From assembly GCF_018736065.1 (NCBI RefSeq), contig NZ_CP076129.1:62001-126000 (forward strand): a stretch of 64,000 nt of DNA, given 5' to 3'. Both the position numbers and the translations under genes were made by a program. The stretch is from Flammeovirga kamogawensis. GTDB taxonomy: Bacteria > Bacteroidota > Bacteroidia > Cytophagales > Flammeovirgaceae. The notes below the pieces were generated by a model. That model made no database searches. It saw only the letters and a program-made list of their open reading frames with translations, and had not been told where the DNA came from. Positions 1 to 64,000 of the stretch are shown one piece after another. Numbering within the stretch: the first letter of the stretch is position 1; every line of letters begins with the position of its first letter.

Positions 1-582
1 TTAGGTAACCAAATGAACATGGAATATAATCTGTACTGGTACGGCTTTATAGTGAAAGATAAGATTAACACATTTGCCAGTGTAACAACTATAAATGATA
101 AATCTGATTTAGCAACAAGTACACCTTATACCGTTAACCTGGGTTTGCAATGGATGTTAGGCGACTTTATTATTGATACAGATTATGCTGTTGCTAAGAA
201 TATGCCTAATTTCTATGATAATGCTTTATACCAATCTGCACCAATTAAAGTAATGTATAACGGTAAAAAGTTCAAGCCATATATTAAATATATCTACAAC
301 AATGTTCGTTTTGATGATCCTAATTATGAGATTTCAATGGATAACGGAACAGTTCAAGATATAGAAGATGCGAATGTGCATACTATCGAAGTAGCACTGC
401 AATATTACCCAATCGAAGGTAAAAATTTAAGATTCCATTTAGTAGGGTCTTATACTACCGATGCAAATATTATGTACGGTACACCAGAAAATAATTATCC
501 AGATTCACGTCAACATTACAACGCACAGTTCCAAGTTATGGCTGGTGTACGTATTGGTTTTGATGCACTGAAAGGATGGTAA
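1..582 (+). CDS. Porin-like outer membrane beta-barrel protein, C-terminal part
   Basis: The reading frame is open from the first base of the window, so only the last about 193 residues are seen. They show alternating hydrophobic and polar strands rich in Tyr, Asn and Asp (for example YWYGFIVKDK, IEVALQYYPI, RFHLVGSYTT) and end in GFDALKGW. An aromatic last residue is typical of outer membrane beta-barrels. The pattern resembles Bacteroidota porins of the phosphate-selective porin O/P type, but the diagnostic N-terminus is outside the window, so the substrate cannot be named. A small hairpin follows the stop. Confidence 0.55.
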   Translation, partial: LGNQMNMEYNLYWYGFIVKDKINTFASVTTINDKSDLATSTPYTVNLGLQWMLGDFIIDTDYAVAKNMPNFYDNALYQSAPIKVMYNGKKFKPYIKYIYNNVRFDDPNYEISMDNGTVQDIEDANVHTIEVALQYYPIEGKNLRFHLVGSYTTDANIMYGTPENNYPDSRQHYNAQFQVMAGVRIGFDALKGW

Positions 583-609
583 GTAGACACTTACTAACAA
601 TATTAAATT

Positions 610-630
610 GTAGAACGCTAAATGTTCTAC
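610..630 (+). terminator. Possible hairpin terminator after the porin-like gene
   Basis: GTAGAAC and GTTCTAC form a 7-bp stem with a 7-nt loop about 30 bases after the stop. There is no T-run, so it could be a weak terminator or chance. Confidence 0.3.
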
Positions 631-671
631 CCATGTTATTAATAAAACAACTCTTTTAAAAAAATAATATT

Positions 672-2345
672 ATGCAAAAAGTTACAAAAAATTACCGCGT
701 TGGAAAATGGCTTTCATCTGATCAAAAATTTCTTGAAAGTTGGTTAGAAAAATTAATTCATCATGTTGACAATAACCCTAAAAAATTATTACCTCCTGTA
801 CAAGATTTAAAAGACCTTATAGAAGGAGAAAATTATTACAAAAATTTATTTACAAATATGTTTAATGAGGTTCCTAAAAAGGCTCCTTATAAAAACGACC
901 CAACAAATAAACCTCAAATTAGAGATTACGATCATATGTTATCATTGATGAATGAAATTATGACGCAACCTCCTTACTTTAATAAAACAGGTTTAGTTGG
1001 TTTCCCTATTAATGCAATTTTAGACTGGCCAATGGGTACAGTATCTGGATATGTAGCATTTTTAGATAAAAAAGTAAACGAGAAATTAAAAGCAATTCTT
1101 CAATATTGGAGTGCATTTTTATCAAGTCAAGAATCTGCTAAAGTATTAAATACAAGCGAGTCTGGTTGGTTAAATGATTATGCTTTAGAGCAAATGTGTG
1201 ATGCCGCTTATGGATCAAATTTCTTAGATTTATTTCAAACAAAATCGGATAAGAAAGAAGAAAGCTATGGTTTTACATCATGGGATAATTTCTTCACAAG
1301 ACAATTTAAAGAAGGTGTAAGACCTGTTGCAGGAGTAGATAATGATAACATTATTGCCAATGCATGTGAGTCTGCTCCTTACAGATTAGTAACTAATGTT
1401 GCAGAAAAAGAGGAATTCTGGATTAAAGGACAACCGTATTCTTTAACTGATATGTTAGCAGGAGATGAACTTACATCTCAATTTGTAGGAGGTACTGTGT
1501 ATCAAGCCTTCTTAAATGCATTAAGCTACCACAGATGGCATAGCCCAGTTAGCGGTACTATTAAGAAAATTGTTTTTGTGGATGGTACGTATTATTCAGA
1601 AAGTTATTATGAAGGATTTTCTAACCAACAAGGTCCAGATGATTCTGCTCCAAACAACTCTCAAGCCTTTTTAACAGAAGTAGCAACAAGAGCTATTGTT
1701 TTTATTGAAGCTGATAATCCTGCAATTGGACTAATGGCGTTTATGTCGATTGGTATGGCCGAAGTATCATCAAATGATGTAACGGTAAAAGAAGGTCAAC
1801 ATGTATCCAAAGGAGAACAATTAGGTATGTTCCACTTTGGTGGGTCTACTCACTGTTTATTCTTTAGACCAGAAGTAGAGTTAGCTTTTGATTTACACGG
1901 TCAAAATGCAAGTCTTGAATCACATAATATTCCATTAAGATCAAAAATTGCAGAAATATATACTAAAACTCCTGACACAAAAGAAGTAACGGTCCAAGCG
2001 GATCAGAAATTCCAAAAAACAGGTGTGATGGTTACTTCAAAATCTTTAGCTAAAATAGAATACGTAGAAGGTTTATGGACTGCTAATCCATCTCAAGAAG
2101 TAGGACTTTATGGAGCAGCTGGAAATCCAAACACTGCTATTGATCTTGCTACTAAAGGGTATACTTTAGAAGGAGAAAGAGTAGGTGCTTTAATTGGTAG
2201 AGTAGGTGAAAAAACTTTCTTTATTGGTAATTATGCAACAATTCCTCAAGGGTTAGAAGGAGAATTAGAGTTATGTATAAATGATGCTTCTAATGATTTT
2301 GATAATAATTTAGGTGAAGTAACAGTGAAAGTTAGCGTAGGATAA
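672..2345 (+). CDS. Phosphatidylserine decarboxylase superfamily protein with PsiD-like N-terminal domain
   Basis: A 557-residue pyruvoyl-type decarboxylase. Residues about 20-170 resemble the extra N-terminal domain found in fungal L-tryptophan decarboxylase PsiD and its bacterial relatives (PSDC family). Residues about 200-430 are the decarboxylase core. GGST at residues 390-393 (FHFGGSTHC) corresponds to the LGST self-cleavage motif, so Ser392 would become the pyruvoyl group. It is longer than bacterial Psd (about 220-320 residues) and has no membrane anchor, so membrane-lipid synthesis is not assured. An aromatic or other amino acid may be the substrate. No phosphatidylserine synthase gene is adjacent. 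The family call is firm; the substrate is unknown. Confidence 0.8.
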   Translation: MQKVTKNYRVGKWLSSDQKFLESWLEKLIHHVDNNPKKLLPPVQDLKDLIEGENYYKNLFTNMFNEVPKKAPYKNDPTNKPQIRDYDHMLSLMNEIMTQPPYFNKTGLVGFPINAILDWPMGTVSGYVAFLDKKVNEKLKAILQYWSAFLSSQESAKVLNTSESGWLNDYALEQMCDAAYGSNFLDLFQTKSDKKEESYGFTSWDNFFTRQFKEGVRPVAGVDNDNIIANACESAPYRLVTNVAEKEEFWIKGQPYSLTDMLAGDELTSQFVGGTVYQAFLNALSYHRWHSPVSGTIKKIVFVDGTYYSESYYEGFSNQQGPDDSAPNNSQAFLTEVATRAIVFIEADNPAIGLMAFMSIGMAEVSSNDVTVKEGQHVSKGEQLGMFHFGGSTHCLFFRPEVELAFDLHGQNASLESHNIPLRSKIAEIYTKTPDTKEVTVQADQKFQKTGVMVTSKSLAKIEYVEGLWTANPSQEVGLYGAAGNPNTAIDLATKGYTLEGERVGALIGRVGEKTFFIGNYATIPQGLEGELELCINDASNDFDNNLGEVTVKVSVG

Positions 2346-2377
2346 TCTTGAGATCTTTACTTTAAATTGATATAATT

Positions 2378-2411
2378 AAAGAGCTTTCCTTTGTATAGAG
2401 GAAAGCTCTTT
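2378..2411 (+). terminator. Rho-independent terminator after the decarboxylase gene
   Basis: AAAGAGCTTTCCT and AGGAAAGCTCTTT form a perfect 13-bp stem with an 8-nt loop, 33 bases after the stop codon. Confidence 0.8.
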
Positions 2412-2654
2412 ATGTATTTAAAAATCTCATGAATTTTTAGTATTAAATAGGGGGGGATTTTTACAGTAGAATAAAATAATTAATACTGAATATTTACGGC
2501 AAGCAACTATTTTTCTATATAACGATATAGATATAATAATTAAATTAATATACTATCGATCAATCTATTATATTTGAATCAAACTTCATTTCATTCATAC
2601 AATTTAAAAGTATATACTAATTATAAACACCAACAATTAACACTAAATTTAATA

Positions 2655-3686
2655 ATGAAAACCATTCAACGACTTTCTATTTTTATAGGTACAATACTAT
2701 TAATTATCTGCCTTTTCTTTGGTTTTAAAATAGGTAAAGTATACTACAAAGCTTTTAGTATTCAATTCGATTTAATGAATACCTCTCTTGATAATGAAAT
2801 CACATCAATTGATTATCAAAAAGGGAAAAAACTAAAAAACGGAGAAATACTTTCTAAGGTAAAGTTAGATATTACTACACTACCTCCAATTTGGAATAAA
2901 GTATCAGAGAACAATGTATTATTAGAGAAGTATGCTCATTTAGCTCGGATAAATTTTTATGCAATTGTATATAAAAGTGATGCTTTATTAGTAAATGGGA
3001 TTGTAGCAGCCCCTAAGAAGAAAGGTAATTTTCCTGTTATAATTTTTAATAGAGGTGGTAATAAAGAGGTTGGAGTAATGTCAAAAGCGAAGATACTTTT
3101 TTCTTTAATCGGAATTTCAGAATTGGTTAATCAAGACTATATAGTAATGGGAAGCTGTTATAGGGAAGAAGATGAATTTGGAGGGGAAGATATCAATGAT
3201 GTATTGCACCTTATGGAAGCCTCAAAAGGAATTACTAATGCAGATCCAAAACGTATTGGTATGTTAGGGTGGTCTAGAGGTGGAATGATGACATATCTTG
3301 CTTTACAAAAATCTGATGCAATTAAAACAGCAGTTATAGGTAATGGACCGTCTGATCTAGTTTCGTTGATTAAGGAAAGGCCAGAGATGGAATCAAAAGT
3401 TTTTATACCATTAATACCAAATTATTTAAATAATAAGGAAAAAGAATTAGAGAAAAGATCTGCAATTAATTGGGTAAATGAACTAAATAAAAATAGCAGT
3501 CTATTATTACTTTGCGGTACTAAAGACGAGAGAGTAAACCCAAACCAAGTTAAAAATATTGCAAAAAAGCTTTCTGCAATTAATTATAATTTTGAATATA
3601 AGGAATTGGAAACTGATCATCATTTTACAGGAAAGGCAAACGAATTAAATAAAATTTTAATGGATTGGTTTAAAGAAAAACTGTAA
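2655..3686 (+). CDS. Membrane-anchored alpha/beta hydrolase (prolyl oligopeptidase/dienelactone hydrolase type)
   Basis: A 343-residue hydrolase with one N-terminal hydrophobic segment (residues about 7-30) that acts as a signal anchor, so the enzyme probably faces the periplasm. The nucleophile motif GWSRGG puts the catalytic Ser at residue 207. Asp291 in GTKDERVNP and His322 or His323 near the C-terminus complete a plausible triad. The fold is that of peptidase S9 C-terminal or dienelactone hydrolase-like enzymes, but no propeller domain is present, so an esterase or small-peptide hydrolase is possible. I chose the ATG in front of the hydrophobic segment. A longer TTG-started frame begins 81 bases earlier but would put a polar stretch before the anchor. 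It stands alone between two terminators. Confidence 0.75.
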   Translation: MKTIQRLSIFIGTILLIICLFFGFKIGKVYYKAFSIQFDLMNTSLDNEITSIDYQKGKKLKNGEILSKVKLDITTLPPIWNKVSENNVLLEKYAHLARINFYAIVYKSDALLVNGIVAAPKKKGNFPVIIFNRGGNKEVGVMSKAKILFSLIGISELVNQDYIVMGSCYREEDEFGGEDINDVLHLMEASKGITNADPKRIGMLGWSRGGMMTYLALQKSDAIKTAVIGNGPSDLVSLIKERPEMESKVFIPLIPNYLNNKEKELEKRSAINWVNELNKNSSLLLLCGTKDERVNPNQVKNIAKKLSAINYNFEYKELETDHHFTGKANELNKILMDWFKEKL

Positions 3687-3711
3687 TTCTGTTACAACTA
3701 ACATTTTTATT

Positions 3712-3754
3712 AAATCCCTTTCATAGTTAATTCAATGGAAGGGATTTAGTTTTT
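3712..3754 (+). terminator. Rho-independent terminator after the hydrolase gene
   Basis: AAATCCCTTTCAT and ATGGAAGGGATTT form a 13-bp stem with one mismatch, followed by a T6 run. Confidence 0.8.
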
Positions 3755-3894
3755 TACAACCTACTTTAATTGATTAAGGTTAAAAACTTTTGATTATTAT
3801 TTTTTTACCACTAACAATTTTTTTTTTACGGGACTCACAAATAATAGTAAGCGACTTTTGTATCATAATCAAATTTAGACATTAAGCACTTATT

Positions 3895-4101
3895 ATGATA
3901 CCACATGAAGTTAATATTGGAGAACTCTATATTCCACGGATGCTCATTTCTGTAATAGTAGGGTTGTTGCTTACACAATTTACTACCAAGTTGTTGAATT
4001 ACTGTAAGTTATCTAAGTACTTTTCATACACACCAATTGTATACATTGCTTTACTTTTAATCTACTCTATTGGGGTTGATTCTTTATTTGGTATGCGTTA
4101 G
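3895..4101 (+). CDS. DUF1656 small membrane protein (AaeX/YdhI-like)
   Basis: A 68-residue protein with two hydrophobic segments (about 15-34 and 45-62) and the short polar start MIPHEVNIGELYIP typical of DUF1656 proteins. These small proteins accompany HlyD-family adaptors and FUSC-type inner membrane proteins in efflux sets such as aaeXAB. It is the first gene of the efflux operon, 22 bases before the adaptor. Its exact role in the pump is not known in the family. Confidence 0.8.
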   Translation: MIPHEVNIGELYIPRMLISVIVGLLLTQFTTKLLNYCKLSKYFSYTPIVYIALLLIYSIGVDSLFGMR

Positions 4102-4123
4102 AATAACATTAATAATTAAGAAT

Positions 4124-5263
4124 ATGAAACCTATCAAAAAATATACTTTAACCCTTATTGTAGTCTTAATTGCACTATTTTCTTTTGTTCTAAAGTATAA
4201 AAGTTATGTGATGAATCCATGGACAAGAAACGGACAAGTACAAGCAAAAATTATTCAAATAACACCAAGAGTGTCTGGTCCAATAGTAGCATTATATGTA
4301 AAAGATAATCAGTTTGTAAGAGCAGGAGAATTGTTGTATAAAATTGATCCGAGAACTTATCTAACAGCCTTAGCAGAAGCCGAAGCGAAATTACATAGTA
4401 CAAGAGATAACGTAAAAGCTCTGGAGATACAAATTAATATTGCAAAGTCGGATTTGGAAGTTGCAAAAACTAATGTCGCCTTAGCAGAAAGTCAGATGAA
4501 AGAAATTAGTATTCAAATACCTAGCTTAGAAGCAGAATTTATACGTCAGCAAAAAGGAATAACAAATGGTTCATCTTCACAAAAAGATTTTGATACTGCG
4601 AACAGTAACTATAAAGTTATTTTAGAAGAACAACTTGCTGCTCAATCATCTCTTGATCAAGCTACAGCTAATGTACAAAAAGCTTATGCAGAATTAGAAG
4701 AAGCTAAGGCAAACTTGGGACTTAAAGGAAATAAAAATGCCGAAATACAATCAGCAATGGCCAATTTAGAACAGGCCAAATTAAATGTGGAATTTACTGA
4801 AGTAAGAGCTTCTGTAGATGGATTCATTACTAATTTCAATTTACAAGTTGGGAGTCATATGGTTCAGAATCAGCCTTCGTTAGCATTAGTAGATAGTAAT
4901 AGTTATTGGGTTTATGGTTTTTTTAAAGAAACTAGCATTAAAGATATTAAAATAAATAACAAGGCAACGGTTACTTTAATGGCCTATGGAAATACACCTT
5001 TAAATGGGTATGTAGAAAGTATTGGATGGGGTATTTCTCAAACAGATGGAAGCACTGGTAACGATTTATTACCTAGTATTAACCCAACATTCGATTGGAT
5101 AAGGCTAGCACAAAGAATTCCTGTACGCATTCATTTATCTCAACTTCCTGCAAATGTAAGCCTAAGAGTAGGTGCAACAGCTTCTGTAATGGTAGAAACA
5201 AATCAATTCTATCAAACAGACGCAAAAGGTGAAATTATTGCTTCTCCACTTCTTCTTAGATAA
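4124..5263 (+). CDS. HlyD/EmrA-family periplasmic adaptor of an aromatic-acid-type efflux pump
   Basis: A 379-residue membrane fusion protein. One N-terminal membrane anchor (about 8-25) is followed by a split lipoyl domain, whose halves lie near residues 45-75 (SGPIVALYVKDNQFVRAGEL) and 220-255 (VDGFITNFNLQVGSH). A long coiled-coil hairpin rich in Ala, Glu and Gln sits between them, and a beta-barrel domain follows. It would link the FUSC inner membrane protein to the NodT channel encoded just downstream. The order DUF1656-adaptor-channel-FUSC matches AaeA-like systems that export hydroxylated aromatic acids. The substrate here is inferred from family only. The start is the ATG before the anchor; an in-frame ATG further upstream overlaps the preceding gene. 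Confidence 0.88.
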   Translation: MKPIKKYTLTLIVVLIALFSFVLKYKSYVMNPWTRNGQVQAKIIQITPRVSGPIVALYVKDNQFVRAGELLYKIDPRTYLTALAEAEAKLHSTRDNVKALEIQINIAKSDLEVAKTNVALAESQMKEISIQIPSLEAEFIRQQKGITNGSSSQKDFDTANSNYKVILEEQLAAQSSLDQATANVQKAYAELEEAKANLGLKGNKNAEIQSAMANLEQAKLNVEFTEVRASVDGFITNFNLQVGSHMVQNQPSLALVDSNSYWVYGFFKETSIKDIKINNKATVTLMAYGNTPLNGYVESIGWGISQTDGSTGNDLLPSINPTFDWIRLAQRIPVRIHLSQLPANVSLRVGATASVMVETNQFYQTDAKGEIIASPLLLR

Positions 5264-5283
5264 TCTCTTTTTATATAAATATT

Positions 5284-6675
5284 ATGAAAAAATACATATA
5301 CTTTTTCTTGGTAATACTGATGCCTTTATATGGGTACTCTCAAAAAGCACATTCATTAGATAGTATTCCCAAAGGGTGGAATAGAATGGGTGATGATTTA
5401 TCGTTAGCTGTAGTTGAAAATGTAGCAAATTGGTGGAAGATCTTTCAAGATCCTATTTTAAATGAATTAGTTCTTCAAGCAGCAAAAAATAATTTAGATA
5501 TAAAAGTAGCAGTACAAAGAATAGAACAAGGCAGGCTTTTATACAAGCAAAGCAAGTCTGGATATTATCCTTCTTTTACATTTAATGCATCTGCAGATTA
5601 TAGAAATATAGATTTACCAACTGACGATAAAGATTACACAATGATTTACAATACTGGGGTGTCAATGAATTGGGAAATTGATGTATTTGGTAGAATTAGA
5701 AAAGGAGTAAAATCAGCAAACTACTCATACGAACAACTACAAGCTGATATGCAATCAGTAATGGTTAGTGTTTTAGGAGAGGTATCTACTGCTTATATAC
5801 GATTGCGTATGTATCAAAATCAAATTATTGTTGCAAAGTCTAATATAGAAGCACAAAAAAAAGCATTAGAATTGGCAAGAGATAGATATCAAACAGGTAT
5901 GACTTCTAAATTAGATGTATTACAGTCAGAAGCAATGTATACAAGTACAATGTCTTCAATATATACTTTAAAAGCCCATGTTGTATCTGAAGTGAACCTA
6001 ATACAAGTATACATTGGAGCGTATCCTCAAAATTTAAAAATAGCCCTATTAGAACCCAAAGCATTACCAGAAATTCCTGAACATTTACAAACGCTACTTC
6101 CTGCAGATGTAGTTCGTTTAAGACCTGATATTCAATCTGCCGAAAAGGGTTTAATGACTATGGTAGCTGAAAAAGAAGTAGCGAATGCAGAAATGCTACC
6201 AACTTTAGCAATACAGGGTAATATTGGTTTTGTATCTACAAATGCAAGTAATTGGATAGATAGTAATGCGCTTTCTTATTTTGTAGGCCCTACTTTAAGT
6301 TGGGATTTATTTAATGGGTTTTACGAACGAAAAAATAAACAAATTGCTAAGGTAGAAATTCAGCAGGCACAATTGAATTATCAAAATACGGTACTTACTG
6401 CAATGAAAGAGGTTGAAAACAGTCTTATTAATATAAAAGAATTAAAAGGAGCAATTGTTTGGTTAAATCAATCAGTTAGTGCTTCGTCTGCTTCTGTAGC
6501 ACTCTCAATAGATCAATATAAACAGGGAATGATTGATTACCAGCCTGTATTAAATTCACAACACAATTTATTGAGTGCTCAAAATGAACAAGTACAAACA
6601 AAAGGTAACTTATTGGGGCAAATAATAGCATTATACCAGTCTCTTGGTGGTAATTGGGTAGAAAATGAACACTAA
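5284..6675 (+). CDS. NodT-family outer membrane efflux channel, copy 1
   Basis: A 463-residue TolC-like outer membrane factor. A signal peptide ends near residue 19 (PLYGYSQ). The first mature residue is Gln, not the lipidated Cys common in NodT proteins. The two OEP repeats are visible: the first ends in NLIQVYIGAYP near residue 240 and the second contains RPDIQSAEKGL, LSWDLFNGFYER and AMKEVENSL. It lies 20 bases after the adaptor gene and is clearly part of the same operon. It is closely similar along its whole length to the channel at 21413-22798, which points to gene duplication. Confidence 0.9.
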   Translation: MKKYIYFFLVILMPLYGYSQKAHSLDSIPKGWNRMGDDLSLAVVENVANWWKIFQDPILNELVLQAAKNNLDIKVAVQRIEQGRLLYKQSKSGYYPSFTFNASADYRNIDLPTDDKDYTMIYNTGVSMNWEIDVFGRIRKGVKSANYSYEQLQADMQSVMVSVLGEVSTAYIRLRMYQNQIIVAKSNIEAQKKALELARDRYQTGMTSKLDVLQSEAMYTSTMSSIYTLKAHVVSEVNLIQVYIGAYPQNLKIALLEPKALPEIPEHLQTLLPADVVRLRPDIQSAEKGLMTMVAEKEVANAEMLPTLAIQGNIGFVSTNASNWIDSNALSYFVGPTLSWDLFNGFYERKNKQIAKVEIQQAQLNYQNTVLTAMKEVENSLINIKELKGAIVWLNQSVSASSASVALSIDQYKQGMIDYQPVLNSQHNLLSAQNEQVQTKGNLLGQIIALYQSLGGNWVENEH

Positions 6676-6822
6676 ATAAGTAACAATATTTTAATTAGAA
6701 TGTATTTCTAAATTATTTTCGAGTGTCATTTTATCTGTTTTTAAATAGACATAATACTACTAAAAACAAAAAAATAGAATTGCCTTTTATAAGAGTAATA
6801 ACAAATTAACCTTCAATTTATT

Positions 6823-8880
6823 ATGAATAACCTACGATTAAAGGAAGCAGTAAAAGCAGCAATTGCATTTGTTATTGCCTATGCTATTGCATTAAAAGTA
6901 AATTGGATGACACCTGCATGGGCCGGGTATGCAGTTACAATGATTGCTTTTCCGACTTTTAATGCGGGCCAAAGTTTTAGAAAAACAATATTAAGATTAT
7001 CGGGAACAATTCCTGGAAGTGTAGCAGCATTAATAATATTAAGTATTGCTCCACAAAGCAGATGGTTATTTATTGTATTAGTATGTATTTGGATGTTTTT
7101 TACTTCATACATGATGAACGCAGATTCAAAACATAGCTATATGTGGAATGTTGCGGGGTTCACTTGTTTAATTGTAATACTAGCGGGCCCGTCTTCTTCT
7201 GCTTCAGCTTTTGACCACGCTTTATACAGATCGATTGATAATATTTTGGGTATGCTTGTCTATACCTTGGTAGCACTTTTTATTTGGCCTTATAAAGAAG
7301 AAGGAAAAATAAAAACAACTGCTACAAGTATTGTGAATGATCAGGGAAGAGTTATAAAATCTTTAATTCATCAAATAGAAAAAGGAGAGCAGTTAATGCC
7401 TACTAATTTTGAGCAAATTCATAAGAAAATAGAAAATTTAAATGATGTTATCTCAACTGAAACAATTGATAATAAAGAGGCAAGGCATAATAAAAAGAAT
7501 TGGCTACATGTTTCAGAATGTACCACTGCAATTAATCAATCTCTTTTACGGTTAACAATGGCTTTAGTCGATTTAAAAAATAAACAGCCCATACAAGATG
7601 TTGCAATTAAGCAATCTCTATTTAATGATTTAATAAATAAATGGTCGATTTTGCCTAATCTATTATCAGGAAAGAAGGGAAGCCTACATATAAAAGTTAG
7701 AGAGTTCTCTGTATTTCAAAATTTAATTTTTGATGATAAACAAGACCCAATTCTTGAAATAATAAAAGAAGAATTAATTAAAATTGATACACTAACCAAT
7801 AAATTAATTGTGGTTTTTGAAAATATTAATGCAAAGAGGAATACCCAACAGAATCTTTTTAAAACAGTTCGAAAATCTAGAAAAGACTACTTTTATATTC
7901 TTTTTGATCGAGATTTTTTAAGAGGAGGCATTTATGTTGTTTTGTGCACCTTTATTGGTTTTGTACTATGGATTGAATTTGATCCAATTGGCCACAGTCA
8001 GTGGTTTATGATGACAGGAACAATGGCAATGCTTGTAGGGGTAAACCAGCAAATGGACATGAAGAAATTTATGACTAAATTTTCTGTTTTATTAACTTTA
8101 GGTGGTGTAATTTATGTTTTTATTCTTCCACAGATAAGTACCTTTTTTGCATTAGGTAGTGTACTTTTTCTTCTGATGTTTCTGATTTATTATTTTTTAG
8201 ATGGTTATACTTATGTGGTAGGGTGTTTATGCGTTATGAGCTTAGGAATTACCAATAGTATGACCTTTGATTTTGCCGCCTATTTTAACGAAAGTCTATT
8301 TAATGTAATTGTAATTGTTGTATTAGTTATTGCAAGTTATTTAATAGATTCTACACGACCAGAGATTGGATTTAAAAATCAGATTGTACGCTTCTTTGAA
8401 AGTTATTTGTTCTTATTAGAAGAACATAGTAATGATTTGAAAAGTAGTATCTGGAGAAAAATTCAGGTAACATTTGCAGAAAGAGAAATTCATTCTTTAC
8501 CTTCAAAAATAGAGAAATGGTTACCAGAAGTGCCAATAACAATTTCCTCAGTATCAAAAGAACAGCTATCATCACTTACAATTGTAATTAGAAGGCTATC
8601 AATTGCAATGGATATGTGGAGGACTTCATCTGTACATCAAAATACACCTACTGATTTGGAGCAGTTTAATCTGATATTAATTGAATTCTTACAGGTAAAT
8701 CAAAAAAAATTGTTTAAAGATAAATTACTTTTATTACCCCAATTTGAGCTTGCTTCTATAAATTCTAACCAGTATAAAGTTGTAGGAAGTTATCGTTTAC
8801 TTAAAGATACTTTAGATGTTTATAACAAAACGGCCAACACTATAAATTGGAATCAATTATTGGAAGAGAGGTTCTCGTAA
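6823..8880 (+). CDS. FUSC-family inner membrane efflux protein (AaeB-like)
   Basis: A 685-residue membrane protein with two clusters of transmembrane helices, at about 10-155 and 365-515, separated and followed by large soluble alpha-helical parts. This duplicated layout is that of fusaric acid resistance and AaeB-type proteins. It is the inner membrane partner of the adaptor and channel upstream, 147 bases after the channel gene. The pump would move small aromatic or organic acids out of the cell; the actual substrate cannot be read from sequence. Confidence 0.87.
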   Translation: MNNLRLKEAVKAAIAFVIAYAIALKVNWMTPAWAGYAVTMIAFPTFNAGQSFRKTILRLSGTIPGSVAALIILSIAPQSRWLFIVLVCIWMFFTSYMMNADSKHSYMWNVAGFTCLIVILAGPSSSASAFDHALYRSIDNILGMLVYTLVALFIWPYKEEGKIKTTATSIVNDQGRVIKSLIHQIEKGEQLMPTNFEQIHKKIENLNDVISTETIDNKEARHNKKNWLHVSECTTAINQSLLRLTMALVDLKNKQPIQDVAIKQSLFNDLINKWSILPNLLSGKKGSLHIKVREFSVFQNLIFDDKQDPILEIIKEELIKIDTLTNKLIVVFENINAKRNTQQNLFKTVRKSRKDYFYILFDRDFLRGGIYVVLCTFIGFVLWIEFDPIGHSQWFMMTGTMAMLVGVNQQMDMKKFMTKFSVLLTLGGVIYVFILPQISTFFALGSVLFLLMFLIYYFLDGYTYVVGCLCVMSLGITNSMTFDFAAYFNESLFNVIVIVVLVIASYLIDSTRPEIGFKNQIVRFFESYLFLLEEHSNDLKSSIWRKIQVTFAEREIHSLPSKIEKWLPEVPITISSVSKEQLSSLTIVIRRLSIAMDMWRTSSVHQNTPTDLEQFNLILIEFLQVNQKKLFKDKLLLLPQFELASINSNQYKVVGSYRLLKDTLDVYNKTANTINWNQLLEERFS

Positions 8881-9010
8881 ATGATGATAAAAACCTTTTT
8901 GATAGTGTAAACTTTATAAAATCGATATGTATAACAAAGCGACGGAATTGTGATAGTATAATAGAATTTATCATCGTTATGAATTTATATAACGAATAAT
9001 AAGGATAATA

Positions 9011-10717
9011 ATGAAGAGAAGAATAAATCAAGTTTTACTTACTGTTTTAGGAGTTGCGGCTTTTTCATCTTGTGCAAGTACAGATTTGAAAAATAATGAT
9101 AATACAAGTGTTAGTGTTGAAAAAAAGTCTCAACCTGCTAGTAACCCATGGCTGATTTCTGATAAAATGGCAACCACACATTTTGATATGGCACAATCGG
9201 ATAATTTCGAGGCACCAATTAAGAGTGGTATCTTTACTATAGACCCATTAACTACGCAACGTATTGTTGCTGGTCCTGTAAATATTATCACTTTAAAATC
9301 TCAAGAAGAAGGTTTTTGGTGGGCGTTATCTACTGATAAAATTACGTATGTAGACGGTAGGAACGGAGACTGGAAAAAAGTGGCTGTTTATCAATTACCT
9401 CAAGTAGCACAAATAAATGATGAAAACCTTGAAGCAATTATTGGAACTTCGTATTCTGATAGTGCTACATTGGCAACAAATTACGATAAATATTGGGCCC
9501 CAACAAAAGCACAAAACCCAACACTTAGAATGTTGACAGGTAATAGTATTTATGCTTTTGTAGACAAAGACGGTAACCTGTACTTTACAGCATCAGGGCA
9601 TATTCATAAATTAAAGTTTGCAGGAGATAGAATTGATGAGGTCAAGACAATGAATGTCAAAGATCAGATGGCTATTCCAAAAGAGTTGGAACAATATATA
9701 GATATGAAATTAATACCTGGAGGAATTACAGGTGCTCAAATAGCTTATGATGGAACCGTGATAGTAGGTACTATTTTCGGTTTGATAGCTTTAGATAATG
9801 ATTTATCAGAAATTAAAGACAACATTGCTTTACCCATAGAGGCATTTTATAGTACATTTCCACCTAAAGGGAACAAAAGTCCAGAATTTATCTCTAACTC
9901 ATTTGCAATGGACGAAAACAATGCAATTTATTTAGCTAGCGGGGTGATGATGAATAAGATTGTATGGAATGGAAATAATTTTTCTACTGAAGCAAAAGAT
10001 GGAGCATGGTCAGTAGCCTATAAAACTGGAGCATTGGCACCAACAATTAAATATGGTACAGGAACAGGGTCAACACCAACATTAATGGGTTTTGGTAATG
10101 ATGAAGATAAATTGGTTGTGATAACAGATGGAGCTAATAAAATGCACTTAACAGCTTTCTGGAGAGATAGACAAGACGATGGAAATCAATTGGCAGATGC
10201 GATAGAAGTAAATTGTGGTTATGGTGAAAACATTCCAGAATTTATCCAATCTGAACAATCAGTAGCAACTTTAGGTTATGGAGCTTTTGTTGTCAATAAT
10301 ATTGCACCTAAACATAATGGGTTAAGAGATTATGATCCTGTAAATAGAGTAAACGATTTAATTTTTAATGTTTTAGCTGTAGGACCAATTGTTGAAGCGG
10401 GTAAAGGTATTGAGAAATTTGAGTGGGATACAAAAACCAATAAATGGACAAGGCAATGGGCTAATACTGCAGTTGCATCTACGAGTATGGTGCCTACAGT
10501 TAGTTCAACATCAGAAGTTGTTTTGGTAAATACTTATAATCAACAAAATGGTTGGGAAATCTTAGGTTTTGACTGGAATACAGGGGAGCTAGTTCATGAG
10601 GTGAATTTCGGTAAGACTTCTTACGGTAACGGTGCTTATGCACTAATCCAATATGACAAAGATGGAAACCTTATTTTTAATGGAATCGGTGGGTCTATGA
10701 AAGTAGAGCTGAAGTAA
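9011..10717 (+). CDS. Lipoprotein of unknown function, possibly beta-propeller
   Basis: A 568-residue exported protein. The N-terminus has basic residues, a hydrophobic core and a lipobox-like AAFSSC, so Cys21 is probably lipidated. The mature part has many short beta-strand stretches with repeated D-x-D/N-G turns (DKDGNLYFT, DENNAIYLA, DKDGNLIFN), which suggests a propeller or PQQ/NHL-like fold. I do not recognise a named family. It has its own 130-base upstream gap and its own terminator, so it is probably a single-gene unit. Confidence 0.7.
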   Translation: MKRRINQVLLTVLGVAAFSSCASTDLKNNDNTSVSVEKKSQPASNPWLISDKMATTHFDMAQSDNFEAPIKSGIFTIDPLTTQRIVAGPVNIITLKSQEEGFWWALSTDKITYVDGRNGDWKKVAVYQLPQVAQINDENLEAIIGTSYSDSATLATNYDKYWAPTKAQNPTLRMLTGNSIYAFVDKDGNLYFTASGHIHKLKFAGDRIDEVKTMNVKDQMAIPKELEQYIDMKLIPGGITGAQIAYDGTVIVGTIFGLIALDNDLSEIKDNIALPIEAFYSTFPPKGNKSPEFISNSFAMDENNAIYLASGVMMNKIVWNGNNFSTEAKDGAWSVAYKTGALAPTIKYGTGTGSTPTLMGFGNDEDKLVVITDGANKMHLTAFWRDRQDDGNQLADAIEVNCGYGENIPEFIQSEQSVATLGYGAFVVNNIAPKHNGLRDYDPVNRVNDLIFNVLAVGPIVEAGKGIEKFEWDTKTNKWTRQWANTAVASTSMVPTVSSTSEVVLVNTYNQQNGWEILGFDWNTGELVHEVNFGKTSYGNGAYALIQYDKDGNLIFNGIGGSMKVELK

Positions 10718-10735
10718 ACCACACCACACCACACC
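10718..10735. repeat. Short tandem repeat (ACACC units)
   Basis: A CCACA/ACACC pentamer is repeated about 3.5 times directly after the stop codon of the lipoprotein gene and before its terminator. Confidence 0.7.
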
Positions 10736-10747
10736 AAATGATTATTA

Positions 10748-10787
10748 ACCCCTTCATTGATTATAAGTTAATGAAGGGGTATTTTTT
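10748..10787 (+). terminator. Rho-independent terminator after the unknown lipoprotein gene
   Basis: ACCCCTTCATT and AATGAAGGGGT form a perfect 11-bp stem, followed by ATTTTTT. Confidence 0.85.
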
Positions 10788-10944
10788 ATCTTAATACTTA
10801 AAAGTTGATATGAACTAGTTATTACACTAGTTTCTGTTTTTATTTATATAAAGAATTCCAATAAATACTATCATAGATGAACAATAGTATAATTATTGAA
10901 AAAGTAGATGAGTTAAAATTAATTGTATTGTGATATTAATTGTT

Positions 10945-11160
10945 GGCAGCTGCAATATCCTCTTTCTTCGCCTAACCCAACATATTGACATAACCCCTAA
11001 AGATCTTCAGAGATTCTTCGTAACTCACTTTATCCGTTTCATTCATTGCAGAATATTCTGATATTTTGAATAATTTTTTAAAGGTTCGTTCTTGTAATAG
11101 AGGAGGGAAGTCGATAACATAGTTAAAGTTAGATCTTACTACTTTTTTAGAAGCTTATAA
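10945..11160 (-). pseudogene. Rpn-family (PD-(D/E)XK transposase-type) C-terminal remnant A
   Basis: Read on the minus strand this encodes FNYVIDFPPLLQERTFKKLF, followed by a helix-rich segment ending in AKKEDIAAAN, the usual tail of Rpn-family nuclease/transposase proteins. An in-frame TAG interrupts it and no nuclease core is present. It differs from remnants B and C at its C-terminus. It lies at the left end of the immunity island. Confidence 0.65.
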
Positions 11161-11240
11161 ATAATTTTATTGGTGTATTTATTGTGATAAGTTTTAAAAT
11201 CATCCAATTATGGAGTTTGTAGTGACATTTGTCGGTGTAA

Positions 11241-11643
11241 TACTACAAAGGTTTGGGAAGGAGTGCGAATATAGCATTTTTAGATATTAAAGAAAGTTTT
11301 TCTAAAGAAACATTAATTGACTTATATAACGTCCAAAATAAGGTTGTTAGATGAGTTTTCTTTTTTAAATAGCAATGATTTATAACAAGATGAAAAGCAT
11401 TTAAAAATGTGAGAAATGTTAGAAAAAGCTACATAAAAGGCTTATACACATAATAGAAATAATACATTTTCAAGAAAAGGTTTTTTAGATTATGTAATAG
11501 AAAAAGTAAAATTGAAGTTAAATAAAAGCGGTTATAATTCTTATTTATTTCCTAAAGTAGAATTTGATAAAAAAGAGGTAATAAAAGCAAAGTATTTAGG
11601 ACAGCAAGGAAAAGTGATTAATAATATAAAACTAAATGAATAA
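11241..11643 (+). pseudogene. Dead polymorphic-toxin C-terminal remnant A
   Basis: A degraded reading frame starts YYKGLGRSANIAFLDIKES, shifts frame near 11345, and then carries three in-frame stops (TAA 11383, TGA 11410, TAA 11434). It ends with an open tail containing GFLDYVIEKVKLKL and YLFPKVEFDKKEVIK, whose stop is 5 bases before the immunity gene. Position, orientation and tight spacing fit the C-terminal tip of a contact-dependent or T9SS-type polymorphic toxin. The toxic activity cannot be assigned. Confidence 0.6.
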
Positions 11644-11648
11644 ATAAT

Positions 11649-12368
11649 ATGAAATATTTATTGAGAAGTAGTGTTAGATCGAAGATTTATGATATAGATA
11701 ATTTTACATTCGGAGAATGTTCAGGAAGTAAGACTTTAAATGATTTAGATCAATTACATCATAAACTTGAAAATGGCTTAAGCTTAGAAGAAGGATTTAT
11801 TTTTGATTATATAGATGTCATTGATAAGGCGGAGTTTGATAAACGAGAAGTGGTTCTTTCTAATTTTTACAACCGTATAGGTTTTACGATAATATCTAAA
11901 TTTAAGCTAAGTCCACTTTCTATTACACTTAGAGATATACTTAAAGGTTTTAAATTCTTAAATTCAAAGTTTTATGACGCTAAGGTAAAAGTAAGAGATT
12001 CATTTTATGACTTTAATGTATTAGTTACTCCACTCCGTGAGTTTTATGAATGTATCAATTTTGAAAAATCACGTTTTGATTTAGAAATAACGAGAACAGG
12101 TGAAATAGTTGAAAGAGATATAAAAAATGATTTTTCAACTCTTAGAGAATTAGAAGAGAATAGAACATCTCAATATAACCAATCTATAACTGCTCTATTT
12201 CAAACTGGTGTACTTAAATCAGCATATCGTAATATTGACCTAATATATTGGATAAGCCATGGTTTCCTTATCAGTGACCGATTAAAAGAAGCAATTGAAG
12301 CTGCAGATTTAGATGGAGTAGAAATTCGTAAAAGTCCTGTACATTTTACCTTTGCAGATGAAGAATAG
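11649..12368 (+). CDS. Imm11-like (DUF1629-type) immunity protein, copy 1
   Basis: A 239-residue soluble protein. The C-terminal stretch LISDRLKEAIEAADLDGVEIR matches the characteristic end of DUF1629/Imm11 immunity proteins of polymorphic toxin systems (family recalled, not searched). It starts 5 bases after the dead toxin tail, as immunity genes do, and would have neutralised that toxin in the cytoplasm. Residues 1-186 differ considerably from the second copy at 13217-13933, but the last 162 bases are almost identical. The gene is intact although its toxin is not. Confidence 0.65.
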   Translation: MKYLLRSSVRSKIYDIDNFTFGECSGSKTLNDLDQLHHKLENGLSLEEGFIFDYIDVIDKAEFDKREVVLSNFYNRIGFTIISKFKLSPLSITLRDILKGFKFLNSKFYDAKVKVRDSFYDFNVLVTPLREFYECINFEKSRFDLEITRTGEIVERDIKNDFSTLRELEENRTSQYNQSITALFQTGVLKSAYRNIDLIYWISHGFLISDRLKEAIEAADLDGVEIRKSPVHFTFADEE

Positions 12369-12409
12369 AACAAGAAATATTTTCTTGTTAAGAATTATTT
12401 TAGAATACA

Positions 12410-12446
12410 CAACAAGCCAACCTACAAAAACTAGGTTGGCTTGTTG
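12410..12446 (+). terminator. Terminator hairpin between immunity gene 1 and the convergent Rpn tail B
   Basis: CAACAAGCCAACCTA and TAGGTTGGCTTGTTG form a perfect 15-bp stem with a 7-nt loop. The same hairpin recurs at 13976-14014 and in decayed form at 18494-18526. A smaller 9-bp hairpin (AACAAGAAA/TTTCTTGTT) lies just after the stop codon. Confidence 0.8.
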
Positions 12447-12458
12447 CATATTTATGGT

Positions 12459-12745
12459 TTACTGCTGTATATTTTTTACTTCTTCAATGCTAAGTCCATC
12501 GAGAAGCATGGATTTGGCCGTTTCTACAGCCTGTTCTTTTTTCCCCTCTTCCTTCGCCTGATCCAACGTATTTACATAGTCCCTAAAGGTCTTCAGAGAT
12601 TCTTCGTAACTCACTTTATCCGTTTCATTCATTGCAGAATATTCTGATATTTTGAATAATTTTTAAAAAGTTCTTTCCTGTAATAGAGGAGGGAAGTCGA
12701 TAACATAGTTAAAGTTAGATCTTACTACTTTTTTAGAAGCTAATA
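12459..12745 (-). pseudogene. Rpn-family C-terminal remnant B
   Basis: The minus strand reads FNYVIDFPPLLQERTF, a TAA stop, then KLFKISEYSAMNETDKVSYE and a tail ending DGLSIEEVKNIQQ. It matches remnant C but lacks 11 codons in the tail, an in-frame loss between two similar GL(S/T)IE repeats. Only the C-terminal third of an Rpn protein is left and the nuclease core is absent. Confidence 0.65.
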
Positions 12746-12826
12746 AATAATTTTATTGGTGTATTTATTGTGATAAGTTTTAAATTCATCCAATTATGGA
12801 GTTTGTGGTGACATTTGTCGGTGTAA

Positions 12827-13211
12827 TACTACAAAGGTTTGGGAAGGAGTGCGAATAAAGCATTTTTAGATATTAAAGAAAGTATTTCTAAAGAAACATT
12901 AATTGACTTATATAACGTCCAAAATAAGGTTGTTAGATGAGTTTTCTTTTTTAAATAGCAATGATTTATAACAAGATGAAAAGCATTTAAAAATGTGAGA
13001 AAAAGCTACATAAAAGGCTTATACATATAATACATTTTCAAGAAAAGGTTTTTTAGATTATGTTATAAAAAAAGTAAAATTGAAGTTAAATAATAGTGAT
13101 TATAATTTTTATTTATTTCCTAAAGTAGAATTTGATAAAAAAGAAGTAATAAAATCAGAGTATTTAGGTCAAAAGGTAAGAGTGATCAATAATTTAAAAC
13201 TAAATGAATAA
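12827..13211 (+). pseudogene. Dead polymorphic-toxin C-terminal remnant B
   Basis: This is the second copy of the remnant at 11241-11643. It has the same frame break and the same three stops at equivalent sites (TAA 12969, TGA 12996, TAA 13011), plus two small in-frame deletions relative to copy A. Only the last about 50 codons differ noticeably (YNFYLFPKVEFDKKEVIKSE, then YLGQKVRVINN). The stop is 5 bases before the second immunity gene. Confidence 0.6.
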
Positions 13212-13216
13212 ACAAC

Positions 13217-13933
13217 ATGAAATATTTATTAAAAAAAAGTATAAGATCTAAAGTCTTCGATAGAAATGAATTTACATTTGGAGAATGTGATGGAGATAAT
13301 TTAAAAAATTTGGAAGAGGTACATCATATTATTCAAAATGAATTAAGTTTCCCTGATAATTACATTTTTGATTATATAGACATCATTGATAAAGCTGATT
13401 ATGATAAACGAAAAGTGATTCTTTCAAATTTGTATAGTCGTATTGGTTTTACAGTTAGACCTAGAATAAATTTAAGCCCTCTTTCTAATACATTAAAAAA
13501 AATTTTACAAGAGTTTAATTCTTTAAATTCAAAAATTTATGATGCAAAGGTCAAGGTAGGGTATTCATTTTTTGATTTTAATGTGATGGTTTCTTCAAAG
13601 AGAGAATTTGAAAAATGTATTTGTTTTGAAAAATCACTTTTTGATTTAGAGGTAATTAGTACAGGAGAAATACTTGAAAGAGGTTTAAAAAATGAATTTC
13701 CAACAATTAAAAAATTAGAAGAGAATAGAAGACATCATCACGATCAATATGTAACAGCAATATTTAATAAAGGTGTTCTTAAATCAGCATATCGTAATAT
13801 TGACCTAATATATTGGATAAATCATGGTTTCCTTATCAGTGATCGATTAAAAGAAGCAATTGAAGCTGCAGATTTAGATGGAGTAGAAATTCGTAAAAGT
13901 CCAGTTCATTTTACCTTTGCAGATGAAGAATAG
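13217..13933 (+). CDS. Imm11-like (DUF1629-type) immunity protein, copy 2
   Basis: A 238-residue paralogue of the protein at 11649-12368. By eye the first about 185 residues are roughly 60 percent identical, while the last 54 residues differ at one position. Both keep start, stop and frame. It follows dead toxin remnant B by 5 bases and ends before the same terminator hairpin. Likely a cytoplasmic immunity protein against a variant of the same toxin; the toxin itself is not present in working form. Confidence 0.65.
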   Translation: MKYLLKKSIRSKVFDRNEFTFGECDGDNLKNLEEVHHIIQNELSFPDNYIFDYIDIIDKADYDKRKVILSNLYSRIGFTVRPRINLSPLSNTLKKILQEFNSLNSKIYDAKVKVGYSFFDFNVMVSSKREFEKCICFEKSLFDLEVISTGEILERGLKNEFPTIKKLEENRRHHHDQYVTAIFNKGVLKSAYRNIDLIYWINHGFLISDRLKEAIEAADLDGVEIRKSPVHFTFADEE

Positions 13934-13975
13934 AACAAGAAAAATTTTCTTGTTAAGAATTTAATTTAGAATAGA

Positions 13976-14014
13976 CAACAAGCCAACCTACAAAAAAATT
14001 AGGTTGGCTTGTTG
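13976..14014 (+). terminator. Terminator hairpin between immunity gene 2 and Rpn tail C
   Basis: The same 15-bp perfect stem as at 12410-12446, with a 9-nt A-rich loop. Confidence 0.8.
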
Positions 14015-14026
14015 CATATTTATGGT

Positions 14027-14345
14027 TTACTGCTGTATATCTTTTACTTCTTCAATGGTTAGACCCGAATATTGAGCAACTTTTTCAATGGTAAGTCCAT
14101 CTTGAAGCATGGATTTGGCCGTTTCTACAGCTTGTTCTTTTTTCCCCTCTTCCTTCGCCTGATCCAACGTATTTACATAGTCCCTAAAGGTTTTCAGAGA
14201 TTCTTCGTAACTCACTTTATCCGTTTCATTCATTGCAGAATATTCTGATATTTTGAACAATTTTTAAAAAGTTCTTTCCTGTAATAGAGGAGGGAAGTAG
14301 ATAACATAGTTAAAGTTAGATCTTACTACTTTTTTAGAAGCTAAT
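14027..14345 (-). pseudogene. Rpn-family C-terminal remnant C
   Basis: The best preserved of the four Rpn tails. After an in-frame TAA it has 77 open codons containing EYSAMNETDKVSYEESLKTF and ending in DGLTIEKVAQYSGLTIEEVK plus DIQQ. The repeated short helix motif GLTIE(K/E)V is typical of Rpn-family C-termini. The upstream nuclease core is gone; the similarity stops near the repeated 20-base motif at 14357-14376. Confidence 0.65.
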
Positions 14346-14428
14346 AAATAATTTTATTGGTGTATTTATTGTGATAAGTTTAATCAATAGGCAAAGTTCT
14401 ATATGATTCCCTATCACTTAACTCATAG

Positions 14429-14542
14429 AATGTAGAGAGAAGTAGATCAAATGTAATATTTCAAGTCAAAGGGGAACCAAAATTAATCCTTCATCCAAGT
14501 GAAAAGGGTACTGTGCTTAAAGTTATTTTAGAACAAATGTAG
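14429..14542 (+). pseudogene. Short toxin-tip remnant
   Basis: An open frame without its own start reads NVIFQVKGEPKLILHPSEKG and ends in KVILEQM, with its stop 4 bases before the next small gene. Position and spacing are those of a toxin C-terminus preceding an immunity gene, but only about 37 codons remain and no domain can be named. Confidence 0.4.
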
Positions 14543-14546
14543 TACA

Positions 14547-14774
14547 ATGGAAAATCAAGAGATTAAAAATAAAATTCAACTATTACGTTCAAAACATAAA
14601 ATTATAACTGAAAAACGGAGACAAAATAATGATGATAAAATTGAAGATTCTCTATTTCATCAACATCAAATATTACTAAAACAAATATCTGAATTGGAAT
14701 GGAAGTTAAAATCAAGTAGAGAAAAGAATGAACATACAAAAGCTGTACTTAATATGGGTAGAAAATGGTTATAA
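14547..14774 (+). CDS. Small coiled-coil protein, candidate immunity protein
   Basis: A 75-residue highly charged protein (many Lys, Glu, Gln) with heptad-like spacing of Ile and Leu, so a helical hairpin or coiled coil is likely. It starts 4 bases after a toxin-tip remnant and its TAA stop abuts the ATG of the next small gene, which implies coupled translation. No family recognised. A role in toxin immunity is inferred from position only. Confidence 0.5.
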   Translation: MENQEIKNKIQLLRSKHKIITEKRRQNNDDKIEDSLFHQHQILLKQISELEWKLKSSREKNEHTKAVLNMGRKWL

Positions 14775-14960
14775 ATGGGAGGTTCTGAAAATTCAACACA
14801 AGATAACGGGAAATTAGAACATATAATAAGTTTGTGTGATAGCACATTAGCTCTCTTGGAAATAAAAGATTTAGATATTGGTTTGGAAGATAAACTATTA
14901 GAAATGCTAGAATACATAGATTCAAAAAAAATAAATTATGACGTATACGTTAAAATCTAG
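14775..14960 (+). CDS. Small acidic protein, coupled to the preceding gene
   Basis: A 61-residue acidic, probably helical protein (LEHIISLCDSTLALLEIKDL). Its start directly follows the stop of the 75-residue gene, so the two may form one two-part immunity unit, or may be one ancestral gene split by a stop. Unknown family. Confidence 0.45.
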   Translation: MGGSENSTQDNGKLEHIISLCDSTLALLEIKDLDIGLEDKLLEMLEYIDSKKINYDVYVKI

Positions 14961-15070
14961 CTAAGGAGGTGACAAAACTAAAACAACAAATGGATAATGT
15001 AACGATGTTCATTATTGAAAATAATAAAGGGGTTCATGTAATATTAAAAGAACAATGGCAAATAAACTAA
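14954..15070 (+). pseudogene. Short toxin-tip remnant
   Basis: A 38-codon open frame without a start overlaps the end of the previous gene by 7 bases and reads LAKEVTKLKQQMDNVTMFII, ending in ILKEQWQIN. Its stop is 7 bases before the next gene. It is interpreted as the leftover C-terminus of a toxin cognate to the downstream protein. Confidence 0.4.
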
Positions 15071-15077
15071 ATTGATT

Positions 15078-15935
15078 ATGAAAAAAGGAATCAACGGATG
15101 GGAAACTAAATGGTGTGAACGATTGGCTGAATATGATACTGAATTTATCATATCCGATCACGAGGTCGAAAAAAAGTCTGAAGAGATTCTTATAAGATTT
15201 TTGGAAAGTGCAGAAAAGTACAATGTTTTAAAAATTCTTCCAGAAGGGGCTAAGTCTGAAAGTTATTTATCCTATATTAAAAGAGTTCGCCCTGAAAGTC
15301 TTGAATTTGATGAAAATAGTATCAGAAAATTTGCTTTCTACAATGAAGAAATAGGTACACCTGCAACCCGTTTAGCCTTTTATAATAAAAAAGGAGAAAT
15401 AGAAGAGAAAGATATTTACGTCTTTTGGAATTATGGTGGAGGGATAGAATATGTAACCCATAAGGTCAAAAACGGTGATGTAGAGTTTAAAAGAGTTGGA
15501 GGTAATGACTATGATTTAGTTCCTCCAATTAAATTTTCATGTGGACCTTATAGACGTAATGACCAATGGTTTTTTTATATTGGAATTTTTTTAATATCAG
15601 ACATTTGGTTACCAGTAGTTGATAGTTTAAAGATTGATACCACTGAAAATGATTCTTATCATTTAGGAGAAGTCGATAACAGACCACTAGCCTATAGACA
15701 TACGCCAAGATTAAATAGTTTTTTAAGGGATATTAAACAAATTTCCATAGAAAATAATGGAAAATGGCATTTTCATTCTGATGGATATGCCATTCAACAT
15801 GTTACAGATATGCGAAAGACTGAAGATGAAGATTCAGATAAAATATGGTGTGACCATGGTATTCCGTTAGATGGAAAAATAGTTTATCAGGAAGATATTG
15901 AGAGTGGTCGTGTTAAAATACCTTCTTTTGACTAG
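15078..15935 (+). CDS. Unknown soluble protein, candidate immunity protein
   Basis: A 285-residue soluble protein with no signal peptide or membrane segment, rich in Trp, Tyr and acidic residues (GINGWETKWCERL, VFWNYGGGIEYVTHK, KIWCDHGIPLDGK). I do not recognise the family. It follows a toxin-tip remnant by 7 bases and lies in a run of immunity-type genes, so an immunity role is the best guess. The ATG is chosen over a TTG six bases upstream. Confidence 0.55.
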   Translation: MKKGINGWETKWCERLAEYDTEFIISDHEVEKKSEEILIRFLESAEKYNVLKILPEGAKSESYLSYIKRVRPESLEFDENSIRKFAFYNEEIGTPATRLAFYNKKGEIEEKDIYVFWNYGGGIEYVTHKVKNGDVEFKRVGGNDYDLVPPIKFSCGPYRRNDQWFFYIGIFLISDIWLPVVDSLKIDTTENDSYHLGEVDNRPLAYRHTPRLNSFLRDIKQISIENNGKWHFHSDGYAIQHVTDMRKTEDEDSDKIWCDHGIPLDGKIVYQEDIESGRVKIPSFD

Positions 15936-15946
15936 TACCTTTCTGA

Positions 15947-16075
15947 ATTGACTTGGAAATAATCGATCAAGGTATTGTAAAACCTTTAGAAGATAGTAGA
16001 AACTACAAAACAGACGGTTTCTAAAGTTCAGAAAAATTAGTAAATGATCCTCTTACTATACCAAAATCAGAATAA
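15947..16075 (+). pseudogene. Short coding remnant, probably a toxin tip
   Basis: A frame with one internal TAA reads LEIIDQGIVKPLEDSRNYKT and then LVNDPLTIPKSE before a final stop. It is a decayed fragment in the same style as the other tails in this island; no intact gene follows directly. Confidence 0.35.
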
Positions 16076-16162
16076 AAAATAAACTCTGTATTGGTGTTAT
16101 TTCAAATCAATAAAACCCACTTTTCACATCATCTTGAAGTGTTTTTATTTTAAGCTACATTC

Positions 16163-16202
16163 ATAATCCCACAAGGTAAAAAATCTGTTGGGATTATTTT
16201 TT
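16163..16202 (+). terminator. Terminator-like hairpin with T-run
   Basis: ATAATCCCA and TGGGATTAT form a 9-bp stem, followed by six T. It closes the segment of the 15078-15935 gene and its remnant. Confidence 0.6.
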
Positions 16203-16269
16203 GACTAATCAAGGCAGAATTGAAGAGCATAGCTACGTGATGAAATTTTAACGCAGAGTAGTCAAAAAA
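16197..16269. repeat. Inverted repeat with 11-bp arms, possible dispersed intergenic element
   Basis: TTTTTTGACTA and TAGTCAAAAAA are perfect 11-bp inverted arms around a 51-base centre containing GCATAGCTACGTGATG. The rest of the gap up to 16518 holds a GTGAGTT/AACTCAC hairpin at 16414-16430 and no supported gene. Whether this is a repeated genomic element cannot be judged from one copy. Confidence 0.4.
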
Positions 16270-16518
16270 ACAAGGTCTAAAACTTCTGATTTTGATTGTA
16301 TAACTGCTTAATAGTAGACATTCCATAAATAACTGTTAGACAATATGTTCATGACCCTACAATTGGTCTATATGAATACACCTTATTTTGATCTATTTTG
16401 AAATACAGAAATCGTGAGTTACAAACTCACAGAATGTTCGAGTTCCGAGTGATACCTTCGGCTTAATAACAAGAACAGTGGGGGGAAGGGTATAAATCTT
16501 TAAATTCAAATTTATAAT

Positions 16519-16998
16519 ATGCTTAAAAAAATAAAAGAGGAGTTGGTTTTTACAGTTAAGGGGATGTTTTATTTTATCATATTCTCACCTGTATTAGTAT
16601 TGATATTATTGTTTTATGGAGAATATTTTGATAAAAGTTCTATATGTGTAAAGAATAAAGTATTAAATAGGGAATTTAACCTAGATCAGGTATTTAAAGA
16701 AATGAAGTATTACAAGTATGGAAATTCATACGGTTTTTATAAAAGGCAATTAGTTGGAGAAACTAATATTACAGGAGATTTTACATATAGTTATCAAGTG
16801 GTAGCAGATAAGAAAGAATATCAAATAATAGTACATGCTGTAATACATAAAAATAAATGGTATCTAATGGATTTAGTTGTTTATAAAACACCACATCGTT
16901 TTTTTTCATTATTATTGTCGAAAGGTGAATTGATTCTTCATGATAAGTATGATACATTAGAAGGTTCTAAAAATTATATTATTGATTGTCCTCTTTAA
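16519..16998 (+). CDS. Small membrane-anchored protein, candidate immunity protein
   Basis: A 159-residue protein with one N-terminal transmembrane segment (about 14-34, FYFIIFSPVLVLILLFY), then a single soluble alpha/beta domain facing outward. The soluble part loosely recalls the Coa1/Tim21-like fold seen in small bacterial accessory proteins; this is a weak impression. It precedes a Hint-type toxin remnant by a few bases. An anchored protein of this kind could protect against a toxin acting at the membrane or in the periplasm. Unknown family. Confidence 0.5.
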   Translation: MLKKIKEELVFTVKGMFYFIIFSPVLVLILLFYGEYFDKSSICVKNKVLNREFNLDQVFKEMKYYKYGNSYGFYKRQLVGETNITGDFTYSYQVVADKKEYQIIVHAVIHKNKWYLMDLVVYKTPHRFFSLLLSKGELILHDKYDTLEGSKNYIIDCPL

Positions 16999-17000
16999 GT

Positions 17001-17789
17001 CTGCTTTTCAGATATAACTTTATTGAAAAATACAGAGGAAATAGTTTTGGTGAAGAAGGGATTTTGGTGCATAATGTTTATGAGTTACCATCCAACATAA
17101 GTAATAAATTAGCTCATTAAAATTTATCTGAAGTGCAAATAAAAACATTTACAAATGAATTTTCTGATCCTAATTAAAGTAAATATAAAGATCAATTAGA
17201 TAACTTAGCAGAAGGAGCAGACGCAGCGAACATTCGTTCTAAAGTTGTTAAAGAGTTTAATGAACACTTAGGTCAAACAGCCAATAGTATAGATGAATTA
17301 ACAGTGAGACTTTCTAAAATAGAAAATCATGGTTCAAGAGGAGCAATTTGTGAAGCCTATATAGCCACCAAGAAAAATTTAACGAACACAGGTGTTGCAC
17401 ATCCACAAATAGAGTGTCCATCATTTAGTAAAAAGCGTATTCCCGATGGTATTTTTCATGTAGATGCTCAAGGTAAATTAGTGATCTATGATGTGAAACC
17501 GGGATATGTAAATGGACAAATTGATGTTGAACAGTTAGAGGATTATGCGAAGATGATTGAGATATTATCAACTGAAGGTCTAAATAGGACAAAACTCATC
17601 AATAAATTAAAAGAAAAAGGTATCAATATGGATGGTTTCTCAGGTGAAGTTGAAGTTCAGTATATTGTGATGCCGGGTAAAACGAATCAAGTGAATGATG
17701 CTGTAACAGCTATAGAGAAAAAGGTGAAAAATCAAAAAACAATAGATCCAAATTTTAGAGAAAAGATAATAGTTGAAAAAATGAAATAG
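17001..17789 (+). pseudogene. Polymorphic toxin C-terminus: Hint-domain end plus PD-(D/E)XK nuclease, with two stops
   Basis: The frame begins with the end of a Hint (intein-like) domain, YNFIEKYRGNSFGEEGILVH followed by N. The closing His-Asn is the self-cleavage site that releases toxin tips. Two TAA stops follow (17118 and 17175), then about 200 open codons. These contain IPDGIF and LVIYDVKPGY, which fit the Asp and D-x-K residues of a PD-(D/E)XK restriction-endonuclease-like fold, so the tip was a DNA-cutting toxin. The last 161 codons are intact and could be read from a GTG at 17304. The stop is one base before the immunity start. No full-length toxin gene is upstream: this is a displaced cassette. 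Confidence 0.65.
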
Positions 17790-17790
17790 A

Positions 17791-18489
17791 ATGGCGAATA
17801 TTAAATTGGACATTAAGATAAAATCAAATTTTTCTTTTTTAAAAAAAATTGAGGAGTTTATTTCCCTAATTTCTTGGGATTCTGTTTCTAAAAACATTGA
17901 CCCTTATAGGGAAGATTATATTAAAGATACTTATAAACTAGATTTATATGATTTTTTTACAACAACTGAAGTAAAAAGCAAAATTGTATATTCTTTTGAT
18001 AAAGAAAATACCTTAACTAAAAGCGAAAGTTCTTTAGTTTTTATTCTGAGTAATGAAAATATTTTTAGAATTACCCATTATAGCAATGATGAAGCTTTTT
18101 CTGAAATTAATTTTTCAAATTTTGACACCTTCTTCTTCAATCTCTACAAATCCATACCCAATGGCTTAGGTTATGTAAGTTGGGTGGATGTAGGGAACTA
18201 TTACAAATTTGATTCTAAATATGGGTTAGACAAATTTGAATTTTATGATTCAGTATTTAATGAAAAACCTCTTTTCTATCATTGTGTGACCACAGAAGAA
18301 GTTTATGAAGAAGATCACACCAAAGTTCAACTCCTCAATTGCCCTTTCATTAAAGTAGAAGAATGGGAAGATGGCAGTATAGAAATGTTGCATTATAACA
18401 ATCCGTTAGATATTGAATCCGATGAAAATATAGAGCAGATCAGAAAGGTAAGGAAGTATTTAAGTGAGAATAATTTGTATAGCGAATAA
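17791..18489 (+). CDS. Immunity protein for the PD-(D/E)XK toxin, copy 1
   Basis: A 232-residue acidic, aromatic-rich soluble protein starting one base after the nuclease toxin stop, so very probably its cognate immunity protein. Residues 112-231 are almost identical to the C-terminal 120 residues of the protein at 20551-21228 (GYVSWVDVGNYYKFDSKYGL, TTEEVYEEDH, QIRKVRKYLSENNLYS), while the N-terminal halves share little. This suggests a variable toxin-binding head and a constant tail. No named family recognised. Confidence 0.65.
   Translation: MANIKLDIKIKSNFSFLKKIEEFISLISWDSVSKNIDPYREDYIKDTYKLDLYDFFTTTEVKSKIVYSFDKENTLTKSESSLVFILSNENIFRITHYSNDEAFSEINFSNFDTFFFNLYKSIPNGLGYVSWVDVGNYYKFDSKYGLDKFEFYDSVFNEKPLFYHCVTTEEVYEEDHTKVQLLNCPFIKVEEWEDGSIEMLHYNNPLDIESDENIEQIRKVRKYLSENNLYSE
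18124..18483 (+). repeat. Constant 3' segment of the nuclease-immunity pair, copy 1 (partner 20866-21225)
   Basis: A 360-base direct repeat covering the 3' half of two immunity genes, nearly identical at nucleotide level and in the same frame. Upstream of it the two genes are unrelated by eye. Confidence 0.8.
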
Positions 18490-18493
18490 AAAG

Positions 18494-18585
18494 ACAAGTA
18501 ACCTACAAAAATAGGTTGGCTTGTTGCTTCTTTAAAGTTGTAGCTTACTGCTGTATATTTTTTACTTCTTCAATGCTTAGAAAAA
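18494..18585 (-). pseudogene. Decayed terminator plus Rpn-family tail remnant D
   Basis: After the immunity gene the shared hairpin recurs in mutated form, followed on the minus strand by the last dozen codons of the Rpn tail (a SIEEVKNIQQ-like end). Remnants of the same junction are therefore present a third time. The 20-base motif starting TTGGTGTATTTATTG is found again at 18749-18768. The bases between 18586 and 18811 hold no gene I can support. Confidence 0.55.
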
Positions 18586-18811
18586 TTAAGTAATTCATCA
18601 ACCCGATTACATAAACACCTTTAAGTTGATATTTCTAATCTGTCTCTCTTTCTGCTTGACATGAATGATTTTTTTTATGAAAATGCATAATTAAAAGATG
18701 AATATCAAGGTTTATTTATCACTGATATATTGTGAAATTATTGACTAATTGGTGTATTTATTGTGATATATTCTATTTGACGCTGTTGCTTAACACATAG
18801 AACAGTGATGA

Positions 18812-18998
18812 CAAAGACATACAAAAATTGTCCTTAAAAGAGATGTTAAACAAGGTCTGTTTGATAGGGTATATTATAACTCTCGCAATGGTGGTAGGTA
18901 TATCATTGTAGAAGCCAAAGGGGGAAGTTCTCGTATTGGTACTCGTTTGTATAAACAAAAAAACTACGAACAAGGAACAGATGAGTATCTTTTAAGTC
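18812..18998 (+). pseudogene. Remnant of a restriction-endonuclease-fold toxin
   Basis: A start-less frame reads VLKRDVKQGLFDRVYYNSRN, then GGRYIIVEAKGGSSRIGTRL and YEQGTDEYLL. The Asp in LFDRVYY and the E-x-K in IVEAKGG fit a PD-(D/E)XK nuclease core of the kind seen in Tox-REase domains of polymorphic toxins. The frame continues without sense beyond this point, and the next toxin domain continues in another frame, so this looks like a broken junction between two cassettes. Confidence 0.5.
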
Positions 18999-19349
18999 TT
19001 AGATGTAAAAGCTCAAGAGAAGGGCCGAAATACAGGGCAACAAGGCGGTTCTGTTGGAAAGAAAGATGGAGTGAAAGGCCAAGATGATGGAGGACATTTA
19101 ATTGCAAATGTACTTTATGGTCCTGGAGAGCAAATCAATTATTTACCACAGCGTGCTGATTTGAATAGAGGAAAATGGAAAGCCATGGAAAATGATTGGC
19201 GTAAGTTTTTGGAAGAAGACCCTAATAATAATTTGAAAGTTTGGATTACTCCAATTTATGAAGGTGATTCTCAAAGACCAATAAGGTTTGAAGCTCGACA
19301 TGAGGTTTATGACCTTAATGGTAAGTTTATTGATGAAGATGAGTATTAA
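18996..19349 (+). pseudogene. C-terminal DNA/RNA endonuclease toxin fragment (Endonuclea_2-like)
   Basis: The open frame carries GQDDGGHLIANVLYGPGEQI and then NLNRG-like DLNRGKWKAMENDWRKFL, the signature of non-specific DNA/RNA endonuclease toxin tips; the His of DGGH is the likely catalytic residue. It lacks any start or upstream delivery region; the earliest usable codon is a GTG at 19071. The fragment may retain the whole nuclease core. The stop is 15 bases before the next gene. Confidence 0.6.
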
Positions 19350-19364
19350 TAATTGAAAATTAAA

Positions 19365-19745
19365 ATGAATGAATTTATTGAAACATTAGTTGAATATCTA
19401 AATAATAATTTTGAGTGGGATACATTACATTTAAAAATTTCTATACAACCCAAATCAATAAATTATAAACCTAAATTCTTCCTTGATAATGAGAGAATTC
19501 CATTTAGATTAAAGTCTGAAATGAAAAACTACATTATGGATACAGTTCAAAAAAAACATATTCAATCGACTAAAAATGGTAAAAACAAATGGAACTTTGC
19601 GAACCTTACCTTATACCCCGATGGATCACATGAAATAGAATATATTTGGAACCAAGACCATCAAGATGAAGTTGATGGTTATAATCGTGAGGCAGAGGAA
19701 GAAGATCCAAATTATAAAGCACCAAAATGGCATTGGGAGGAGTAG
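19365..19745 (+). CDS. Candidate immunity protein for the endonuclease toxin
   Basis: A 126-residue soluble, strongly acidic protein ending in a run of Glu, Asp and Trp (REAEEEDPNYKAPKWHWEE). Acidic immunity proteins commonly mask basic nuclease toxins. Size and layout resemble the YezG/DUF600-type immunity proteins that accompany such endonucleases, but I am not sure of the family. It follows the endonuclease fragment by 15 bases. The ATG is preferred to a TTG 12 bases upstream. Confidence 0.55.
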   Translation: MNEFIETLVEYLNNNFEWDTLHLKISIQPKSINYKPKFFLDNERIPFRLKSEMKNYIMDTVQKKHIQSTKNGKNKWNFANLTLYPDGSHEIEYIWNQDHQDEVDGYNREAEEEDPNYKAPKWHWEE

Positions 19746-19790
19746 AATTTTTTAATTTACAATACATAAGCTGCTAATAACAAATTTGAT

Positions 19791-20321
19791 ATGACTAATT
19801 TTTCAGAAACTTACCTCAATATCATCGAACTTATAGTGCCAGAAGGCGGTATGAAAGAAGATTTGAAAAATGATATCAAATCATTTTTTAAAAATCCACA
19901 GATAGCTTTTAATGATTCTAATGAATATATAGGTGTATTATGTTATCGCCCCGAAGTTACTCCTAAAACTTCTAATCTTCATGAATTTTATTTCTTTGAT
20001 ATATTGACGGAATCATTTTTACAGTTAATTAATGGTGAAGTAAACAAAGATGAACTTTGGAGAAAAATGAGTGTTTTATTGATTGTGAATGACCTCAATG
20101 AGTTTAGAAGTAAGCTTGATTATGAGATTTATGAAAATGAAACAAAAAATTATAGTTGGAGTAATACCAATGAGATCATTAATTCTCCCAATTATAAAGT
20201 ATATGGACTAACGGTTGAAAATGACATGGCTGTAGGTATCATCAATTCAAAATATTTTGATAAGTTTCAAGAATTAATAAGCCAAACTGACATAAAGTTA
20301 ACAGTGCTATCTAACATATAA
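19791..20321 (+). CDS. Unknown soluble protein, candidate immunity protein
   Basis: A 176-residue acidic soluble protein (SETYLNIIELIVPEGGMKED, EFYFFDILTESFLQLINGEV) with no membrane segment and no recognised family. It lies 45 bases after the endonuclease immunity gene, in the same orientation, and before another toxin remnant. An orphan immunity gene is the likeliest reading. Confidence 0.5.
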   Translation: MTNFSETYLNIIELIVPEGGMKEDLKNDIKSFFKNPQIAFNDSNEYIGVLCYRPEVTPKTSNLHEFYFFDILTESFLQLINGEVNKDELWRKMSVLLIVNDLNEFRSKLDYEIYENETKNYSWSNTNEIINSPNYKVYGLTVENDMAVGIINSKYFDKFQELISQTDIKLTVLSNI

Positions 20322-20352
20322 TTAATGTTTTCTCATATAGTAGATAGTTCAT

Positions 20353-20550
20353 TTTGATGCATTTGAAAAGAAGGGTATAAATTTAGATAACTTCAGTAAT
20401 CAAGTTGAAGTTCATTATATAGTTATGCCAGGTAAGATAAATAAAGTAGATGAAGCTGTTAATGCAATTAGGAGTAAGAAAGAAACTATTTTTGAAGGTC
20501 CTCAACAATACAAAAGTATTAAAGATTTAATTAAAACAGATAAACTATAA
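20353..20550 (+). pseudogene. Tail of a second PD-(D/E)XK-type toxin
   Basis: A 65-codon frame without a start reads FEKKGINLDNFSNQVEVHYI and VMPGKINKVDEAVNAI. It aligns with the end of the nuclease toxin at 17001-17789 (KEKGINMDGFSGEVEVQYIV, MPGKTNQVNDAV) but has a different last 25 residues. The nuclease core is missing. Its stop directly abuts the start of the paralogous immunity gene. Confidence 0.6.
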
Positions 20551-21228
20551 ATGATGACGATTTTATATAAGTTAAATAATACTGAGAAAATACAGGATTC
20601 GATTTTTGATTCTTTAATAGAAAGTAAATTATTTATAGAACTAATATCTATAAAATTGATAGATTTTAATAATGGAGAAATAATCAATATTTTCCAAGGT
20701 TTAAGAGACTTAAAGAACTTTGTAGGAAATAATAAAATCATAACATATAATGATTCTATTGCAATTAATGTATCAGAATTCATTGATATGAGTATCAGAA
20801 GAACCTGTACACTAGAGATAGCAATTAGCATTGATAAAATTAAACATGAAATATTTATAGATTATGATACTTTCTTCTTCAACATCTACAAATCCTTACC
20901 CAATGGTTTAGGTTATGTAAGTTGGGTGGATGTAGGGAACTATTACAAATTTGATTCTAAATATGGGTTAGACAAATTTGAATTTTATGATTCAGTATTT
21001 AATGAAAAACCTCTTTTCTATCATTGTGTGACCACAGAAGAAGTTTATGAAGAAGATCACACCAAAGAACAACTCCTCAATTGCCCATTCATCAAAGTAG
21101 AAGAGTGGGAAGGTGGCAGTATAGAAATGCTCCATTATAATAACCCTTTGGAAATAGAATCCGAAGAAAATATAGAGCAGATTAGAAAGGTAAGAAAGTA
21201 TTTGAGTGAAAATAATTTGTATAGTTAA
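20551..21228 (+). CDS. Immunity protein for a PD-(D/E)XK toxin, copy 2
   Basis: A 225-residue soluble protein whose ATG follows the toxin-tail stop with no gap. Its first 105 residues are unlike those of copy 1 at 17791-18489, while the last 120 are almost the same. Start, stop and frame are intact. It is probably an immunity protein for a toxin variant that is now lost. Confidence 0.62.
   Translation: MMTILYKLNNTEKIQDSIFDSLIESKLFIELISIKLIDFNNGEIINIFQGLRDLKNFVGNNKIITYNDSIAINVSEFIDMSIRRTCTLEIAISIDKIKHEIFIDYDTFFFNIYKSLPNGLGYVSWVDVGNYYKFDSKYGLDKFEFYDSVFNEKPLFYHCVTTEEVYEEDHTKEQLLNCPFIKVEEWEGGSIEMLHYNNPLEIESEENIEQIRKVRKYLSENNLYS
20866..21225 (+). repeat. Constant 3' segment of the nuclease-immunity pair, copy 2 (partner 18124-18483)
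   Basis: The second copy of the 360-base direct repeat. The similarity begins sharply at the codon for Asp in DTFFFN and ends with the last codons of the gene. Confidence 0.8.
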
Positions 21229-21412
21229 CTAAAAAGTGTCATCAAATTATTAAATCTAAACATTGATTTAGAACCTAAATACCATTTTTAAATGGTGAAG
21301 AAAACAGATAATTAAAATAATTTACAACTGTTATTTTATTATTTGTATCAAAAATGAAACATTGTTACATAAAGTTCGTTAAAAAAGTCACATCTGATTT
21401 ATTTACGACATT

Positions 21413-22798
21413 ATGAAAAAAATAATTTACTTTCTCTCTTTATTATTAATACCTTTTGTAGGGTATTCTCAACAGGCTCATTCATTAGATAGTATTCCTG
21501 AAAATTGGAATACAGAAGCAAATGATAGTACGTTAGCTGTAGTGCAAGATGTAGCCAATTGGTGGAAGATCTTTAACGATCCTATTCTTAACGAATTAGT
21601 CAATAAAGCTGTAGATAATAACTTGAACATTAAAGTTGCAGTACAAAGAATTGAACAAGGAAGGTTAGTATACAAACAAAGTCAGGCTGCTTACTACCCT
21701 TCAATTGCATTAAATGCATCTGCTAATTTTAGTAATAGAGGTACTTCTCCAACAGATAATGCCGAAAATACGATGATATACAATGCGGGTATTTCAATGT
21801 ATTGGGAAATAGATGTATTTGGTAGAGTCCGTAAAGGAGTAAAAACAGCCAATTATAGTTATCAACAAGCACAAGAAGACATGAAATCTGTGATGGTTAG
21901 TATACTTGGCGAGGTATCTTCTTCTTATATTCGTTTAAGAATGTATCAAAATCAGATTATTGTTGCAGAATCTAACATTAAAGCACAATTAAAAGCATTG
22001 GATCTTGCTAGAGATAGATTTCAGTCTGGTTTAACATCTAAATTAGATGTTTTACAAGCAGAAGCGATGTATGCAAGTACAAATGCATCAATTCATACTT
22101 TAAATGCACAAGTAGTTGCAGAGGTAAACTTAATTCAGGTATTTATTGGTGAGTATCCTGAGCGTTTAAAAATAGCATTATTAGATGTAAAAGAATTACC
22201 AGAAGTACCCGTACAATTACAAACTCTTTTACCTGTAGAAATGGTAAGGCAACGACCAGATATTAAATCTGCAGAAAATGGTTTAATGGCAATGGTAGCC
22301 AATGAAGAACAAGCCAATGCAGAGTTATTACCCACTTTAGCCATACAAGGTAATGTAGGTTTTATTTCTAACGATGCTAGCAATTGGATAAATAATGATG
22401 GATTAGCTTATTATGTTGGGCCAAAACTTAGTTGGAACTTATTTAGTGGTTTGTACGAAAAACGAAATAAACAGATTGCAAAAGTAGAAATGCAACAAGC
22501 ACAATTAAACTACCAAAATACGGTATTAAATGCCATGAAGGAGGTAGAAAATAGCTTGTCAAATATAAAAGAATTAAAAGGAGCAATGACTTGGTTAGAT
22601 CAAACAGTATCTGCATCAGATGAGTCGGTAAATCTTTCCATAGATCAATACCAACAAGGAATTATAGATTATCAGCCAGTATTAAACTCCCAACAATCAT
22701 TATTACTTGCTCAAAATGAGCAAGTACAAACTAAAGGAAATTTATTAGGGCAAATTATTGCCTTATACCAATCTCTAGGAGGGAATTGGGTAGAATAA
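21413..22798 (+). CDS. NodT-family outer membrane efflux channel, copy 2
   Basis: A 461-residue TolC-like channel, closely similar to the one at 5284-6675 throughout (GWSQ/GYSQ signal peptide end, NWWKIF, QRIEQGRL, LVKQSQ-type segments, NLLGQIIALYQSLGGNWVE). Unlike copy 1 it has no adaptor or FUSC gene beside it in the same direction, so it may serve as a spare exit channel. It lies directly after the toxin island, with a 184-base AT-rich leader. Confidence 0.88.
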   Translation: MKKIIYFLSLLLIPFVGYSQQAHSLDSIPENWNTEANDSTLAVVQDVANWWKIFNDPILNELVNKAVDNNLNIKVAVQRIEQGRLVYKQSQAAYYPSIALNASANFSNRGTSPTDNAENTMIYNAGISMYWEIDVFGRVRKGVKTANYSYQQAQEDMKSVMVSILGEVSSSYIRLRMYQNQIIVAESNIKAQLKALDLARDRFQSGLTSKLDVLQAEAMYASTNASIHTLNAQVVAEVNLIQVFIGEYPERLKIALLDVKELPEVPVQLQTLLPVEMVRQRPDIKSAENGLMAMVANEEQANAELLPTLAIQGNVGFISNDASNWINNDGLAYYVGPKLSWNLFSGLYEKRNKQIAKVEMQQAQLNYQNTVLNAMKEVENSLSNIKELKGAMTWLDQTVSASDESVNLSIDQYQQGIIDYQPVLNSQQSLLLAQNEQVQTKGNLLGQIIALYQSLGGNWVE

Positions 22799-22827
22799 AA
22801 AATATGTTTTAATATAATGTAAGTGTT

Positions 22828-22862
22828 ACCCTCATTTTGCTTTGCAATTTGAGGGTTTTTTA
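22828..22862 (+). terminator. Terminator between convergent genes
   Basis: ACCCTCA and TGAGGGT close a longer imperfect stem, followed by TTTTTT. It serves the NodT gene and may also serve the convergent membrane gene. Confidence 0.75.
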
Positions 22863-22864
22863 AT

Positions 22865-23881
22865 TTATATATTTTCTTTATTGGTAATTTTATGGTGTAC
22901 TCTAATAGATATTTGATGCCCTACATAGATAAATAAAATCCCAATTAAAAAGACGCCTAATACAGTGCAAAATGCAGTGGGGTTTACTAAAGGAGGAGGG
23001 GTAATGCTATATAATACAGGTCCTACAACCATTATCATCTTAAAGAAAAATTCATGTTTTATATGTTTAAACGACAGGTACATTAAATAACCATATGTTA
23101 AACTTATAAATAGGAAATTGATATAAAAGGGCAAATCTAAATACGGTGAAACTACTTTTAGAAGAAAAACTATAACGGCAGAGAATAGAATGATTTTTAT
23201 TTTTGCATAAACCATAGGCACAGGGTTTTTGTAAAGAGTAGTACTAGCAAATAAAATTGTAAGCATAACACCTGCTCCTTGCAGTGCTCTTGTACCTGCT
23301 AAAATATAGAGAAGAATATAACCAAGGTACGTTATTAAAGCTCTTAAAAATAACTGAAAGTGTGTAGGTTCTTCAATACCATGAGGAAGTTGGTTAGTAA
23401 AAGCAAACTTTTTATTTAGTTTTAAAAATATACCTAAAGGAATAAGTATTAGTGCACAACTTAACAAGGTCTCAAAAATCCTATCTTCTATAATAGGTAA
23501 TACACTTTGGCTATCAGCACTATGAAAATTACCAATTCCAAAAATTCCAATAGTTACATTAATAATAAAAAAGAAATAAAAATACTTTTTATACTTAATA
23601 GATAAATGACTTATTAGCATTATTAAGCAAACTAAACAAAAGTAATAAAGGTATCTGTTGGTCACTCCTGATAGTGCAAACAATAAAAATGCACCAAAAA
23701 AAGTAGCAGAAACTCTATAAATACTCTTATGAAAAAAGTTTTTTCTTGTGGGAGAAAAGATAAGTGGTAGAGTAAGTAATCCCCATTCTGGGTGAGGAAG
23801 TTTATAAAAATGTTGCAATAATAATAAAGCAAATACAATACAACCGTAAAGAGCACTTAATAATTTTAATTCTTTAGTCAT
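22865..23881 (-). CDS. Half-size FUSC-like integral membrane protein
   Basis: A 338-residue protein that is almost entirely transmembrane helices (about ten), with short basic loops. Two similar halves (about 10-160 and 175-325) recall the membrane part of FUSC/aromatic acid exporters without the large soluble domains of the 685-residue protein at 6823-8880. It is convergent with NodT channel copy 2, which suggests the two may belong to one export system even though they are not co-transcribed. Family call is moderate. Confidence 0.6.
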   Translation of the reverse strand: MTKELKLLSALYGCIVFALLLLQHFYKLPHPEWGLLTLPLIFSPTRKNFFHKSIYRVSATFFGAFLLFALSGVTNRYLYYFCLVCLIMLISHLSIKYKKYFYFFFIINVTIGIFGIGNFHSADSQSVLPIIEDRIFETLLSCALILIPLGIFLKLNKKFAFTNQLPHGIEEPTHFQLFLRALITYLGYILLYILAGTRALQGAGVMLTILFASTTLYKNPVPMVYAKIKIILFSAVIVFLLKVVSPYLDLPFYINFLFISLTYGYLMYLSFKHIKHEFFFKMIMVVGPVLYSITPPPLVNPTAFCTVLGVFLIGILFIYVGHQISIRVHHKITNKENI

Positions 23882-23993
23882 GATATAGAAATTAATTGGA
23901 TAACAATTACTTTCAAAAGTAAAAGAAAGAATTAAGGCTTAATGGTAAAAAAATATTGGATGATGGTAAGTTAAACTCATTATTATGCAATTT

Positions 23994-24024
23994 AGAGGGT
24001 AACTTTATATTAAAGTTACCCTCT
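23994..24024 (-). terminator. Perfect 14-bp hairpin, terminator of the small-gene pair
   Basis: AGAGGGTAACTTTA and TAAAGTTACCCTCT are perfect inverted arms with only a 3-base loop. It lies just past the 54-residue gene on the minus strand. Confidence 0.65.
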
Positions 24025-24029
24025 TAGTT

Positions 24030-24194
24030 CTACAGACTTCTTGCTTCTAATACATCACTTAATGCTAAAGCAATAGCATGGTTGTGGTGAGATACAGCAA
24101 TAGAGTTCTGTGCTTTTAATGCCTTTAAATCACTGTTATTTAATGCAGAAAAATGATCTAAAAATTGAATGTAAATATCTTGTGATAAACTCAT
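24030..24194 (-). CDS. Small hypothetical protein (54 residues)
   Basis: A complete short frame MSLSQDIYIQFLDHFSALNN ending in ALSDVLEARSL. It is helical and His-rich in the middle (VSHHNHAIALAL). It follows the 24237-24497 gene by 42 bases in the same direction and is closed by a strong hairpin, which supports it as a real gene. Function unknown. Confidence 0.5.
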   Translation of the reverse strand: MSLSQDIYIQFLDHFSALNNSDLKALKAQNSIAVSHHNHAIALALSDVLEARSL

Positions 24195-24236
24195 GTCTTC
24201 TTCTTTTTTAATTTGAAATAAATTCTAAATAGTAAC

Positions 24237-24497
24237 TTAAAGTGCAAACAATTGGTTGTTTACAAATTTTACTTTCTTAAGAATAGACATGCGTCCACCT
24301 TTGATAATTAAATCAGTTCCTTTGATCTTTCTTTCCGAAATTTCATCATTTAAAGCTGCTAGATAAATACCTCTAGAGCCAGTCCATCCAGTATTACCTA
24401 CTTCGCGGTTAAATTTAGAAATTAGTTCATCTGTTGTAAGCGATGAAAAATAAGCTTTTTTCTCTTGATAAAAATCTTCTACAAATGTCATTGTCAT
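24237..24497 (-). CDS. Small hypothetical protein (86 residues)
   Basis: A soluble protein, MTMTFVEDFYQEKKAYFSSL, with a basic C-terminal half (RGIYLAALNDEISERKIKGT). An open stretch upstream has a hydrophobic section, but the natural start is this ATG or the one two codons later. It is probably co-transcribed with the 54-residue gene downstream. No family recognised. Confidence 0.5.
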   Translation of the reverse strand: MTMTFVEDFYQEKKAYFSSLTTDELISKFNREVGNTGWTGSRGIYLAALNDEISERKIKGTDLIIKGGRMSILKKVKFVNNQLFAL

Positions 24498-24763
24498 ACA
24501 GATTATAAGTGAATAATCGATTAAAATGACATCAAGAAATTTAAGGAAAATGGTTGGGAAGGCATTTTGTCCATCCGAGGACCACATCCATTTTGCCACC
24601 GTGACCTAAAGCTCGGTTGGCATCCATTTAAGGATTCTTGATGTTGCTACAAAGCTAGAAAGAATATTTTAGAAACTCAAAATTATTTTACAATATCAAA
24701 TAACAGTTAATAGACTCTTAAATATGAATCATATATCATATATTCACGTAGAACATAAAGAAA

Positions 24764-25171
24764 ATGAATAAAATATATACATCATTTTACCAAATATGCG
24801 TAGGCATTATCGTCACATTTATATGTGTCGCATCTACTCAACAAAAAGAGGAGTTGGTAAATTCTTGTTGTATTAAAAAATCAGACAAAGTTGCCTTTTC
24901 ACATTCATTTAAAGGTATTTCAAATCAAGCAGAAAAAAAATCAGGAGAACAGTGTTGTTTACCAATTTCTTTACCATTAACAACATCATTCACTTTAAAT
25001 TATAGTACATACAACACAAATGTATTAAGTAATACTTTATATTTTAGATGTGTTTTTTTTCGTGAATATTTTCTTGAAAGTTATTCAAAATCAATTGTAA
25101 AGCACCAAGAAAAAACTTCGAGGTTAAAAAATAATTTTCTTTTAATTTGGCTTTGTCGGTTAATAATTTAG
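24764..25171 (+). CDS. Small exported protein of unknown function
   Basis: A 135-residue protein with an N-terminal signal-like segment (about 8-25, ICVGIIVTFICVAS), two Cys-Cys pairs (NSCCIKK and EQCCLPI) about 40 residues apart, and a hydrophobic C-terminal end after a basic patch. The paired cysteines could bind a metal ion or form disulphides. It is upstream of the MATE exporter, 123 bases away and in the same direction. Unknown family. Confidence 0.45.
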   Translation: MNKIYTSFYQICVGIIVTFICVASTQQKEELVNSCCIKKSDKVAFSHSFKGISNQAEKKSGEQCCLPISLPLTTSFTLNYSTYNTNVLSNTLYFRCVFFREYFLESYSKSIVKHQEKTSRLKNNFLLIWLCRLII

Positions 25172-25294
25172 CTAATTCTACTATTCTTTATCTATCTAAT
25201 TAATTTTAGATATACAATTTTGACAACAGAGTAATTACACTTATTTTAATAGAGTGTAAATATTGTTTTCATAAAGAACACAATTAAATAATTC

Positions 25295-26626
25295 ATGAAA
25301 AAAGACTTAACTAACGGTCCTGTTTTAGAAGGTATCGTTGGGTTGGCGTTGCCAATTATTGCCTCTTCTTTCTTACAGTTTGCATATAATTTTACAGATA
25401 TGCTTTGGGTAGGTCAGTTAGGTAGTAATGCTGTTGCAGCAGTGGGTACATCTGCCTTTTTCTTGCAATTAACATGGGCATTTGCTTCTGTTTTTTTATT
25501 AGGTACAGGAATTTCTGTATCTCACGCTATAGGAAATAAAGAGAACAAAAAAGCGCAAATTATAGCTAGAGAAGCTTTGTTTTTTCTAATGCTAATAGTT
25601 GCGATTATGATAGTAATTATTCAACTTTTTTATAAAGATTTAATTGGTTTTTTTAAGTTGAATGATCTTCTAGTAGAAGGTCTAGCTTACGATTACCTAA
25701 GGTGTGCATCTTTAGGGTTATTATTTATTCTAACCGTAAATTTATTTACAGGAATAAGTAATGCCAGAGGTGATGCGAAAACACCTTTAAAAATTACAAT
25801 AGTTGGGGTAGTTATTAATATACTTCTTGATCCGATTTTCATTTTTGTATTAGACTTAGGAGTTTTAGGAGCGGCATTAGCCACTATAATAGCACAAAGT
25901 GTTAGCTTAATTTTATTTTGGAATAAAACAGCTCAAGACTTTTTAGGTACTTATAAAGAGTGGAAATGGTCAACAAGTACAATAAAAGAGACCATTAATC
26001 TTGGTTTTCCACCGTCAATACAACGCATAGTTTTTACTGTGGTAGGTATTATAATGGCAAGAATAGTTGCCCAATGGGGTAGTGATGCCATTGCAGCACA
26101 AAAAATAGGTTTACAAATAGAATCTATGACATTTATGGCAACAGGTGGTTTAATGGGGGCTATGATGTCTTTTACGGGACAAAATTTTGGAGCCAAAAAG
26201 TATAGTCGTATAAGTGAAGGATATAGTACAGCACTTAAAATTGGTGTTTCATTGGGTGTTGTAATGGGTATTCTTTTTTATTCCTTTCCAACGTTTTTTG
26301 TACGTCTTTTTGTTCAAGAAGAAGCAACAGTGACAATTGGTGCTGATTATCTACGCATAATTGGTTTGTCGCAAGTGTTTATGTGTGTAGAAATGATTAC
26401 ATCAGGAATAATCAATGGATTAGGAAAAACAAAAGTACCTGCAACAATAAACATAACCATGACGTTAATTCGTATTCCAATGGCCATTTACTTATCTTCT
26501 TTCACAGCAATAGGTATTAATGGAGTGTGGTTAGCCATTGCGATAAGCACTGTATTACGAGCGACATCATTAACTGTCGCTTATCAAATTATAAAAAGAA
26601 AAATTACTTTAAATAGAGCAATATGA
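25295..26626 (+). CDS. MATE-family multidrug/toxin efflux transporter
   Basis: A 443-residue protein with 12 hydrophobic segments in two similar halves. The N-terminal GPVLEGIVGLALPIIASSFL and LWVGQLGSNAVAAVG, and the mid-protein GFPPSIQRIVFTVVGIIMAR, are typical of NorM/MATE sodium- or proton-coupled antiporters. Its stop overlaps the start of gshAB (ATGA), so the two are translated together. That links export to glutathione metabolism, perhaps removal of conjugated or oxidised compounds; this last step is inference. Confidence 0.9.
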   Translation: MKKDLTNGPVLEGIVGLALPIIASSFLQFAYNFTDMLWVGQLGSNAVAAVGTSAFFLQLTWAFASVFLLGTGISVSHAIGNKENKKAQIIAREALFFLMLIVAIMIVIIQLFYKDLIGFFKLNDLLVEGLAYDYLRCASLGLLFILTVNLFTGISNARGDAKTPLKITIVGVVINILLDPIFIFVLDLGVLGAALATIIAQSVSLILFWNKTAQDFLGTYKEWKWSTSTIKETINLGFPPSIQRIVFTVVGIIMARIVAQWGSDAIAAQKIGLQIESMTFMATGGLMGAMMSFTGQNFGAKKYSRISEGYSTALKIGVSLGVVMGILFYSFPTFFVRLFVQEEATVTIGADYLRIIGLSQVFMCVEMITSGIINGLGKTKVPATINITMTLIRIPMAIYLSSFTAIGINGVWLAIAISTVLRATSLTVAYQIIKRKITLNRAI

Positions 26627-28914
26627 AAGCCTTAGATTCAATCATTAATAACTATAAATCAAGTCATTTATTTGAGGGAAGTTTCGGACTTGAAAAAGAA
26701 AATATACGAATTGATAAAAATGGGAAAATAGCTTTAACACCTCACCCTTCTACTTTAGGAAGTAAATTAACACATCCTTATATTACCACAGATTTTTCAG
26801 AAAGTCAGATAGAAATGATTACTCCACCTTTACCCTCAATTCATGAGGCATTAGGTTTTCTAGAGACTATTCATGATATCGTTTCTGAGCAATTAGGCGA
26901 TGAATATTTATGGCCACAAAGCACCCCTCCAGACCTTCCAGAAAATGATAATGACATTCCAATTGCTAATTATGGTTTAGGAGGTGAGGCCAATGAAGAA
27001 TACCGTTCTCATTTAGCCAATAAATATGGTAAGAAGAAACAGTTATTGTCTGGTATACATTATAACTTCTCTTTTTTAGATAAAAACCTTACTTATTTAT
27101 ACCAAAAATCAGAAGATAAAAGCCAAACATATGCGGAGTTTAAAGAAGCTGTGTATTTAAAAGTAGCTAGAAATTTCTTAAAATATAGATGGTATTTGGT
27201 CACACTATTAGGCGATAGTCCTGCCTTGCACAGTTCTTACATGAAATGTTGTATAGACCAACTGCCCAAAGCCACAACAGATGCGTATCATTTTACAGAA
27301 GCAACTTCCATGCGTACAAGTGTTTGCGGGTACAAAAATCAAGAAGATTTAGTACTAGATTATTCATCAATGGATGGATATGATAAGAGTATTCAACAAG
27401 CCATAGACAATGGGCAATTAGAAAGTGCAAAAGAAAATTATTCACCCATACGTCTAAAAGAAATTAACGGGCAGTTGGCTTATTTAGAAATTCGTTTATT
27501 AGATTTAGATCCATCTGTTAAGCTCGGAATAACAAAAGAAACAGCAGAGATTGTACATATGTTCTTGTTGTTTTGCCTGTTAAAAGAAGAAACAACCTTT
27601 GATGCAGCGGTTCAATTTAAAGCTAATGAAAATCAAGAAATTGCAGCAACAATGGGGCTTTCTAAGATTGCTAAAATAGATTTTGAAGGTAAACCGATGA
27701 ATCTTCAAGAAGCAGTTGCTAGAATTACCAGACAAATAGAACATACATTAGAACATCTATTACCGGAAGGTTACGAGCGTTCTTTAGAGCATCTGATTAA
27801 AATTTCTGATGACATTAATGAGAGACCTGCAGCTAAAACACTTGCAGCTATTCAAGGAACTTCATTTTTAGCTTGGCATCTAGAAAAGGCACAAGTTTAC
27901 AAACAGGAAAGCCTTAACCATTCGTATAAATTTTATGGTTTAGAAGATATGGAATTATCCACTCAATTATTGTTGAGAGAAGCAGTATTGAGAGGGATCA
28001 AATTTGAAATAATGGACCGTTCGGAAAACTTTGTTAAACTAGAGCAAAACGGTAAGATAGAGTATGTAATGCAGGCTACTCGAACATCTTTAGACAATTA
28101 TGTAAGTGTCTTAATGATGGAAAATAAAGTAATGACTAAAAAGCTAATAGAGCGTGTGGGTATCCGAACTCCTAAAGGTGAACAGTATATAGATCATTAC
28201 AAAGCAAAAGAAGATTTCTTATTTTATAAGAATAAATCTGTTGTAGTAAAACCTAAATCCACAAATTTTGGGTTGGGTATTAGTATTTTAAAAAATAATA
28301 CAAAAAAAGAAGTCTTTGATAGAGCTATTGAAATTGCTTTTGAACATGATAATTCAATTTTAGTAGAAGAGTTTGTAAGTGGAAAAGAATACCGAATTTT
28401 TATCATAAAAAATGAAGTAGTAGGTATTTTACATCGTGTACCAGCCAATGTTAAAGGAGATGGCGAAGCAACCATAAGAGAGCTTGTTATTGAAAAAAAT
28501 AAAGATCCTTTAAGAGGAAAAGGGTATAAAACTCCATTAGAAAAAATAGCACTTGGAGAAGCAGAAGAAATGTTTTTACAATCTCAGGGACTTGATTTTG
28601 ATTTTGTTCCATCTAAGAATCAGATTGTCTACTTAAGAGAAAATTCTAACATATCTACGGGTGGCGATAGTATAGATTTTACAGATGATATTCCTGAATC
28701 ATATAAAAAGATTGCTGTTGATGCAGCCAAAGCCTTAGATGTAGAAATTACAGGCTTAGATATGATGATAGATGATATTTCTGAAGAAGCGAATGACAGT
28801 AATTATGCAATTATTGAAATGAACTTTAATCCTGCAATTCATATTCATTGTTATCCTTATAAAGGAAAAAATAGACGATTAAATGCTAAAGTATTGGATG
28901 CTTTAGGATACTAA
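26623..28914 (+). CDS. gshAB: Bifunctional glutamate-cysteine ligase/glutathione synthetase
   Basis: A 763-residue fusion that makes glutathione in two ATP-dependent steps in the cytoplasm. The N-terminal about 450 residues are a GshA-type ligase (FGLEKENIRIDKNGKIALTP, DFSESQIEMITP, GIHYNFSF). The C-terminal part from about 490 is an ATP-grasp synthetase (VVVKPKSTNFGLGIS, LVEEFVSGKEYRIFI, MNFNPAIHIH). The length fits GshF/GshAB enzymes. It overlaps the MATE gene by 4 bases. Confidence 0.93.
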   Translation: MKALDSIINNYKSSHLFEGSFGLEKENIRIDKNGKIALTPHPSTLGSKLTHPYITTDFSESQIEMITPPLPSIHEALGFLETIHDIVSEQLGDEYLWPQSTPPDLPENDNDIPIANYGLGGEANEEYRSHLANKYGKKKQLLSGIHYNFSFLDKNLTYLYQKSEDKSQTYAEFKEAVYLKVARNFLKYRWYLVTLLGDSPALHSSYMKCCIDQLPKATTDAYHFTEATSMRTSVCGYKNQEDLVLDYSSMDGYDKSIQQAIDNGQLESAKENYSPIRLKEINGQLAYLEIRLLDLDPSVKLGITKETAEIVHMFLLFCLLKEETTFDAAVQFKANENQEIAATMGLSKIAKIDFEGKPMNLQEAVARITRQIEHTLEHLLPEGYERSLEHLIKISDDINERPAAKTLAAIQGTSFLAWHLEKAQVYKQESLNHSYKFYGLEDMELSTQLLLREAVLRGIKFEIMDRSENFVKLEQNGKIEYVMQATRTSLDNYVSVLMMENKVMTKKLIERVGIRTPKGEQYIDHYKAKEDFLFYKNKSVVVKPKSTNFGLGISILKNNTKKEVFDRAIEIAFEHDNSILVEEFVSGKEYRIFIIKNEVVGILHRVPANVKGDGEATIRELVIEKNKDPLRGKGYKTPLEKIALGEAEEMFLQSQGLDFDFVPSKNQIVYLRENSNISTGGDSIDFTDDIPESYKKIAVDAAKALDVEITGLDMMIDDISEEANDSNYAIIEMNFNPAIHIHCYPYKGKNRRLNAKVLDALGY

Positions 28915-28924
28915 TTTTAGTAAT

Positions 28925-28962
28925 AATCAATCAGTGAGGATAAATATTCTTACTGATTGATT
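28925..28962 (+). terminator. Terminator after gshAB
   Basis: AATCAATCAGTGAGGA pairs with TTCTTACTGATTGATT (16-bp stem with two G-T pairs and a 6-base loop), starting ten bases after the stop. Confidence 0.7.
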
Positions 28963-29034
28963 TATTTATTTATTCAATAATTTTTTATAGATTTGACTAG
29001 CTCATAAAACTAATGCTACGACTAAACGAAAACA

Positions 29035-31656
29035 ATGAAACTAATTACGTTTTTTTCTCTACTTTTTATTTCTTTATATAGTAACGCTCAGAATATTAAA
29101 GGAACGGTAGTTAGCCTCACCACAAAAGAGGCTGTGCCTTATGCTAATATTATCTTAAAAAACAACCATTTAGGTGGCTATAGTAAAGACGATGGGAGTT
29201 TTATAATTCCAATTAATAAAGAGCAACTACAAGACTCTCTTCTTATTTCTTGTATAGGGTTTACGTCGAAAGTCATTCCCATAAAGAAGCTATCTTTTTT
29301 AATTACAAATAAGATTTTCTTAGAACCAAGAGCTACCGAGTTAGATATGGTTCATGTTACTTCTAAAATGCCCACTGTAAAAGAAATTATTAGAAAATCC
29401 ACATCAAAATTTAAAAAAGATTTTAGAGAGAAAGCATATCTAGGAGAATTTTATTATGCCGAAAATAAATTTATAGATAATGAATTTGTCTCTGGTTTAG
29501 AAGGAGTAGGAGATATTTATTTTGAACAGTATCAGTCCTCAATGCCTAATTATTCTACTCATCAAGGGTTGAATAAACTATTATTTGATGAATTAAGAGC
29601 AAATAAAGACCATAATTGGAATTTTGATCCTTCTTGGGATTTATCTAACCTTGATAAGGGTGCATTAAAAACATATAATAAATATGATATATTAGCCTTT
29701 CATAAAAGGCAATTTACAGACTTTAATTTTTTACAGAGTAAGCTATTACTAAAATATAACTTCAGTTTTATTCGGAATAGTCCACTAATTAAAACGAGTG
29801 ATTATACATACAATTTACTAGATATAGAAAATAGAAATAATGAACCTGTTTATGTCATAGAATATCATTCGAAAAATGATAAAACAGAGGGCAAAATATA
29901 TATCAGAGAAAACTTTGAGGTATTAAGTATTACATCCTCTAATTTTGAGATCAAACATAAAAAGAATTATCTGCCATTTATAACTCCTAATTATCAAAAT
30001 AAAAAAGAGTCAAAAGGTTGTGTTCAGTTTGGTTATGTAGGGAAGAAAAATTATACCCAAAAAGTAGATTATCAAGTTAATTATGATGATCCTAAAAAAG
30101 ATATTACATATAAAGGTACTTTAGAAATTACTAATTTTAGTACAGTGGAGTGCTTTCAGTTAAGAGCAGCGAACATGTTTCGTTCGACAGATGCAAGTGC
30201 TTTACTTATAGATTCATTTGCTCCTTATGCTAAAGGTAGTGGGTCATTTTGGGCTTTCAGAAGCATTAAATCAACAACTTATTCTGAAAATATAAACCGA
30301 AAAGAAATTGGTAGTAAAAGTTTAAACGAACGATATACTCCATACGTTGCTGAACGATATTCATTGTTGGATTATGATAAAGATGATCTTCAGCCTAGGA
30401 TTAAGAGAGACTATTTTACGTATAAAAAATCAAGAGACCTCTTAAAAAGGAGTACTTATGGTGATTTAAGAATAACCGATAATTCGAAAAACAAAAAGGT
30501 ACTTAAACATGAATTTGATAGTATGTTTTTGATGAGTAATTATAAACATCAATATTTTACGGTATCAAAAGAAATAATGGACAGTTTAGATTACCATTAC
30601 TCTTTTCTAAAGCAATTAGAAGAAGGAAGTGAAATTTTAAATAACCTAGATTATCATACCGATTACCTGGCCTCTTGTAACTTAAATAAAGCAGTTACAA
30701 AAAATATGGCAGATACTCTTTTTGCTTATAAAGAGAAATTATCAGAACGTTATTTAAAAGAGTCTAAAGGAAATATTATTGCTTTATGGTTAGAATCTAA
30801 CACAATGTATACCGAATATTTTCCAGATTCTATCAGACTAAACAATCCAAATCATATTTTTAATGCTTTGCAACAATTTGATTTAAATGATACAACAATG
30901 TACACTAGCCCAGTACTAGCACAGTATATTGCAGAATTAATTTTTACGCAAATAACTGTAATAGAAGATGAATTTACGCCATTGGAAGGAACCAAACTGA
31001 TGCAAAAATCAAATTCAGATGTAGAACGTTTTCAGGCTATAAATACGAAGTACATAAAAAATAGGAGTCTACAAGAAAAAGTATTATTCGAATATGTGAA
31101 AGAGTACGTTTTTTATGATGATACATTGTCTAACCAAAACTTTAATTATTATGTTCATCAGTTTGATGAAACCTATCAAAATTCTGATTATAGTAGAGAA
31201 TTGGCAGTTTTATCAAAAAATAGAAAAGGATTTAATCAACAAAAACTACCTAATAAGTTTACGCTTTTAGATCCAAATTTAGATGAGGTAATAAGATCAT
31301 TCAACAAAGGGATATACATAATAGATTTTTGGGCTTCTTGGTGTGGGCCTTGTGTTAAAAGTATGAAAGAAGACTATCCAGAAATTCTTGAAAAGTACAA
31401 TTCAGAAAAAGTCAATTTTGTATTTATATCATTTGATCAAGAAATAAGTAAATGGACAGCATTTATTGAGAAGAACCCTTTAGAAAATACAGCTCAATTT
31501 AGAGTTTTAGATGCTGATGTTACTAAGCTATCAGAAAAGTTAAACATTCAAGGTTATCCAACACAGTTAATAGTAAAGGATGGCGTAATTATTAAAAGAA
31601 TAACAGGAGCAAATTCATATCAATTAGAAGAGACATTAAAGCAACTCATAAATTGA
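29035..31656 (+). CDS. Exported protein with carboxypeptidase-regulatory-like N-terminus and TlpA-type thioredoxin C-terminus
   Basis: An 873-residue protein. A signal peptide (about 1-18) is followed by a CarboxypepD_reg-like beta domain (about 20-105, GTVVSLTTKEAVPYANIILK), a long middle region of unknown fold, and a thioredoxin domain (about 735-870) with WCGPC at residues 769-773 and cis-Pro in QGYPTQL. It would act in the periplasm as a disulphide reductase or isomerase. The fusion of these parts in one chain is uncommon outside Bacteroidota. It is convergent with the CPBP gene, with 8 bases between stops. Confidence 0.75.
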   Translation: MKLITFFSLLFISLYSNAQNIKGTVVSLTTKEAVPYANIILKNNHLGGYSKDDGSFIIPINKEQLQDSLLISCIGFTSKVIPIKKLSFLITNKIFLEPRATELDMVHVTSKMPTVKEIIRKSTSKFKKDFREKAYLGEFYYAENKFIDNEFVSGLEGVGDIYFEQYQSSMPNYSTHQGLNKLLFDELRANKDHNWNFDPSWDLSNLDKGALKTYNKYDILAFHKRQFTDFNFLQSKLLLKYNFSFIRNSPLIKTSDYTYNLLDIENRNNEPVYVIEYHSKNDKTEGKIYIRENFEVLSITSSNFEIKHKKNYLPFITPNYQNKKESKGCVQFGYVGKKNYTQKVDYQVNYDDPKKDITYKGTLEITNFSTVECFQLRAANMFRSTDASALLIDSFAPYAKGSGSFWAFRSIKSTTYSENINRKEIGSKSLNERYTPYVAERYSLLDYDKDDLQPRIKRDYFTYKKSRDLLKRSTYGDLRITDNSKNKKVLKHEFDSMFLMSNYKHQYFTVSKEIMDSLDYHYSFLKQLEEGSEILNNLDYHTDYLASCNLNKAVTKNMADTLFAYKEKLSERYLKESKGNIIALWLESNTMYTEYFPDSIRLNNPNHIFNALQQFDLNDTTMYTSPVLAQYIAELIFTQITVIEDEFTPLEGTKLMQKSNSDVERFQAINTKYIKNRSLQEKVLFEYVKEYVFYDDTLSNQNFNYYVHQFDETYQNSDYSRELAVLSKNRKGFNQQKLPNKFTLLDPNLDEVIRSFNKGIYIIDFWASWCGPCVKSMKEDYPEILEKYNSEKVNFVFISFDQEISKWTAFIEKNPLENTAQFRVLDADVTKLSEKLNIQGYPTQLIVKDGVIIKRITGANSYQLEETLKQLIN

Positions 31657-31664
31657 TTTAATAC

Positions 31665-32600
31665 TTACATCTGTAGATAAGCAAATAATTCCATAAGTAA
31701 AGCAATGCCTACATGAAGAAAAACACCACCCCAAAGGTTTTTAGAATAATAAGAAATTACACCCAAAATGTAACCTCCAAAAATAGAGCTTATTGCTTCT
31801 CCCATAGGTTTGCCAAAATGATAAACGGCATAAGTAAATGCCATAGGAATAACAACATCTTTACCCAAGTACTTAGTGAAACCTAGTATTAAAAAGCCCC
31901 TAAAAAACAGTTCTACAGAGATGAATTCTGAAGCATAAACGGTTTCATAAATTGTGACAAATATCCATTCTGGCAAATGGTAAAGTTGAGCCATTAGCGC
32001 ACCACCAGATTTTTTATAAAAAGGATAAAATTTTTGAAAACCATCTAAAAATGATGCTCCAGCAATAATAGGAACCATGCAGGCCAATAATATCACATAG
32101 ATTTTTAAATTTTTAGCTTTAAAATCTAAACCATAAAAATGTAATCCTTTATTTCTATCAAAAAGCCAATAAACACCTCCAACTAGTAAGAAAATGAGCG
32201 ATAACTTTCTAAACTTCGTCATTACTCTACTTATATAAAGTTTTGTTACTCCATCAAACAAATCAGCAATATATATGTGATAATAGAAAGACCGAGAGAT
32301 TGCCAATATCAACATGGCTAGCGTTAACTTTACCCAAAACGATTTAGATTGATCTAATACTTTTCGATTTGTAGTAAAATGAACCCCTATAAGAACGAGA
32401 ATATAGGCAGAATAATGATAAATAAAGAACCCAATAGTATGATAAATTGTACGGGCATATTTATCGATATAACTATCTTCAAAGTCAAAAGTATAATTAA
32501 ACGCAAGAAGGCCGCAACCTATAATTAAAAGTGCGACAATAAACTTTTTTGTATAATACTCTTTTTGAAAATCTTTGAAGTAGGTTAGTATAAGTTTCAT
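31665..32600 (-). CDS. CPBP-family intramembrane glutamic endopeptidase
   Basis: A 311-residue membrane protein with about eight hydrophobic segments. The catalytic motifs of CPBP (Abi/Rce1-like) proteases are partly visible: VELFFRGFLI (an E-x-x-x-R-like motif with one Glu), then AVYHFGKP and FLHVGIAL with conserved His residues. Such proteins process prenylated or bacteriocin-related peptides or act in self-protection; the substrate is unknown. The ATG is chosen over a TTG five codons upstream. Confidence 0.75.
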   Translation of the reverse strand: MKLILTYFKDFQKEYYTKKFIVALLIIGCGLLAFNYTFDFEDSYIDKYARTIYHTIGFFIYHYSAYILVLIGVHFTTNRKVLDQSKSFWVKLTLAMLILAISRSFYYHIYIADLFDGVTKLYISRVMTKFRKLSLIFLLVGGVYWLFDRNKGLHFYGLDFKAKNLKIYVILLACMVPIIAGASFLDGFQKFYPFYKKSGGALMAQLYHLPEWIFVTIYETVYASEFISVELFFRGFLILGFTKYLGKDVVIPMAFTYAVYHFGKPMGEAISSIFGGYILGVISYYSKNLWGGVFLHVGIALLMELFAYLQM

Positions 32601-32914
32601 GCTTATGTGAAGCAATAAAACCGTACCATATTGAGGCGAGAAAAGAAAGGTCTTATAAATTTTCTAGATTCTACTTAATCATTCATTTTAAATGAACAAT
32701 TAATTACAATAGCTTGTTCTTTTTTAACCAGTTAGTTCTGATACTATCGCACTAAATAGTTTTTCATTTCACAATAGATTTCCTTTTGCTATGTAATAGG
32801 AAAAGTACTAGAAAAATTTATAAGACTTCTACGTTCTTTCTTAAAATATCTTTTTTAGTAAACGCTGTTTGTTGTATTTCTGTTAAGTGAATTATGATTA
32901 AAAAGTGTCAATAT
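32601..32914. other. Intergenic gap without a supported gene
   Basis: 314 bases of AT-rich DNA lie between the CPBP gene and the rhodanese gene, both on the minus strand. It must contain the CPBP promoter. I see no clear terminator, RNA gene or open frame. Confidence 0.6.
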
Positions 32915-33742
32915 TTAACTTTTAGATATTGGAAAGTCAGATTGGCCCCATTCGGTCCAAGATCCATCATATACTGCTTTTTCTTGAGAAAGAATACCTT
33001 CTGAAGCCAAATAAACTACACATGCAGTTACACCTGAGCCGCAACTAAAAATTAAAGGTTTATCATCTAAATTCAGTGCGTCAAATAATTCCCTTCTTTC
33101 TTCTTCACTTTTAAATTTCCCATCTTTTAGTAAAGTTTTAAAAGGTAAATTTAATGAATTAGGAATATGTCCACTTCTCATTCCTGCTCTTGGTTCTTCT
33201 ACTGTTCCATCAAACCTTTGTGCTCCTCTAGCATCAATTAATTGGTATTTTTTGGTAGAGATATTGGTATTTACTACTGCCGCATCAACAACATTTTTAG
33301 AGGAGAACTTAGCTGTAAAATCACCTTTAGGATATTCTTTTTTTGAAATTCTTTCTATTGAATATCCATTTGATAGCCAACTGTCTAAACCACCATCTAA
33401 GACATGTACATTATCAAAACCCATAGACTTAAACATCCACCAAGCTCGTGGACTAGTAAAAATACCTAGGTTATCATAAATCACTACAATACTGTTATTA
33501 TTAATGCCCAAATTACGACATGCATTTTCAAAATCGGTAGGGGTTGGGAGTGTATTAGGTAATGAACTATTAGGGTCACTAAAATCGTTTTTTAGATCAA
33601 AAGTTCTTGCATTTAAAATTTGTAAACCTGGGTTTTTCGGAACCAGACCTACTTTATCTCCAGGCTGACTAGCATCTAAGACAATTACATTAGGTTGATT
33701 AATTATCTCGAATAATTCTTGAGCTGATATAATAGTATTCAT
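32915..33742 (-). CDS. Thiosulfate/3-mercaptopyruvate sulfurtransferase (two-domain rhodanese)
   Basis: A 275-residue cytoplasmic enzyme with two rhodanese domains. The N-terminal inactive one contains VVIYDNLGIFTSPRAWWMFK and VHVLDGGLDSWLSNGY. The C-terminal one carries the active-site loop CGSGVTAC with Cys234 as the sulfur carrier, together with the family motif GHIPNSLNLP. CGSGVTAC is typical of mercaptopyruvate-type enzymes. It is a single gene between gaps and does not form an operon with its neighbours. Confidence 0.9.
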   Translation of the reverse strand: MNTIISAQELFEIINQPNVIVLDASQPGDKVGLVPKNPGLQILNARTFDLKNDFSDPNSSLPNTLPTPTDFENACRNLGINNNSIVVIYDNLGIFTSPRAWWMFKSMGFDNVHVLDGGLDSWLSNGYSIERISKKEYPKGDFTAKFSSKNVVDAAVVNTNISTKKYQLIDARGAQRFDGTVEEPRAGMRSGHIPNSLNLPFKTLLKDGKFKSEEERRELFDALNLDDKPLIFSCGSGVTACVVYLASEGILSQEKAVYDGSWTEWGQSDFPISKS

Positions 33743-33788
33743 GTATTAAATGTACTATTTATATCTAGAAAATTTAATAGGTATACAT

Positions 33789-33824
33789 AAAAAAAGTGCG
33801 TTACTATTATAGGAAGTAACGCAC
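33789..33824 (-). terminator. Terminator of the PIN-PhoH gene
   Basis: GTGCGTTACT and AGTAACGCAC form a perfect 10-bp stem. On the minus strand it is followed by seven T. Confidence 0.8.
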
Positions 33825-33846
33825 CTTAAGTGATTATAGTTAGAAT

Positions 33847-35166
33847 TTATAATTTTTCGTTAGCTAAATTGGCAAGAGCACTTCGCTCACCTTTCATTAA
33901 TTTGATATTTGCAAAGAGAGGATCGCCTTTAAGTTTATCAATCATAAAACTTAGACCGTTACTTTGTTCATCAAGGTAAGGGGTGTCAATCTGTTTAACA
34001 TCACCTGTAAAAATGATCTTTGTGTTTTCACCAGCTCTTGTTACAATCGTTTTAATTTCATGAGGTGTTAAGTTTTGAGATTCATCAATAATCATGATCA
34101 CATTCTCTAGACTCCGTCCTCTAATAAAAGCCAGAGGCATAATTTCAATTTTACCTTCTTCTAGCATGGCATCTATATTTTTGGCTTTCTTCCCGTTACT
34201 AGATGTTTGACTCTTTATAAATTTAAGATTATCGAAAAGAGGTTGCATGTACGGGTTAATTTTCTCTTGAGCATCGCCTGGTAAATACCCAATTTCTCTG
34301 TTAGATAAAGGTATTATTGGTCTAGCCAAAATTATCTGATTGTATTGGTTAGAGCGTTCTAAAGCACAAGCCAAAGCAATTAATGTTTTTCCCGTTCCTG
34401 CAACACCTTGTAGTGTAACTAATTTAATGTTATCATTTAAGATTGCATGAATAGCAAATGCTTGTTCTGCATTTCTAGGTTTAATATTGTAAACGTATTC
34501 CTTTTCTACTTTTTCTACATGCAATGTGTGTGGATTGTAAAAAGCCAATGCAGAAGAAGTACCATTTTTTAAGATATAATATTCATTATTTACTTTTTTA
34601 TCTCCTAGAATATCAACATCTTCAATTTTACCATTTTTATAAAAATTACGGATAAGGTTGCTATCGATCCCGGAAATTTCTATAAAACCACCATGAATTT
34701 TCTTTACATCTTTTACTTTGCCTTTCATTAAATCTTGGGCAGGTAATCCAATGGCTTTTGCTTTTACTCTAAGGTTAATATCCTTAGTAATAAGAACAAT
34801 TTTTCTGTCAGGATATTTTTCCTGTAAAACAACGGCTGCATTTAATATTTTATGATCATTCTTTAGGTTTCCATACGTGTTTTCTACTGCAGTAGCCTTT
34901 GATGAGTCATGCATCAAAATTTTAAAATCACCTTTATCGTCCCCGGGTAGCGGAATCCAATTGTTTAAGTTTTTATTGATTGATATATCGTCAATAAAAC
35001 GACAAACGGCACGAGCTTCAAAGTTTTTGGTGTCGTTGCCAATTTTAAATTTATCAAGTTCTTCGAGTACTGTTATAGGAATGGCAACATCATTCTCCTC
35101 GAAGTTCGTTATAGAATCGTGATCAAAAAGTAATACTGAAGTATCAAGAACAAAAATTTTCTTCAT
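33847..35166 (-). CDS. PIN domain-PhoH ATPase fusion protein
   Basis: A 439-residue cytoplasmic protein. Residues 1-140 are a PIN ribonuclease domain with acidic residues in VLDTSVLLFD (Asp8) and LITKDINLRV. Residues about 225-439 are a PhoH ATPase with Walker A GVAGTGKT at 254-261 and Walker B IIDESQNL at 359-366. Fusions of this kind (PhoH2/YlaK type) have been reported to act as RNA helicase/ribonucleases. It has its own terminator and is transcribed away from the DinB gene. Confidence 0.9.
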   Translation of the reverse strand: MKKIFVLDTSVLLFDHDSITNFEENDVAIPITVLEELDKFKIGNDTKNFEARAVCRFIDDISINKNLNNWIPLPGDDKGDFKILMHDSSKATAVENTYGNLKNDHKILNAAVVLQEKYPDRKIVLITKDINLRVKAKAIGLPAQDLMKGKVKDVKKIHGGFIEISGIDSNLIRNFYKNGKIEDVDILGDKKVNNEYYILKNGTSSALAFYNPHTLHVEKVEKEYVYNIKPRNAEQAFAIHAILNDNIKLVTLQGVAGTGKTLIALACALERSNQYNQIILARPIIPLSNREIGYLPGDAQEKINPYMQPLFDNLKFIKSQTSSNGKKAKNIDAMLEEGKIEIMPLAFIRGRSLENVIMIIDESQNLTPHEIKTIVTRAGENTKIIFTGDVKQIDTPYLDEQSNGLSFMIDKLKGDPLFANIKLMKGERSALANLANEKL

Positions 35167-35567
35167 AGTAGTATAGTTAAGTTTAATGCTACTATAAGCT
35201 AATAATTATTATTCAAATACGCTAATGATTTATTATTATACTATTAAAGTTAATGTTTAGTTCAGTTTTATATATTTATTGGTATCTGCCTGATAATGTA
35301 GTGGTTTCCATTTTTGTAAATTTGCCAAAATCGAGAAATAATTAATTTTTAAATAATTTACATTCGTTAGATAAATCAAATTCAAAATTAGAATTGTATT
35401 ATTTTTGGGTACAGATAAATATTAAATGTATATTGTATGTAGCCTATCATAACTATATACCCAATGAATGAGTTGGCAATAGCAGTTGATAGGACAAGAT
35501 CATTAAGAAATATCTTATTGATCAAAAACAAACAGATAATTAATAATCTATTACTTAATTTTAAAAA
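35167..35567. other. Divergent intergenic region
   Basis: 401 AT-rich bases between the PIN-PhoH and DinB genes. It must hold both promoters. A TAAATTTG at 35317-35324 matches the Bacteroidota -7 consensus TAnnTTTG on the plus strand, but no good -33 element precedes it. No gene or RNA seen. Confidence 0.4.
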
Positions 35568-36092
35568 ATGAACAAGAAAGAACTCCCATTTATGCCCGTA
35601 TTTTTTGATAGATATATCAACCTTACAGACGATAATAATGTTATTGATATACTCTCTGAATCAATCTCGAAATTGAATAGTGATTTTGTAGAAAAACTGG
35701 AACAACTAGGTACTGACGTATATGCAGCAAATAAATGGACTGTTTTAGATTTAATGCAGCACATGATTGATACAGAAAGAATTTTAGCGTATAGAGCATT
35801 ATCTTTTGCAAGAGAAGACAAAACGCCATTACCAGGTTTTGAAGAAGATGATTATGCAGTAAATAGCATGGCAAACCATAGAGAGTTAGCAGACCTTATT
35901 AACGAGTTTCAAGTAGTTAGAATGAGCAGTATAGCTTTGTTTAAAAGCTTTTCGGATGAGATGTTATTACAAGTGGGCACAGCAAGTGGAAATGAAATTA
36001 GTGTTTTGGCACTTGGTTTTACTATTGCCGGGCACCAGTTGCATCACATGAAAATAATAGAAGAACGTTATTTCCCGTTACTGAATAATTAA
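35568..36092 (+). CDS. DinB/YfiT-like putative metalloprotein
   Basis: A 174-residue four-helix protein. His in LMQHMIDTERI and in IAGHQLHHMKII are in the places where DinB-family proteins bind a divalent metal. The family includes thiol-dependent transferases and many stress proteins of unknown activity. Single gene; its role here is not known. Confidence 0.8.
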   Translation: MNKKELPFMPVFFDRYINLTDDNNVIDILSESISKLNSDFVEKLEQLGTDVYAANKWTVLDLMQHMIDTERILAYRALSFAREDKTPLPGFEEDDYAVNSMANHRELADLINEFQVVRMSSIALFKSFSDEMLLQVGTASGNEISVLALGFTIAGHQLHHMKIIEERYFPLLNN

Positions 36093-36215
36093 CTGCTCCG
36101 TTTGTTCTTTTTTTCTTGAAAAATCATAATCTGTAATTTTTATATTATTTTCTGCAATTTCAATTTAAAAAAATACCGTTTTCATAATTATCATCACACA
36201 AAAAATTATACAATT

Positions 36216-36749
36216 ATGAAACACAAATTTTTATTTTTTATCGCAGCATTTATAGGTTTAAGTAGTTTAGCAATGGCTCAAAAAGCTGTTTTAAAAGTTA
36301 AAGAAGTAAACCAGAGTGAAGTAGATGGAACAATCTACCAACATATTAATGAAGAATTTCCAGAGGGGTTTGTAGATTATGTAAACATTATTCCTGTTGC
36401 ATTAATTCAGAAAGATTATGAAATGGTTTATCATAAAAAACCAGTGCTAGGTTTATTTTCTAAAACATATGAAGTGTATGTGAAAACAGAAAATGGCACT
36501 GAAAAGATTTATTTAGATAAAGAGGGTAAAATCGTTTTAATCAAGAGAAAAATTGACAACGTGCAACTACCTGAATATGTATTAGCGAAAGTAAATAAAG
36601 ATTTTCCTGATTGGACTGTAGTTGGTGCTTCAGAAAAAATTGAAGCAGGTTTTGACCACGGTAAAGAAGTGTACAGAGTATTTATTATCAAAGGAAAAGA
36701 TAAAAAAGATGTGTATTTAACAGGACATGGTGAATACACTTCTAAATAA
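36216..36749 (+). CDS. Exported PepSY-like (DUF2874-type) protein
   Basis: A 177-residue periplasmic protein with a cleavable signal (MKHKFLFFIAAFIGLSSLAM then AQ). The mature part has two similar repeats with V-x-x-x-F-P (INEEFPEGFVDY, VNKDFPDWTVVG), each followed by beta strands containing YEVYVKTENG or YRVFIIKGKD, as in PepSY-like putative beta-lactamase-inhibitor-like proteins of Bacteroidota. Function unknown, perhaps inhibition of a periplasmic enzyme. Confidence 0.75.
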   Translation: MKHKFLFFIAAFIGLSSLAMAQKAVLKVKEVNQSEVDGTIYQHINEEFPEGFVDYVNIIPVALIQKDYEMVYHKKPVLGLFSKTYEVYVKTENGTEKIYLDKEGKIVLIKRKIDNVQLPEYVLAKVNKDFPDWTVVGASEKIEAGFDHGKEVYRVFIIKGKDKKDVYLTGHGEYTSK

Positions 36750-36816
36750 TAGCTGAGTACTACAAATAGAATCGATTACTAACGAGAAATTCTATTGGAG
36801 TACTTCTAAAATAAAC

Positions 36817-36856
36817 AAGAGTCATCCCGTATTATTTATAATAAGGGATGACTCTT
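36817..36856. terminator. Bidirectional terminator between convergent genes
   Basis: AAGAGTCATCCC and GGGATGACTCTT form a perfect 12-bp stem, flanked by T-rich and A-rich sequence on the two sides. It serves the PepSY-like gene and the AGE epimerase gene. Confidence 0.8.
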
Positions 36857-36873
36857 ATTTATAATAAAAGGTA

Positions 36874-38685
36874 CTAGTTTTTAATAATTTTAAAACCTTG
36901 ATTTATTTCTTCAGATTGTATATTTACTATATATATCCCTTTTGGAATTTGTTGCAAGTTTTCTACAATAGTGGTAGGAGTGCTCGTCAAATTTTTATAG
37001 AATATATTACCAAACATATCATAAACACTTATCGTATAATGCCCATTAATTGTTGTTTTGATAGTTATTTTATCAGAAAATAATGTTGGAAAAACTGTAA
37101 TTTTATCATTTTTAGGAATAGAGGTAGCAGTTAATACAGAAGTAATAGGTGTTGGAGTAAATTCAACTTTAAAAACGCCTCCACGATTTGCTGTTACACT
37201 CACTTCATTTTGTTCGCCATTATAATTTGCGTACTGTTTCCCATCAAGTTCTACATTAGAAATTTTTAATTGACTATTAGGGTAAGCCAATGGCATTAAT
37301 GTAAATACTTTGTCTTTTGATGGTGTTAAATAATAATATAAACTAAATTTTGAAGTAGTAAGGTAGGCTTGTCCATATAAATAGGCAAAGAACCCCAGTT
37401 CAGCATCATGAAACCCAGATTTAAACATATTGGCTTTTAAACCATCAATTGGATTTCCTCCTGGAGTTACATACTCATGAGAAAGACCAATAGATGAAAT
37501 CATGTTTTGCTCAAAAAAATATAAAGACTCATCTGCCATTTGTAGGTAAAGTTCTTTCTTATCTTGATCATTTGTAATAAAAGAGGCAATCATAGGTCCA
37601 GTAAAACCTTGTTCAACTACCCAATGGCATTTATTCCGATCTGTAACTACACCAGTTTTCCAATTTGCCCATTCATATGGAGCACCATTATTTTTATCAT
37701 ACAAATTAGTAGCATATACATGGTCAATAATTTCTTCTGCTGCAGTTCTATAGCTTCTATCATCAAAATAAACGGCAGCTCTACCTAGACACCAAGCTGT
37801 TTTAAGCATGTGTCCAACACTTGCTCCAGTATTGTCTTGGTTAATACTCCAGTCTGAATGGAAGTTTTCGGGGAAACCAATTTTAACGCCCTCCGCATCC
37901 ATATTTCCTGCCAATTTATCTCGTGATATATCAGCTAATTGTTGATAACGTAAATTATGTTGCTCTTCATCTGTCATAAGAGCAAGTAAAGCAGCATGTG
38001 TATTAATTCCATCAATAGTACCAGTAAACCCTTTACCGTATTTATTGCCCCACCTTCTCGTCGCATTTTCATAATAGCCAAAATTGGTACTGTGGCTATC
38101 CCAAACATGTTCATATAAAGACAACATAGATTTATCTAACCACTCTGTATGGCGATTTTTCGATGCTATTCCCCCAAGAACATCGACCATAGCAATAATA
38201 CCTAAAATTGCATACTCTTGTTGGAAAGTCCACTTAGAATTTTCATTCCATGGAGGGCCAAAACTTTTATCAGCATCTACATTATATGTAAAGTACCAAC
38301 CGTCGTATTCTTCGTCCCAACCTTTTTCGTAGAGAAAATCGAGTGCATGTTCTGCATCTTTAAGGTAAGTTGTGTCTCCAGTGAGCATAAAAGCCCTGGC
38401 AAATGTGTAGGCCACTCTAGTTTGGCTACAAAAACTTTTTAAGTTATACCCACCAGTCCAAGATTCCATTTGCTCCTTTTTAATACTTCCATCAGCCTCA
38501 ATAAAAGAATAATAACCTCCTTTTTCATCTTTGGTTGTACGTAAGAAATCGGCAACTCCTTTTACAAATTTAGTGGCTTCAGTCGGATCATTTAGAAATG
38601 CTGATTTTGTTTGGTATTGCGCGTAGACATTCGTTATTTTCCATACCAATAAGGCACAGAAAATTAGTATAGTTTTAGTTTGCAT
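36874..38685 (-). CDS. Secreted AGE-family epimerase/isomerase with T9SS sorting domain
   Basis: A 603-residue protein. A signal peptide (about 1-22, ending NVYAQ) precedes an (alpha/alpha)6 barrel of the N-acylglucosamine 2-epimerase or mannose isomerase family (about 30-430: GGYYSFIEADGSIKKEQMES, GNKYGKGFTG, KCHWVVEQGFTG). The last about 80 residues (FPTLFSDKITIKTTINGHYT, then GIYIVNIQSEEINQGFKIIK) form a type A sorting domain for the type IX secretion system. It is therefore sent to the cell surface or medium, where it would act on sugars released from polysaccharides. Most AGE enzymes are cytoplasmic, so the export is notable. Confidence 0.82.
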   Translation of the reverse strand: MQTKTILIFCALLVWKITNVYAQYQTKSAFLNDPTEATKFVKGVADFLRTTKDEKGGYYSFIEADGSIKKEQMESWTGGYNLKSFCSQTRVAYTFARAFMLTGDTTYLKDAEHALDFLYEKGWDEEYDGWYFTYNVDADKSFGPPWNENSKWTFQQEYAILGIIAMVDVLGGIASKNRHTEWLDKSMLSLYEHVWDSHSTNFGYYENATRRWGNKYGKGFTGTIDGINTHAALLALMTDEEQHNLRYQQLADISRDKLAGNMDAEGVKIGFPENFHSDWSINQDNTGASVGHMLKTAWCLGRAAVYFDDRSYRTAAEEIIDHVYATNLYDKNNGAPYEWANWKTGVVTDRNKCHWVVEQGFTGPMIASFITNDQDKKELYLQMADESLYFFEQNMISSIGLSHEYVTPGGNPIDGLKANMFKSGFHDAELGFFAYLYGQAYLTTSKFSLYYYLTPSKDKVFTLMPLAYPNSQLKISNVELDGKQYANYNGEQNEVSVTANRGGVFKVEFTPTPITSVLTATSIPKNDKITVFPTLFSDKITIKTTINGHYTISVYDMFGNIFYKNLTSTPTTIVENLQQIPKGIYIVNIQSEEINQGFKIIKN

Positions 38686-38851
38686 AGAAAACGGCTAATT
38701 AGTTTTAATAGTAGCTTTTATTTTAAATAGTGTTGTAATTTACTCTATTTAATTGAAAATGAGTAAAATATCCTACTTAAACTTTTCTATCAACTGATTT
38801 TCATATACTATTAACTTTACTTTTACCATGGGCTATCGTCTGATTATTCTT

Positions 38852-39742
38852 CTAATGTATTTTTTTAGAGGAAAGTAAATAAGATTTACCCATTAACCAT
38901 GTTGTATAGGCTACAACAAAAATTATAAGGTATTGTAGTAAATTTAAATCAAGTGATTTAACAAGGTACGCAGCAACAAAAACACCTATAGTTCCACAGA
39001 TGTTTATAAGTAGTGTCCCCTTCATAGAAACAACATCTTCTTTAAGAAACTTAATGCCAGCAAAAGGAACTAATAATGCAGTAGAACCCATCATGATTGG
39101 GAATGTTGCAGCAGGGTTTAAGCCTAAAAGATAAACAGTAACCATACAAGGGGCAAAAAGTCCAACACCAACAGTATTTAAAGCTCCAAATAAGAAATTG
39201 GCAATACATGCTACAACTAGTTTCCAACCTTCAAGAGCCATTGCATCTCCACCCACAGGGAAAACATTCATTTTACCAAGTACCATAGTAATTCCCATAA
39301 TTGCCAATGCTATTGTCATGGTAAGTTGTATTGTTTTCTTTTTCATTTTAGAAACAACTCTTGCACCTAATAAAGCCCCACCTAAAGCAGAAATAATCAT
39401 AGACATTAGTGTTGTAGTATCTACAGGCACTGCTTTTATAAAAATAAAAGCCTGAGCAATACAAACAATAGCAACACCAGCATTTAATGTTCCCGGTATT
39501 TTTTTATCTTCTACAAGTTTAAAATTTTTAAATGAGCTGGTCATAATTGCAAAAGAACCTATCCCTAGGGTATCCATAAAGTTACCTACAAAACCAGTTA
39601 ACCCAAGTCCAATACTGCTTTCAGTTTCTATAGAATTAGTAGCTAAACGCTTTCTTAATTGTTGAATTAATACAAGCATAAACCAGCTACCTGATAGGAC
39701 CAATAGTGTTAGAAAAATAGTTTTTATAGAAATATTTTCCAT
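38852..39742 (-). CDS. TauE/SafE-family membrane permease
   Basis: A 296-residue integral membrane protein with about eight helices in two similar halves (GLTGFVGNFMDTLGIGSFAI and NFLFGALNTVGVGLFAPCMV), as in the TauE/SafE (DUF81) family of sulfite, sulfonate or organic anion exporters. Substrate unknown. It stands alone between two intergenic gaps of about 170 and 280 bases. Confidence 0.85.
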   Translation of the reverse strand: MENISIKTIFLTLLVLSGSWFMLVLIQQLRKRLATNSIETESSIGLGLTGFVGNFMDTLGIGSFAIMTSSFKNFKLVEDKKIPGTLNAGVAIVCIAQAFIFIKAVPVDTTTLMSMIISALGGALLGARVVSKMKKKTIQLTMTIALAIMGITMVLGKMNVFPVGGDAMALEGWKLVVACIANFLFGALNTVGVGLFAPCMVTVYLLGLNPAATFPIMMGSTALLVPFAGIKFLKEDVVSMKGTLLINICGTIGVFVAAYLVKSLDLNLLQYLIIFVVAYTTWLMGKSYLLSSKKIH

Positions 39743-40018
39743 TATGAATCAAAATGAAATATGTAAACAATAATTTTAATAGACACCTCAAATGTCATTA
39801 AAAAAAACTGAACTCTCTTGTTCTATTAATAAGTGTTTGCTTTTAGTTAAACCTTATGAATTATTGATCTATGGTATTTTTTTTAAATAGTAATCTGTAC
39901 AACTCTTTATGATTAAATATCCTTTACAGAATAAATGTTTATAATTAAACATAATATAAATATATACGCTTTACTTTGTGGGTAAATAAAAATAATAATC
40001 TATAACTACTATAATAAG

Positions 40019-40882
40019 ATGGAAGAAATTGCCCAATATCAGGACGACATTTTGAGATTGTTTTCTCGCTACGGATTACAAATGATTCAAGGTATAGCCT
40101 TTTTCTGGATTGGTACAAAAATTACGAAAAGGATAACTCTTTTAGTAAATAAACAAATAAAGAAAAAAGCAACCAACCATGCACTAATTGATTTCTTTAC
40201 ACAGCTTACTTCTGTAAGTTTAACTGTTATGATATTTATTGGTGCTATTGATATGGCAGGAGTAGAGACTACTTCATTTATTGCTATGCTAGGTTCTGCA
40301 GGTTTAGCAGTGGGTTTAGCTTTACAAGGTTCTTTAGCAAATATTGCTGGTGGTGCATTACTTTTAACTTTACGTCCGTTTAGAAAGGGAGAGTTTATAG
40401 AAGTAAATGGACATTTAGGTACTGTAATAGAAGTTGGGCTTTTTGCAACAACAATTCAAACTCCCAAAATGCGTCAGGTATTTTTACCAAATGGTTCTTT
40501 GGCTGGAGGTGTAATAAAAAATTATACCAGAGAAGGTGTTACAAGAGTAGATGTTCCTGTGGGTATTTCTTATGGAGCTGATATTAAAGAGGCAAGAAGG
40601 GTATTACTAAATGTAATAAAGCATGATAAAAGAGTGTTAAATAGCCCAGAAGCACCAGTAGTTTTTGTGACTAATTTAGGCGATAGTTCTGTTGATTTAC
40701 AATTAAGAGCATTTGTGAAAATTGAAGACTATTGGGGTTTCTTATTCGAAACTTTAGAAGAATGTAAAATTGCACTTGATAACAATAAAATCGAGATTCC
40801 ATTCCCACAAAGGGTGTTGCATATAGAAAAAGGAGAAACGGAAACGTCAGATATTGGTGATCTAATAGCTGATATTGCTTAA
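40019..40882 (+). CDS. Small-conductance mechanosensitive channel (MscS family)
   Basis: A 287-residue inner membrane protein with three hydrophobic segments. The pore-lining helix has the family signature (SAGLAVGLALQGSLANIAGG), followed by the beta domain GEFIEVNGHLGTVIEVGLFA and a C-terminal alpha/beta cage. It releases solutes on osmotic downshock. Length and motifs match the short E. coli MscS type. Confidence 0.93.
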   Translation: MEEIAQYQDDILRLFSRYGLQMIQGIAFFWIGTKITKRITLLVNKQIKKKATNHALIDFFTQLTSVSLTVMIFIGAIDMAGVETTSFIAMLGSAGLAVGLALQGSLANIAGGALLLTLRPFRKGEFIEVNGHLGTVIEVGLFATTIQTPKMRQVFLPNGSLAGGVIKNYTREGVTRVDVPVGISYGADIKEARRVLLNVIKHDKRVLNSPEAPVVFVTNLGDSSVDLQLRAFVKIEDYWGFLFETLEECKIALDNNKIEIPFPQRVLHIEKGETETSDIGDLIADIA

Positions 40883-40890
40883 AAATATTA

Positions 40891-40925
40891 AAGCACCTAA
40901 TCTTATTCATATGGATTAGGTGCTT
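40891..40925. terminator. Bidirectional terminator between MscS and the siderophore operon
   Basis: AAGCACCTAATC and GATTAGGTGCTT form a perfect 12-bp stem. Both neighbouring genes end towards it. Confidence 0.8.
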
Positions 40926-40946
40926 AATTATACTATCAATTACTCT

Positions 40947-42023
40947 TTATAAACTTCTCTTTAATTCACGTTCAGACGAGGCCAACCATAAATTATCTTT
41001 AAATTTTAAAATGATGAAAGTAAGAAGGGTGTAAAATGGTATAATCAATAAGATTTGAAATTGATTTAATTGTGCAAAACCAAAGATTCCCATACCCCAA
41101 TCTATAATTACCCATTGTATAATGTAGAATGAAGTGACATTTTTACTTGTAAAGAGTAATAATTGATTTATCTGTTGAGGTATAAATTTTACAAATAGAG
41201 GAACAATACTTAAGAATAACATATTTACTCCTAAAAGTAAAAGTGTTCCTCCCGGACCAAGGTGGTAATAATCTCCAAAGTGATAAGTGTAGTCTATTAC
41301 ACAAAGTAGCATTCCGAAACCAATGATTCCTAAAGCATAAAAAAGCACCAATTGGTTGTACTTTTTGCTAGATGCTTTATGTTCTTTATAGAGCATTCCT
41401 AGAAAGCGGCCCATTAAAATAAACGACATCCAAGGGAAAATTGGAAAGTACACATTGTATTTATTACTCCACAATAGGTCGAGCAAATAATCTATTCCAA
41501 TAACGTTTACATTAAATCCGCTGACAAGTTTTGCAGTTCCGATTATAATTAAACCGAACAATAATACAGCATATTTATTATGTAAAAGTGGCGTGAGAAT
41601 ACCCATAATGAGTAAAGAAACACCTGCTAATTGAAGAATATCACCTAGAAGGAAAAAGTGGAGCATATTACTTAATGAAGTTGATTGTGCCAAACCATGA
41701 GCTTCTATTAAATTTGCTGGTAAAATACCTGTTAAGATAGGAACAACAAATTTTAATGTATTCAGCAAATATCCCACACCTAAGATTTTAAATCCTCTTT
41801 TTAATACAGCTTTTGCAGATTGTCGTTTTGAAAACACAAAAGAAAAACCCATTACAATTAAGAAAACCGGTGTACCTCTTTCTGCTATTAGCATAAGTTC
41901 GCCTAAAATGGAGTTTTTCCATGTCTCTGCTGTGGCATACATCATCATACAATGCAGTGGAATTAAAAATAAGACACTACTTCCTCTAAGTACGTCTAAA
42001 GTAGTATATCTAGTTGAGTTCAT
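40947..42023 (-). CDS. Membrane acyltransferase-like protein (HGSNAT/DUF1624-type), last gene of the siderophore operon
   Basis: A 358-residue membrane protein with about ten hydrophobic segments. The start RYTTLDVLRGSSVLFLIPLH matches the R-x-x-x-x-D-x-x-R-G motif and conserved His of the DUF1624/heparan-alpha-glucosaminide acetyltransferase-like and acyltransferase-3-like families. Its ATG lies 14 bases inside the end of the NIS synthetase gene, so the two are translationally coupled. It could add an acyl group to the siderophore or a precursor at the membrane; this is inferred from position. An earlier in-frame TTG is less likely as a start. Confidence 0.7.
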   Translation of the reverse strand: MNSTRYTTLDVLRGSSVLFLIPLHCMMMYATAETWKNSILGELMLIAERGTPVFLIVMGFSFVFSKRQSAKAVLKRGFKILGVGYLLNTLKFVVPILTGILPANLIEAHGLAQSTSLSNMLHFFLLGDILQLAGVSLLIMGILTPLLHNKYAVLLFGLIIIGTAKLVSGFNVNVIGIDYLLDLLWSNKYNVYFPIFPWMSFILMGRFLGMLYKEHKASSKKYNQLVLFYALGIIGFGMLLCVIDYTYHFGDYYHLGPGGTLLLLGVNMLFLSIVPLFVKFIPQQINQLLLFTSKNVTSFYIIQWVIIDWGMGIFGFAQLNQFQILLIIPFYTLLTFIILKFKDNLWLASSERELKRSL

Positions 42024-43824
42024 GTGCAACAGTCTTAAATTTTGAAATGGGGTTTTTGATTGTTCCAATAAATTGTAAACTATTTACAGGGTCTGTAAGG
42101 TCTACCATTTGTTTATTGTTTTGGAGTTGAAGACGGTTTAAACAGGAAAGAATAAAATCATCAGCAAAAAGATCACATTCTATAAATTTAGAGCTGAATT
42201 GTGGGTGTTCGTTTTGATATTCTTTAATTGAAAGACTTACTAATTCCCAAAAATCAAGATGATGGAAATGGCAGTGTTCTTCTAAAATTTGAGAAAGGAA
42301 TCTAAAATAACAATCAAATATATCTGTAAAAATAGTAAGTGATTTTACTTCATTACTAGCATTTACTACTAATCTTTTTACTGCAGAGGAATAGTTTTTA
42401 TCTTCTTTAAAAACAACAACTTCTTCCGTAATATCTTTCATAAATATCCCAAAAGGAACATTATTTTTCATTTTCAAAATAATGTTTTCACCATGTGGCA
42501 TAAAGGCCAAATCATAAGCATAAAAGCAATGCAAAAGTGGTTTTAAATAAGCATCAAGGTAGTTTTTAACCCATTCTTTAACACTCAACCAAGACGAATC
42601 AATAAAAGCTTTAAGTAAAGCGTTACCCTCTCCATCAATATGTAATAATGACGCCATTGTCACTGCTTTTTCTTCTTTCTCTAAAAATTGTTGAGGGGTT
42701 TCTCTCCATAATACAGCTACCATTTTATTGTAGGCGTTTGTTCTTCCTAATGGCTCAAAATTCACATTTCTATAGCCAATAGTAGCCACCTCACCCAGCA
42801 TAGAAAAAGAGTGTTTTTGTAAATAGTTATCCTCTTTAAGTAGGGCAGTTATCCAAGCAGTAATACCTGGAGTGGTTTGCATATAATAAGGAGAGAGGCC
42901 ACGCATAAAGCCCATGTTTTGTATAGATAAACCTGTTTTTACATAGAATTTATCTTTATCACTTTTGTTGTAAAGTGTTCGAATAGACTGCTGAGGCTGG
43001 TATGTGTCTTTTCCTTCACCTAATAGAATTAGTTTTTGATTGGTAATATCATCAGCAAAAATAAACGATAATTTGTTTTGCCATTGCCAAGGGTGCATCG
43101 GGAAAATGTAAAAATCATCTGGATGTAACCCTAAACCCTTTAAAGAATTTTGATAGGTATTAAGTTGTTCAGTTCCTAACTCTTGCGTAATAACAGCGGT
43201 GTAATTTAGAGAATCAATGCTTGTAAAACTTGTTTTAGATTTATGCCCTGCTACCCATAATACTTTAAAACCATTTGAGGCTTCTGGAGCAAATTTCTGA
43301 TAATCTTTAGCATTAAAACCAATTCTACCATTATTTGCAATAAAACAAGGGTGTCCTTCAAACATGTTTTTCTCTATTGTTTGAAAGTCAGCCTTAGACA
43401 ATTCATTTGCTGTAATTGTATTGTTTTTAAGCTTATAGATTGCTCCATAAAGAGTGTTTGATAGCTCTTCTAAATACGTAGGGAGCATATCTGTTGGTAT
43501 TTTTAATAAATGATTTACTTCAAAAATAAATTCTATTATTGATAAAGGGGCAACTTCTTCATTTTGTTGTTTTCTAATTGATTTTAAGTCTATCCACCAA
43601 TGCTCTAAAGGTAATATTCTAGCACTAAAAAAGTAACTGATTTGATTGTCTAATTTAATTGTAAAATCATTAAATTCATCATTGATCTTGGTTAAATGAG
43701 GTGTGATTAATTTCTCGTGTGAGAGTTCACTAATAGCTTTCCGAATAAATAAAGCATTTACCTTATTCCATAAAGAAGCATCGAAATGATTGATTGCTTC
43801 TTGATTTTTTAAAGATGTATTCAT
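42010..43824 (-). CDS. NIS siderophore synthetase (IucA/IucC family)
   Basis: A 604-residue ATP-dependent amide synthetase. IucA/IucC motifs are clear: FPMHPWQWQNKL near residue 240, QSIRTLY near 283 and MPHGENIILKM near 443, followed by a FhuF-like C-terminal domain (DDFILSCLNRL). As the only NIS synthetase in the operon it is probably of the AlcC/DesD/PubC kind that joins and often cyclises acylated hydroxy-diamine units. The start is the ATG at the beginning of MNTSLKNQEAI, 13 bases after the GNAT stop. A longer frame overlapping that gene is unlikely. Confidence 0.9.
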   Translation of the reverse strand: MNTSLKNQEAINHFDASLWNKVNALFIRKAISELSHEKLITPHLTKINDEFNDFTIKLDNQISYFFSARILPLEHWWIDLKSIRKQQNEEVAPLSIIEFIFEVNHLLKIPTDMLPTYLEELSNTLYGAIYKLKNNTITANELSKADFQTIEKNMFEGHPCFIANNGRIGFNAKDYQKFAPEASNGFKVLWVAGHKSKTSFTSIDSLNYTAVITQELGTEQLNTYQNSLKGLGLHPDDFYIFPMHPWQWQNKLSFIFADDITNQKLILLGEGKDTYQPQQSIRTLYNKSDKDKFYVKTGLSIQNMGFMRGLSPYYMQTTPGITAWITALLKEDNYLQKHSFSMLGEVATIGYRNVNFEPLGRTNAYNKMVAVLWRETPQQFLEKEEKAVTMASLLHIDGEGNALLKAFIDSSWLSVKEWVKNYLDAYLKPLLHCFYAYDLAFMPHGENIILKMKNNVPFGIFMKDITEEVVVFKEDKNYSSAVKRLVVNASNEVKSLTIFTDIFDCYFRFLSQILEEHCHFHHLDFWELVSLSIKEYQNEHPQFSSKFIECDLFADDFILSCLNRLQLQNNKQMVDLTDPVNSLQFIGTIKNPISKFKTVAHELN

Positions 43825-43837
43825 AAAATATCGAAGA

Positions 43838-44464
43838 CTAGTTTGTTTGCAACTGATGAATGGCTGAGCTCCTAAAATCTGCTCTAGTGCAAAAAGCCAA
43901 ATAGGCATTCTTCTCAGGAAACTCAATTACTTTTTTATATTTAAAACCTGCTTTTTTATTTAGTATATGGATTTTCTCATTTTCCACATCAGGTTCTACT
44001 ACAATACGGTTCACTTCTTCAGAATCGAACAAAAAGTTAATAACGTAAGAGAAAATGTGAGTAGTAAAATTAGGGATACTTGTTTTTTTAGGAGCTGTAA
44101 GAATATGAAAGCCATAATCACCACTTAGTGCTGTATAGTAGTTAGCAACCCTATCTTTTGGAGCATAATAAAATTCTACTAAAAATGCTTTCTGATTATT
44201 GACCTTCCCCCAAAACACACAGGTATTTTGATTTTCGACTATATCCTTATACGTTGAATAAACTAAGTCTACAGTACTATTTTCTAATTGCCAATATTTT
44301 GCATAAGGAAGGTTTACCCAACTATGGAGTAGCTCTATATCATTGTCTAGATCAAAAGGGACTAAAGACATTACGCCAATATCTTTTGTAATGTATAGAC
44401 TTTCTTCTGCTTTGGTTTCCCAAAAATTAGTATCGAAAGGTAATGTTTGTTGTAAAGTTTTCAT
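43838..44464 (-). CDS. GNAT acyltransferase of hydroxamate siderophore synthesis (IucB/AlcB/DesC-like)
   Basis: A 208-residue N-acyltransferase with the siderophore-type acetyltransferase start (LLHSWVNLPYAKYWQLENST) and the GNAT core YGFHILTAPKK, IVVEPDVENEKIHILNKKAG. It would acylate the hydroxylamine nitrogen of the N-hydroxy-diamine, using acetyl-, succinyl- or another acyl-CoA. Its ATG overlaps the stop of the MFS gene (ATGA). Confidence 0.85.
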   Translation of the reverse strand: MKTLQQTLPFDTNFWETKAEESLYITKDIGVMSLVPFDLDNDIELLHSWVNLPYAKYWQLENSTVDLVYSTYKDIVENQNTCVFWGKVNNQKAFLVEFYYAPKDRVANYYTALSGDYGFHILTAPKKTSIPNFTTHIFSYVINFLFDSEEVNRIVVEPDVENEKIHILNKKAGFKYKKVIEFPEKNAYLAFCTRADFRSSAIHQLQTN

Positions 44465-45645
44465 GTTGAAGTATGTAATGTCGTTTTTTGTTCTTGTGAA
44501 GTTTCTGTTGTAAAACTTCTATAAAAAATGAAAAGTGTTATACAGAAACCGACTGCTGAACACCAAAATGGTGCTGTTAAGGAGATCTTATCTACTGTAT
44601 ATCCTGCAATTATTGATGAACTTAATACCCCAAAATTCTGTAATAAATGAATGCGACTATAATCTGTAGCATATTCATCTGGGGTACTAAATTTAAAGGC
44701 CACCACATCAAATTGTACATAGAGTTGAAAGACGGCCCAACCATAAATAATACGCCCTATAAATACAATAGAGTCAACGCCTACACCTTGTAAACTAATG
44801 CCTAAAATTCCTAGAATAAAGGCATTGATAATTTGTACTCTATATGTTTTTTTTGATTTGTATTTATGTGTAAACCACAAAGCAAATAAGCCAACTAAGG
44901 CAGGGATTGAATACACAAAACCTGACGCAAGCTTATGATTATACGCTGATATTGCTTCCCAATAAATAGAAAAGAAAGGACGTATAAAAAAGGTACTGAA
45001 ATAAAGAAGCATTGTAATTAATCCTATTTTTAAAATGGGTGTTTTAATTCTAAAAAATGGAGTAATAGTCTGTTCAATTTTTTCCTTTTTTACAGAATGT
45101 TTGCGGATAAATTTTATATAAATACACATCAGGAATTGAAAAGCATCTCCTAAGGCCATAATAATAAAAATATAGCCTGTGTTTAAATAGTCAACAATAC
45201 CGCCTCCTATAAATGCTCCTACAATTGCCCCTAAATGCACTATAACAGATAAAATACTAATAGAAGTACTGTGTTCTTCTTCTGTACTTAAACGCATAAT
45301 ATATGGGTAAATTAACAGATAGCTCCCTTTAAAAAACAGCATGCTCATGGCACATAACCAAAACATAGAAAGTTCTTGTACCCAATACATTCCTAGGCAT
45401 AAAAAACCTGCAATACACTGCGTAAATATTAGAAGTGTAAATAAATTTACTTTCTTCTGTACACGTGCCCAAAAAGGAAACGAGATCATTATTACTAAGC
45501 AAGATGCAGCTAAATAATACCCAACATGTTCAGGTTGCCACATATTAAACCTCTCACCAAAAAATTGAGGAAAGAAGGGGTGTAACATTGTATCGCTAAC
45601 TACTGCGATTAATGTCATGACCATTAATAAAATTTTTGTGTTCAT
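44461..45645 (-). CDS. MFS transporter, probable siderophore exporter
   Basis: A 394-residue protein with 12 hydrophobic segments, of the major facilitator type. It is embedded inside the siderophore operon: one base separates its start from the monooxygenase stop, and its stop overlaps the GNAT start. This makes export of the finished siderophore, or of a precursor, the likely task. The substrate itself is inferred from context. Confidence 0.82.
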   Translation of the reverse strand: MNTKILLMVMTLIAVVSDTMLHPFFPQFFGERFNMWQPEHVGYYLAASCLVIMISFPFWARVQKKVNLFTLLIFTQCIAGFLCLGMYWVQELSMFWLCAMSMLFFKGSYLLIYPYIMRLSTEEEHSTSISILSVIVHLGAIVGAFIGGGIVDYLNTGYIFIIMALGDAFQFLMCIYIKFIRKHSVKKEKIEQTITPFFRIKTPILKIGLITMLLYFSTFFIRPFFSIYWEAISAYNHKLASGFVYSIPALVGLFALWFTHKYKSKKTYRVQIINAFILGILGISLQGVGVDSIVFIGRIIYGWAVFQLYVQFDVVAFKFSTPDEYATDYSRIHLLQNFGVLSSSIIAGYTVDKISLTAPFWCSAVGFCITLFIFYRSFTTETSQEQKTTLHTST

Positions 45646-45646
45646 T

Positions 45647-46963
45647 TTAGACTAAACTTTCTTCAATGACCTCTTCTTGTTCGTTAACATCAAATTGTTG
45701 GAAAGCAATTCTTTCTTCTACAGGATAGTATTCTTTGCCTGTTATTTCTTTTATGATATAGGAGTTTCTATAACAAGCCATACCTAAATCTGGAGTAACA
45801 AAACCATGTGTATAAAGCTCCACATTTTGAACAAAAATCTTGTCTCCACTTTTATCAATCGTATAATTTCTATTGGCTAGAGGTCTATCTTTTTCGTCAA
45901 ACTGAATATGCCTACGTAGCCCCTCCATAAAGAATGGTGTTTTATAGCTGTAACCTGTAGCCATAACTACAGCCTCTGTAGAATGTCGGTATTTTTTACC
46001 TTGTTCTTGTTGCTCAACAATTAATTCAATACTATTCTCTTTTTCAGAAGATGAAGCTACTCTTGAACTTGTTCTTAAGTTTACATTGATTGGAGAGGTG
46101 AGTTTTTTAGCATATATAGTATCAAAAATTCCATTAATAAGATCAGAATTAATGCCTTTGTATAAATGCTTTTGTTCTTGTAAAAGAGCCTCTCGTTTAG
46201 ATAATGGTAGGGAGTAGAAATAATCTACATACTCAGGCGATGTCATTTCTAATGTGAGTTTGGTGTACTCCATTGGGAAAAACCTATGCGATCTTGTAAT
46301 CCAATTTAAAGTATAATTGTGGGTGTCAATTTCTGCCAATAGATCACTAAAAACTTCTGCAGCACTTTGTCCACTACCTACCACTGTAATAGCTTTTTTT
46401 TCTTGTAATTTCTTTTTGTTTGGTAAATATTGAGAGGTGTGAATTACATTCTTTCCCAAGCCTTTTAATGCAGTAGGAACATGAGGAGATGTACCTGTTC
46501 CTAATACAATTTTTCTACTAATAAAGGTTTCATGCTCTTGGTTGTTTCCTGTTATACAAGATATATAAAACAAGTCCTCGTCCTCGTTATAGCAGATCAT
46601 ATCTACTTTTTTAGAAAATAAAAGGTTATCTAATTGTTGTACCACCCATTGGCAATATTGGTTGTATTCATTCCTGAGTAACAAGAAATCTTCTTTAATA
46701 TAAAAAGAATAAATTTTACCCTTTTGTTTTATATAATTTAAAAATGAATAAGGGCTTGTAGGGTCAGCTAGCGTTACGAGGTCAGCCATGAAAGGTACTT
46801 GTAAAGTGGTATCTTCTAAGAGCAAACCTGGGTGCCAGTTAAATTTTTCCCTTTGATCTAAAAATAAACAATCGAGTTCATCAATAGGTGCTGTTAAGCA
46901 TGCTAAACCTAGATTGAATGGACCAATTCCCACCCCAATAATATCATATATTTTTTCTTGCAT
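45647..46963 (-). CDS. Lysine/ornithine/diamine N-monooxygenase (IucD/AlcA/DesB-like)
   Basis: A 438-residue flavoenzyme. The FAD motif GVGIGPFNLGLACL is at the N-terminus, the NADPH motif VVGSGQSAAEVFSDL near residue 200, and the C-terminal ATGYSYKTPF is the family ATGY signature. It hydroxylates the terminal amine of a diamine or amino acid to start hydroxamate formation. Because the first gene of the operon is a decarboxylase, cadaverine or putrescine is the more likely substrate than lysine or ornithine. The gap to the decarboxylase gene is 13 bases. Confidence 0.9.
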   Translation of the reverse strand: MQEKIYDIIGVGIGPFNLGLACLTAPIDELDCLFLDQREKFNWHPGLLLEDTTLQVPFMADLVTLADPTSPYSFLNYIKQKGKIYSFYIKEDFLLLRNEYNQYCQWVVQQLDNLLFSKKVDMICYNEDEDLFYISCITGNNQEHETFISRKIVLGTGTSPHVPTALKGLGKNVIHTSQYLPNKKKLQEKKAITVVGSGQSAAEVFSDLLAEIDTHNYTLNWITRSHRFFPMEYTKLTLEMTSPEYVDYFYSLPLSKREALLQEQKHLYKGINSDLINGIFDTIYAKKLTSPINVNLRTSSRVASSSEKENSIELIVEQQEQGKKYRHSTEAVVMATGYSYKTPFFMEGLRRHIQFDEKDRPLANRNYTIDKSGDKIFVQNVELYTHGFVTPDLGMACYRNSYIIKEITGKEYYPVEERIAFQQFDVNEQEEVIEESLV

Positions 46964-46976
46964 TGTAGTAATGTGT

Positions 46977-48512
46977 TTAGATAAATTGTTTTTCTTCTTC
47001 TAATAATTGCTTACCAATCATAGATAGAATAGATAAGATTTCTTCAAAATTTTCTTTACTCATTGTTGGGTTAAGGATAGTAAATTTTAAGTAGTTATTA
47101 CCATTAAACTTAGTACCAGCAACAACAGCTTGTCCGTTAGAGAAAAGTTTTTTTCGAATAAGAATATTTAATTGATTTAATTGTTCTGCATTTAAATTGG
47201 CAGGGGCAAATCTAAATACCAAGCAATGTAGAGAAGGAGGGTTGAGCAGTTCAAATTCTTTTCTATTTTGAATACAATCGGCTGCTACTTTTGTTAAGCC
47301 AAGAGTTTGATCATAATAGCTTCCTAACTTTTCAGTACCCATAAGCCTAAACGTTAACCAAAGTTTTAGTGCATCAAACCTTTTGGTTGTTTGTAATGAT
47401 TTATCAACCTGGTTTGGTACACCTGCATCTTTACTAGCTTTTGGATTTAAGTATTCTGCATGGTGACTTATTAGATTAAGATTATGAGGTTCTTTTACGA
47501 TAAAGCCACTGCAACTAACAGTTTGGAAATACGTTTTATGATAATCTATTGTTGTAGAATCCGATTTTCCTATTCCATCTAACAAGTATTTGTATTCGTT
47601 AGAAAGTAGTAAACCTCCACCAACTGCTGCGTCTACATGATACCACAATTGATACCTTTCTGTAATTACTCCAATACTTTTTAATGGATCGATGCTGCCA
47701 TAATCTGTTGTTCCTGCAGTTGCTACTACACCAATGGGGCAATTGCCATCAATAAATTCTTTAAGAATAGCAGATTCTAATGCTTCACTATCCATTTTAA
47801 AATGCTCATCAACAGGAATACTTATTACAGCATCTTCTCCTAAGCCAAGTAACGCAGCACTTTTCTTAACGCTAAAGTGACTACATTCTGAGCAGAATAT
47901 TTTCAACTTTCCTTTATCGGTATTTACCCCAAATTTTGTTACATCGTACTGTTGCTTCTTTTGGTAGAAAGAATCTCTCATTAATAGAATTGCCATAAGG
48001 TTAGATTGTGTTCCACCACTAGTAAAAACACCGTCTGGGGTTGTATATCCAATTTGTTTACCCGTCCAGTCAATTAGTTTTTGCTCTATTAATGTTCCTC
48101 CAGCACTTTGATCCCAAGTATCTAAAGAGGAATTTATCGCAGAAAGTATTTGCTCACCAATTAAAGAGGGAATAACAATCGGGCAATTAAGATGCGCAAT
48201 GTATTTAGGTAAATGAAAAGCTACTGCATGTTTTAGATAGATTTCTTGAAGTTCTTCAAATACAAGATGCGAAGAAGTAGGCGCCTCTTTAAAATCAATT
48301 TTATCTACAACTTTTTGAAGTTCCTCGTGTTCAACTCCACTAAAAGGCTGTGTTCTATTTTGTAAGAAAGAAAGTACATTTTGAGTGGCTGTACTAATTC
48401 CTTTTTTGTATTTATCAATACTGTCTTTATCATGGTTGAACAGATCAGACAAGTCTAATTTCTCCTGTGTGATGTTCATGTTGTTGTTGTCAATTAATAG
48501 TTTCGTTACCAT
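46977..48512 (-). CDS. PLP-dependent decarboxylase (group II, DesA-like)
   Basis: A 511-residue pyridoxal-phosphate enzyme. The cofactor-binding Lys is in IDYHKTYFQTVSCSGF near residue 326; WYHVDAAVGGGLLLSN and FTSGGTQSNLMAILL are typical of the aromatic/glutamate/diaminobutyrate decarboxylase family and of DesA lysine decarboxylases in siderophore clusters. It would supply the diamine for the monooxygenase. It is the first gene of the operon. Two starts are possible (MVTKLLIDNNN or MNITQEKLDL, 11 codons apart); I use the first. A still longer upstream frame is AT-rich and hydrophobic and is rejected. Confidence 0.88.
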   Translation of the reverse strand: MVTKLLIDNNNMNITQEKLDLSDLFNHDKDSIDKYKKGISTATQNVLSFLQNRTQPFSGVEHEELQKVVDKIDFKEAPTSSHLVFEELQEIYLKHAVAFHLPKYIAHLNCPIVIPSLIGEQILSAINSSLDTWDQSAGGTLIEQKLIDWTGKQIGYTTPDGVFTSGGTQSNLMAILLMRDSFYQKKQQYDVTKFGVNTDKGKLKIFCSECSHFSVKKSAALLGLGEDAVISIPVDEHFKMDSEALESAILKEFIDGNCPIGVVATAGTTDYGSIDPLKSIGVITERYQLWYHVDAAVGGGLLLSNEYKYLLDGIGKSDSTTIDYHKTYFQTVSCSGFIVKEPHNLNLISHHAEYLNPKASKDAGVPNQVDKSLQTTKRFDALKLWLTFRLMGTEKLGSYYDQTLGLTKVAADCIQNRKEFELLNPPSLHCLVFRFAPANLNAEQLNQLNILIRKKLFSNGQAVVAGTKFNGNNYLKFTILNPTMSKENFEEILSILSMIGKQLLEEEKQFI

Positions 48513-48832
48513 TCTGGTTTTATTTATTGTTGAGTGTGTTTTATTTAGAATGATTTTAAATAACATCACAAAGATTGGGTGATTAAACGTACTAAAACTA
48601 TCGATATCAGAAATAATAATTACGAAAAACGGTATTCTATATTTTAAGTATTTGTTTACTGTGTTTGATAAGTACAATAATATATTGCTTAATTGATTTT
48701 ATTGATGTTTTAGTATTTTTATAATACAATTTATGTAAATAGCTTTCTTGTTCTATATTATTTTTAATCAATCTAAATAAGATCTATGTTTGTGTCACAA
48801 AATAACTATTGGAACAACAAATTATCTCAGTA
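48513..48832. promoter_or_regulatory. Divergent promoter region of the siderophore locus
   Basis: About 320 AT-rich bases separate the biosynthesis operon (minus) from the araC-tonB receptor operon (plus). It must carry both promoters and probably iron-dependent operator sites. I cannot mark a convincing Fur box by eye. A TATGTTTG at 48785-48792 fits the -7 consensus TAnnTTTG for the plus strand, but no good -33 TTG sits at the right distance. Confidence 0.5.
48785..48792 (+). promoter_or_regulatory. Possible -7 promoter element upstream of the AraC regulator
   Basis: TATGTTTG matches the Bacteroidota -7 motif TAnnTTTG about 40 bases before the ATG. The -33 half is not convincing. Confidence 0.3.
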
Positions 48833-49798
48833 ATGGAGCAAGATATTGCTTTTGTAAATACACTTTCAGCATCTCTCTTTAATCTTAGTAATACTATTAA
48901 AATAGAGAAAAAGAACACATCAACATTTGAAAATAGGGTTTGGAAGAACCCAAACATAAATGGAAACTTTAATATAATAAGTAATCAATCTTATGAAATA
49001 TATACAATCTCAATAGAAGCAAGAGAACCCATAAATTTTGTTTTAGATACCAACGAAGACGAGGTCTTTCTATTATTCAGTTTAAAGAAAGATGGCTTAA
49101 AATTAAATGTAAATACAAACAAAGAAACATTATTAAAAACAGAAGTTGCCTATATAAGAAGTAATACACGCTCAGAATATCAATTTATAAATAAAGAACA
49201 AATAGAAGTAATTGTCTTTTCTTTAAAAAAACAGTTCTTCGAATTGCCATTAATCAAATTATCTATAGACGAACTGCTTCATTATTTTTTTAATGTTGAA
49301 GGAGGAGAGTTAGACCGATCTTTTAAAGTAAATGAAAATATAAATAAAATCTTAACCGAAATACAGCTCAATAAAAAGCAAGGAGAATGTGCCTTATTAT
49401 ACATCAACGCTAAAGTTCTAGAACTAATAACAGAAGTTTTAGAAACGTTTATGGTATTAGAAGAACTAGAGGAAGGAAAAGATGAAAAATTAATTAAAGT
49501 AAAAAGAATAATTACTGAAAATATCAATATCCATTATTCTATTCCTGAATTAGCGAAAATGATAGGAATGAATGAGTCTTATTTAAAGAAACGTTTTAAA
49601 GAGGTTTTTAAAGAAACAATTTTTGAATATGCGAATAAGAAAAGAATGCATCAAGCTAAAATTCTGCTTTCTTCCTCTTGTTTACCTATCTCAATAATAT
49701 CTGATAGAGTTGGGTATCAGCATGCATCTCATTTTTCTTATGCGTTTAAAAAATACATAGGAGATGCACCAAATAAATATAGAACAGATAATAAATAG
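48833..49798 (+). CDS. AraC-family regulator (PchR-like)
   Basis: A 321-residue regulator. The last about 85 residues hold two helix-turn-helix motifs (YSIPELAKMIGMNESYLKKR and ISDRVGYQHASHFSYAFKKY) typical of AraC/XylS proteins. The N-terminal about 220 residues are a sensor part like that of siderophore-responsive PchR regulators. It lies between the divergent biosynthesis operon and the receptor gene (12 bases upstream of it), so it probably activates one or both in response to the ferric siderophore. An in-frame TTG 24 bases upstream is an alternative start. Confidence 0.85.
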   Translation: MEQDIAFVNTLSASLFNLSNTIKIEKKNTSTFENRVWKNPNINGNFNIISNQSYEIYTISIEAREPINFVLDTNEDEVFLLFSLKKDGLKLNVNTNKETLLKTEVAYIRSNTRSEYQFINKEQIEVIVFSLKKQFFELPLIKLSIDELLHYFFNVEGGELDRSFKVNENINKILTEIQLNKKQGECALLYINAKVLELITEVLETFMVLEELEEGKDEKLIKVKRIITENINIHYSIPELAKMIGMNESYLKKRFKEVFKETIFEYANKKRMHQAKILLSSSCLPISIISDRVGYQHASHFSYAFKKYIGDAPNKYRTDNK

Positions 49799-49810
49799 AA
49801 TTTAAAATAA

Positions 49811-52144
49811 ATGAAATATATCCTCATTTTTTGCCTTGTCATTTTTCAAGGCCTAGAAGCATATTGCCAAAATAGTTTAGAGGGGTTTATTAAAGATGAT
49901 AAGAAAAACCCTATTCCTTATGCTATTGTACAACTTACTGAAAGCAATACAACAGTAAGAAGTGATGCAAAAGGGAAAGTAGTATTTAAAGATTTACAAG
50001 AAGGAACTTATACACTTTATGTCAATTTTTTAGGCTACAAACCAGTAACAAAAAAGGTTGTGGTTAGTGCAAATACTAATTTTCTGATTGTACTCCAAGA
50101 AGATGTCCAAGAGTTAGATCAAGTAGTAGTTTATGGTAAAACAGAAGCAACCTTACTAAGGGAAGAAGCCTATGCTGTAGAAGTTATAGAAACAGAAGGT
50201 TTAAAGAACTCTACTGTAGATGCAAGCCAGCTTTTAGGAAGAATTTCTGGAGTAAATATTAGACAAGATGGAGGACTAGGATCTAGCTTTGATTTATCGT
50301 TAAACGGACTTTCTGGAAATAGAATTAGAACATTTATTAATGGAATTCCAATGGATTATTTTGGCACTTCTTTAACCCTTAATAATTTCCCAGTTAATCA
50401 GATTGAAGGAATTGAGGTGTATAAAGGTGCTGTTCCCATTCATCTTTCGTCAGATGCACTAGGTGGAGCAGTAAATGTAGTTACCAATCATAAACCCATT
50501 AATTATTTGGATGCATCTTATTCTTACGGCAGTTTTAAAACACATAGGGCTTCTATAAATGCACAATACCATAATGAGAAATCTGGTTTTACAACACGTA
50601 TTAAATCCTTTTTAAACCATAGTGATAATGATTACGAAATTGATGTAAATCTGTTAGATTTTGAATCAGGCAAATTAGATGAAAACACAACAAAAGTAAA
50701 ACGTTTTCACGATGCTTATACCTCTAAAATGACATGGGTAGAGGCAGGGTTGATGAATAAAAAATATGCCGATGAATTAATGTTTGGTGTTTTAGTTTCT
50801 GATAATTTTAAAGAAATTCAACAAAACCCTTATGCCACAGGTACACCGGCTTTTCCTGTTGGTGAGGCCTTCTCTAAAGAAGAAAAATTGATCTATAATT
50901 TTGCTTATCGAAAGCAAGATTTATTTGTAAAGGGACTCTCTTTAAATAGTTATGTAGTTTTTGTTGATGCAGTAGCCAATAATGTAGATAAGAGCCCGAA
51001 TAGATACGATTGGCATGGGAATTACAAAGCAGATGCACACCCTACAACGGGAGAGATGGGTAGAAAATCTGATTTCACCATGGATACAGAAAACCTACTT
51101 GGTAATATAAATGGAGAATATGCTTTTGCGAACCACCATAGTGTGGCTTTAAATTATTCTTTAAATAGTCTTACAGTAAAGGGTGAGGATAAATATCAGC
51201 CACAAAACAATACTCAATTTTCTAACCCAAATACTGTAGATAAACATGTTTGGGGCGCATCTTATACGTATTCTGTATTTGATGATAAATGGAGTACAAT
51301 CGCTTTTGCTAAAAAGTATTACTATAATTTATTTGCCATACAATCTAATTTTCAAGGAACAGAATCATCTGATTTTATTTATAAAAATGATGCTCTTGGC
51401 TATGGAATTGCCTCTACTTTTAAACTCAAACATTTTCAATTTAAAACCTCTTACGAAAAAGCGTATCGATTTCCCGAATCGTATGAGTTATTTGGTGATG
51501 GTATAAATGTTATTCCTAACCAAGAACTTTTACCAGAAGAAAGTGATAACCTAAATTTTGGTGTCAAATACCAAACCTTAAAAGCAAATAATTATCAAAT
51601 AGAAATGAATTTATTTGTACGTAATACAAAAAACTATATAAGGTTTGAACCTAAGATGAACCGAAGTTTTTACGTCAATGATCCCAAAGTAATTTCTAAA
51701 GGAATTGATGTAACAACAAGTTATGTTTTTTCTAAAAAGTTTACAGCAAGTTTAGCAGGTACGTATCTCGATCTAAGAAATAACGATAAAGATCAAATTG
51801 TTTACAATGACCGATTACCAAATGAGCCTTACTTATTCGGTAACATGACGCTTGTTTATAATCAGGTGTTGCCTAAAAAGCAAATGCTTTCTGTAACGGG
51901 AATATCAAGATATGTACATGAATTCTATCTATTGTGGCCAAGTTTAGCTGCATCAGAATCAAAATCAATAATACCAAGTCAACTGACTTTTAATATAGAT
52001 CTAACATACACATTTAAAGAAGGGAAATACAACCTCTCTTTGTTATGTGCAAACGTACTCAATGCAAAGGTTTACGATAATTTAAATCAGCAAAAACCGG
52101 GTCGTGCTTTTAGTATCAAGGCACGTTATTTTATTCAGAATTAA
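49811..52144 (+). CDS. TonB-dependent siderophore receptor
   Basis: A 777-residue outer membrane receptor. Signal peptide (about 1-19), then a CarboxypepD_reg-like domain (about 22-100, NPIPYAIVQLTESNTTVRSD), a plug (about 115-225 with NGIPMDYFGTSLTLN and SDALGGAVNVVTN), and a 22-strand-type barrel ending ARYFIQN. It is the first uptake gene after the AraC regulator and is followed after 18 bases by the DUF4374 lipoprotein. It would import the ferric hydroxamate made by the neighbouring operon. Confidence 0.9.
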   Translation: MKYILIFCLVIFQGLEAYCQNSLEGFIKDDKKNPIPYAIVQLTESNTTVRSDAKGKVVFKDLQEGTYTLYVNFLGYKPVTKKVVVSANTNFLIVLQEDVQELDQVVVYGKTEATLLREEAYAVEVIETEGLKNSTVDASQLLGRISGVNIRQDGGLGSSFDLSLNGLSGNRIRTFINGIPMDYFGTSLTLNNFPVNQIEGIEVYKGAVPIHLSSDALGGAVNVVTNHKPINYLDASYSYGSFKTHRASINAQYHNEKSGFTTRIKSFLNHSDNDYEIDVNLLDFESGKLDENTTKVKRFHDAYTSKMTWVEAGLMNKKYADELMFGVLVSDNFKEIQQNPYATGTPAFPVGEAFSKEEKLIYNFAYRKQDLFVKGLSLNSYVVFVDAVANNVDKSPNRYDWHGNYKADAHPTTGEMGRKSDFTMDTENLLGNINGEYAFANHHSVALNYSLNSLTVKGEDKYQPQNNTQFSNPNTVDKHVWGASYTYSVFDDKWSTIAFAKKYYYNLFAIQSNFQGTESSDFIYKNDALGYGIASTFKLKHFQFKTSYEKAYRFPESYELFGDGINVIPNQELLPEESDNLNFGVKYQTLKANNYQIEMNLFVRNTKNYIRFEPKMNRSFYVNDPKVISKGIDVTTSYVFSKKFTASLAGTYLDLRNNDKDQIVYNDRLPNEPYLFGNMTLVYNQVLPKKQMLSVTGISRYVHEFYLLWPSLAASESKSIIPSQLTFNIDLTYTFKEGKYNLSLLCANVLNAKVYDNLNQQKPGRAFSIKARYFIQN

Positions 52145-52162
52145 ACAAACTTTTATTTTAAG

Positions 52163-53398
52163 ATGAACAAACAATTCTTACAATCACTTCTACTTTTAAG
52201 TAGCTTTTCTCTTTTTGTTTCATGCGATGAAACGACTTCTACCGTTACACAACCAAGTGTAGAAACAGGATTTGTTGTAGGTATAGAAGCCGCAACAGGA
52301 ACAGACATTTTACTAACTGTTGATACGATTACTTCGGGCACAATTTCCCCTGTAAACCAAGGGATAGAACAACCTGCATGGATGTCTTTCTACGCAGCAG
52401 GAAATATGATTTTAGCAAGTGGATACACAAGCGATAATATTTTAACGGGTTATGAGTTTGCTGGAGAAAATACACAATTAGTAGCTACAGGTCAGCTAGT
52501 AACAGATCAAGGGATTTTTGCAGCGACAAATGTAAATGACGAAGAATTTTTAGCTGTAGGAACCCCAAGAGAAGGTTTTGAAGATAGAGTTATTTATAGT
52601 ATTGATAAACCATCAATGTCTATTTCAGAACGTTTTCTTACTAAAATTGATGAAAGAAAAGCACTTGATTTAGTGGCATTCCCAACAGGTATTTTACAGA
52701 GAGAAAGCAAAGTATATTTATCTTATTACTTAATGGGATCTGGTGCAGTTGTTCCCGCTTTTGCAACACCACTTTCTGATTCTGCTAGAATTGCAGTATA
52801 CAATTATCCATCTATGGAATTTGATAAATACATAAAAGATGATAGAACATCTGATATTGGTAATTATACTTCAAAAACGGCTTTACAAGCAGACGAGAAT
52901 GGAGATATTTATACTTTCTCTACATCATCTAATGCAACAGGTTTTTATCCAACACCTACAAAACCATCTGGTTTTTTAAGAATAAAAAGCGGTGCTACTG
53001 CATTTGATCAAGATTACTTCTTCAATTTTGAAGAGAAAAGTGGAGGAATGAAAATTAATAATGCGGTGTATGCAGGTAATGGTAAAATGGTTGTTAGAAC
53101 AGTAACAGACGATTCTCAACTTTGGGCAACTTATGGTCCAAATACTGATACGCCAATTTGTAGTATTACTATTGCAGATTTGAATGCACAAACAGTAACA
53201 AAAGTAACCGACGTTCCTTTACATGGTGGAGAATGGGGTATTGCTCATCTAGTTAAAGAGGGTAAGGTATACTTAAATATTTCTGATAGTAATGGAGGAT
53301 ATATTTATGAAATTGATCCTGAAACTGCGACAGCCAAGAAAGGTGCTAAAATTGATGGTCATTATGCAAAAGGAATTTTCTCTTTAGAAAAGAACTAA
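52163..53398 (+). CDS. DUF4374 lipoprotein of iron uptake (XusB-like position)
   Basis: A 411-residue lipoprotein with lipobox FVSC (Cys21). The mature part is beta-rich, with repeated short segments (QADENGDIYTFSTSSNATGF, VYAGNGKMVVRTVTDDSQLW) that suggest a propeller. DUF4374 proteins sit next to TonB siderophore receptors. The trio receptor-lipoprotein-PepSY protein has the same order as the XusABC xenosiderophore genes described in Bacteroides thetaiotaomicron, where the lipoprotein binds ferric siderophore at the cell surface. Direct binding here is inferred. Confidence 0.82.
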   Translation: MNKQFLQSLLLLSSFSLFVSCDETTSTVTQPSVETGFVVGIEAATGTDILLTVDTITSGTISPVNQGIEQPAWMSFYAAGNMILASGYTSDNILTGYEFAGENTQLVATGQLVTDQGIFAATNVNDEEFLAVGTPREGFEDRVIYSIDKPSMSISERFLTKIDERKALDLVAFPTGILQRESKVYLSYYLMGSGAVVPAFATPLSDSARIAVYNYPSMEFDKYIKDDRTSDIGNYTSKTALQADENGDIYTFSTSSNATGFYPTPTKPSGFLRIKSGATAFDQDYFFNFEEKSGGMKINNAVYAGNGKMVVRTVTDDSQLWATYGPNTDTPICSITIADLNAQTVTKVTDVPLHGGEWGIAHLVKEGKVYLNISDSNGGYIYEIDPETATAKKGAKIDGHYAKGIFSLEKN

Positions 53399-53412
53399 GC
53401 ACTATCTATTAA

Positions 53413-53446
53413 GTAAAGTGATAGGGAATCGTCTCTATCACTTTAC
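53413..53446 (+). promoter_or_regulatory. Intercistronic hairpin between the DUF4374 and PepSY genes
   Basis: GTAAAGTGATAG and CTATCACTTTAC form a perfect 12-bp stem with a 10-base loop, 22 bases before the PepSY ATG. It could lower expression of the last gene by partial termination or processing. It also argues against the earlier GTG start that would lie within it. Confidence 0.6.
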
Positions 53447-53468
53447 ATACCAATTCAAACATACACTG

Positions 53469-54617
53469 ATGAAAAAACTGATTAGTAAACTCCATTTAAT
53501 TCTAGGTCTTGTATCTGGTTTAATTGTATTTATAGTGTCTATAACGGGTTGTATTTATACTTTTGAACACGAAATACAAGAATTAACTCAGCCATATAGA
53601 TTTGTGAAAGAAGTAAAAGGTAAAGTTCTTCCTCCTTCTATAATTAAAGAAATTGCTTATAAGGCAACAGATGGAATGGATGTACAACGTATATATTATG
53701 AGACACCAGAGAATGCATCTATGGCGTTACATTATGCAGACGATGCTCCTTACTTTTATTTAACCTTTATTGATCAGTATACAGGTGAAGTTCTAAAAAT
53801 TAAAAACCTTAGAACAGATTTTTTTACAGTAATTCTTTATTTACACATCTCTTTATTATTACCAAACGGAGAACTAATAGTAGGAATTGCTACTTTGGTT
53901 TTTTTTATAATGTTGGTTTCCGGAATTGTACTTTGGTGGCCAAAGAATAAGAAAAAGAATGCAGTAAAACAGAAATTTAAAATTAAATGGAATGGCAGAT
54001 GGAGAAGAAAAAATTATGATCTCCATAGTGTATTAGGTTTTTACGCAGCATGGGTACTTCTATTTACAATAATTACTGGGTTAATATGGTCTTTTGAATG
54101 GTTTGAAAATAGCCTTTATTTTATTGCTTCTGGCGGAGATACTCCTCAAAAAACAACGTATGTTTCAGAGGTTTCATCAAATAACCTTACTAATAGTTCA
54201 CTACCAGCAATTGATAGAGCGTGGTATAAAGTTTTAGAAGATGATACTACTATTTTAGGTACAACCATCTATATTCCTCAGAAAGAAACTGATCCAATTA
54301 AAATTTATTCATCGCCAGATTATGGTACGTATGGTAAATTAGATTGGAGGTATTTTGATCAATATTCCCTTAAAGAATTATCTGATAAAAATGACTTTAG
54401 TGGTAGGTATCAAAATGCAACTACAGCACAGAAAATTTTCCGTTTAAATTATGATATACATACAGGAGCAATACTTGGTATTACAGGTAAATTCATCATG
54501 TTTTTTATCTCCTTAATATCAGCGTCATTACCAATAACTGGCTTTTTATTGTGGTTGGGTCGAAAGAAAAAAAAGAAAGGAACACTTACTAAAGACCGTT
54601 CCTTAGAACTTGTATAA
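53469..54617 (+). CDS. PepSY-TM inner membrane protein of siderophore iron release
   Basis: A 382-residue protein with four transmembrane segments (about 8-30, 140-160, 190-215, 345-370) and PepSY-type periplasmic domains between them. Conserved His in LHLILGL, YLHISLLLP, DLHSVLGFYAA and DIHTGAILG sit at the membrane faces, as in FoxB/FiuB/XusC-like proteins thought to reduce ferric siderophores in the periplasm. It closes the receptor operon and is followed by a terminator. Confidence 0.85.
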   Translation: MKKLISKLHLILGLVSGLIVFIVSITGCIYTFEHEIQELTQPYRFVKEVKGKVLPPSIIKEIAYKATDGMDVQRIYYETPENASMALHYADDAPYFYLTFIDQYTGEVLKIKNLRTDFFTVILYLHISLLLPNGELIVGIATLVFFIMLVSGIVLWWPKNKKKNAVKQKFKIKWNGRWRRKNYDLHSVLGFYAAWVLLFTIITGLIWSFEWFENSLYFIASGGDTPQKTTYVSEVSSNNLTNSSLPAIDRAWYKVLEDDTTILGTTIYIPQKETDPIKIYSSPDYGTYGKLDWRYFDQYSLKELSDKNDFSGRYQNATTAQKIFRLNYDIHTGAILGITGKFIMFFISLISASLPITGFLLWLGRKKKKKGTLTKDRSLELV

Positions 54618-54959
54618 AAATGATCACTGCTTTTTTATAAAATATACCTTTTAATATTATTTTACGTCGATTTTCCAATAACAAGTAGAAATGAGGTATT
54701 GCCTTTTTTCTACTTTTTTATTTGTATTAATGAATTAAAATTCACCTAATTATCCACAAGATGAAGAGTTATTTATCTAGTGTGTGTTGTTAACGAATCT
54801 AAACATTTCTAATTGTACTATTTCCTTAGGAAATTATTTTCAAATACACCACTTTTGCAAAACTTAAAGATATTTAATTTGTCTTAACAAAGTCATTCGT
54901 CAATTATAAAAGAATGATAAAACAACTTATATCTTAAACTTTTTATTAAGACTACAAAA
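54618..54959. other. Intergenic region after the siderophore uptake operon
   Basis: 342 AT-rich bases. The first part holds a terminator hairpin (54683-54715). The rest should contain the promoter of the next receptor gene; no convincing -7/-33 pair, gene or RNA is visible. Confidence 0.6.
54683..54719 (+). terminator. Terminator of the araC-receptor-DUF4374-PepSY operon
   Basis: AAGTAGAAATGAGG and CCTTTTTTCTACTT form a 14-base stem with two imperfect pairs, followed by T4. Confidence 0.65.
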
Positions 54960-57578
54960 ATGAAATTTAATCTAATAACAATAAGTAAACATCTACTGTT
55001 TATTTCATTGTTGCTGTGTGTGACAACACTTACTTACGCTCAATCTAAACTTACAGGTAACGTAAAAGAATCTTCTAGTAGTGCAGCTATAGAATATGCC
55101 ACTGTAGCATTGTATAACCAAGAAGATAACGCTCTAGTAACTGGTGTAGTTACTGATTCTGAAGGGAAATTTAGTATTCCTAAAGTTACCGAAGGAACCT
55201 ACAAATTAACGGTTGCTTTTATGGGATTTGAAACGGCAACGAAAGAGAACATAAAAGTAAGTAAAGGACCTGTTAAATTAGGCACAATTAGCCTAAAGGA
55301 AGACAGCCAAATGCTTGCTGAAATTGAAGTGAAAGGAGAGACCTTAACAGCTGTAACAAAAGTAGATCGCCAAGTGTATGATGCTACTAAATTTGAGAAC
55401 GCATCGGGAGGAACAGCTACAGATGTACTTAAAAATATGCCATCTGTTAGTATTAACGGTGAAGGTGATTTATCTGTACGTGGATCAACAGGTTTTGTAG
55501 TTTTACTAAACGGTAAACCTGTACAATCTGATGCAGCAACTATTTTAAATCAATTGCCCGCAAATGCCATTAAAAATGTTGAAGTAATAACTGCTCCTTC
55601 TGCCAAATATGATTCAGAAGGTAAGGCAGGGATTATCAATATTATTACTACAAAAGGTGCTGCCGATAGATTATATGCTCAAGTTAATTTGCGAATAGGA
55701 ATGCCTGCAATCGAAAATTATGATAATCATAACAACCCACAACGTTATGGAGGTGATTTTACAATTGCTCAGCAAAAAAATAAAATAAACTGGTCTTTAG
55801 GTGCTTCTTACCAAAGAAATGATAAAGCTGGTAGAAGAGAAGGAGATGTTTGGACTATTATTGACGAAAGAAGTGATCCGAACGATGGATATAGAACAAA
55901 TTTCCCTTCAGATGGAGAAAGAAGTTATGTTGAAGAGAATTATTCTGGTCGTTTTTCTTTTGGGTACGATCCAAACGAGAACAATACTTTTAATATTGCG
56001 GTTATGGGTGGTATTCGTGATAAAACACGTTTAGCAGATATTTATTACAATAATAACCAGAAATCTGATCCAACAACAGGAGCCCCAATAGGAGAGCCTT
56101 TTTCATATTATAACCATAACTCAAGAAACAGACAATCAGACTTTTTTGTGAGTAGTGTGGATTATGCGCACACTTTTGATAATGAATCAAAATTATCTGC
56201 TTCTGTACTGTACGAGTACACAATGCTTGGTGGCCCAACATATAACGATAACCAGAAAGGAAACTTTGATACACCAGAAGCTAATCAGTATTATTATTTA
56301 AGAGAAAGAAATACGAATGATAACCCTTTAAATGGTTTTAGAGCAAACATAGATTATAGCTTTAAACCTATGACTTTTGGACAAATTGATGTTGGATATC
56401 AATACAGAACTTTAGATCATAGAGGTGATTTTCAATATGATAGTGCTGTTATAATTGATGGTACTCCAACTGGGGAATGGAATCAAATACATAAGTATTC
56501 TTCTAATCTTAATTTAAATCGTGATATCCATAGTGCGTATGCACAACTTGCAGGAGAAAAAGGCAATTGGACATATGGTGTTGGTGTTCGTGGAGAGTAC
56601 ATGGACCGTGTATTAGATTATCAAGGAACGGCTCCGGGAGCAACAAAAGAAGTTTTAAACTATGATTACTTCAAGTTATTCCCGTCAGCAAATTTACAAT
56701 ATCAAATAAATGATGGTCTTGCAGTAAAGTCGGCTTATTCTAAGAGAGTTGAACGTACAACTACTTTTAAAATGAATCCTTTTAAGGAAAAAGAGCATTC
56801 AGAAACTTTAGAACAAGGTGATGCAAGCTTAGAACCTGAATTTATTGATTTAGTAGAATTGGGTGCAGTACAAGAAATTGGCGATCATACTATTTTTGCA
56901 ACAGCTTATTTTAGAAATACACAAAATCTAATTAATAGAACAAATACAATTGATAGTGATTCTGTTTTAAACAGAGTATATACTAATGTAGGACAAAGTC
57001 AGGTATTTGGTTTTGAACTTGGAACTAGTTTGAAACTAACAAAATGGTGGGATTTCTATTTAGGGGGTAACGTTTACCACGATCATATAACTGGTGAGTT
57101 TAACTATGATGATACTGATAACTTATTATTAGTTTCTATGCCAATTGATACTCAGGCATGGCAGTATAGCTTTAATGTAAATTCAACTTTTGATATCACT
57201 AAAACATTGAGCTTAAACTTTGCTTTTAATTACTTATCAGAAAGAATTACAGCACAAGGTCAAGATTCTAGATTCTACAGTCCTAACTTATCAGTAAAGA
57301 AAACATTCTTAGACGATCGTTTAGCTGTTAATGTACAATGGTTAAACATGGATATGGGTGTACTAGAAACAAATGAGCAACGCATTACTACTTCTGGAGA
57401 TTACACAGCATATGGTTATGGAGCTAATGCAGGTGCAGTAGTAGATAATAGCTTCTACACTACAACAAATTATGTATATGAAGTAGATCAAATTATGATC
57501 AATATTACGTATAACTTCAATAGCTTAAAGAACAAATCTAAAGGAGTGAAGAGCGAATTTGGTAATAAGGAGTTTTAA
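54960..57578 (+). CDS. TonB-receptor-like outer membrane beta-barrel protein (OMP_b-brl_3 type)
   Basis: An 872-residue protein. Signal peptide (about 1-27, TLTYAQ), CarboxypepD_reg-like domain (about 30-115, EYATVALYNQEDNALVTGVV), plug (about 130-230: GGTATDVLKNMPSVSINGEG, SVRGSTGFVVLLNGKP, ITAPSAKYDSEGKAGIINI), then a large barrel. This is the subgroup of TonB-dependent receptors with an outer membrane beta-barrel family C-terminus, common in Bacteroidota. No SusD partner is present. It could import another iron complex or a peptide; substrate unknown. Confidence 0.85.
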   Translation: MKFNLITISKHLLFISLLLCVTTLTYAQSKLTGNVKESSSSAAIEYATVALYNQEDNALVTGVVTDSEGKFSIPKVTEGTYKLTVAFMGFETATKENIKVSKGPVKLGTISLKEDSQMLAEIEVKGETLTAVTKVDRQVYDATKFENASGGTATDVLKNMPSVSINGEGDLSVRGSTGFVVLLNGKPVQSDAATILNQLPANAIKNVEVITAPSAKYDSEGKAGIINIITTKGAADRLYAQVNLRIGMPAIENYDNHNNPQRYGGDFTIAQQKNKINWSLGASYQRNDKAGRREGDVWTIIDERSDPNDGYRTNFPSDGERSYVEENYSGRFSFGYDPNENNTFNIAVMGGIRDKTRLADIYYNNNQKSDPTTGAPIGEPFSYYNHNSRNRQSDFFVSSVDYAHTFDNESKLSASVLYEYTMLGGPTYNDNQKGNFDTPEANQYYYLRERNTNDNPLNGFRANIDYSFKPMTFGQIDVGYQYRTLDHRGDFQYDSAVIIDGTPTGEWNQIHKYSSNLNLNRDIHSAYAQLAGEKGNWTYGVGVRGEYMDRVLDYQGTAPGATKEVLNYDYFKLFPSANLQYQINDGLAVKSAYSKRVERTTTFKMNPFKEKEHSETLEQGDASLEPEFIDLVELGAVQEIGDHTIFATAYFRNTQNLINRTNTIDSDSVLNRVYTNVGQSQVFGFELGTSLKLTKWWDFYLGGNVYHDHITGEFNYDDTDNLLLVSMPIDTQAWQYSFNVNSTFDITKTLSLNFAFNYLSERITAQGQDSRFYSPNLSVKKTFLDDRLAVNVQWLNMDMGVLETNEQRITTSGDYTAYGYGANAGAVVDNSFYTTTNYVYEVDQIMINITYNFNSLKNKSKGVKSEFGNKEF

Positions 57579-57600
57579 TTAATTTATCTATTTTCAATTA

Positions 57601-57635
57601 AAAAAGCTCTCTCAGAACATCTGAGAGAGCTTTTT
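57601..57635. terminator. Bidirectional terminator, perfect 16-bp stem
   Basis: AAAAAGCTCTCTCAGA and TCTGAGAGAGCTTTTT with a 3-base loop lie between two convergent genes. Confidence 0.9.
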
Positions 57636-57651
57636 GATTTATAAAGTATTT

Positions 57652-60606
57652 TTATTCAATAATCAATTTACTTGATTTAATATTATGCTCTGCATTTGTA
57701 GCTCTAATAATATATAAACCTTGCTGAAGCGTACTTACATCAATTTTTTTACTGTAATTATGATTACTGTAAACTATTTTACCCGAGGTGTTATAAATTT
57801 CTATTTTGTTGAATTTGAAGTCAATGGTTATCTGATCACTTGTAGGATTAGGATAAAACGTAAGCATTTTTAAATCATTTTCTAATGAATTAATACTGTC
57901 TTTGGTCCATTTACCAAATAGCGTAATATTACCAGTACTACCATTGCTAATTTCTGTAATTTGATTGGAAAAAGAACTTTCAGAATACCAACCATTAAAA
58001 GTATAACCACTTCTTGTAGGTGTTGATAATGTAATTACTGCATCTTTTATCGTATAACTTGTAGGGTTTGAATTACTATCACCTTCATCATTATAAGTTA
58101 TTGTATAAATTATCGGGTCCCATTTAGCATATAAGTTAAGATTTGCATTAGTACCAATAGCAATTGAAGCTATACTGTTTGTGAAAGCAACGTCGGTGTA
58201 CCATCCTAAGAAAGTATATCCAGTTCTAGATGGATCTTGTAACGTAATGAGAGTAGTTCCATCATAAGTGCTTGGATTACTGGTATTTGTATAGGCATCA
58301 TTGTATGTAATTGTATATGTAGGAGTTGTATTAGTCACCCATTTAGCATATAAGTTAAGATTTACATTAGTACCAATAGCAATTGAAGTTATACTGTTTG
58401 TGAATGTGGGGTTGGTGTACCACCCTAAGAAAGTATATCCAGTTCTAGAAGGGTCTTGAAGCGTAATGAGAGTAGTTCCATCATAAGTGCTTGGATTACT
58501 GGTGTTCGTATAGGCATCATTGTATGTAATTGTATATGTAGGATTTGTATTAGTAACCCATTTAGCGTATAAATTAAGGTTTGTATTAGTACCAATAGCA
58601 ATTGAAGTTATACTATTTGTGAATGTGGGGTCAGTGTACCATCCTGAGAAAGTATATCCAGTTCTAGAAGGGTCTTGAAGCGTAATGAGAGTAGTTCCAT
58701 CATAAGTGCTTGGATTATTAGTGTTCGTATAGGCATCATTGTATGTAATTGTATATGTAGGAGTTGCATTAGTCACCCATTTAGCATATAAGTTAAGATT
58801 TGTATTAGTACCAATAGCAATTGAAGTTATACTGTTTGTGAATGTGGGGTCAGTGTACCATCCTAAGAAAGTATATCCAGTCCTGAAAGGGTCTTGAAGC
58901 GTAATGAGGGTAGTTCCATCATAAGTGCTTGGATTACTGGTGTTTGTATAGGCATCATTGTATGTAATTGTATATGAAGAAGGAGTGTTAGCAATCCATT
59001 TAGCATAAATTGTAATATCAGCATTATAACCAGAAACTATTGAAGTAATACTATTGGTAAAAGAGGCGTCTGTATACCAACCATCAAAAGTATAATTTAC
59101 TTTTGTTGCATTACTTAGAACTATAGTTGGGTCATCATGATAATAACTATATGAATTACTGTGAATTCCTTCATCAACAAAAGTAATTGTATAAGACACT
59201 CCAGAATAGTTAAATTTAGCATACAGGTTTAGGTTACCTGTTGTTCCTCTTGGAATTTGAGTATATGAATTTATAAAATTAGGTTCTGTATACCATGCTA
59301 TAAAATAACTTCCTGTCACAGGGCCATCTAAATAATCTAATTGAAAAGAAGGAGTTTCTATTGTATAAGTTGCTGGTGTAGATGTACCTGAAACGTTCAG
59401 GTCTGTACCTCCATTTCTATGATATGTAATTGTGTAAGTTATTGGAGTCCATTTAGCAAATAATTGAACATCACTTGTTGTTCCAGATGCTATAGTAGTT
59501 ATTCTACTACCATTAAAGTTTATGTCACCATACCATCCATCAAAAGTATAATGCGCTCTTGTTGGATTACTCAATGTTAAAAGTGCATCATTAGTATAAA
59601 AAGAACTTGGATTTGAAGTACTATTAACACCATTGTTTAAGTTGTATGTAATGGTATGCTTCTCATTCCATTTGGCATAAAGTATGATATTAGTAGCGCC
59701 ATTTGGATTAATTGTATTTACTTGAGTAGAAAAATTACTATCAGAATACCACCCAATAAAAAGATCATCAGTATCTGTAGCAGGAGTTAAGGTGATAGTA
59801 CCATCATTTACTGTGTAACTACTAGGATTTGAATGCGTTCTTCCAAAATTATACCCAATTGAATAATTTATTAAAGTCCATTTGGCATATATATCCAAAT
59901 CTCCTGTATTCCCTTGAATATTTAAAGTAGTAATTTCATTTTGAAAAGTACTTTCTGTATACCAACCATCAAATCTATACCCTAATCTACTTGCTGGTGC
60001 AGACAAATTTCGATTGGTATTTGTAATAGTATAAGTTAATTGGTTTGTATGGCTACTAATAACATTGTGATAGGTAATGTTATAGTTTATTGGAGTAAAA
60101 ACTGGATATAATACTACAGTTGATGTTGACGTTGAAGAAAAAGATGTTACTGCTGCAGAAGAAGAAGATCCTTGAGCATATTTAAAATTGTAACCATTAA
60201 GAGTTTGTGCTGTTAGAAGAACATTTGCTACATTATTTCCACTCAAACAGCCAACGTTAAAAGTTGTAGAAATTTGAAACCCTAGAGGACTTTGATTATC
60301 ACTTGCACCAGTAATTTTTATTTCTGTAATTTGATTATTACTGAAAGAGTTTTGTTGAATACTAGTTACACTACTTGGTAATGTTACTTTAGTCAAATTC
60401 AGATTATCAAAAGCATTTGATGCAATGTTTTGAATTTCGCTACCATCTAAACTAGTAGGAATGATGATCTCGCCTCCGGTGGTGTAACTACAACTTGATA
60501 GTGTATGATTAGTAACTACAACATCGCTATCAGTTAAAGTGTATTGACTAAAAACAGTAGAGGTTGTAATAATAAAGATAAAAATTAGGTTTAATAACTT
60601 CTTCAT
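57652..60606 (-). CDS. Secreted InlB-repeat protein with LRR-like N-terminus and T9SS sorting domain
   Basis: A 984-residue surface or secreted protein. Signal peptide (about 1-20), a BspA/LRR_5-like part (about 40-110: ASNAFDNLNLTKVTLPSSVT), then ten InlB B-type repeats, each with a Y-x-F-x-G-W-Y core (listed as Flg_new or Listeria/Bacteroidales repeats), and a C-terminal type A sorting domain (MLTFYPNPTSDQITIDFKFN, GLYIIRATN). Repeats 6-9 are nearly identical 73-residue units. Such proteins are usually adhesins or matrix proteins. It is convergent with the receptor gene. Confidence 0.85.
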   Translation of the reverse strand: MKKLLNLIFIFIITTSTVFSQYTLTDSDVVVTNHTLSSCSYTTGGEIIIPTSLDGSEIQNIASNAFDNLNLTKVTLPSSVTSIQQNSFSNNQITEIKITGASDNQSPLGFQISTTFNVGCLSGNNVANVLLTAQTLNGYNFKYAQGSSSSAAVTSFSSTSTSTVVLYPVFTPINYNITYHNVISSHTNQLTYTITNTNRNLSAPASRLGYRFDGWYTESTFQNEITTLNIQGNTGDLDIYAKWTLINYSIGYNFGRTHSNPSSYTVNDGTITLTPATDTDDLFIGWYSDSNFSTQVNTINPNGATNIILYAKWNEKHTITYNLNNGVNSTSNPSSFYTNDALLTLSNPTRAHYTFDGWYGDINFNGSRITTIASGTTSDVQLFAKWTPITYTITYHRNGGTDLNVSGTSTPATYTIETPSFQLDYLDGPVTGSYFIAWYTEPNFINSYTQIPRGTTGNLNLYAKFNYSGVSYTITFVDEGIHSNSYSYYHDDPTIVLSNATKVNYTFDGWYTDASFTNSITSIVSGYNADITIYAKWIANTPSSYTITYNDAYTNTSNPSTYDGTTLITLQDPFRTGYTFLGWYTDPTFTNSITSIAIGTNTNLNLYAKWVTNATPTYTITYNDAYTNTNNPSTYDGTTLITLQDPSRTGYTFSGWYTDPTFTNSITSIAIGTNTNLNLYAKWVTNTNPTYTITYNDAYTNTSNPSTYDGTTLITLQDPSRTGYTFLGWYTNPTFTNSITSIAIGTNVNLNLYAKWVTNTTPTYTITYNDAYTNTSNPSTYDGTTLITLQDPSRTGYTFLGWYTDVAFTNSIASIAIGTNANLNLYAKWDPIIYTITYNDEGDSNSNPTSYTIKDAVITLSTPTRSGYTFNGWYSESSFSNQITEISNGSTGNITLFGKWTKDSINSLENDLKMLTFYPNPTSDQITIDFKFNKIEIYNTSGKIVYSNHNYSKKIDVSTLQQGLYIIRATNAEHNIKSSKLIIE
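58115..58985 (-). repeat. Four tandem 219-bp repeats inside the InlB-repeat gene
   Basis: Four units of 73 codons differ by only a few bases each (NDAYTNTSNPSTYDGTTLIT and TNLNLYAKWVTNT cores). The other six repeats of the protein are much more diverged. Unit number could change by slippage or recombination. Confidence 0.85.
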
Positions 60607-60825
60607 ATATTTACTTATTTGGTTATCAATAATTTAATATATAAAAGAGCGTTTCAATATAAATCAATGTTGTATTCTAAAGTAGGTGATATAAAATCAT
60701 TAATTATTTCATGAAAATTAACTAAAATGAGTGTTTAATGAATTTGTATATTTTTACCTTATTACTTGAATAAGCCGTTTTTATGTATACTTGTAATTTC
60801 TAAAGTTTGTATTTTTTTCTATGTA

Positions 60826-62598
60826 TTACCACACCTTAAACGGTTCAAATTTATTAGTTACTTCAGTAAGAATACTATCCGATTTAAAATGAAAAGCTTT
60901 TCCATCTCTTAGTTCCATATAATAGTATAGCTTCGCTTTTTTTCCAGTTTTGGTTGTTGCAGCCCGTATTACCCCTTGATTATTTTTTATGTTTTTCACA
61001 TATTCATTAAGATCAAGAAAATGAGCTTCTTTTAAATTATAGGGCCTAGTAAAAGGAGAAGTAAATAAAATAGAAAACTTAGGAGTTATTTGTTCACCTT
61101 CAAAGTTATAAATAGTACTAATAGCACCGCCAATTGGTGAAGCAGAGATAACATACCCAAAGGCATTTTCTTCTGTTCGCCAGCCAGAGCGTGATACCAT
61201 AGTTCCTTCTTGGTGATGGTTTCTTGGTACTATCTCAGTGCCTAGCGTATCGACTAGAAAGTAAATTTTTTCTTCTCTATCATTATAAGCTGAAACATGG
61301 CAAAAACTTCCATATTGATCGACTATATAAATATCTTTAGGTAAAATGGGAGCAATAGGTTCTAATTCGTCATTAAAATAATCTGTTTTATGTTCTTTAG
61401 TATTATTTGGAATAAGGAGTTTATAAGTGTTATGATTAAAAGGAAATAAATAATGAAATTTTTCATCTGTACTGTATTCATTTCCTTGTAAATCTACCAC
61501 ACGATTGAGACCGTATTTTAGAACAGGTTCATCTGAATCACTATATATATCTACTTCGTATTTATAGCTAAATTCTAAAAATAACCCGTTTTTTTGGACC
61601 AAATCGATACCACCTTCTTGTTCTATAGACTCATTTATTTTTTCACCAGTATTCGTAAATAAATAACTTTTAGATGGGTGTAATGAATCCAAATCATGGT
61701 AGGTATTATTTCTTATTGTAAGATATGTAGAGTCCCATGGACTACTATAGGATCTCCCAGAAGATTCAATATCATCATTTTTACAGATAATACATTCTCC
61801 TTTATAATTGACAATAATTGAATGTTGATAATTTTTATTTTTATACCTTTCAATCATCGTTTTTTTGTCAGAAAGATAATCTTGTCTTTCTTTATTAACC
61901 ATTGAAATATTATAAGTATGTTGCCCTTGGTTAATAAAATTTTTTACGATTCTTGGATAAGAAAAAGCGAATTGCTTGTTTTTATAGCTAGCTGTTATTT
62001 TGTTGTCTTTTAAGGAATAAAAAGTAATATCCTTCTCTCTTCTATCTTCAGGTTCCTCAACAATAGCATAATGCCCATTACCAGTATAAAATATTCTTTT
62101 AGAGTTTACACCACAGTATTTTTTATAATACCAAGGAGATAGTCTTTCAGCCGTTTTAGCATCAAAAATAGCTTCTTTGTAAGCATCACCCTCTTTTTTT
62201 GCCCCGACAAAATATTTTGAGGTACCGTCAATTTCCGTACAAAGCGTTGTTGTGCAAAAATCTAATTTATTACCATCAGCATCATATACCAATAGGAAGT
62301 AATAATTTCCTTCCGAAGGTACGCCATTCCCAAATTTATTTACGATAGATACCCAACCTAGTTCTGGTATAATACTCCAAATACGCATTGGTCTACCACC
62401 TAGATATACTTTTTTTTCCATGGTATACCTGTCCACCAACCAGTAGGAGGTATCAGTATCCAAGTAGGGTATTAAAAAGTTGTGTTTTTCTTGAGGAGTA
62501 TCAAAAAAATGTTTGTAATCTATTTTTGTGTGATTTGAAGATGAGCACCCCAATAGTACAAGTGCTATAATAGATAATATTAGTTTGTTCTTTAGCAT
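60826..62598 (-). CDS. Lipoprotein of unknown function, tandem copy 1
   Basis: A 590-residue lipoprotein; LVLLGCSS is a clear lipobox (Cys18). The mature protein has repeated segments of the type F-x-x-x-x-D-x-x-G-x-E-(I/P) (YFLVDTLGTEIVPRNHHQEG, YLFTNTGEKINESIEQEGG, VVDLQGNEYSTDEKFHYLFP), which recall WG-type or similar beta repeats. No named family. It is 10 bases downstream of a very similar gene, so the two are a tandem duplication and probably one operon. The ATG nearest the signal sequence is chosen. Confidence 0.7.
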   Translation of the reverse strand: MLKNKLILSIIALVLLGCSSSNHTKIDYKHFFDTPQEKHNFLIPYLDTDTSYWLVDRYTMEKKVYLGGRPMRIWSIIPELGWVSIVNKFGNGVPSEGNYYFLLVYDADGNKLDFCTTTLCTEIDGTSKYFVGAKKEGDAYKEAIFDAKTAERLSPWYYKKYCGVNSKRIFYTGNGHYAIVEEPEDRREKDITFYSLKDNKITASYKNKQFAFSYPRIVKNFINQGQHTYNISMVNKERQDYLSDKKTMIERYKNKNYQHSIIVNYKGECIICKNDDIESSGRSYSSPWDSTYLTIRNNTYHDLDSLHPSKSYLFTNTGEKINESIEQEGGIDLVQKNGLFLEFSYKYEVDIYSDSDEPVLKYGLNRVVDLQGNEYSTDEKFHYLFPFNHNTYKLLIPNNTKEHKTDYFNDELEPIAPILPKDIYIVDQYGSFCHVSAYNDREEKIYFLVDTLGTEIVPRNHHQEGTMVSRSGWRTEENAFGYVISASPIGGAISTIYNFEGEQITPKFSILFTSPFTRPYNLKEAHFLDLNEYVKNIKNNQGVIRAATTKTGKKAKLYYYMELRDGKAFHFKSDSILTEVTNKFEPFKVW

Positions 62599-62608
62599 AA
62601 AATATAAT

Positions 62609-64000
62609 TTACCACACCTTAAACGGTTCAAATTTATTAGTTACTTCAGTAAGAATACTATCCGATTTAAAATGAAAAGCTTTTCCATCTCTTAGTTCCA
62701 TATAATAGTATAGCTTCGCTTTATTTCCTGTTTTGGTTGTTGCAGCCCGTATTACCCCTTGATTATTTTTTATGTTTTTCACATATTCATTAAGATCAAG
62801 AAAATGAGCTTCTTTTAAATTATAAAATTGATTATAAGGTGATGTAAATAAAATAGAAAACTTAGGAGTTATTTGTTCTCCTTCAAAGTTATAAATAGTA
62901 CTAATAGCACCGCCTATAGGAGAAGCAGAGATAACATACCCAAAGGCATTTTCTTCTCTATCCCATCCAGAAAGTGATATCATAGTTCCTTCTTGGTGAT
63001 GGTTTCTAGGTACTATCTCTGTGCCTAGCGTATCGACAAGAAAGTAAATTTTTTCATCTCTATCATTATAAGCAGTAACTCCACAAAAACTTCCATATTG
63101 ATCAGCTATAAAAATATCTTTAGGTAAAATAGGAGCAATTGGTTCTAATTTGTTGTTAAAATAATCTGTTTTATGGTCTTTAGTATTATTTGGAATAAGG
63201 AGTTGATAAGTGTTATGATTGAAAGGAAATAAATAATGAAACTTTTCATCAGTACTGTATTCATTTCCTTGTAAATCTACCACACGATTGAAGCCGTATT
63301 TTAGAACAGGTTCATCCGAATCACTATATATATCTACTTCGTATTTATAGCTGAATTCTATAAATAACCTGTTTTTTTGGACCAAATCTATACCACCTTC
63401 TTGTGCTATAGACTCATTTATTTTTTCACCAGTATTCGTAAATAAATAACTTTTAGAAGGGTGTAATGAATCCAAATCATGGTAGGTATTATTTCTTATT
63501 GTAAGATATGTAGAGTCCCATGGACTACTATAGTACCTCCCTGAAGATTCAATATCATCATTTTTACAGATAATACATTCTCCTTTATAATTGACAATAA
63601 TTGAACGTTGATAATTTTTATTTTTATATCTTTCAATCATCGTTTTTTTATCAGAAAGGAAATCTTCTCTATTTCTATTAACAAGAGAAATATCATAAGT
63701 ATGTTGACCTTGGTTAATAAAATTTTTCACAATACTAGGATAGGAATAATAAAGTTCCGAGTTTTTATAGAAAGCTGTAATTTTGTTTTCTTTTAAGGAA
63801 TAAAAAGTAATATTATCTCCTATTGGGCTTTCAGGTTCATTAATAATAGCATAATGCCCATTACCAGTATAAAATATTCTTTTAGAGTTTACACCACAGT
63901 ATTTTTTATAATACCAAGGAGATAGTCTTTCAGCAGTTTTAGCATCAAAAATAGCTTCTTTGTAAGCATCGCCTTCTTTTTTTGCCCCTACAAAATACTT
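62609..64000 (-). CDS. Lipoprotein of unknown function, tandem copy 2 (N-terminus outside the window)
   Basis: The frame is open on the minus strand from its stop to the end of the window, giving at least 464 residues. It is nearly identical to the C-terminal part of the copy at 60826-62598, with scattered changes (for example around ENALGY/ENAFGY-type segments and INQGQHTYDISLVNRNREDF against YNISMVNKERQDY). A GTG within the frame is not the real start. Function unknown. Confidence 0.7.
   Translation of the reverse strand, partial: KYFVGAKKEGDAYKEAIFDAKTAERLSPWYYKKYCGVNSKRIFYTGNGHYAIINEPESPIGDNITFYSLKENKITAFYKNSELYYSYPSIVKNFINQGQHTYDISLVNRNREDFLSDKKTMIERYKNKNYQRSIIVNYKGECIICKNDDIESSGRYYSSPWDSTYLTIRNNTYHDLDSLHPSKSYLFTNTGEKINESIAQEGGIDLVQKNRLFIEFSYKYEVDIYSDSDEPVLKYGFNRVVDLQGNEYSTDEKFHYLFPFNHNTYQLLIPNNTKDHKTDYFNNKLEPIAPILPKDIFIADQYGSFCGVTAYNDRDEKIYFLVDTLGTEIVPRNHHQEGTMISLSGWDREENAFGYVISASPIGGAISTIYNFEGEQITPKFSILFTSPYNQFYNLKEAHFLDLNEYVKNIKNNQGVIRAATTKTGNKAKLYYYMELRDGKAFHFKSDSILTEVTNKFEPFKVW

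Follow-up and report, generated by a model that had tools for sequence, protein, structure and literature searches.

A probable array of orphan toxin-tip/immunity cassettes with an Rpn-bearing spacer in Flammeovirga kamogawensis

Introduction

Orphan cdiA-CT/cdiI and rhs-CT/rhsI arrays consist of start-less toxin tips, each followed by an immunity gene, near or downstream of a toxin locus, and the same tips are fused to full toxins in relatives (PMC3150448). As described there, orphan toxin modules normally consist of start-less tails, which were functional in E. coli, and eleven orphan pairs are reported from a single cdi locus of that species (PMC3150448). In the 3′ immunity arrays of the V. 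cholerae T6SS, older immunity genes have been displaced downstream together with toxin remnants (PMC5361080). That work reports no specific integration site for this sequential displacement and calls the illegitimate step of its model putative (PMC5361080); how toxin/immunity cassettes are added or swapped without an integrase is an open question of the displacement model. Heterogeneous polyimmunity loci, described from a Bacteroidetes genome, hold many dissimilar immunity genes in a single orientation, are defined as never interrupted by toxin cassettes, and have Imm11 and SUKH among the families named for them (PMC3482391). AID and rAID arrays are likewise made of orphan immunity genes with a presumed role in protection from neighbours, the rAID arrays being linked to a recombinase (PMC12247911). 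Among immunity paralogues, esaG and tipC recombine through conserved blocks around variable gene parts (PMC9484751). Finally, Rpn nucleases belong to the PD-(D/E)XK family, and their C-terminal antitoxin tail, RpnS, can be a gene of its own (PMC10327210).

Here we analysed a 64,000-nt window of Flammeovirga kamogawensis (NZ_CP076129.1, positions 62,001 to 126,000), within which an island at window 10.95-21.23 kb is probably an array of orphan toxin-tip/immunity cassettes. Such a row is of a kind known in other bacteria, while the Rpn-based spacer between the cassettes looks new. The island shares the layout of the cdiA-CT and rhs-CT arrays (PMC3150448) but differs in its toxin, which appears to be a protein with a signal peptide, fn3 and PT-HINT rather than CdiA or Rhs, in its spacer, and in having apparently been severed by an inversion. 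Compared with the V. cholerae arrays (PMC5361080), it shows no T6SS effector and has a fixed spacer end. Our searches of open-access papers yielded none combining Flammeovirga with a polymorphic toxin.

Toxin tails and their partner genes

Along the forward strand of the island, seven ORF ends resemble toxin tails and stop 0, 1, 4, 5, 5, 7 and 15 nt before the next gene start, so that a tip lacking both a start and a secretion region recurs directly 5′ of an immunity-type gene. An earlier note on this DNA had described at least seven tails just before intact immunity-type genes; the seven tails and their close spacing stand, but only six of the seven partners are open reading frames. The exception, 14547-14960, is broken by an in-frame stop at 14772-14774, whereas its paralogue at C2:426916-427329 is a single 137-aa ORF. 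No full toxin lies inside the island interval, as had been noted. Toxin cassettes are interleaved with the immunity genes, which sets the island apart from the uninterrupted immunity runs of polyimmunity loci (PMC3482391).

Two of the tails can be identified firmly as toxins. Tail C (18996-19349) matches Endonuclea_NS_2 (PF13930; E 9.5e-25, 87.8 bits against a gathering score of 27, profile positions 41-127 of 132); the earlier note had listed one Endonuclea_2 type. It is preceded by a tail remnant at 18812-18995, homologous to C2:406228-406377 and to two arrays of a relative, G004. Tail B (17178-17789) is identified through G004: its residues 1-199 of 203 share 77% identity with the end of a complete 2095-aa PT-HINT toxin there, and it is the one tail for which such a fusion was found. 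The remaining tails matched no family in profile scans. They comprise tail A1 (11190-11643, broken frame, last open piece 11437-11643), its 79% identical counterpart tail A2 (12776-13211, broken frame, last open piece 13014-13211), two ORF ends at 14429-14542 and 14954-15070, and tail D (20344-20550), the C-terminal fragment of a relative of tail B (57% over 42 aa). The two PD-(D/E)XK types proposed earlier, tail B and 18812-18995, proved to be motif readings by eye that drew no support from profiles or PDB sequences; a PDB sequence search with tail B gave no match. A Tox-MPTase4 search of the genome also gave none, but its controls were equally without a match, making it uninformative.

The description of these tips as dead is doubtful, as start-less tails are the normal form of orphan modules in the account of PMC3150448 and the 203 codons of tail B contain no stop. 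Directly upstream of tail B lies a HINT-end remnant with the motif GILVHN and two stops (17000-17177), which resembles C2:421996-422138; homology to HINT ends in the window spans 17055-17196. The second stop, at 17174-17176, is also present in the same cassette of G004. Since two assemblies share it, sequencing error is excluded at this position. The range of toxin types, called wide in the earlier note, is not unusual, given the E. coli locus with eleven pairs (PMC3150448).

Among the downstream genes, A1 (11649-12368) and A2 (13217-13933) resemble Imm11 below the cut-off (E 0.013 and 0.03). When two of their homologues were scanned, one from G006 scored 22.2 bits against a cut-off of 22.1 and one from G002 gave no match. 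A1 and A2 are 66.5% identical, with near-identical 3′ ends, and form a mosaic with 95-100% identity in the outer blocks and 68-87% inside. A similar pattern relates gene B (17791-18489) to gene D (20551-21228), whose C-terminal half is 93% identical to B and whose N-terminal part differs. These mosaics recall esaG and tipC (PMC9484751), with the difference that the swapped part of A1/A2 takes in the end of the adjoining toxin tail.

Outside A1 and A2, the immunity-type genes matched no family in our scans and are called immunity genes because of their position; the family of B and D also stands behind the intact G004 toxin, and it is through G004 alone that these two genes are linked to a toxin. 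The others are a 285-aa gene at 15078-15935 (paralogue at C2:425943-426797, 95% identity), a 159-aa gene at 16519-16998 whose homologue stands beside tail B in G004 (60% identity), gene C (19365-19745), and a tail-less gene at 19791-20321. Neither 16519-16998 nor 19791-20321 has a clear tail in front of it. Between the 285-aa and 159-aa genes, three short matches within 15936-16518 (to C2:411.4, 423.5 and 412.0 kb) mark the debris of more cassettes.

Full-length toxins and selection

Two other stretches of the same genome, C2:405-428 kb and C2:443-447 kb, hold more arrays, in which Imm49, SUKH, EndoU and HINT genes are present. Together with the NS_2 tail and the G004 pair, they support the core of the earlier note, its orphan toxin tails with immunity genes. 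The picture of a stand-alone island without a delivery region holds for the interval itself; the island is, however, one of several arrays, with a right end tied to a site that it seems to have left through an inversion (see below).

Searching for full toxins with the same tips had been suggested as a check, and it succeeded in part: the tip of tail B ends the intact G004 toxin, which matched only PT-HINT and, weakly, fn3 and has an immunity gene of the B/D family behind it, whereas the F. kamogawensis genome yielded no such toxin of full length. CDI and Rhs systems are marked by CdiA/CdiB or by an Rhs core, with VENN and DPxGL as motifs at the tip boundary. The best copy of the toxin core there lacks residues 1-174, and the full toxin that heads the array in G004 is absent. 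The cell's own full-length toxin appears to have been lost. As read from the sequence, the most likely role of the immunity proteins is to shield the cell against relatives still armed with the matching toxins. We propose that the cassettes, each a 5′-truncated toxin tip with its immunity gene, are what repeated displacement events at polymorphic-toxin loci left behind.

The earlier note had further proposed that selection retains the immunity genes after toxin loss. We considered dN/dS as proof of selection on immunity genes over tips and rejected it: the tails range from 0.28 to 0.38 and the immunity genes from 0.22 to 0.50 over their whole length (0.09 to 1.02 for halves), with no separation between the two. 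Tail B itself has a dN/dS of 0.29-0.32, and only 0.67% of neutral simulations left it free of stops. These values, with its 203 open codons behind a stop common to G004, the HINT-end homology beside it and the functional orphan tips known elsewhere (PMC3150448), would suit a silent reservoir in which the tails too are maintained, and in which recombination could attach them to a full toxin carried by other members of the population and so alter the weapon. Tails A1 and A2 are broken, however, the F. kamogawensis genome offers no full toxin as recipient of a tip, and the divergence of tail B may mostly precede its orphan state. We consider such a reservoir possible, though not probable.

Conversely, the cassettes could have been newly orphaned through inversion and deletion and now be useless. 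The debris at 15936-16518 and the broken gene at 14547 are what such neutral decay would leave, and the 15078 pair, with a dN/dS of 0.50 and 12% of neutral simulations free of stops, is compatible with it, though uninformative in the simulation. Against it, the immunity ORFs A1/A2, B and 16519 remain open although about eight stops are expected under neutrality, in a simulation that includes the period before orphaning. Neutral wreckage is an unlikely account of the island.

A common spacer with a fixed end

Between cassettes we found a repeated unit consisting of a hairpin, an Rpn nuclease gene on the opposite strand, intact or internally deleted, and a fixed 20-bp end. Spacer 1, at the left end of the island, retains an Rpn remnant cut at its 3′ side (10954-11112, reverse strand, residues 187-239 of 290; tblastn E 1.7e-22 with the intact Rpn at C2:422491-423363 as query) and the 20-bp end TTGGTGTATTTATTGTGATA (11170-11189). 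Spacer 2 has a hairpin with arms AAGCCAACCT and AGGTTGGCTT (12414-12442), an internally deleted Rpn that keeps its C-terminal tail (12459-12698, reverse strand, residues 187-290; E 1.6e-34, and TIGR01784 E 0.0037 over the last 57 aa), and the 20-bp end at 12756-12775. In spacer 3, a hairpin (13980-14010) and an internally deleted Rpn with an intact 77-aa tail ORF (14027-14293, reverse strand; E 9e-39, TIGR01784 E 4.6e-9, below cut-off) precede the end at 14357-14376. Spacer 4 carries, after an imperfect hairpin, an Rpn with a different internal deletion (18509-18658, reverse strand, residues 103-147 and the last codons), with its end at 18749-18768. The island pieces score below the profile cut-off, being fragments; the intact copy at C2:422491-423363 exceeds it (PF12784 E 9e-70, TIGR01784 E 2e-35).

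The exact 20-mer occurs nine times in 2 of 147 genomes, each time inside an array, and control stretches totalling 330.6 kb contained no copy of the spacer hairpin. Two unrelated cassettes from two species (C422384 and G4a866141) are preceded by the same 60 nt (60/60); identity falls from 1.00 before to 0.20 after. Two Flammeovirga genomes thus share one spacer whose right end is base-exact beside dissimilar cassettes, providing a concrete, testable junction. From these sequence comparisons we infer that cassettes are exchanged through recombination between spacers. The spacers and the common 3′ ends of the immunity genes would act as homology blocks for RecA-type recombination, which could gain, lose and swap cassettes and specificity segments.

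The nuclease itself might drive this exchange, by cutting DNA and promoting the insertion of an incoming cassette at each displacement. Consistent with such a role, an intact or deleted Rpn is present in every spacer found, in both species, and three of the four Rpn matches in the F. kamogawensis genome lie beside toxin or immunity-type genes. Elsewhere in the genus, however, Rpn is unlinked to toxins: array-type neighbours were found in 3 of 42 Rpn regions and 0 of 38 controls (array-type ORFs, 5/145 against 0/140), so that we rejected the idea that Rpn generally accompanies toxin loci in the genus. These 42 regions cover part of the 59 PF12784 matches outside the F. kamogawensis genome, without the pair from the G004 arrays, without G006:C112 and without some ten more, which are mainly fragments or lie at contig ends. 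In a Pfam scan of 135 of the 145 neighbouring ORFs, housekeeping families stood among the first 25 of the 162 listed, and none of these 25 was an immunity or toxin-tip family. Moreover, the spacer hairpin and 20-mer were not found at close Rpn relatives, which suggests that Rpn entered the spacer once and has since been copied passively. An active Rpn is very unlikely to be the driver, and homologous recombination between spacers remains our preferred reading.

Two of the island's Rpn tails are open ORFs (12459-12632 and 14027-14260). As in Rpn/RpnS (PMC10327210), the C-terminal tail could be a gene of its own, but the deleted copies here sit between toxin/immunity cassettes and their antitoxin role is putative; a stand-alone RpnS would be expressed separately and block RpnL. 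A more speculative proposal, to which we give little credence, is that the spacer is a working exchange platform, a boundary with a nuclease gene that lets toxin-tip/immunity cassettes replace one another, integron-like in effect but without an integrase, and that the tail-only copies are RpnS-type antitoxins against intact Rpn. If so, they would form a second layer of orphan immunity.

An inversion at the island

Synteny with G004, the one relative used for this comparison, indicates an inversion of 322-375 kb between the island and the C2 arrays, whose break points fall in or next to the island on one side and in or next to the arrays at C2:405-447 kb on the other. The G004 order places TolC beside SusD, with the genes at window 672 and C2:403914 on one side. 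Because a second truncated spacer end lies at C2:427.73 kb and toxin cassettes stand at the first G004 site, the break points can be given only as intervals. That the island directly continues the array end at C2:405.1 kb was considered and not adopted, as other break points are allowed. Recombination between inverted array copies, such as a 1.85-kb unit with 95.8% identity, could have made the inversion, in which case two arrays may have contributed to a chimeric island and such arrays would be able to rearrange a chromosome too. Misassembly at the inverted repeats may instead explain the altered order.

The island's position also bears on whether it is an acquired defence island, in which transferred immunity genes are retained purely as a shield, like the AID/rAID arrays of gut Bacteroidales. 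Its varied immunity-type genes without a full toxin in the interval would fit, as would the 74% identical homologue of gene B in F. aprica. Every main cassette retains a toxin tail, however. By comparison, rAID arrays are not known to carry toxin tips. Furthermore, Pfam and NCBIfam scans of the island ORFs matched no recombinase, and the island spacer holds an Rpn nuclease where rAID arrays are linked to an adjacent tyrosine recombinase (PMC12247911). When the 9011 gene was used to look for an empty site in G001, it proved to be the only gene shared there. The right end of the island lies at an old site common to G004 rather than at a recent insert, making acquisition as a shield an improbable origin. 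Synteny ties this end to a site beside SusD and TolC genes, from which the inversion would have separated it: the 3′ end of gene D (21171-21228) is left in G004 as a scar at the syntenic place between SusD- and TolC-like genes, matching at 44 of 58 nt, against 31 at the next-best place and no more than 34 in any of 30 shuffles.

Immunity-type genes follow truncated toxin tips

The genome (6.97 Mb) comprises four contigs, with the window at C2:62001-126000. In the island (window 10.95-21.23 kb), seven tail-like ORF ends lie 0-15 nt upstream of the next gene, in agreement with the earlier note, which had placed toxin tails just before immunity-type genes. The Endonuclea-type toxin tip it had proposed is likewise present: tail C (18996-19349) is Endonuclea_NS_2 by profile search. 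Its PD-(D/E)XK toxin types are motif readings by eye; profile searches, and a PDB sequence search with tail B (17178-17789), returned no match. Ahead of tail B, at 17050, a HINT end (GILVHN by eye) matches a HINT region at C2:421996-422138 (79%). Tail B itself shares 77% identity with the tip of a PT-HINT protein of 2095 aa (E 2.3e-12) in the relative G004, where a 17791/20551-family gene comes next. Genes 11649 and 13217 are Imm11-like, with scores below the family cut-off; profile searches assigned no family to the remaining island genes. A homologue of gene 17791 is present in Flammeovirga aprica.

With island DNA as query, 15 places including the island itself were found in the genome (40 of 217 candidates scored): 11 at C2:405-445 kb, one on C3 and one on C1, plus the island and another C2 place inside the same stretch that is already included in the 11. 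The C2 arrays, similar cassette rows at C2:405-447 kb, encode Imm49 (E 1.2e-27), PT-HINT (E 1.5e-12), EndoU (E 2.8e-9), an intact Rpn nuclease (E 9e-70) and two SUKH genes. A unit of 1853 nt (window 14148-15998) recurs in inverted orientation at C2:425878-427730 with 95.8% identity. As in the interval described by the note, searches of the whole source genome revealed no full-length toxin of this class: PT-HINT produced a single, partial match, and a query with residues 1-900 of the G004 toxin produced three, of which the best does not cover residues 1-174. Full-length toxins of this class are present in G004 and G003. Within the main G004 toxin array, two genes resemble an IS21 pair by eye (G004 C2:867270-869585).

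The island lies at one end of an inversion relative to G004

In G004, a TolC-like gene (93% to window 21413) adjoins a SusD-like gene (names assigned by eye); in the source genome, the SusD-like gene (C2:447471) stands beside the C2 arrays and the TolC-like gene (C2:83413) beside the island. The other inversion end is consistent: a single 13-kb stretch of G004 carries both the gene at window 672-2345 and that at C2:403914. Because the break points fall within window 10718-21171 and C2:405015-447471, the inverted piece spans 322-375 kb. A 58-nt stretch in the G004 SusD-TolC gap is similar to the 3′ end of gene 20551 (44/58 identical; next best place in 20 kb, 31/58; at most 34 in 30 shuffles). 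From this scar we conclude that a 20551-family immunity gene stood between SusD and TolC before the lineages separated; either the whole island or its right part alone may have been there.

A spacer carrying Rpn separates cassettes

Cassettes are separated by a spacer consisting, in order, of a hairpin, an opposite-strand Rpn gene and a 20-mer. One spacer Rpn of the source genome is intact (C2:422491), and other copies retain residues 187-290, 187-239, 150-289 or about 103-147. A single intact Rpn and similar deletions are likewise present in G004. Island spacer 1 and the C2:427.5 copy lack the hairpin side, the C2:444.5 copy lacks the 20-mer, the hairpin of spacer 4 is imperfect, and no 20-mer adjoins the Rpn tail at G004 869743. 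The exact 20-mer occurs five times in the source genome, four times in G004 and in none of 145 other genomes searched; allowing two mismatches adds one array match in the source genome and, at up to two, single matches in 19 further genomes. Between C2:422384 and G004:866141, the 60 nt upstream are identical and the 80 nt downstream 20% identical.

Across the arrays of the two genomes the hairpin pattern was counted 10 times, against none in 330,600 nt of control DNA; the 338,338 nt surrounding other Rpn genes contain six, in an AAGCCAATCT form. Of 42 non-array Rpn regions, five (L119, L132, L146, L152, L153) have a related hairpin (AAGCCAATCTA..TAGATTGGCTT) nearby, and none of 38 control regions contains one. 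Close Rpn relatives share 52-58 nt ahead of the gene with the spacer copies and have neither hairpin nor 20-mer, from which we read that Rpn probably entered an older spacer a single time and was then copied along with it. Rpn tails at window 12459-12632 and 14027-14260 (minus strand) are open ORFs with a low dN/dS of 0.07-0.25 (four comparisons), which would fit use of the tail by itself. The sole Rpn match of the source genome outside toxin arrays (C1:1503487-1504179) neighbours small genes resembling toxin-antitoxin pairs by eye. G000 C3:235373-238942 carries, in order, a toxin-like ORF whose ending looks Rhs-type by eye, one small gene, an Rpn gene and a second copy of a 142-nt piece of the toxin ORF (95.8%), the whole flanked by hairpins of an AAGCCAATCT form.

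Selection and mosaic genes

dN/dS was 0.28-0.38 for tips and 0.22-0.50 for whole immunity genes (four comparisons each), with gene halves at 0.09-1.02. Neutral simulations (3000 per gene) remained free of stops in 0/3000 for A1 and for B, 0.03% for 16519, 12% for 15078 and 0.67% for tail B. These simulations assign every difference to a single lineage and cover pre-orphan time as well. On these dN/dS and simulation results, the claim that selection kept immunity genes after toxin loss is neither established nor refuted.

Identity between the first two cassettes, A1 and A2, is 95-100% over 11020-11394, 68-87% over 11545-12219 and 96-97% over 12220-12369. Synonymous change tracks these blocks, falling from 0.44 across the first 180 codons to 0.17 across the final 58, which points to replacement through recombination rather than selection alone. 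Genes B and D have their last 120 codons in common (93-95%), the earlier part being unlike.

Cassette order, spacer, mosaic genes and the inversion relative to one relative are the established part. Displacement at toxin loci would have left the array, cassettes would be exchanged at spacers and gene ends through homologous recombination, and the immunity proteins probably protect from relatives. Orphan modules and sequential displacement, as described in PMC3150448 and PMC5361080, provide a known frame; the island is not a polyimmunity locus as defined in PMC3482391, because tips separate its immunity genes. Elsewhere in the window, two adjoining long ORFs (60826-63730, minus strand) with nearly identical C-terminal 370 aa are, judging from sequence, a recent duplication.
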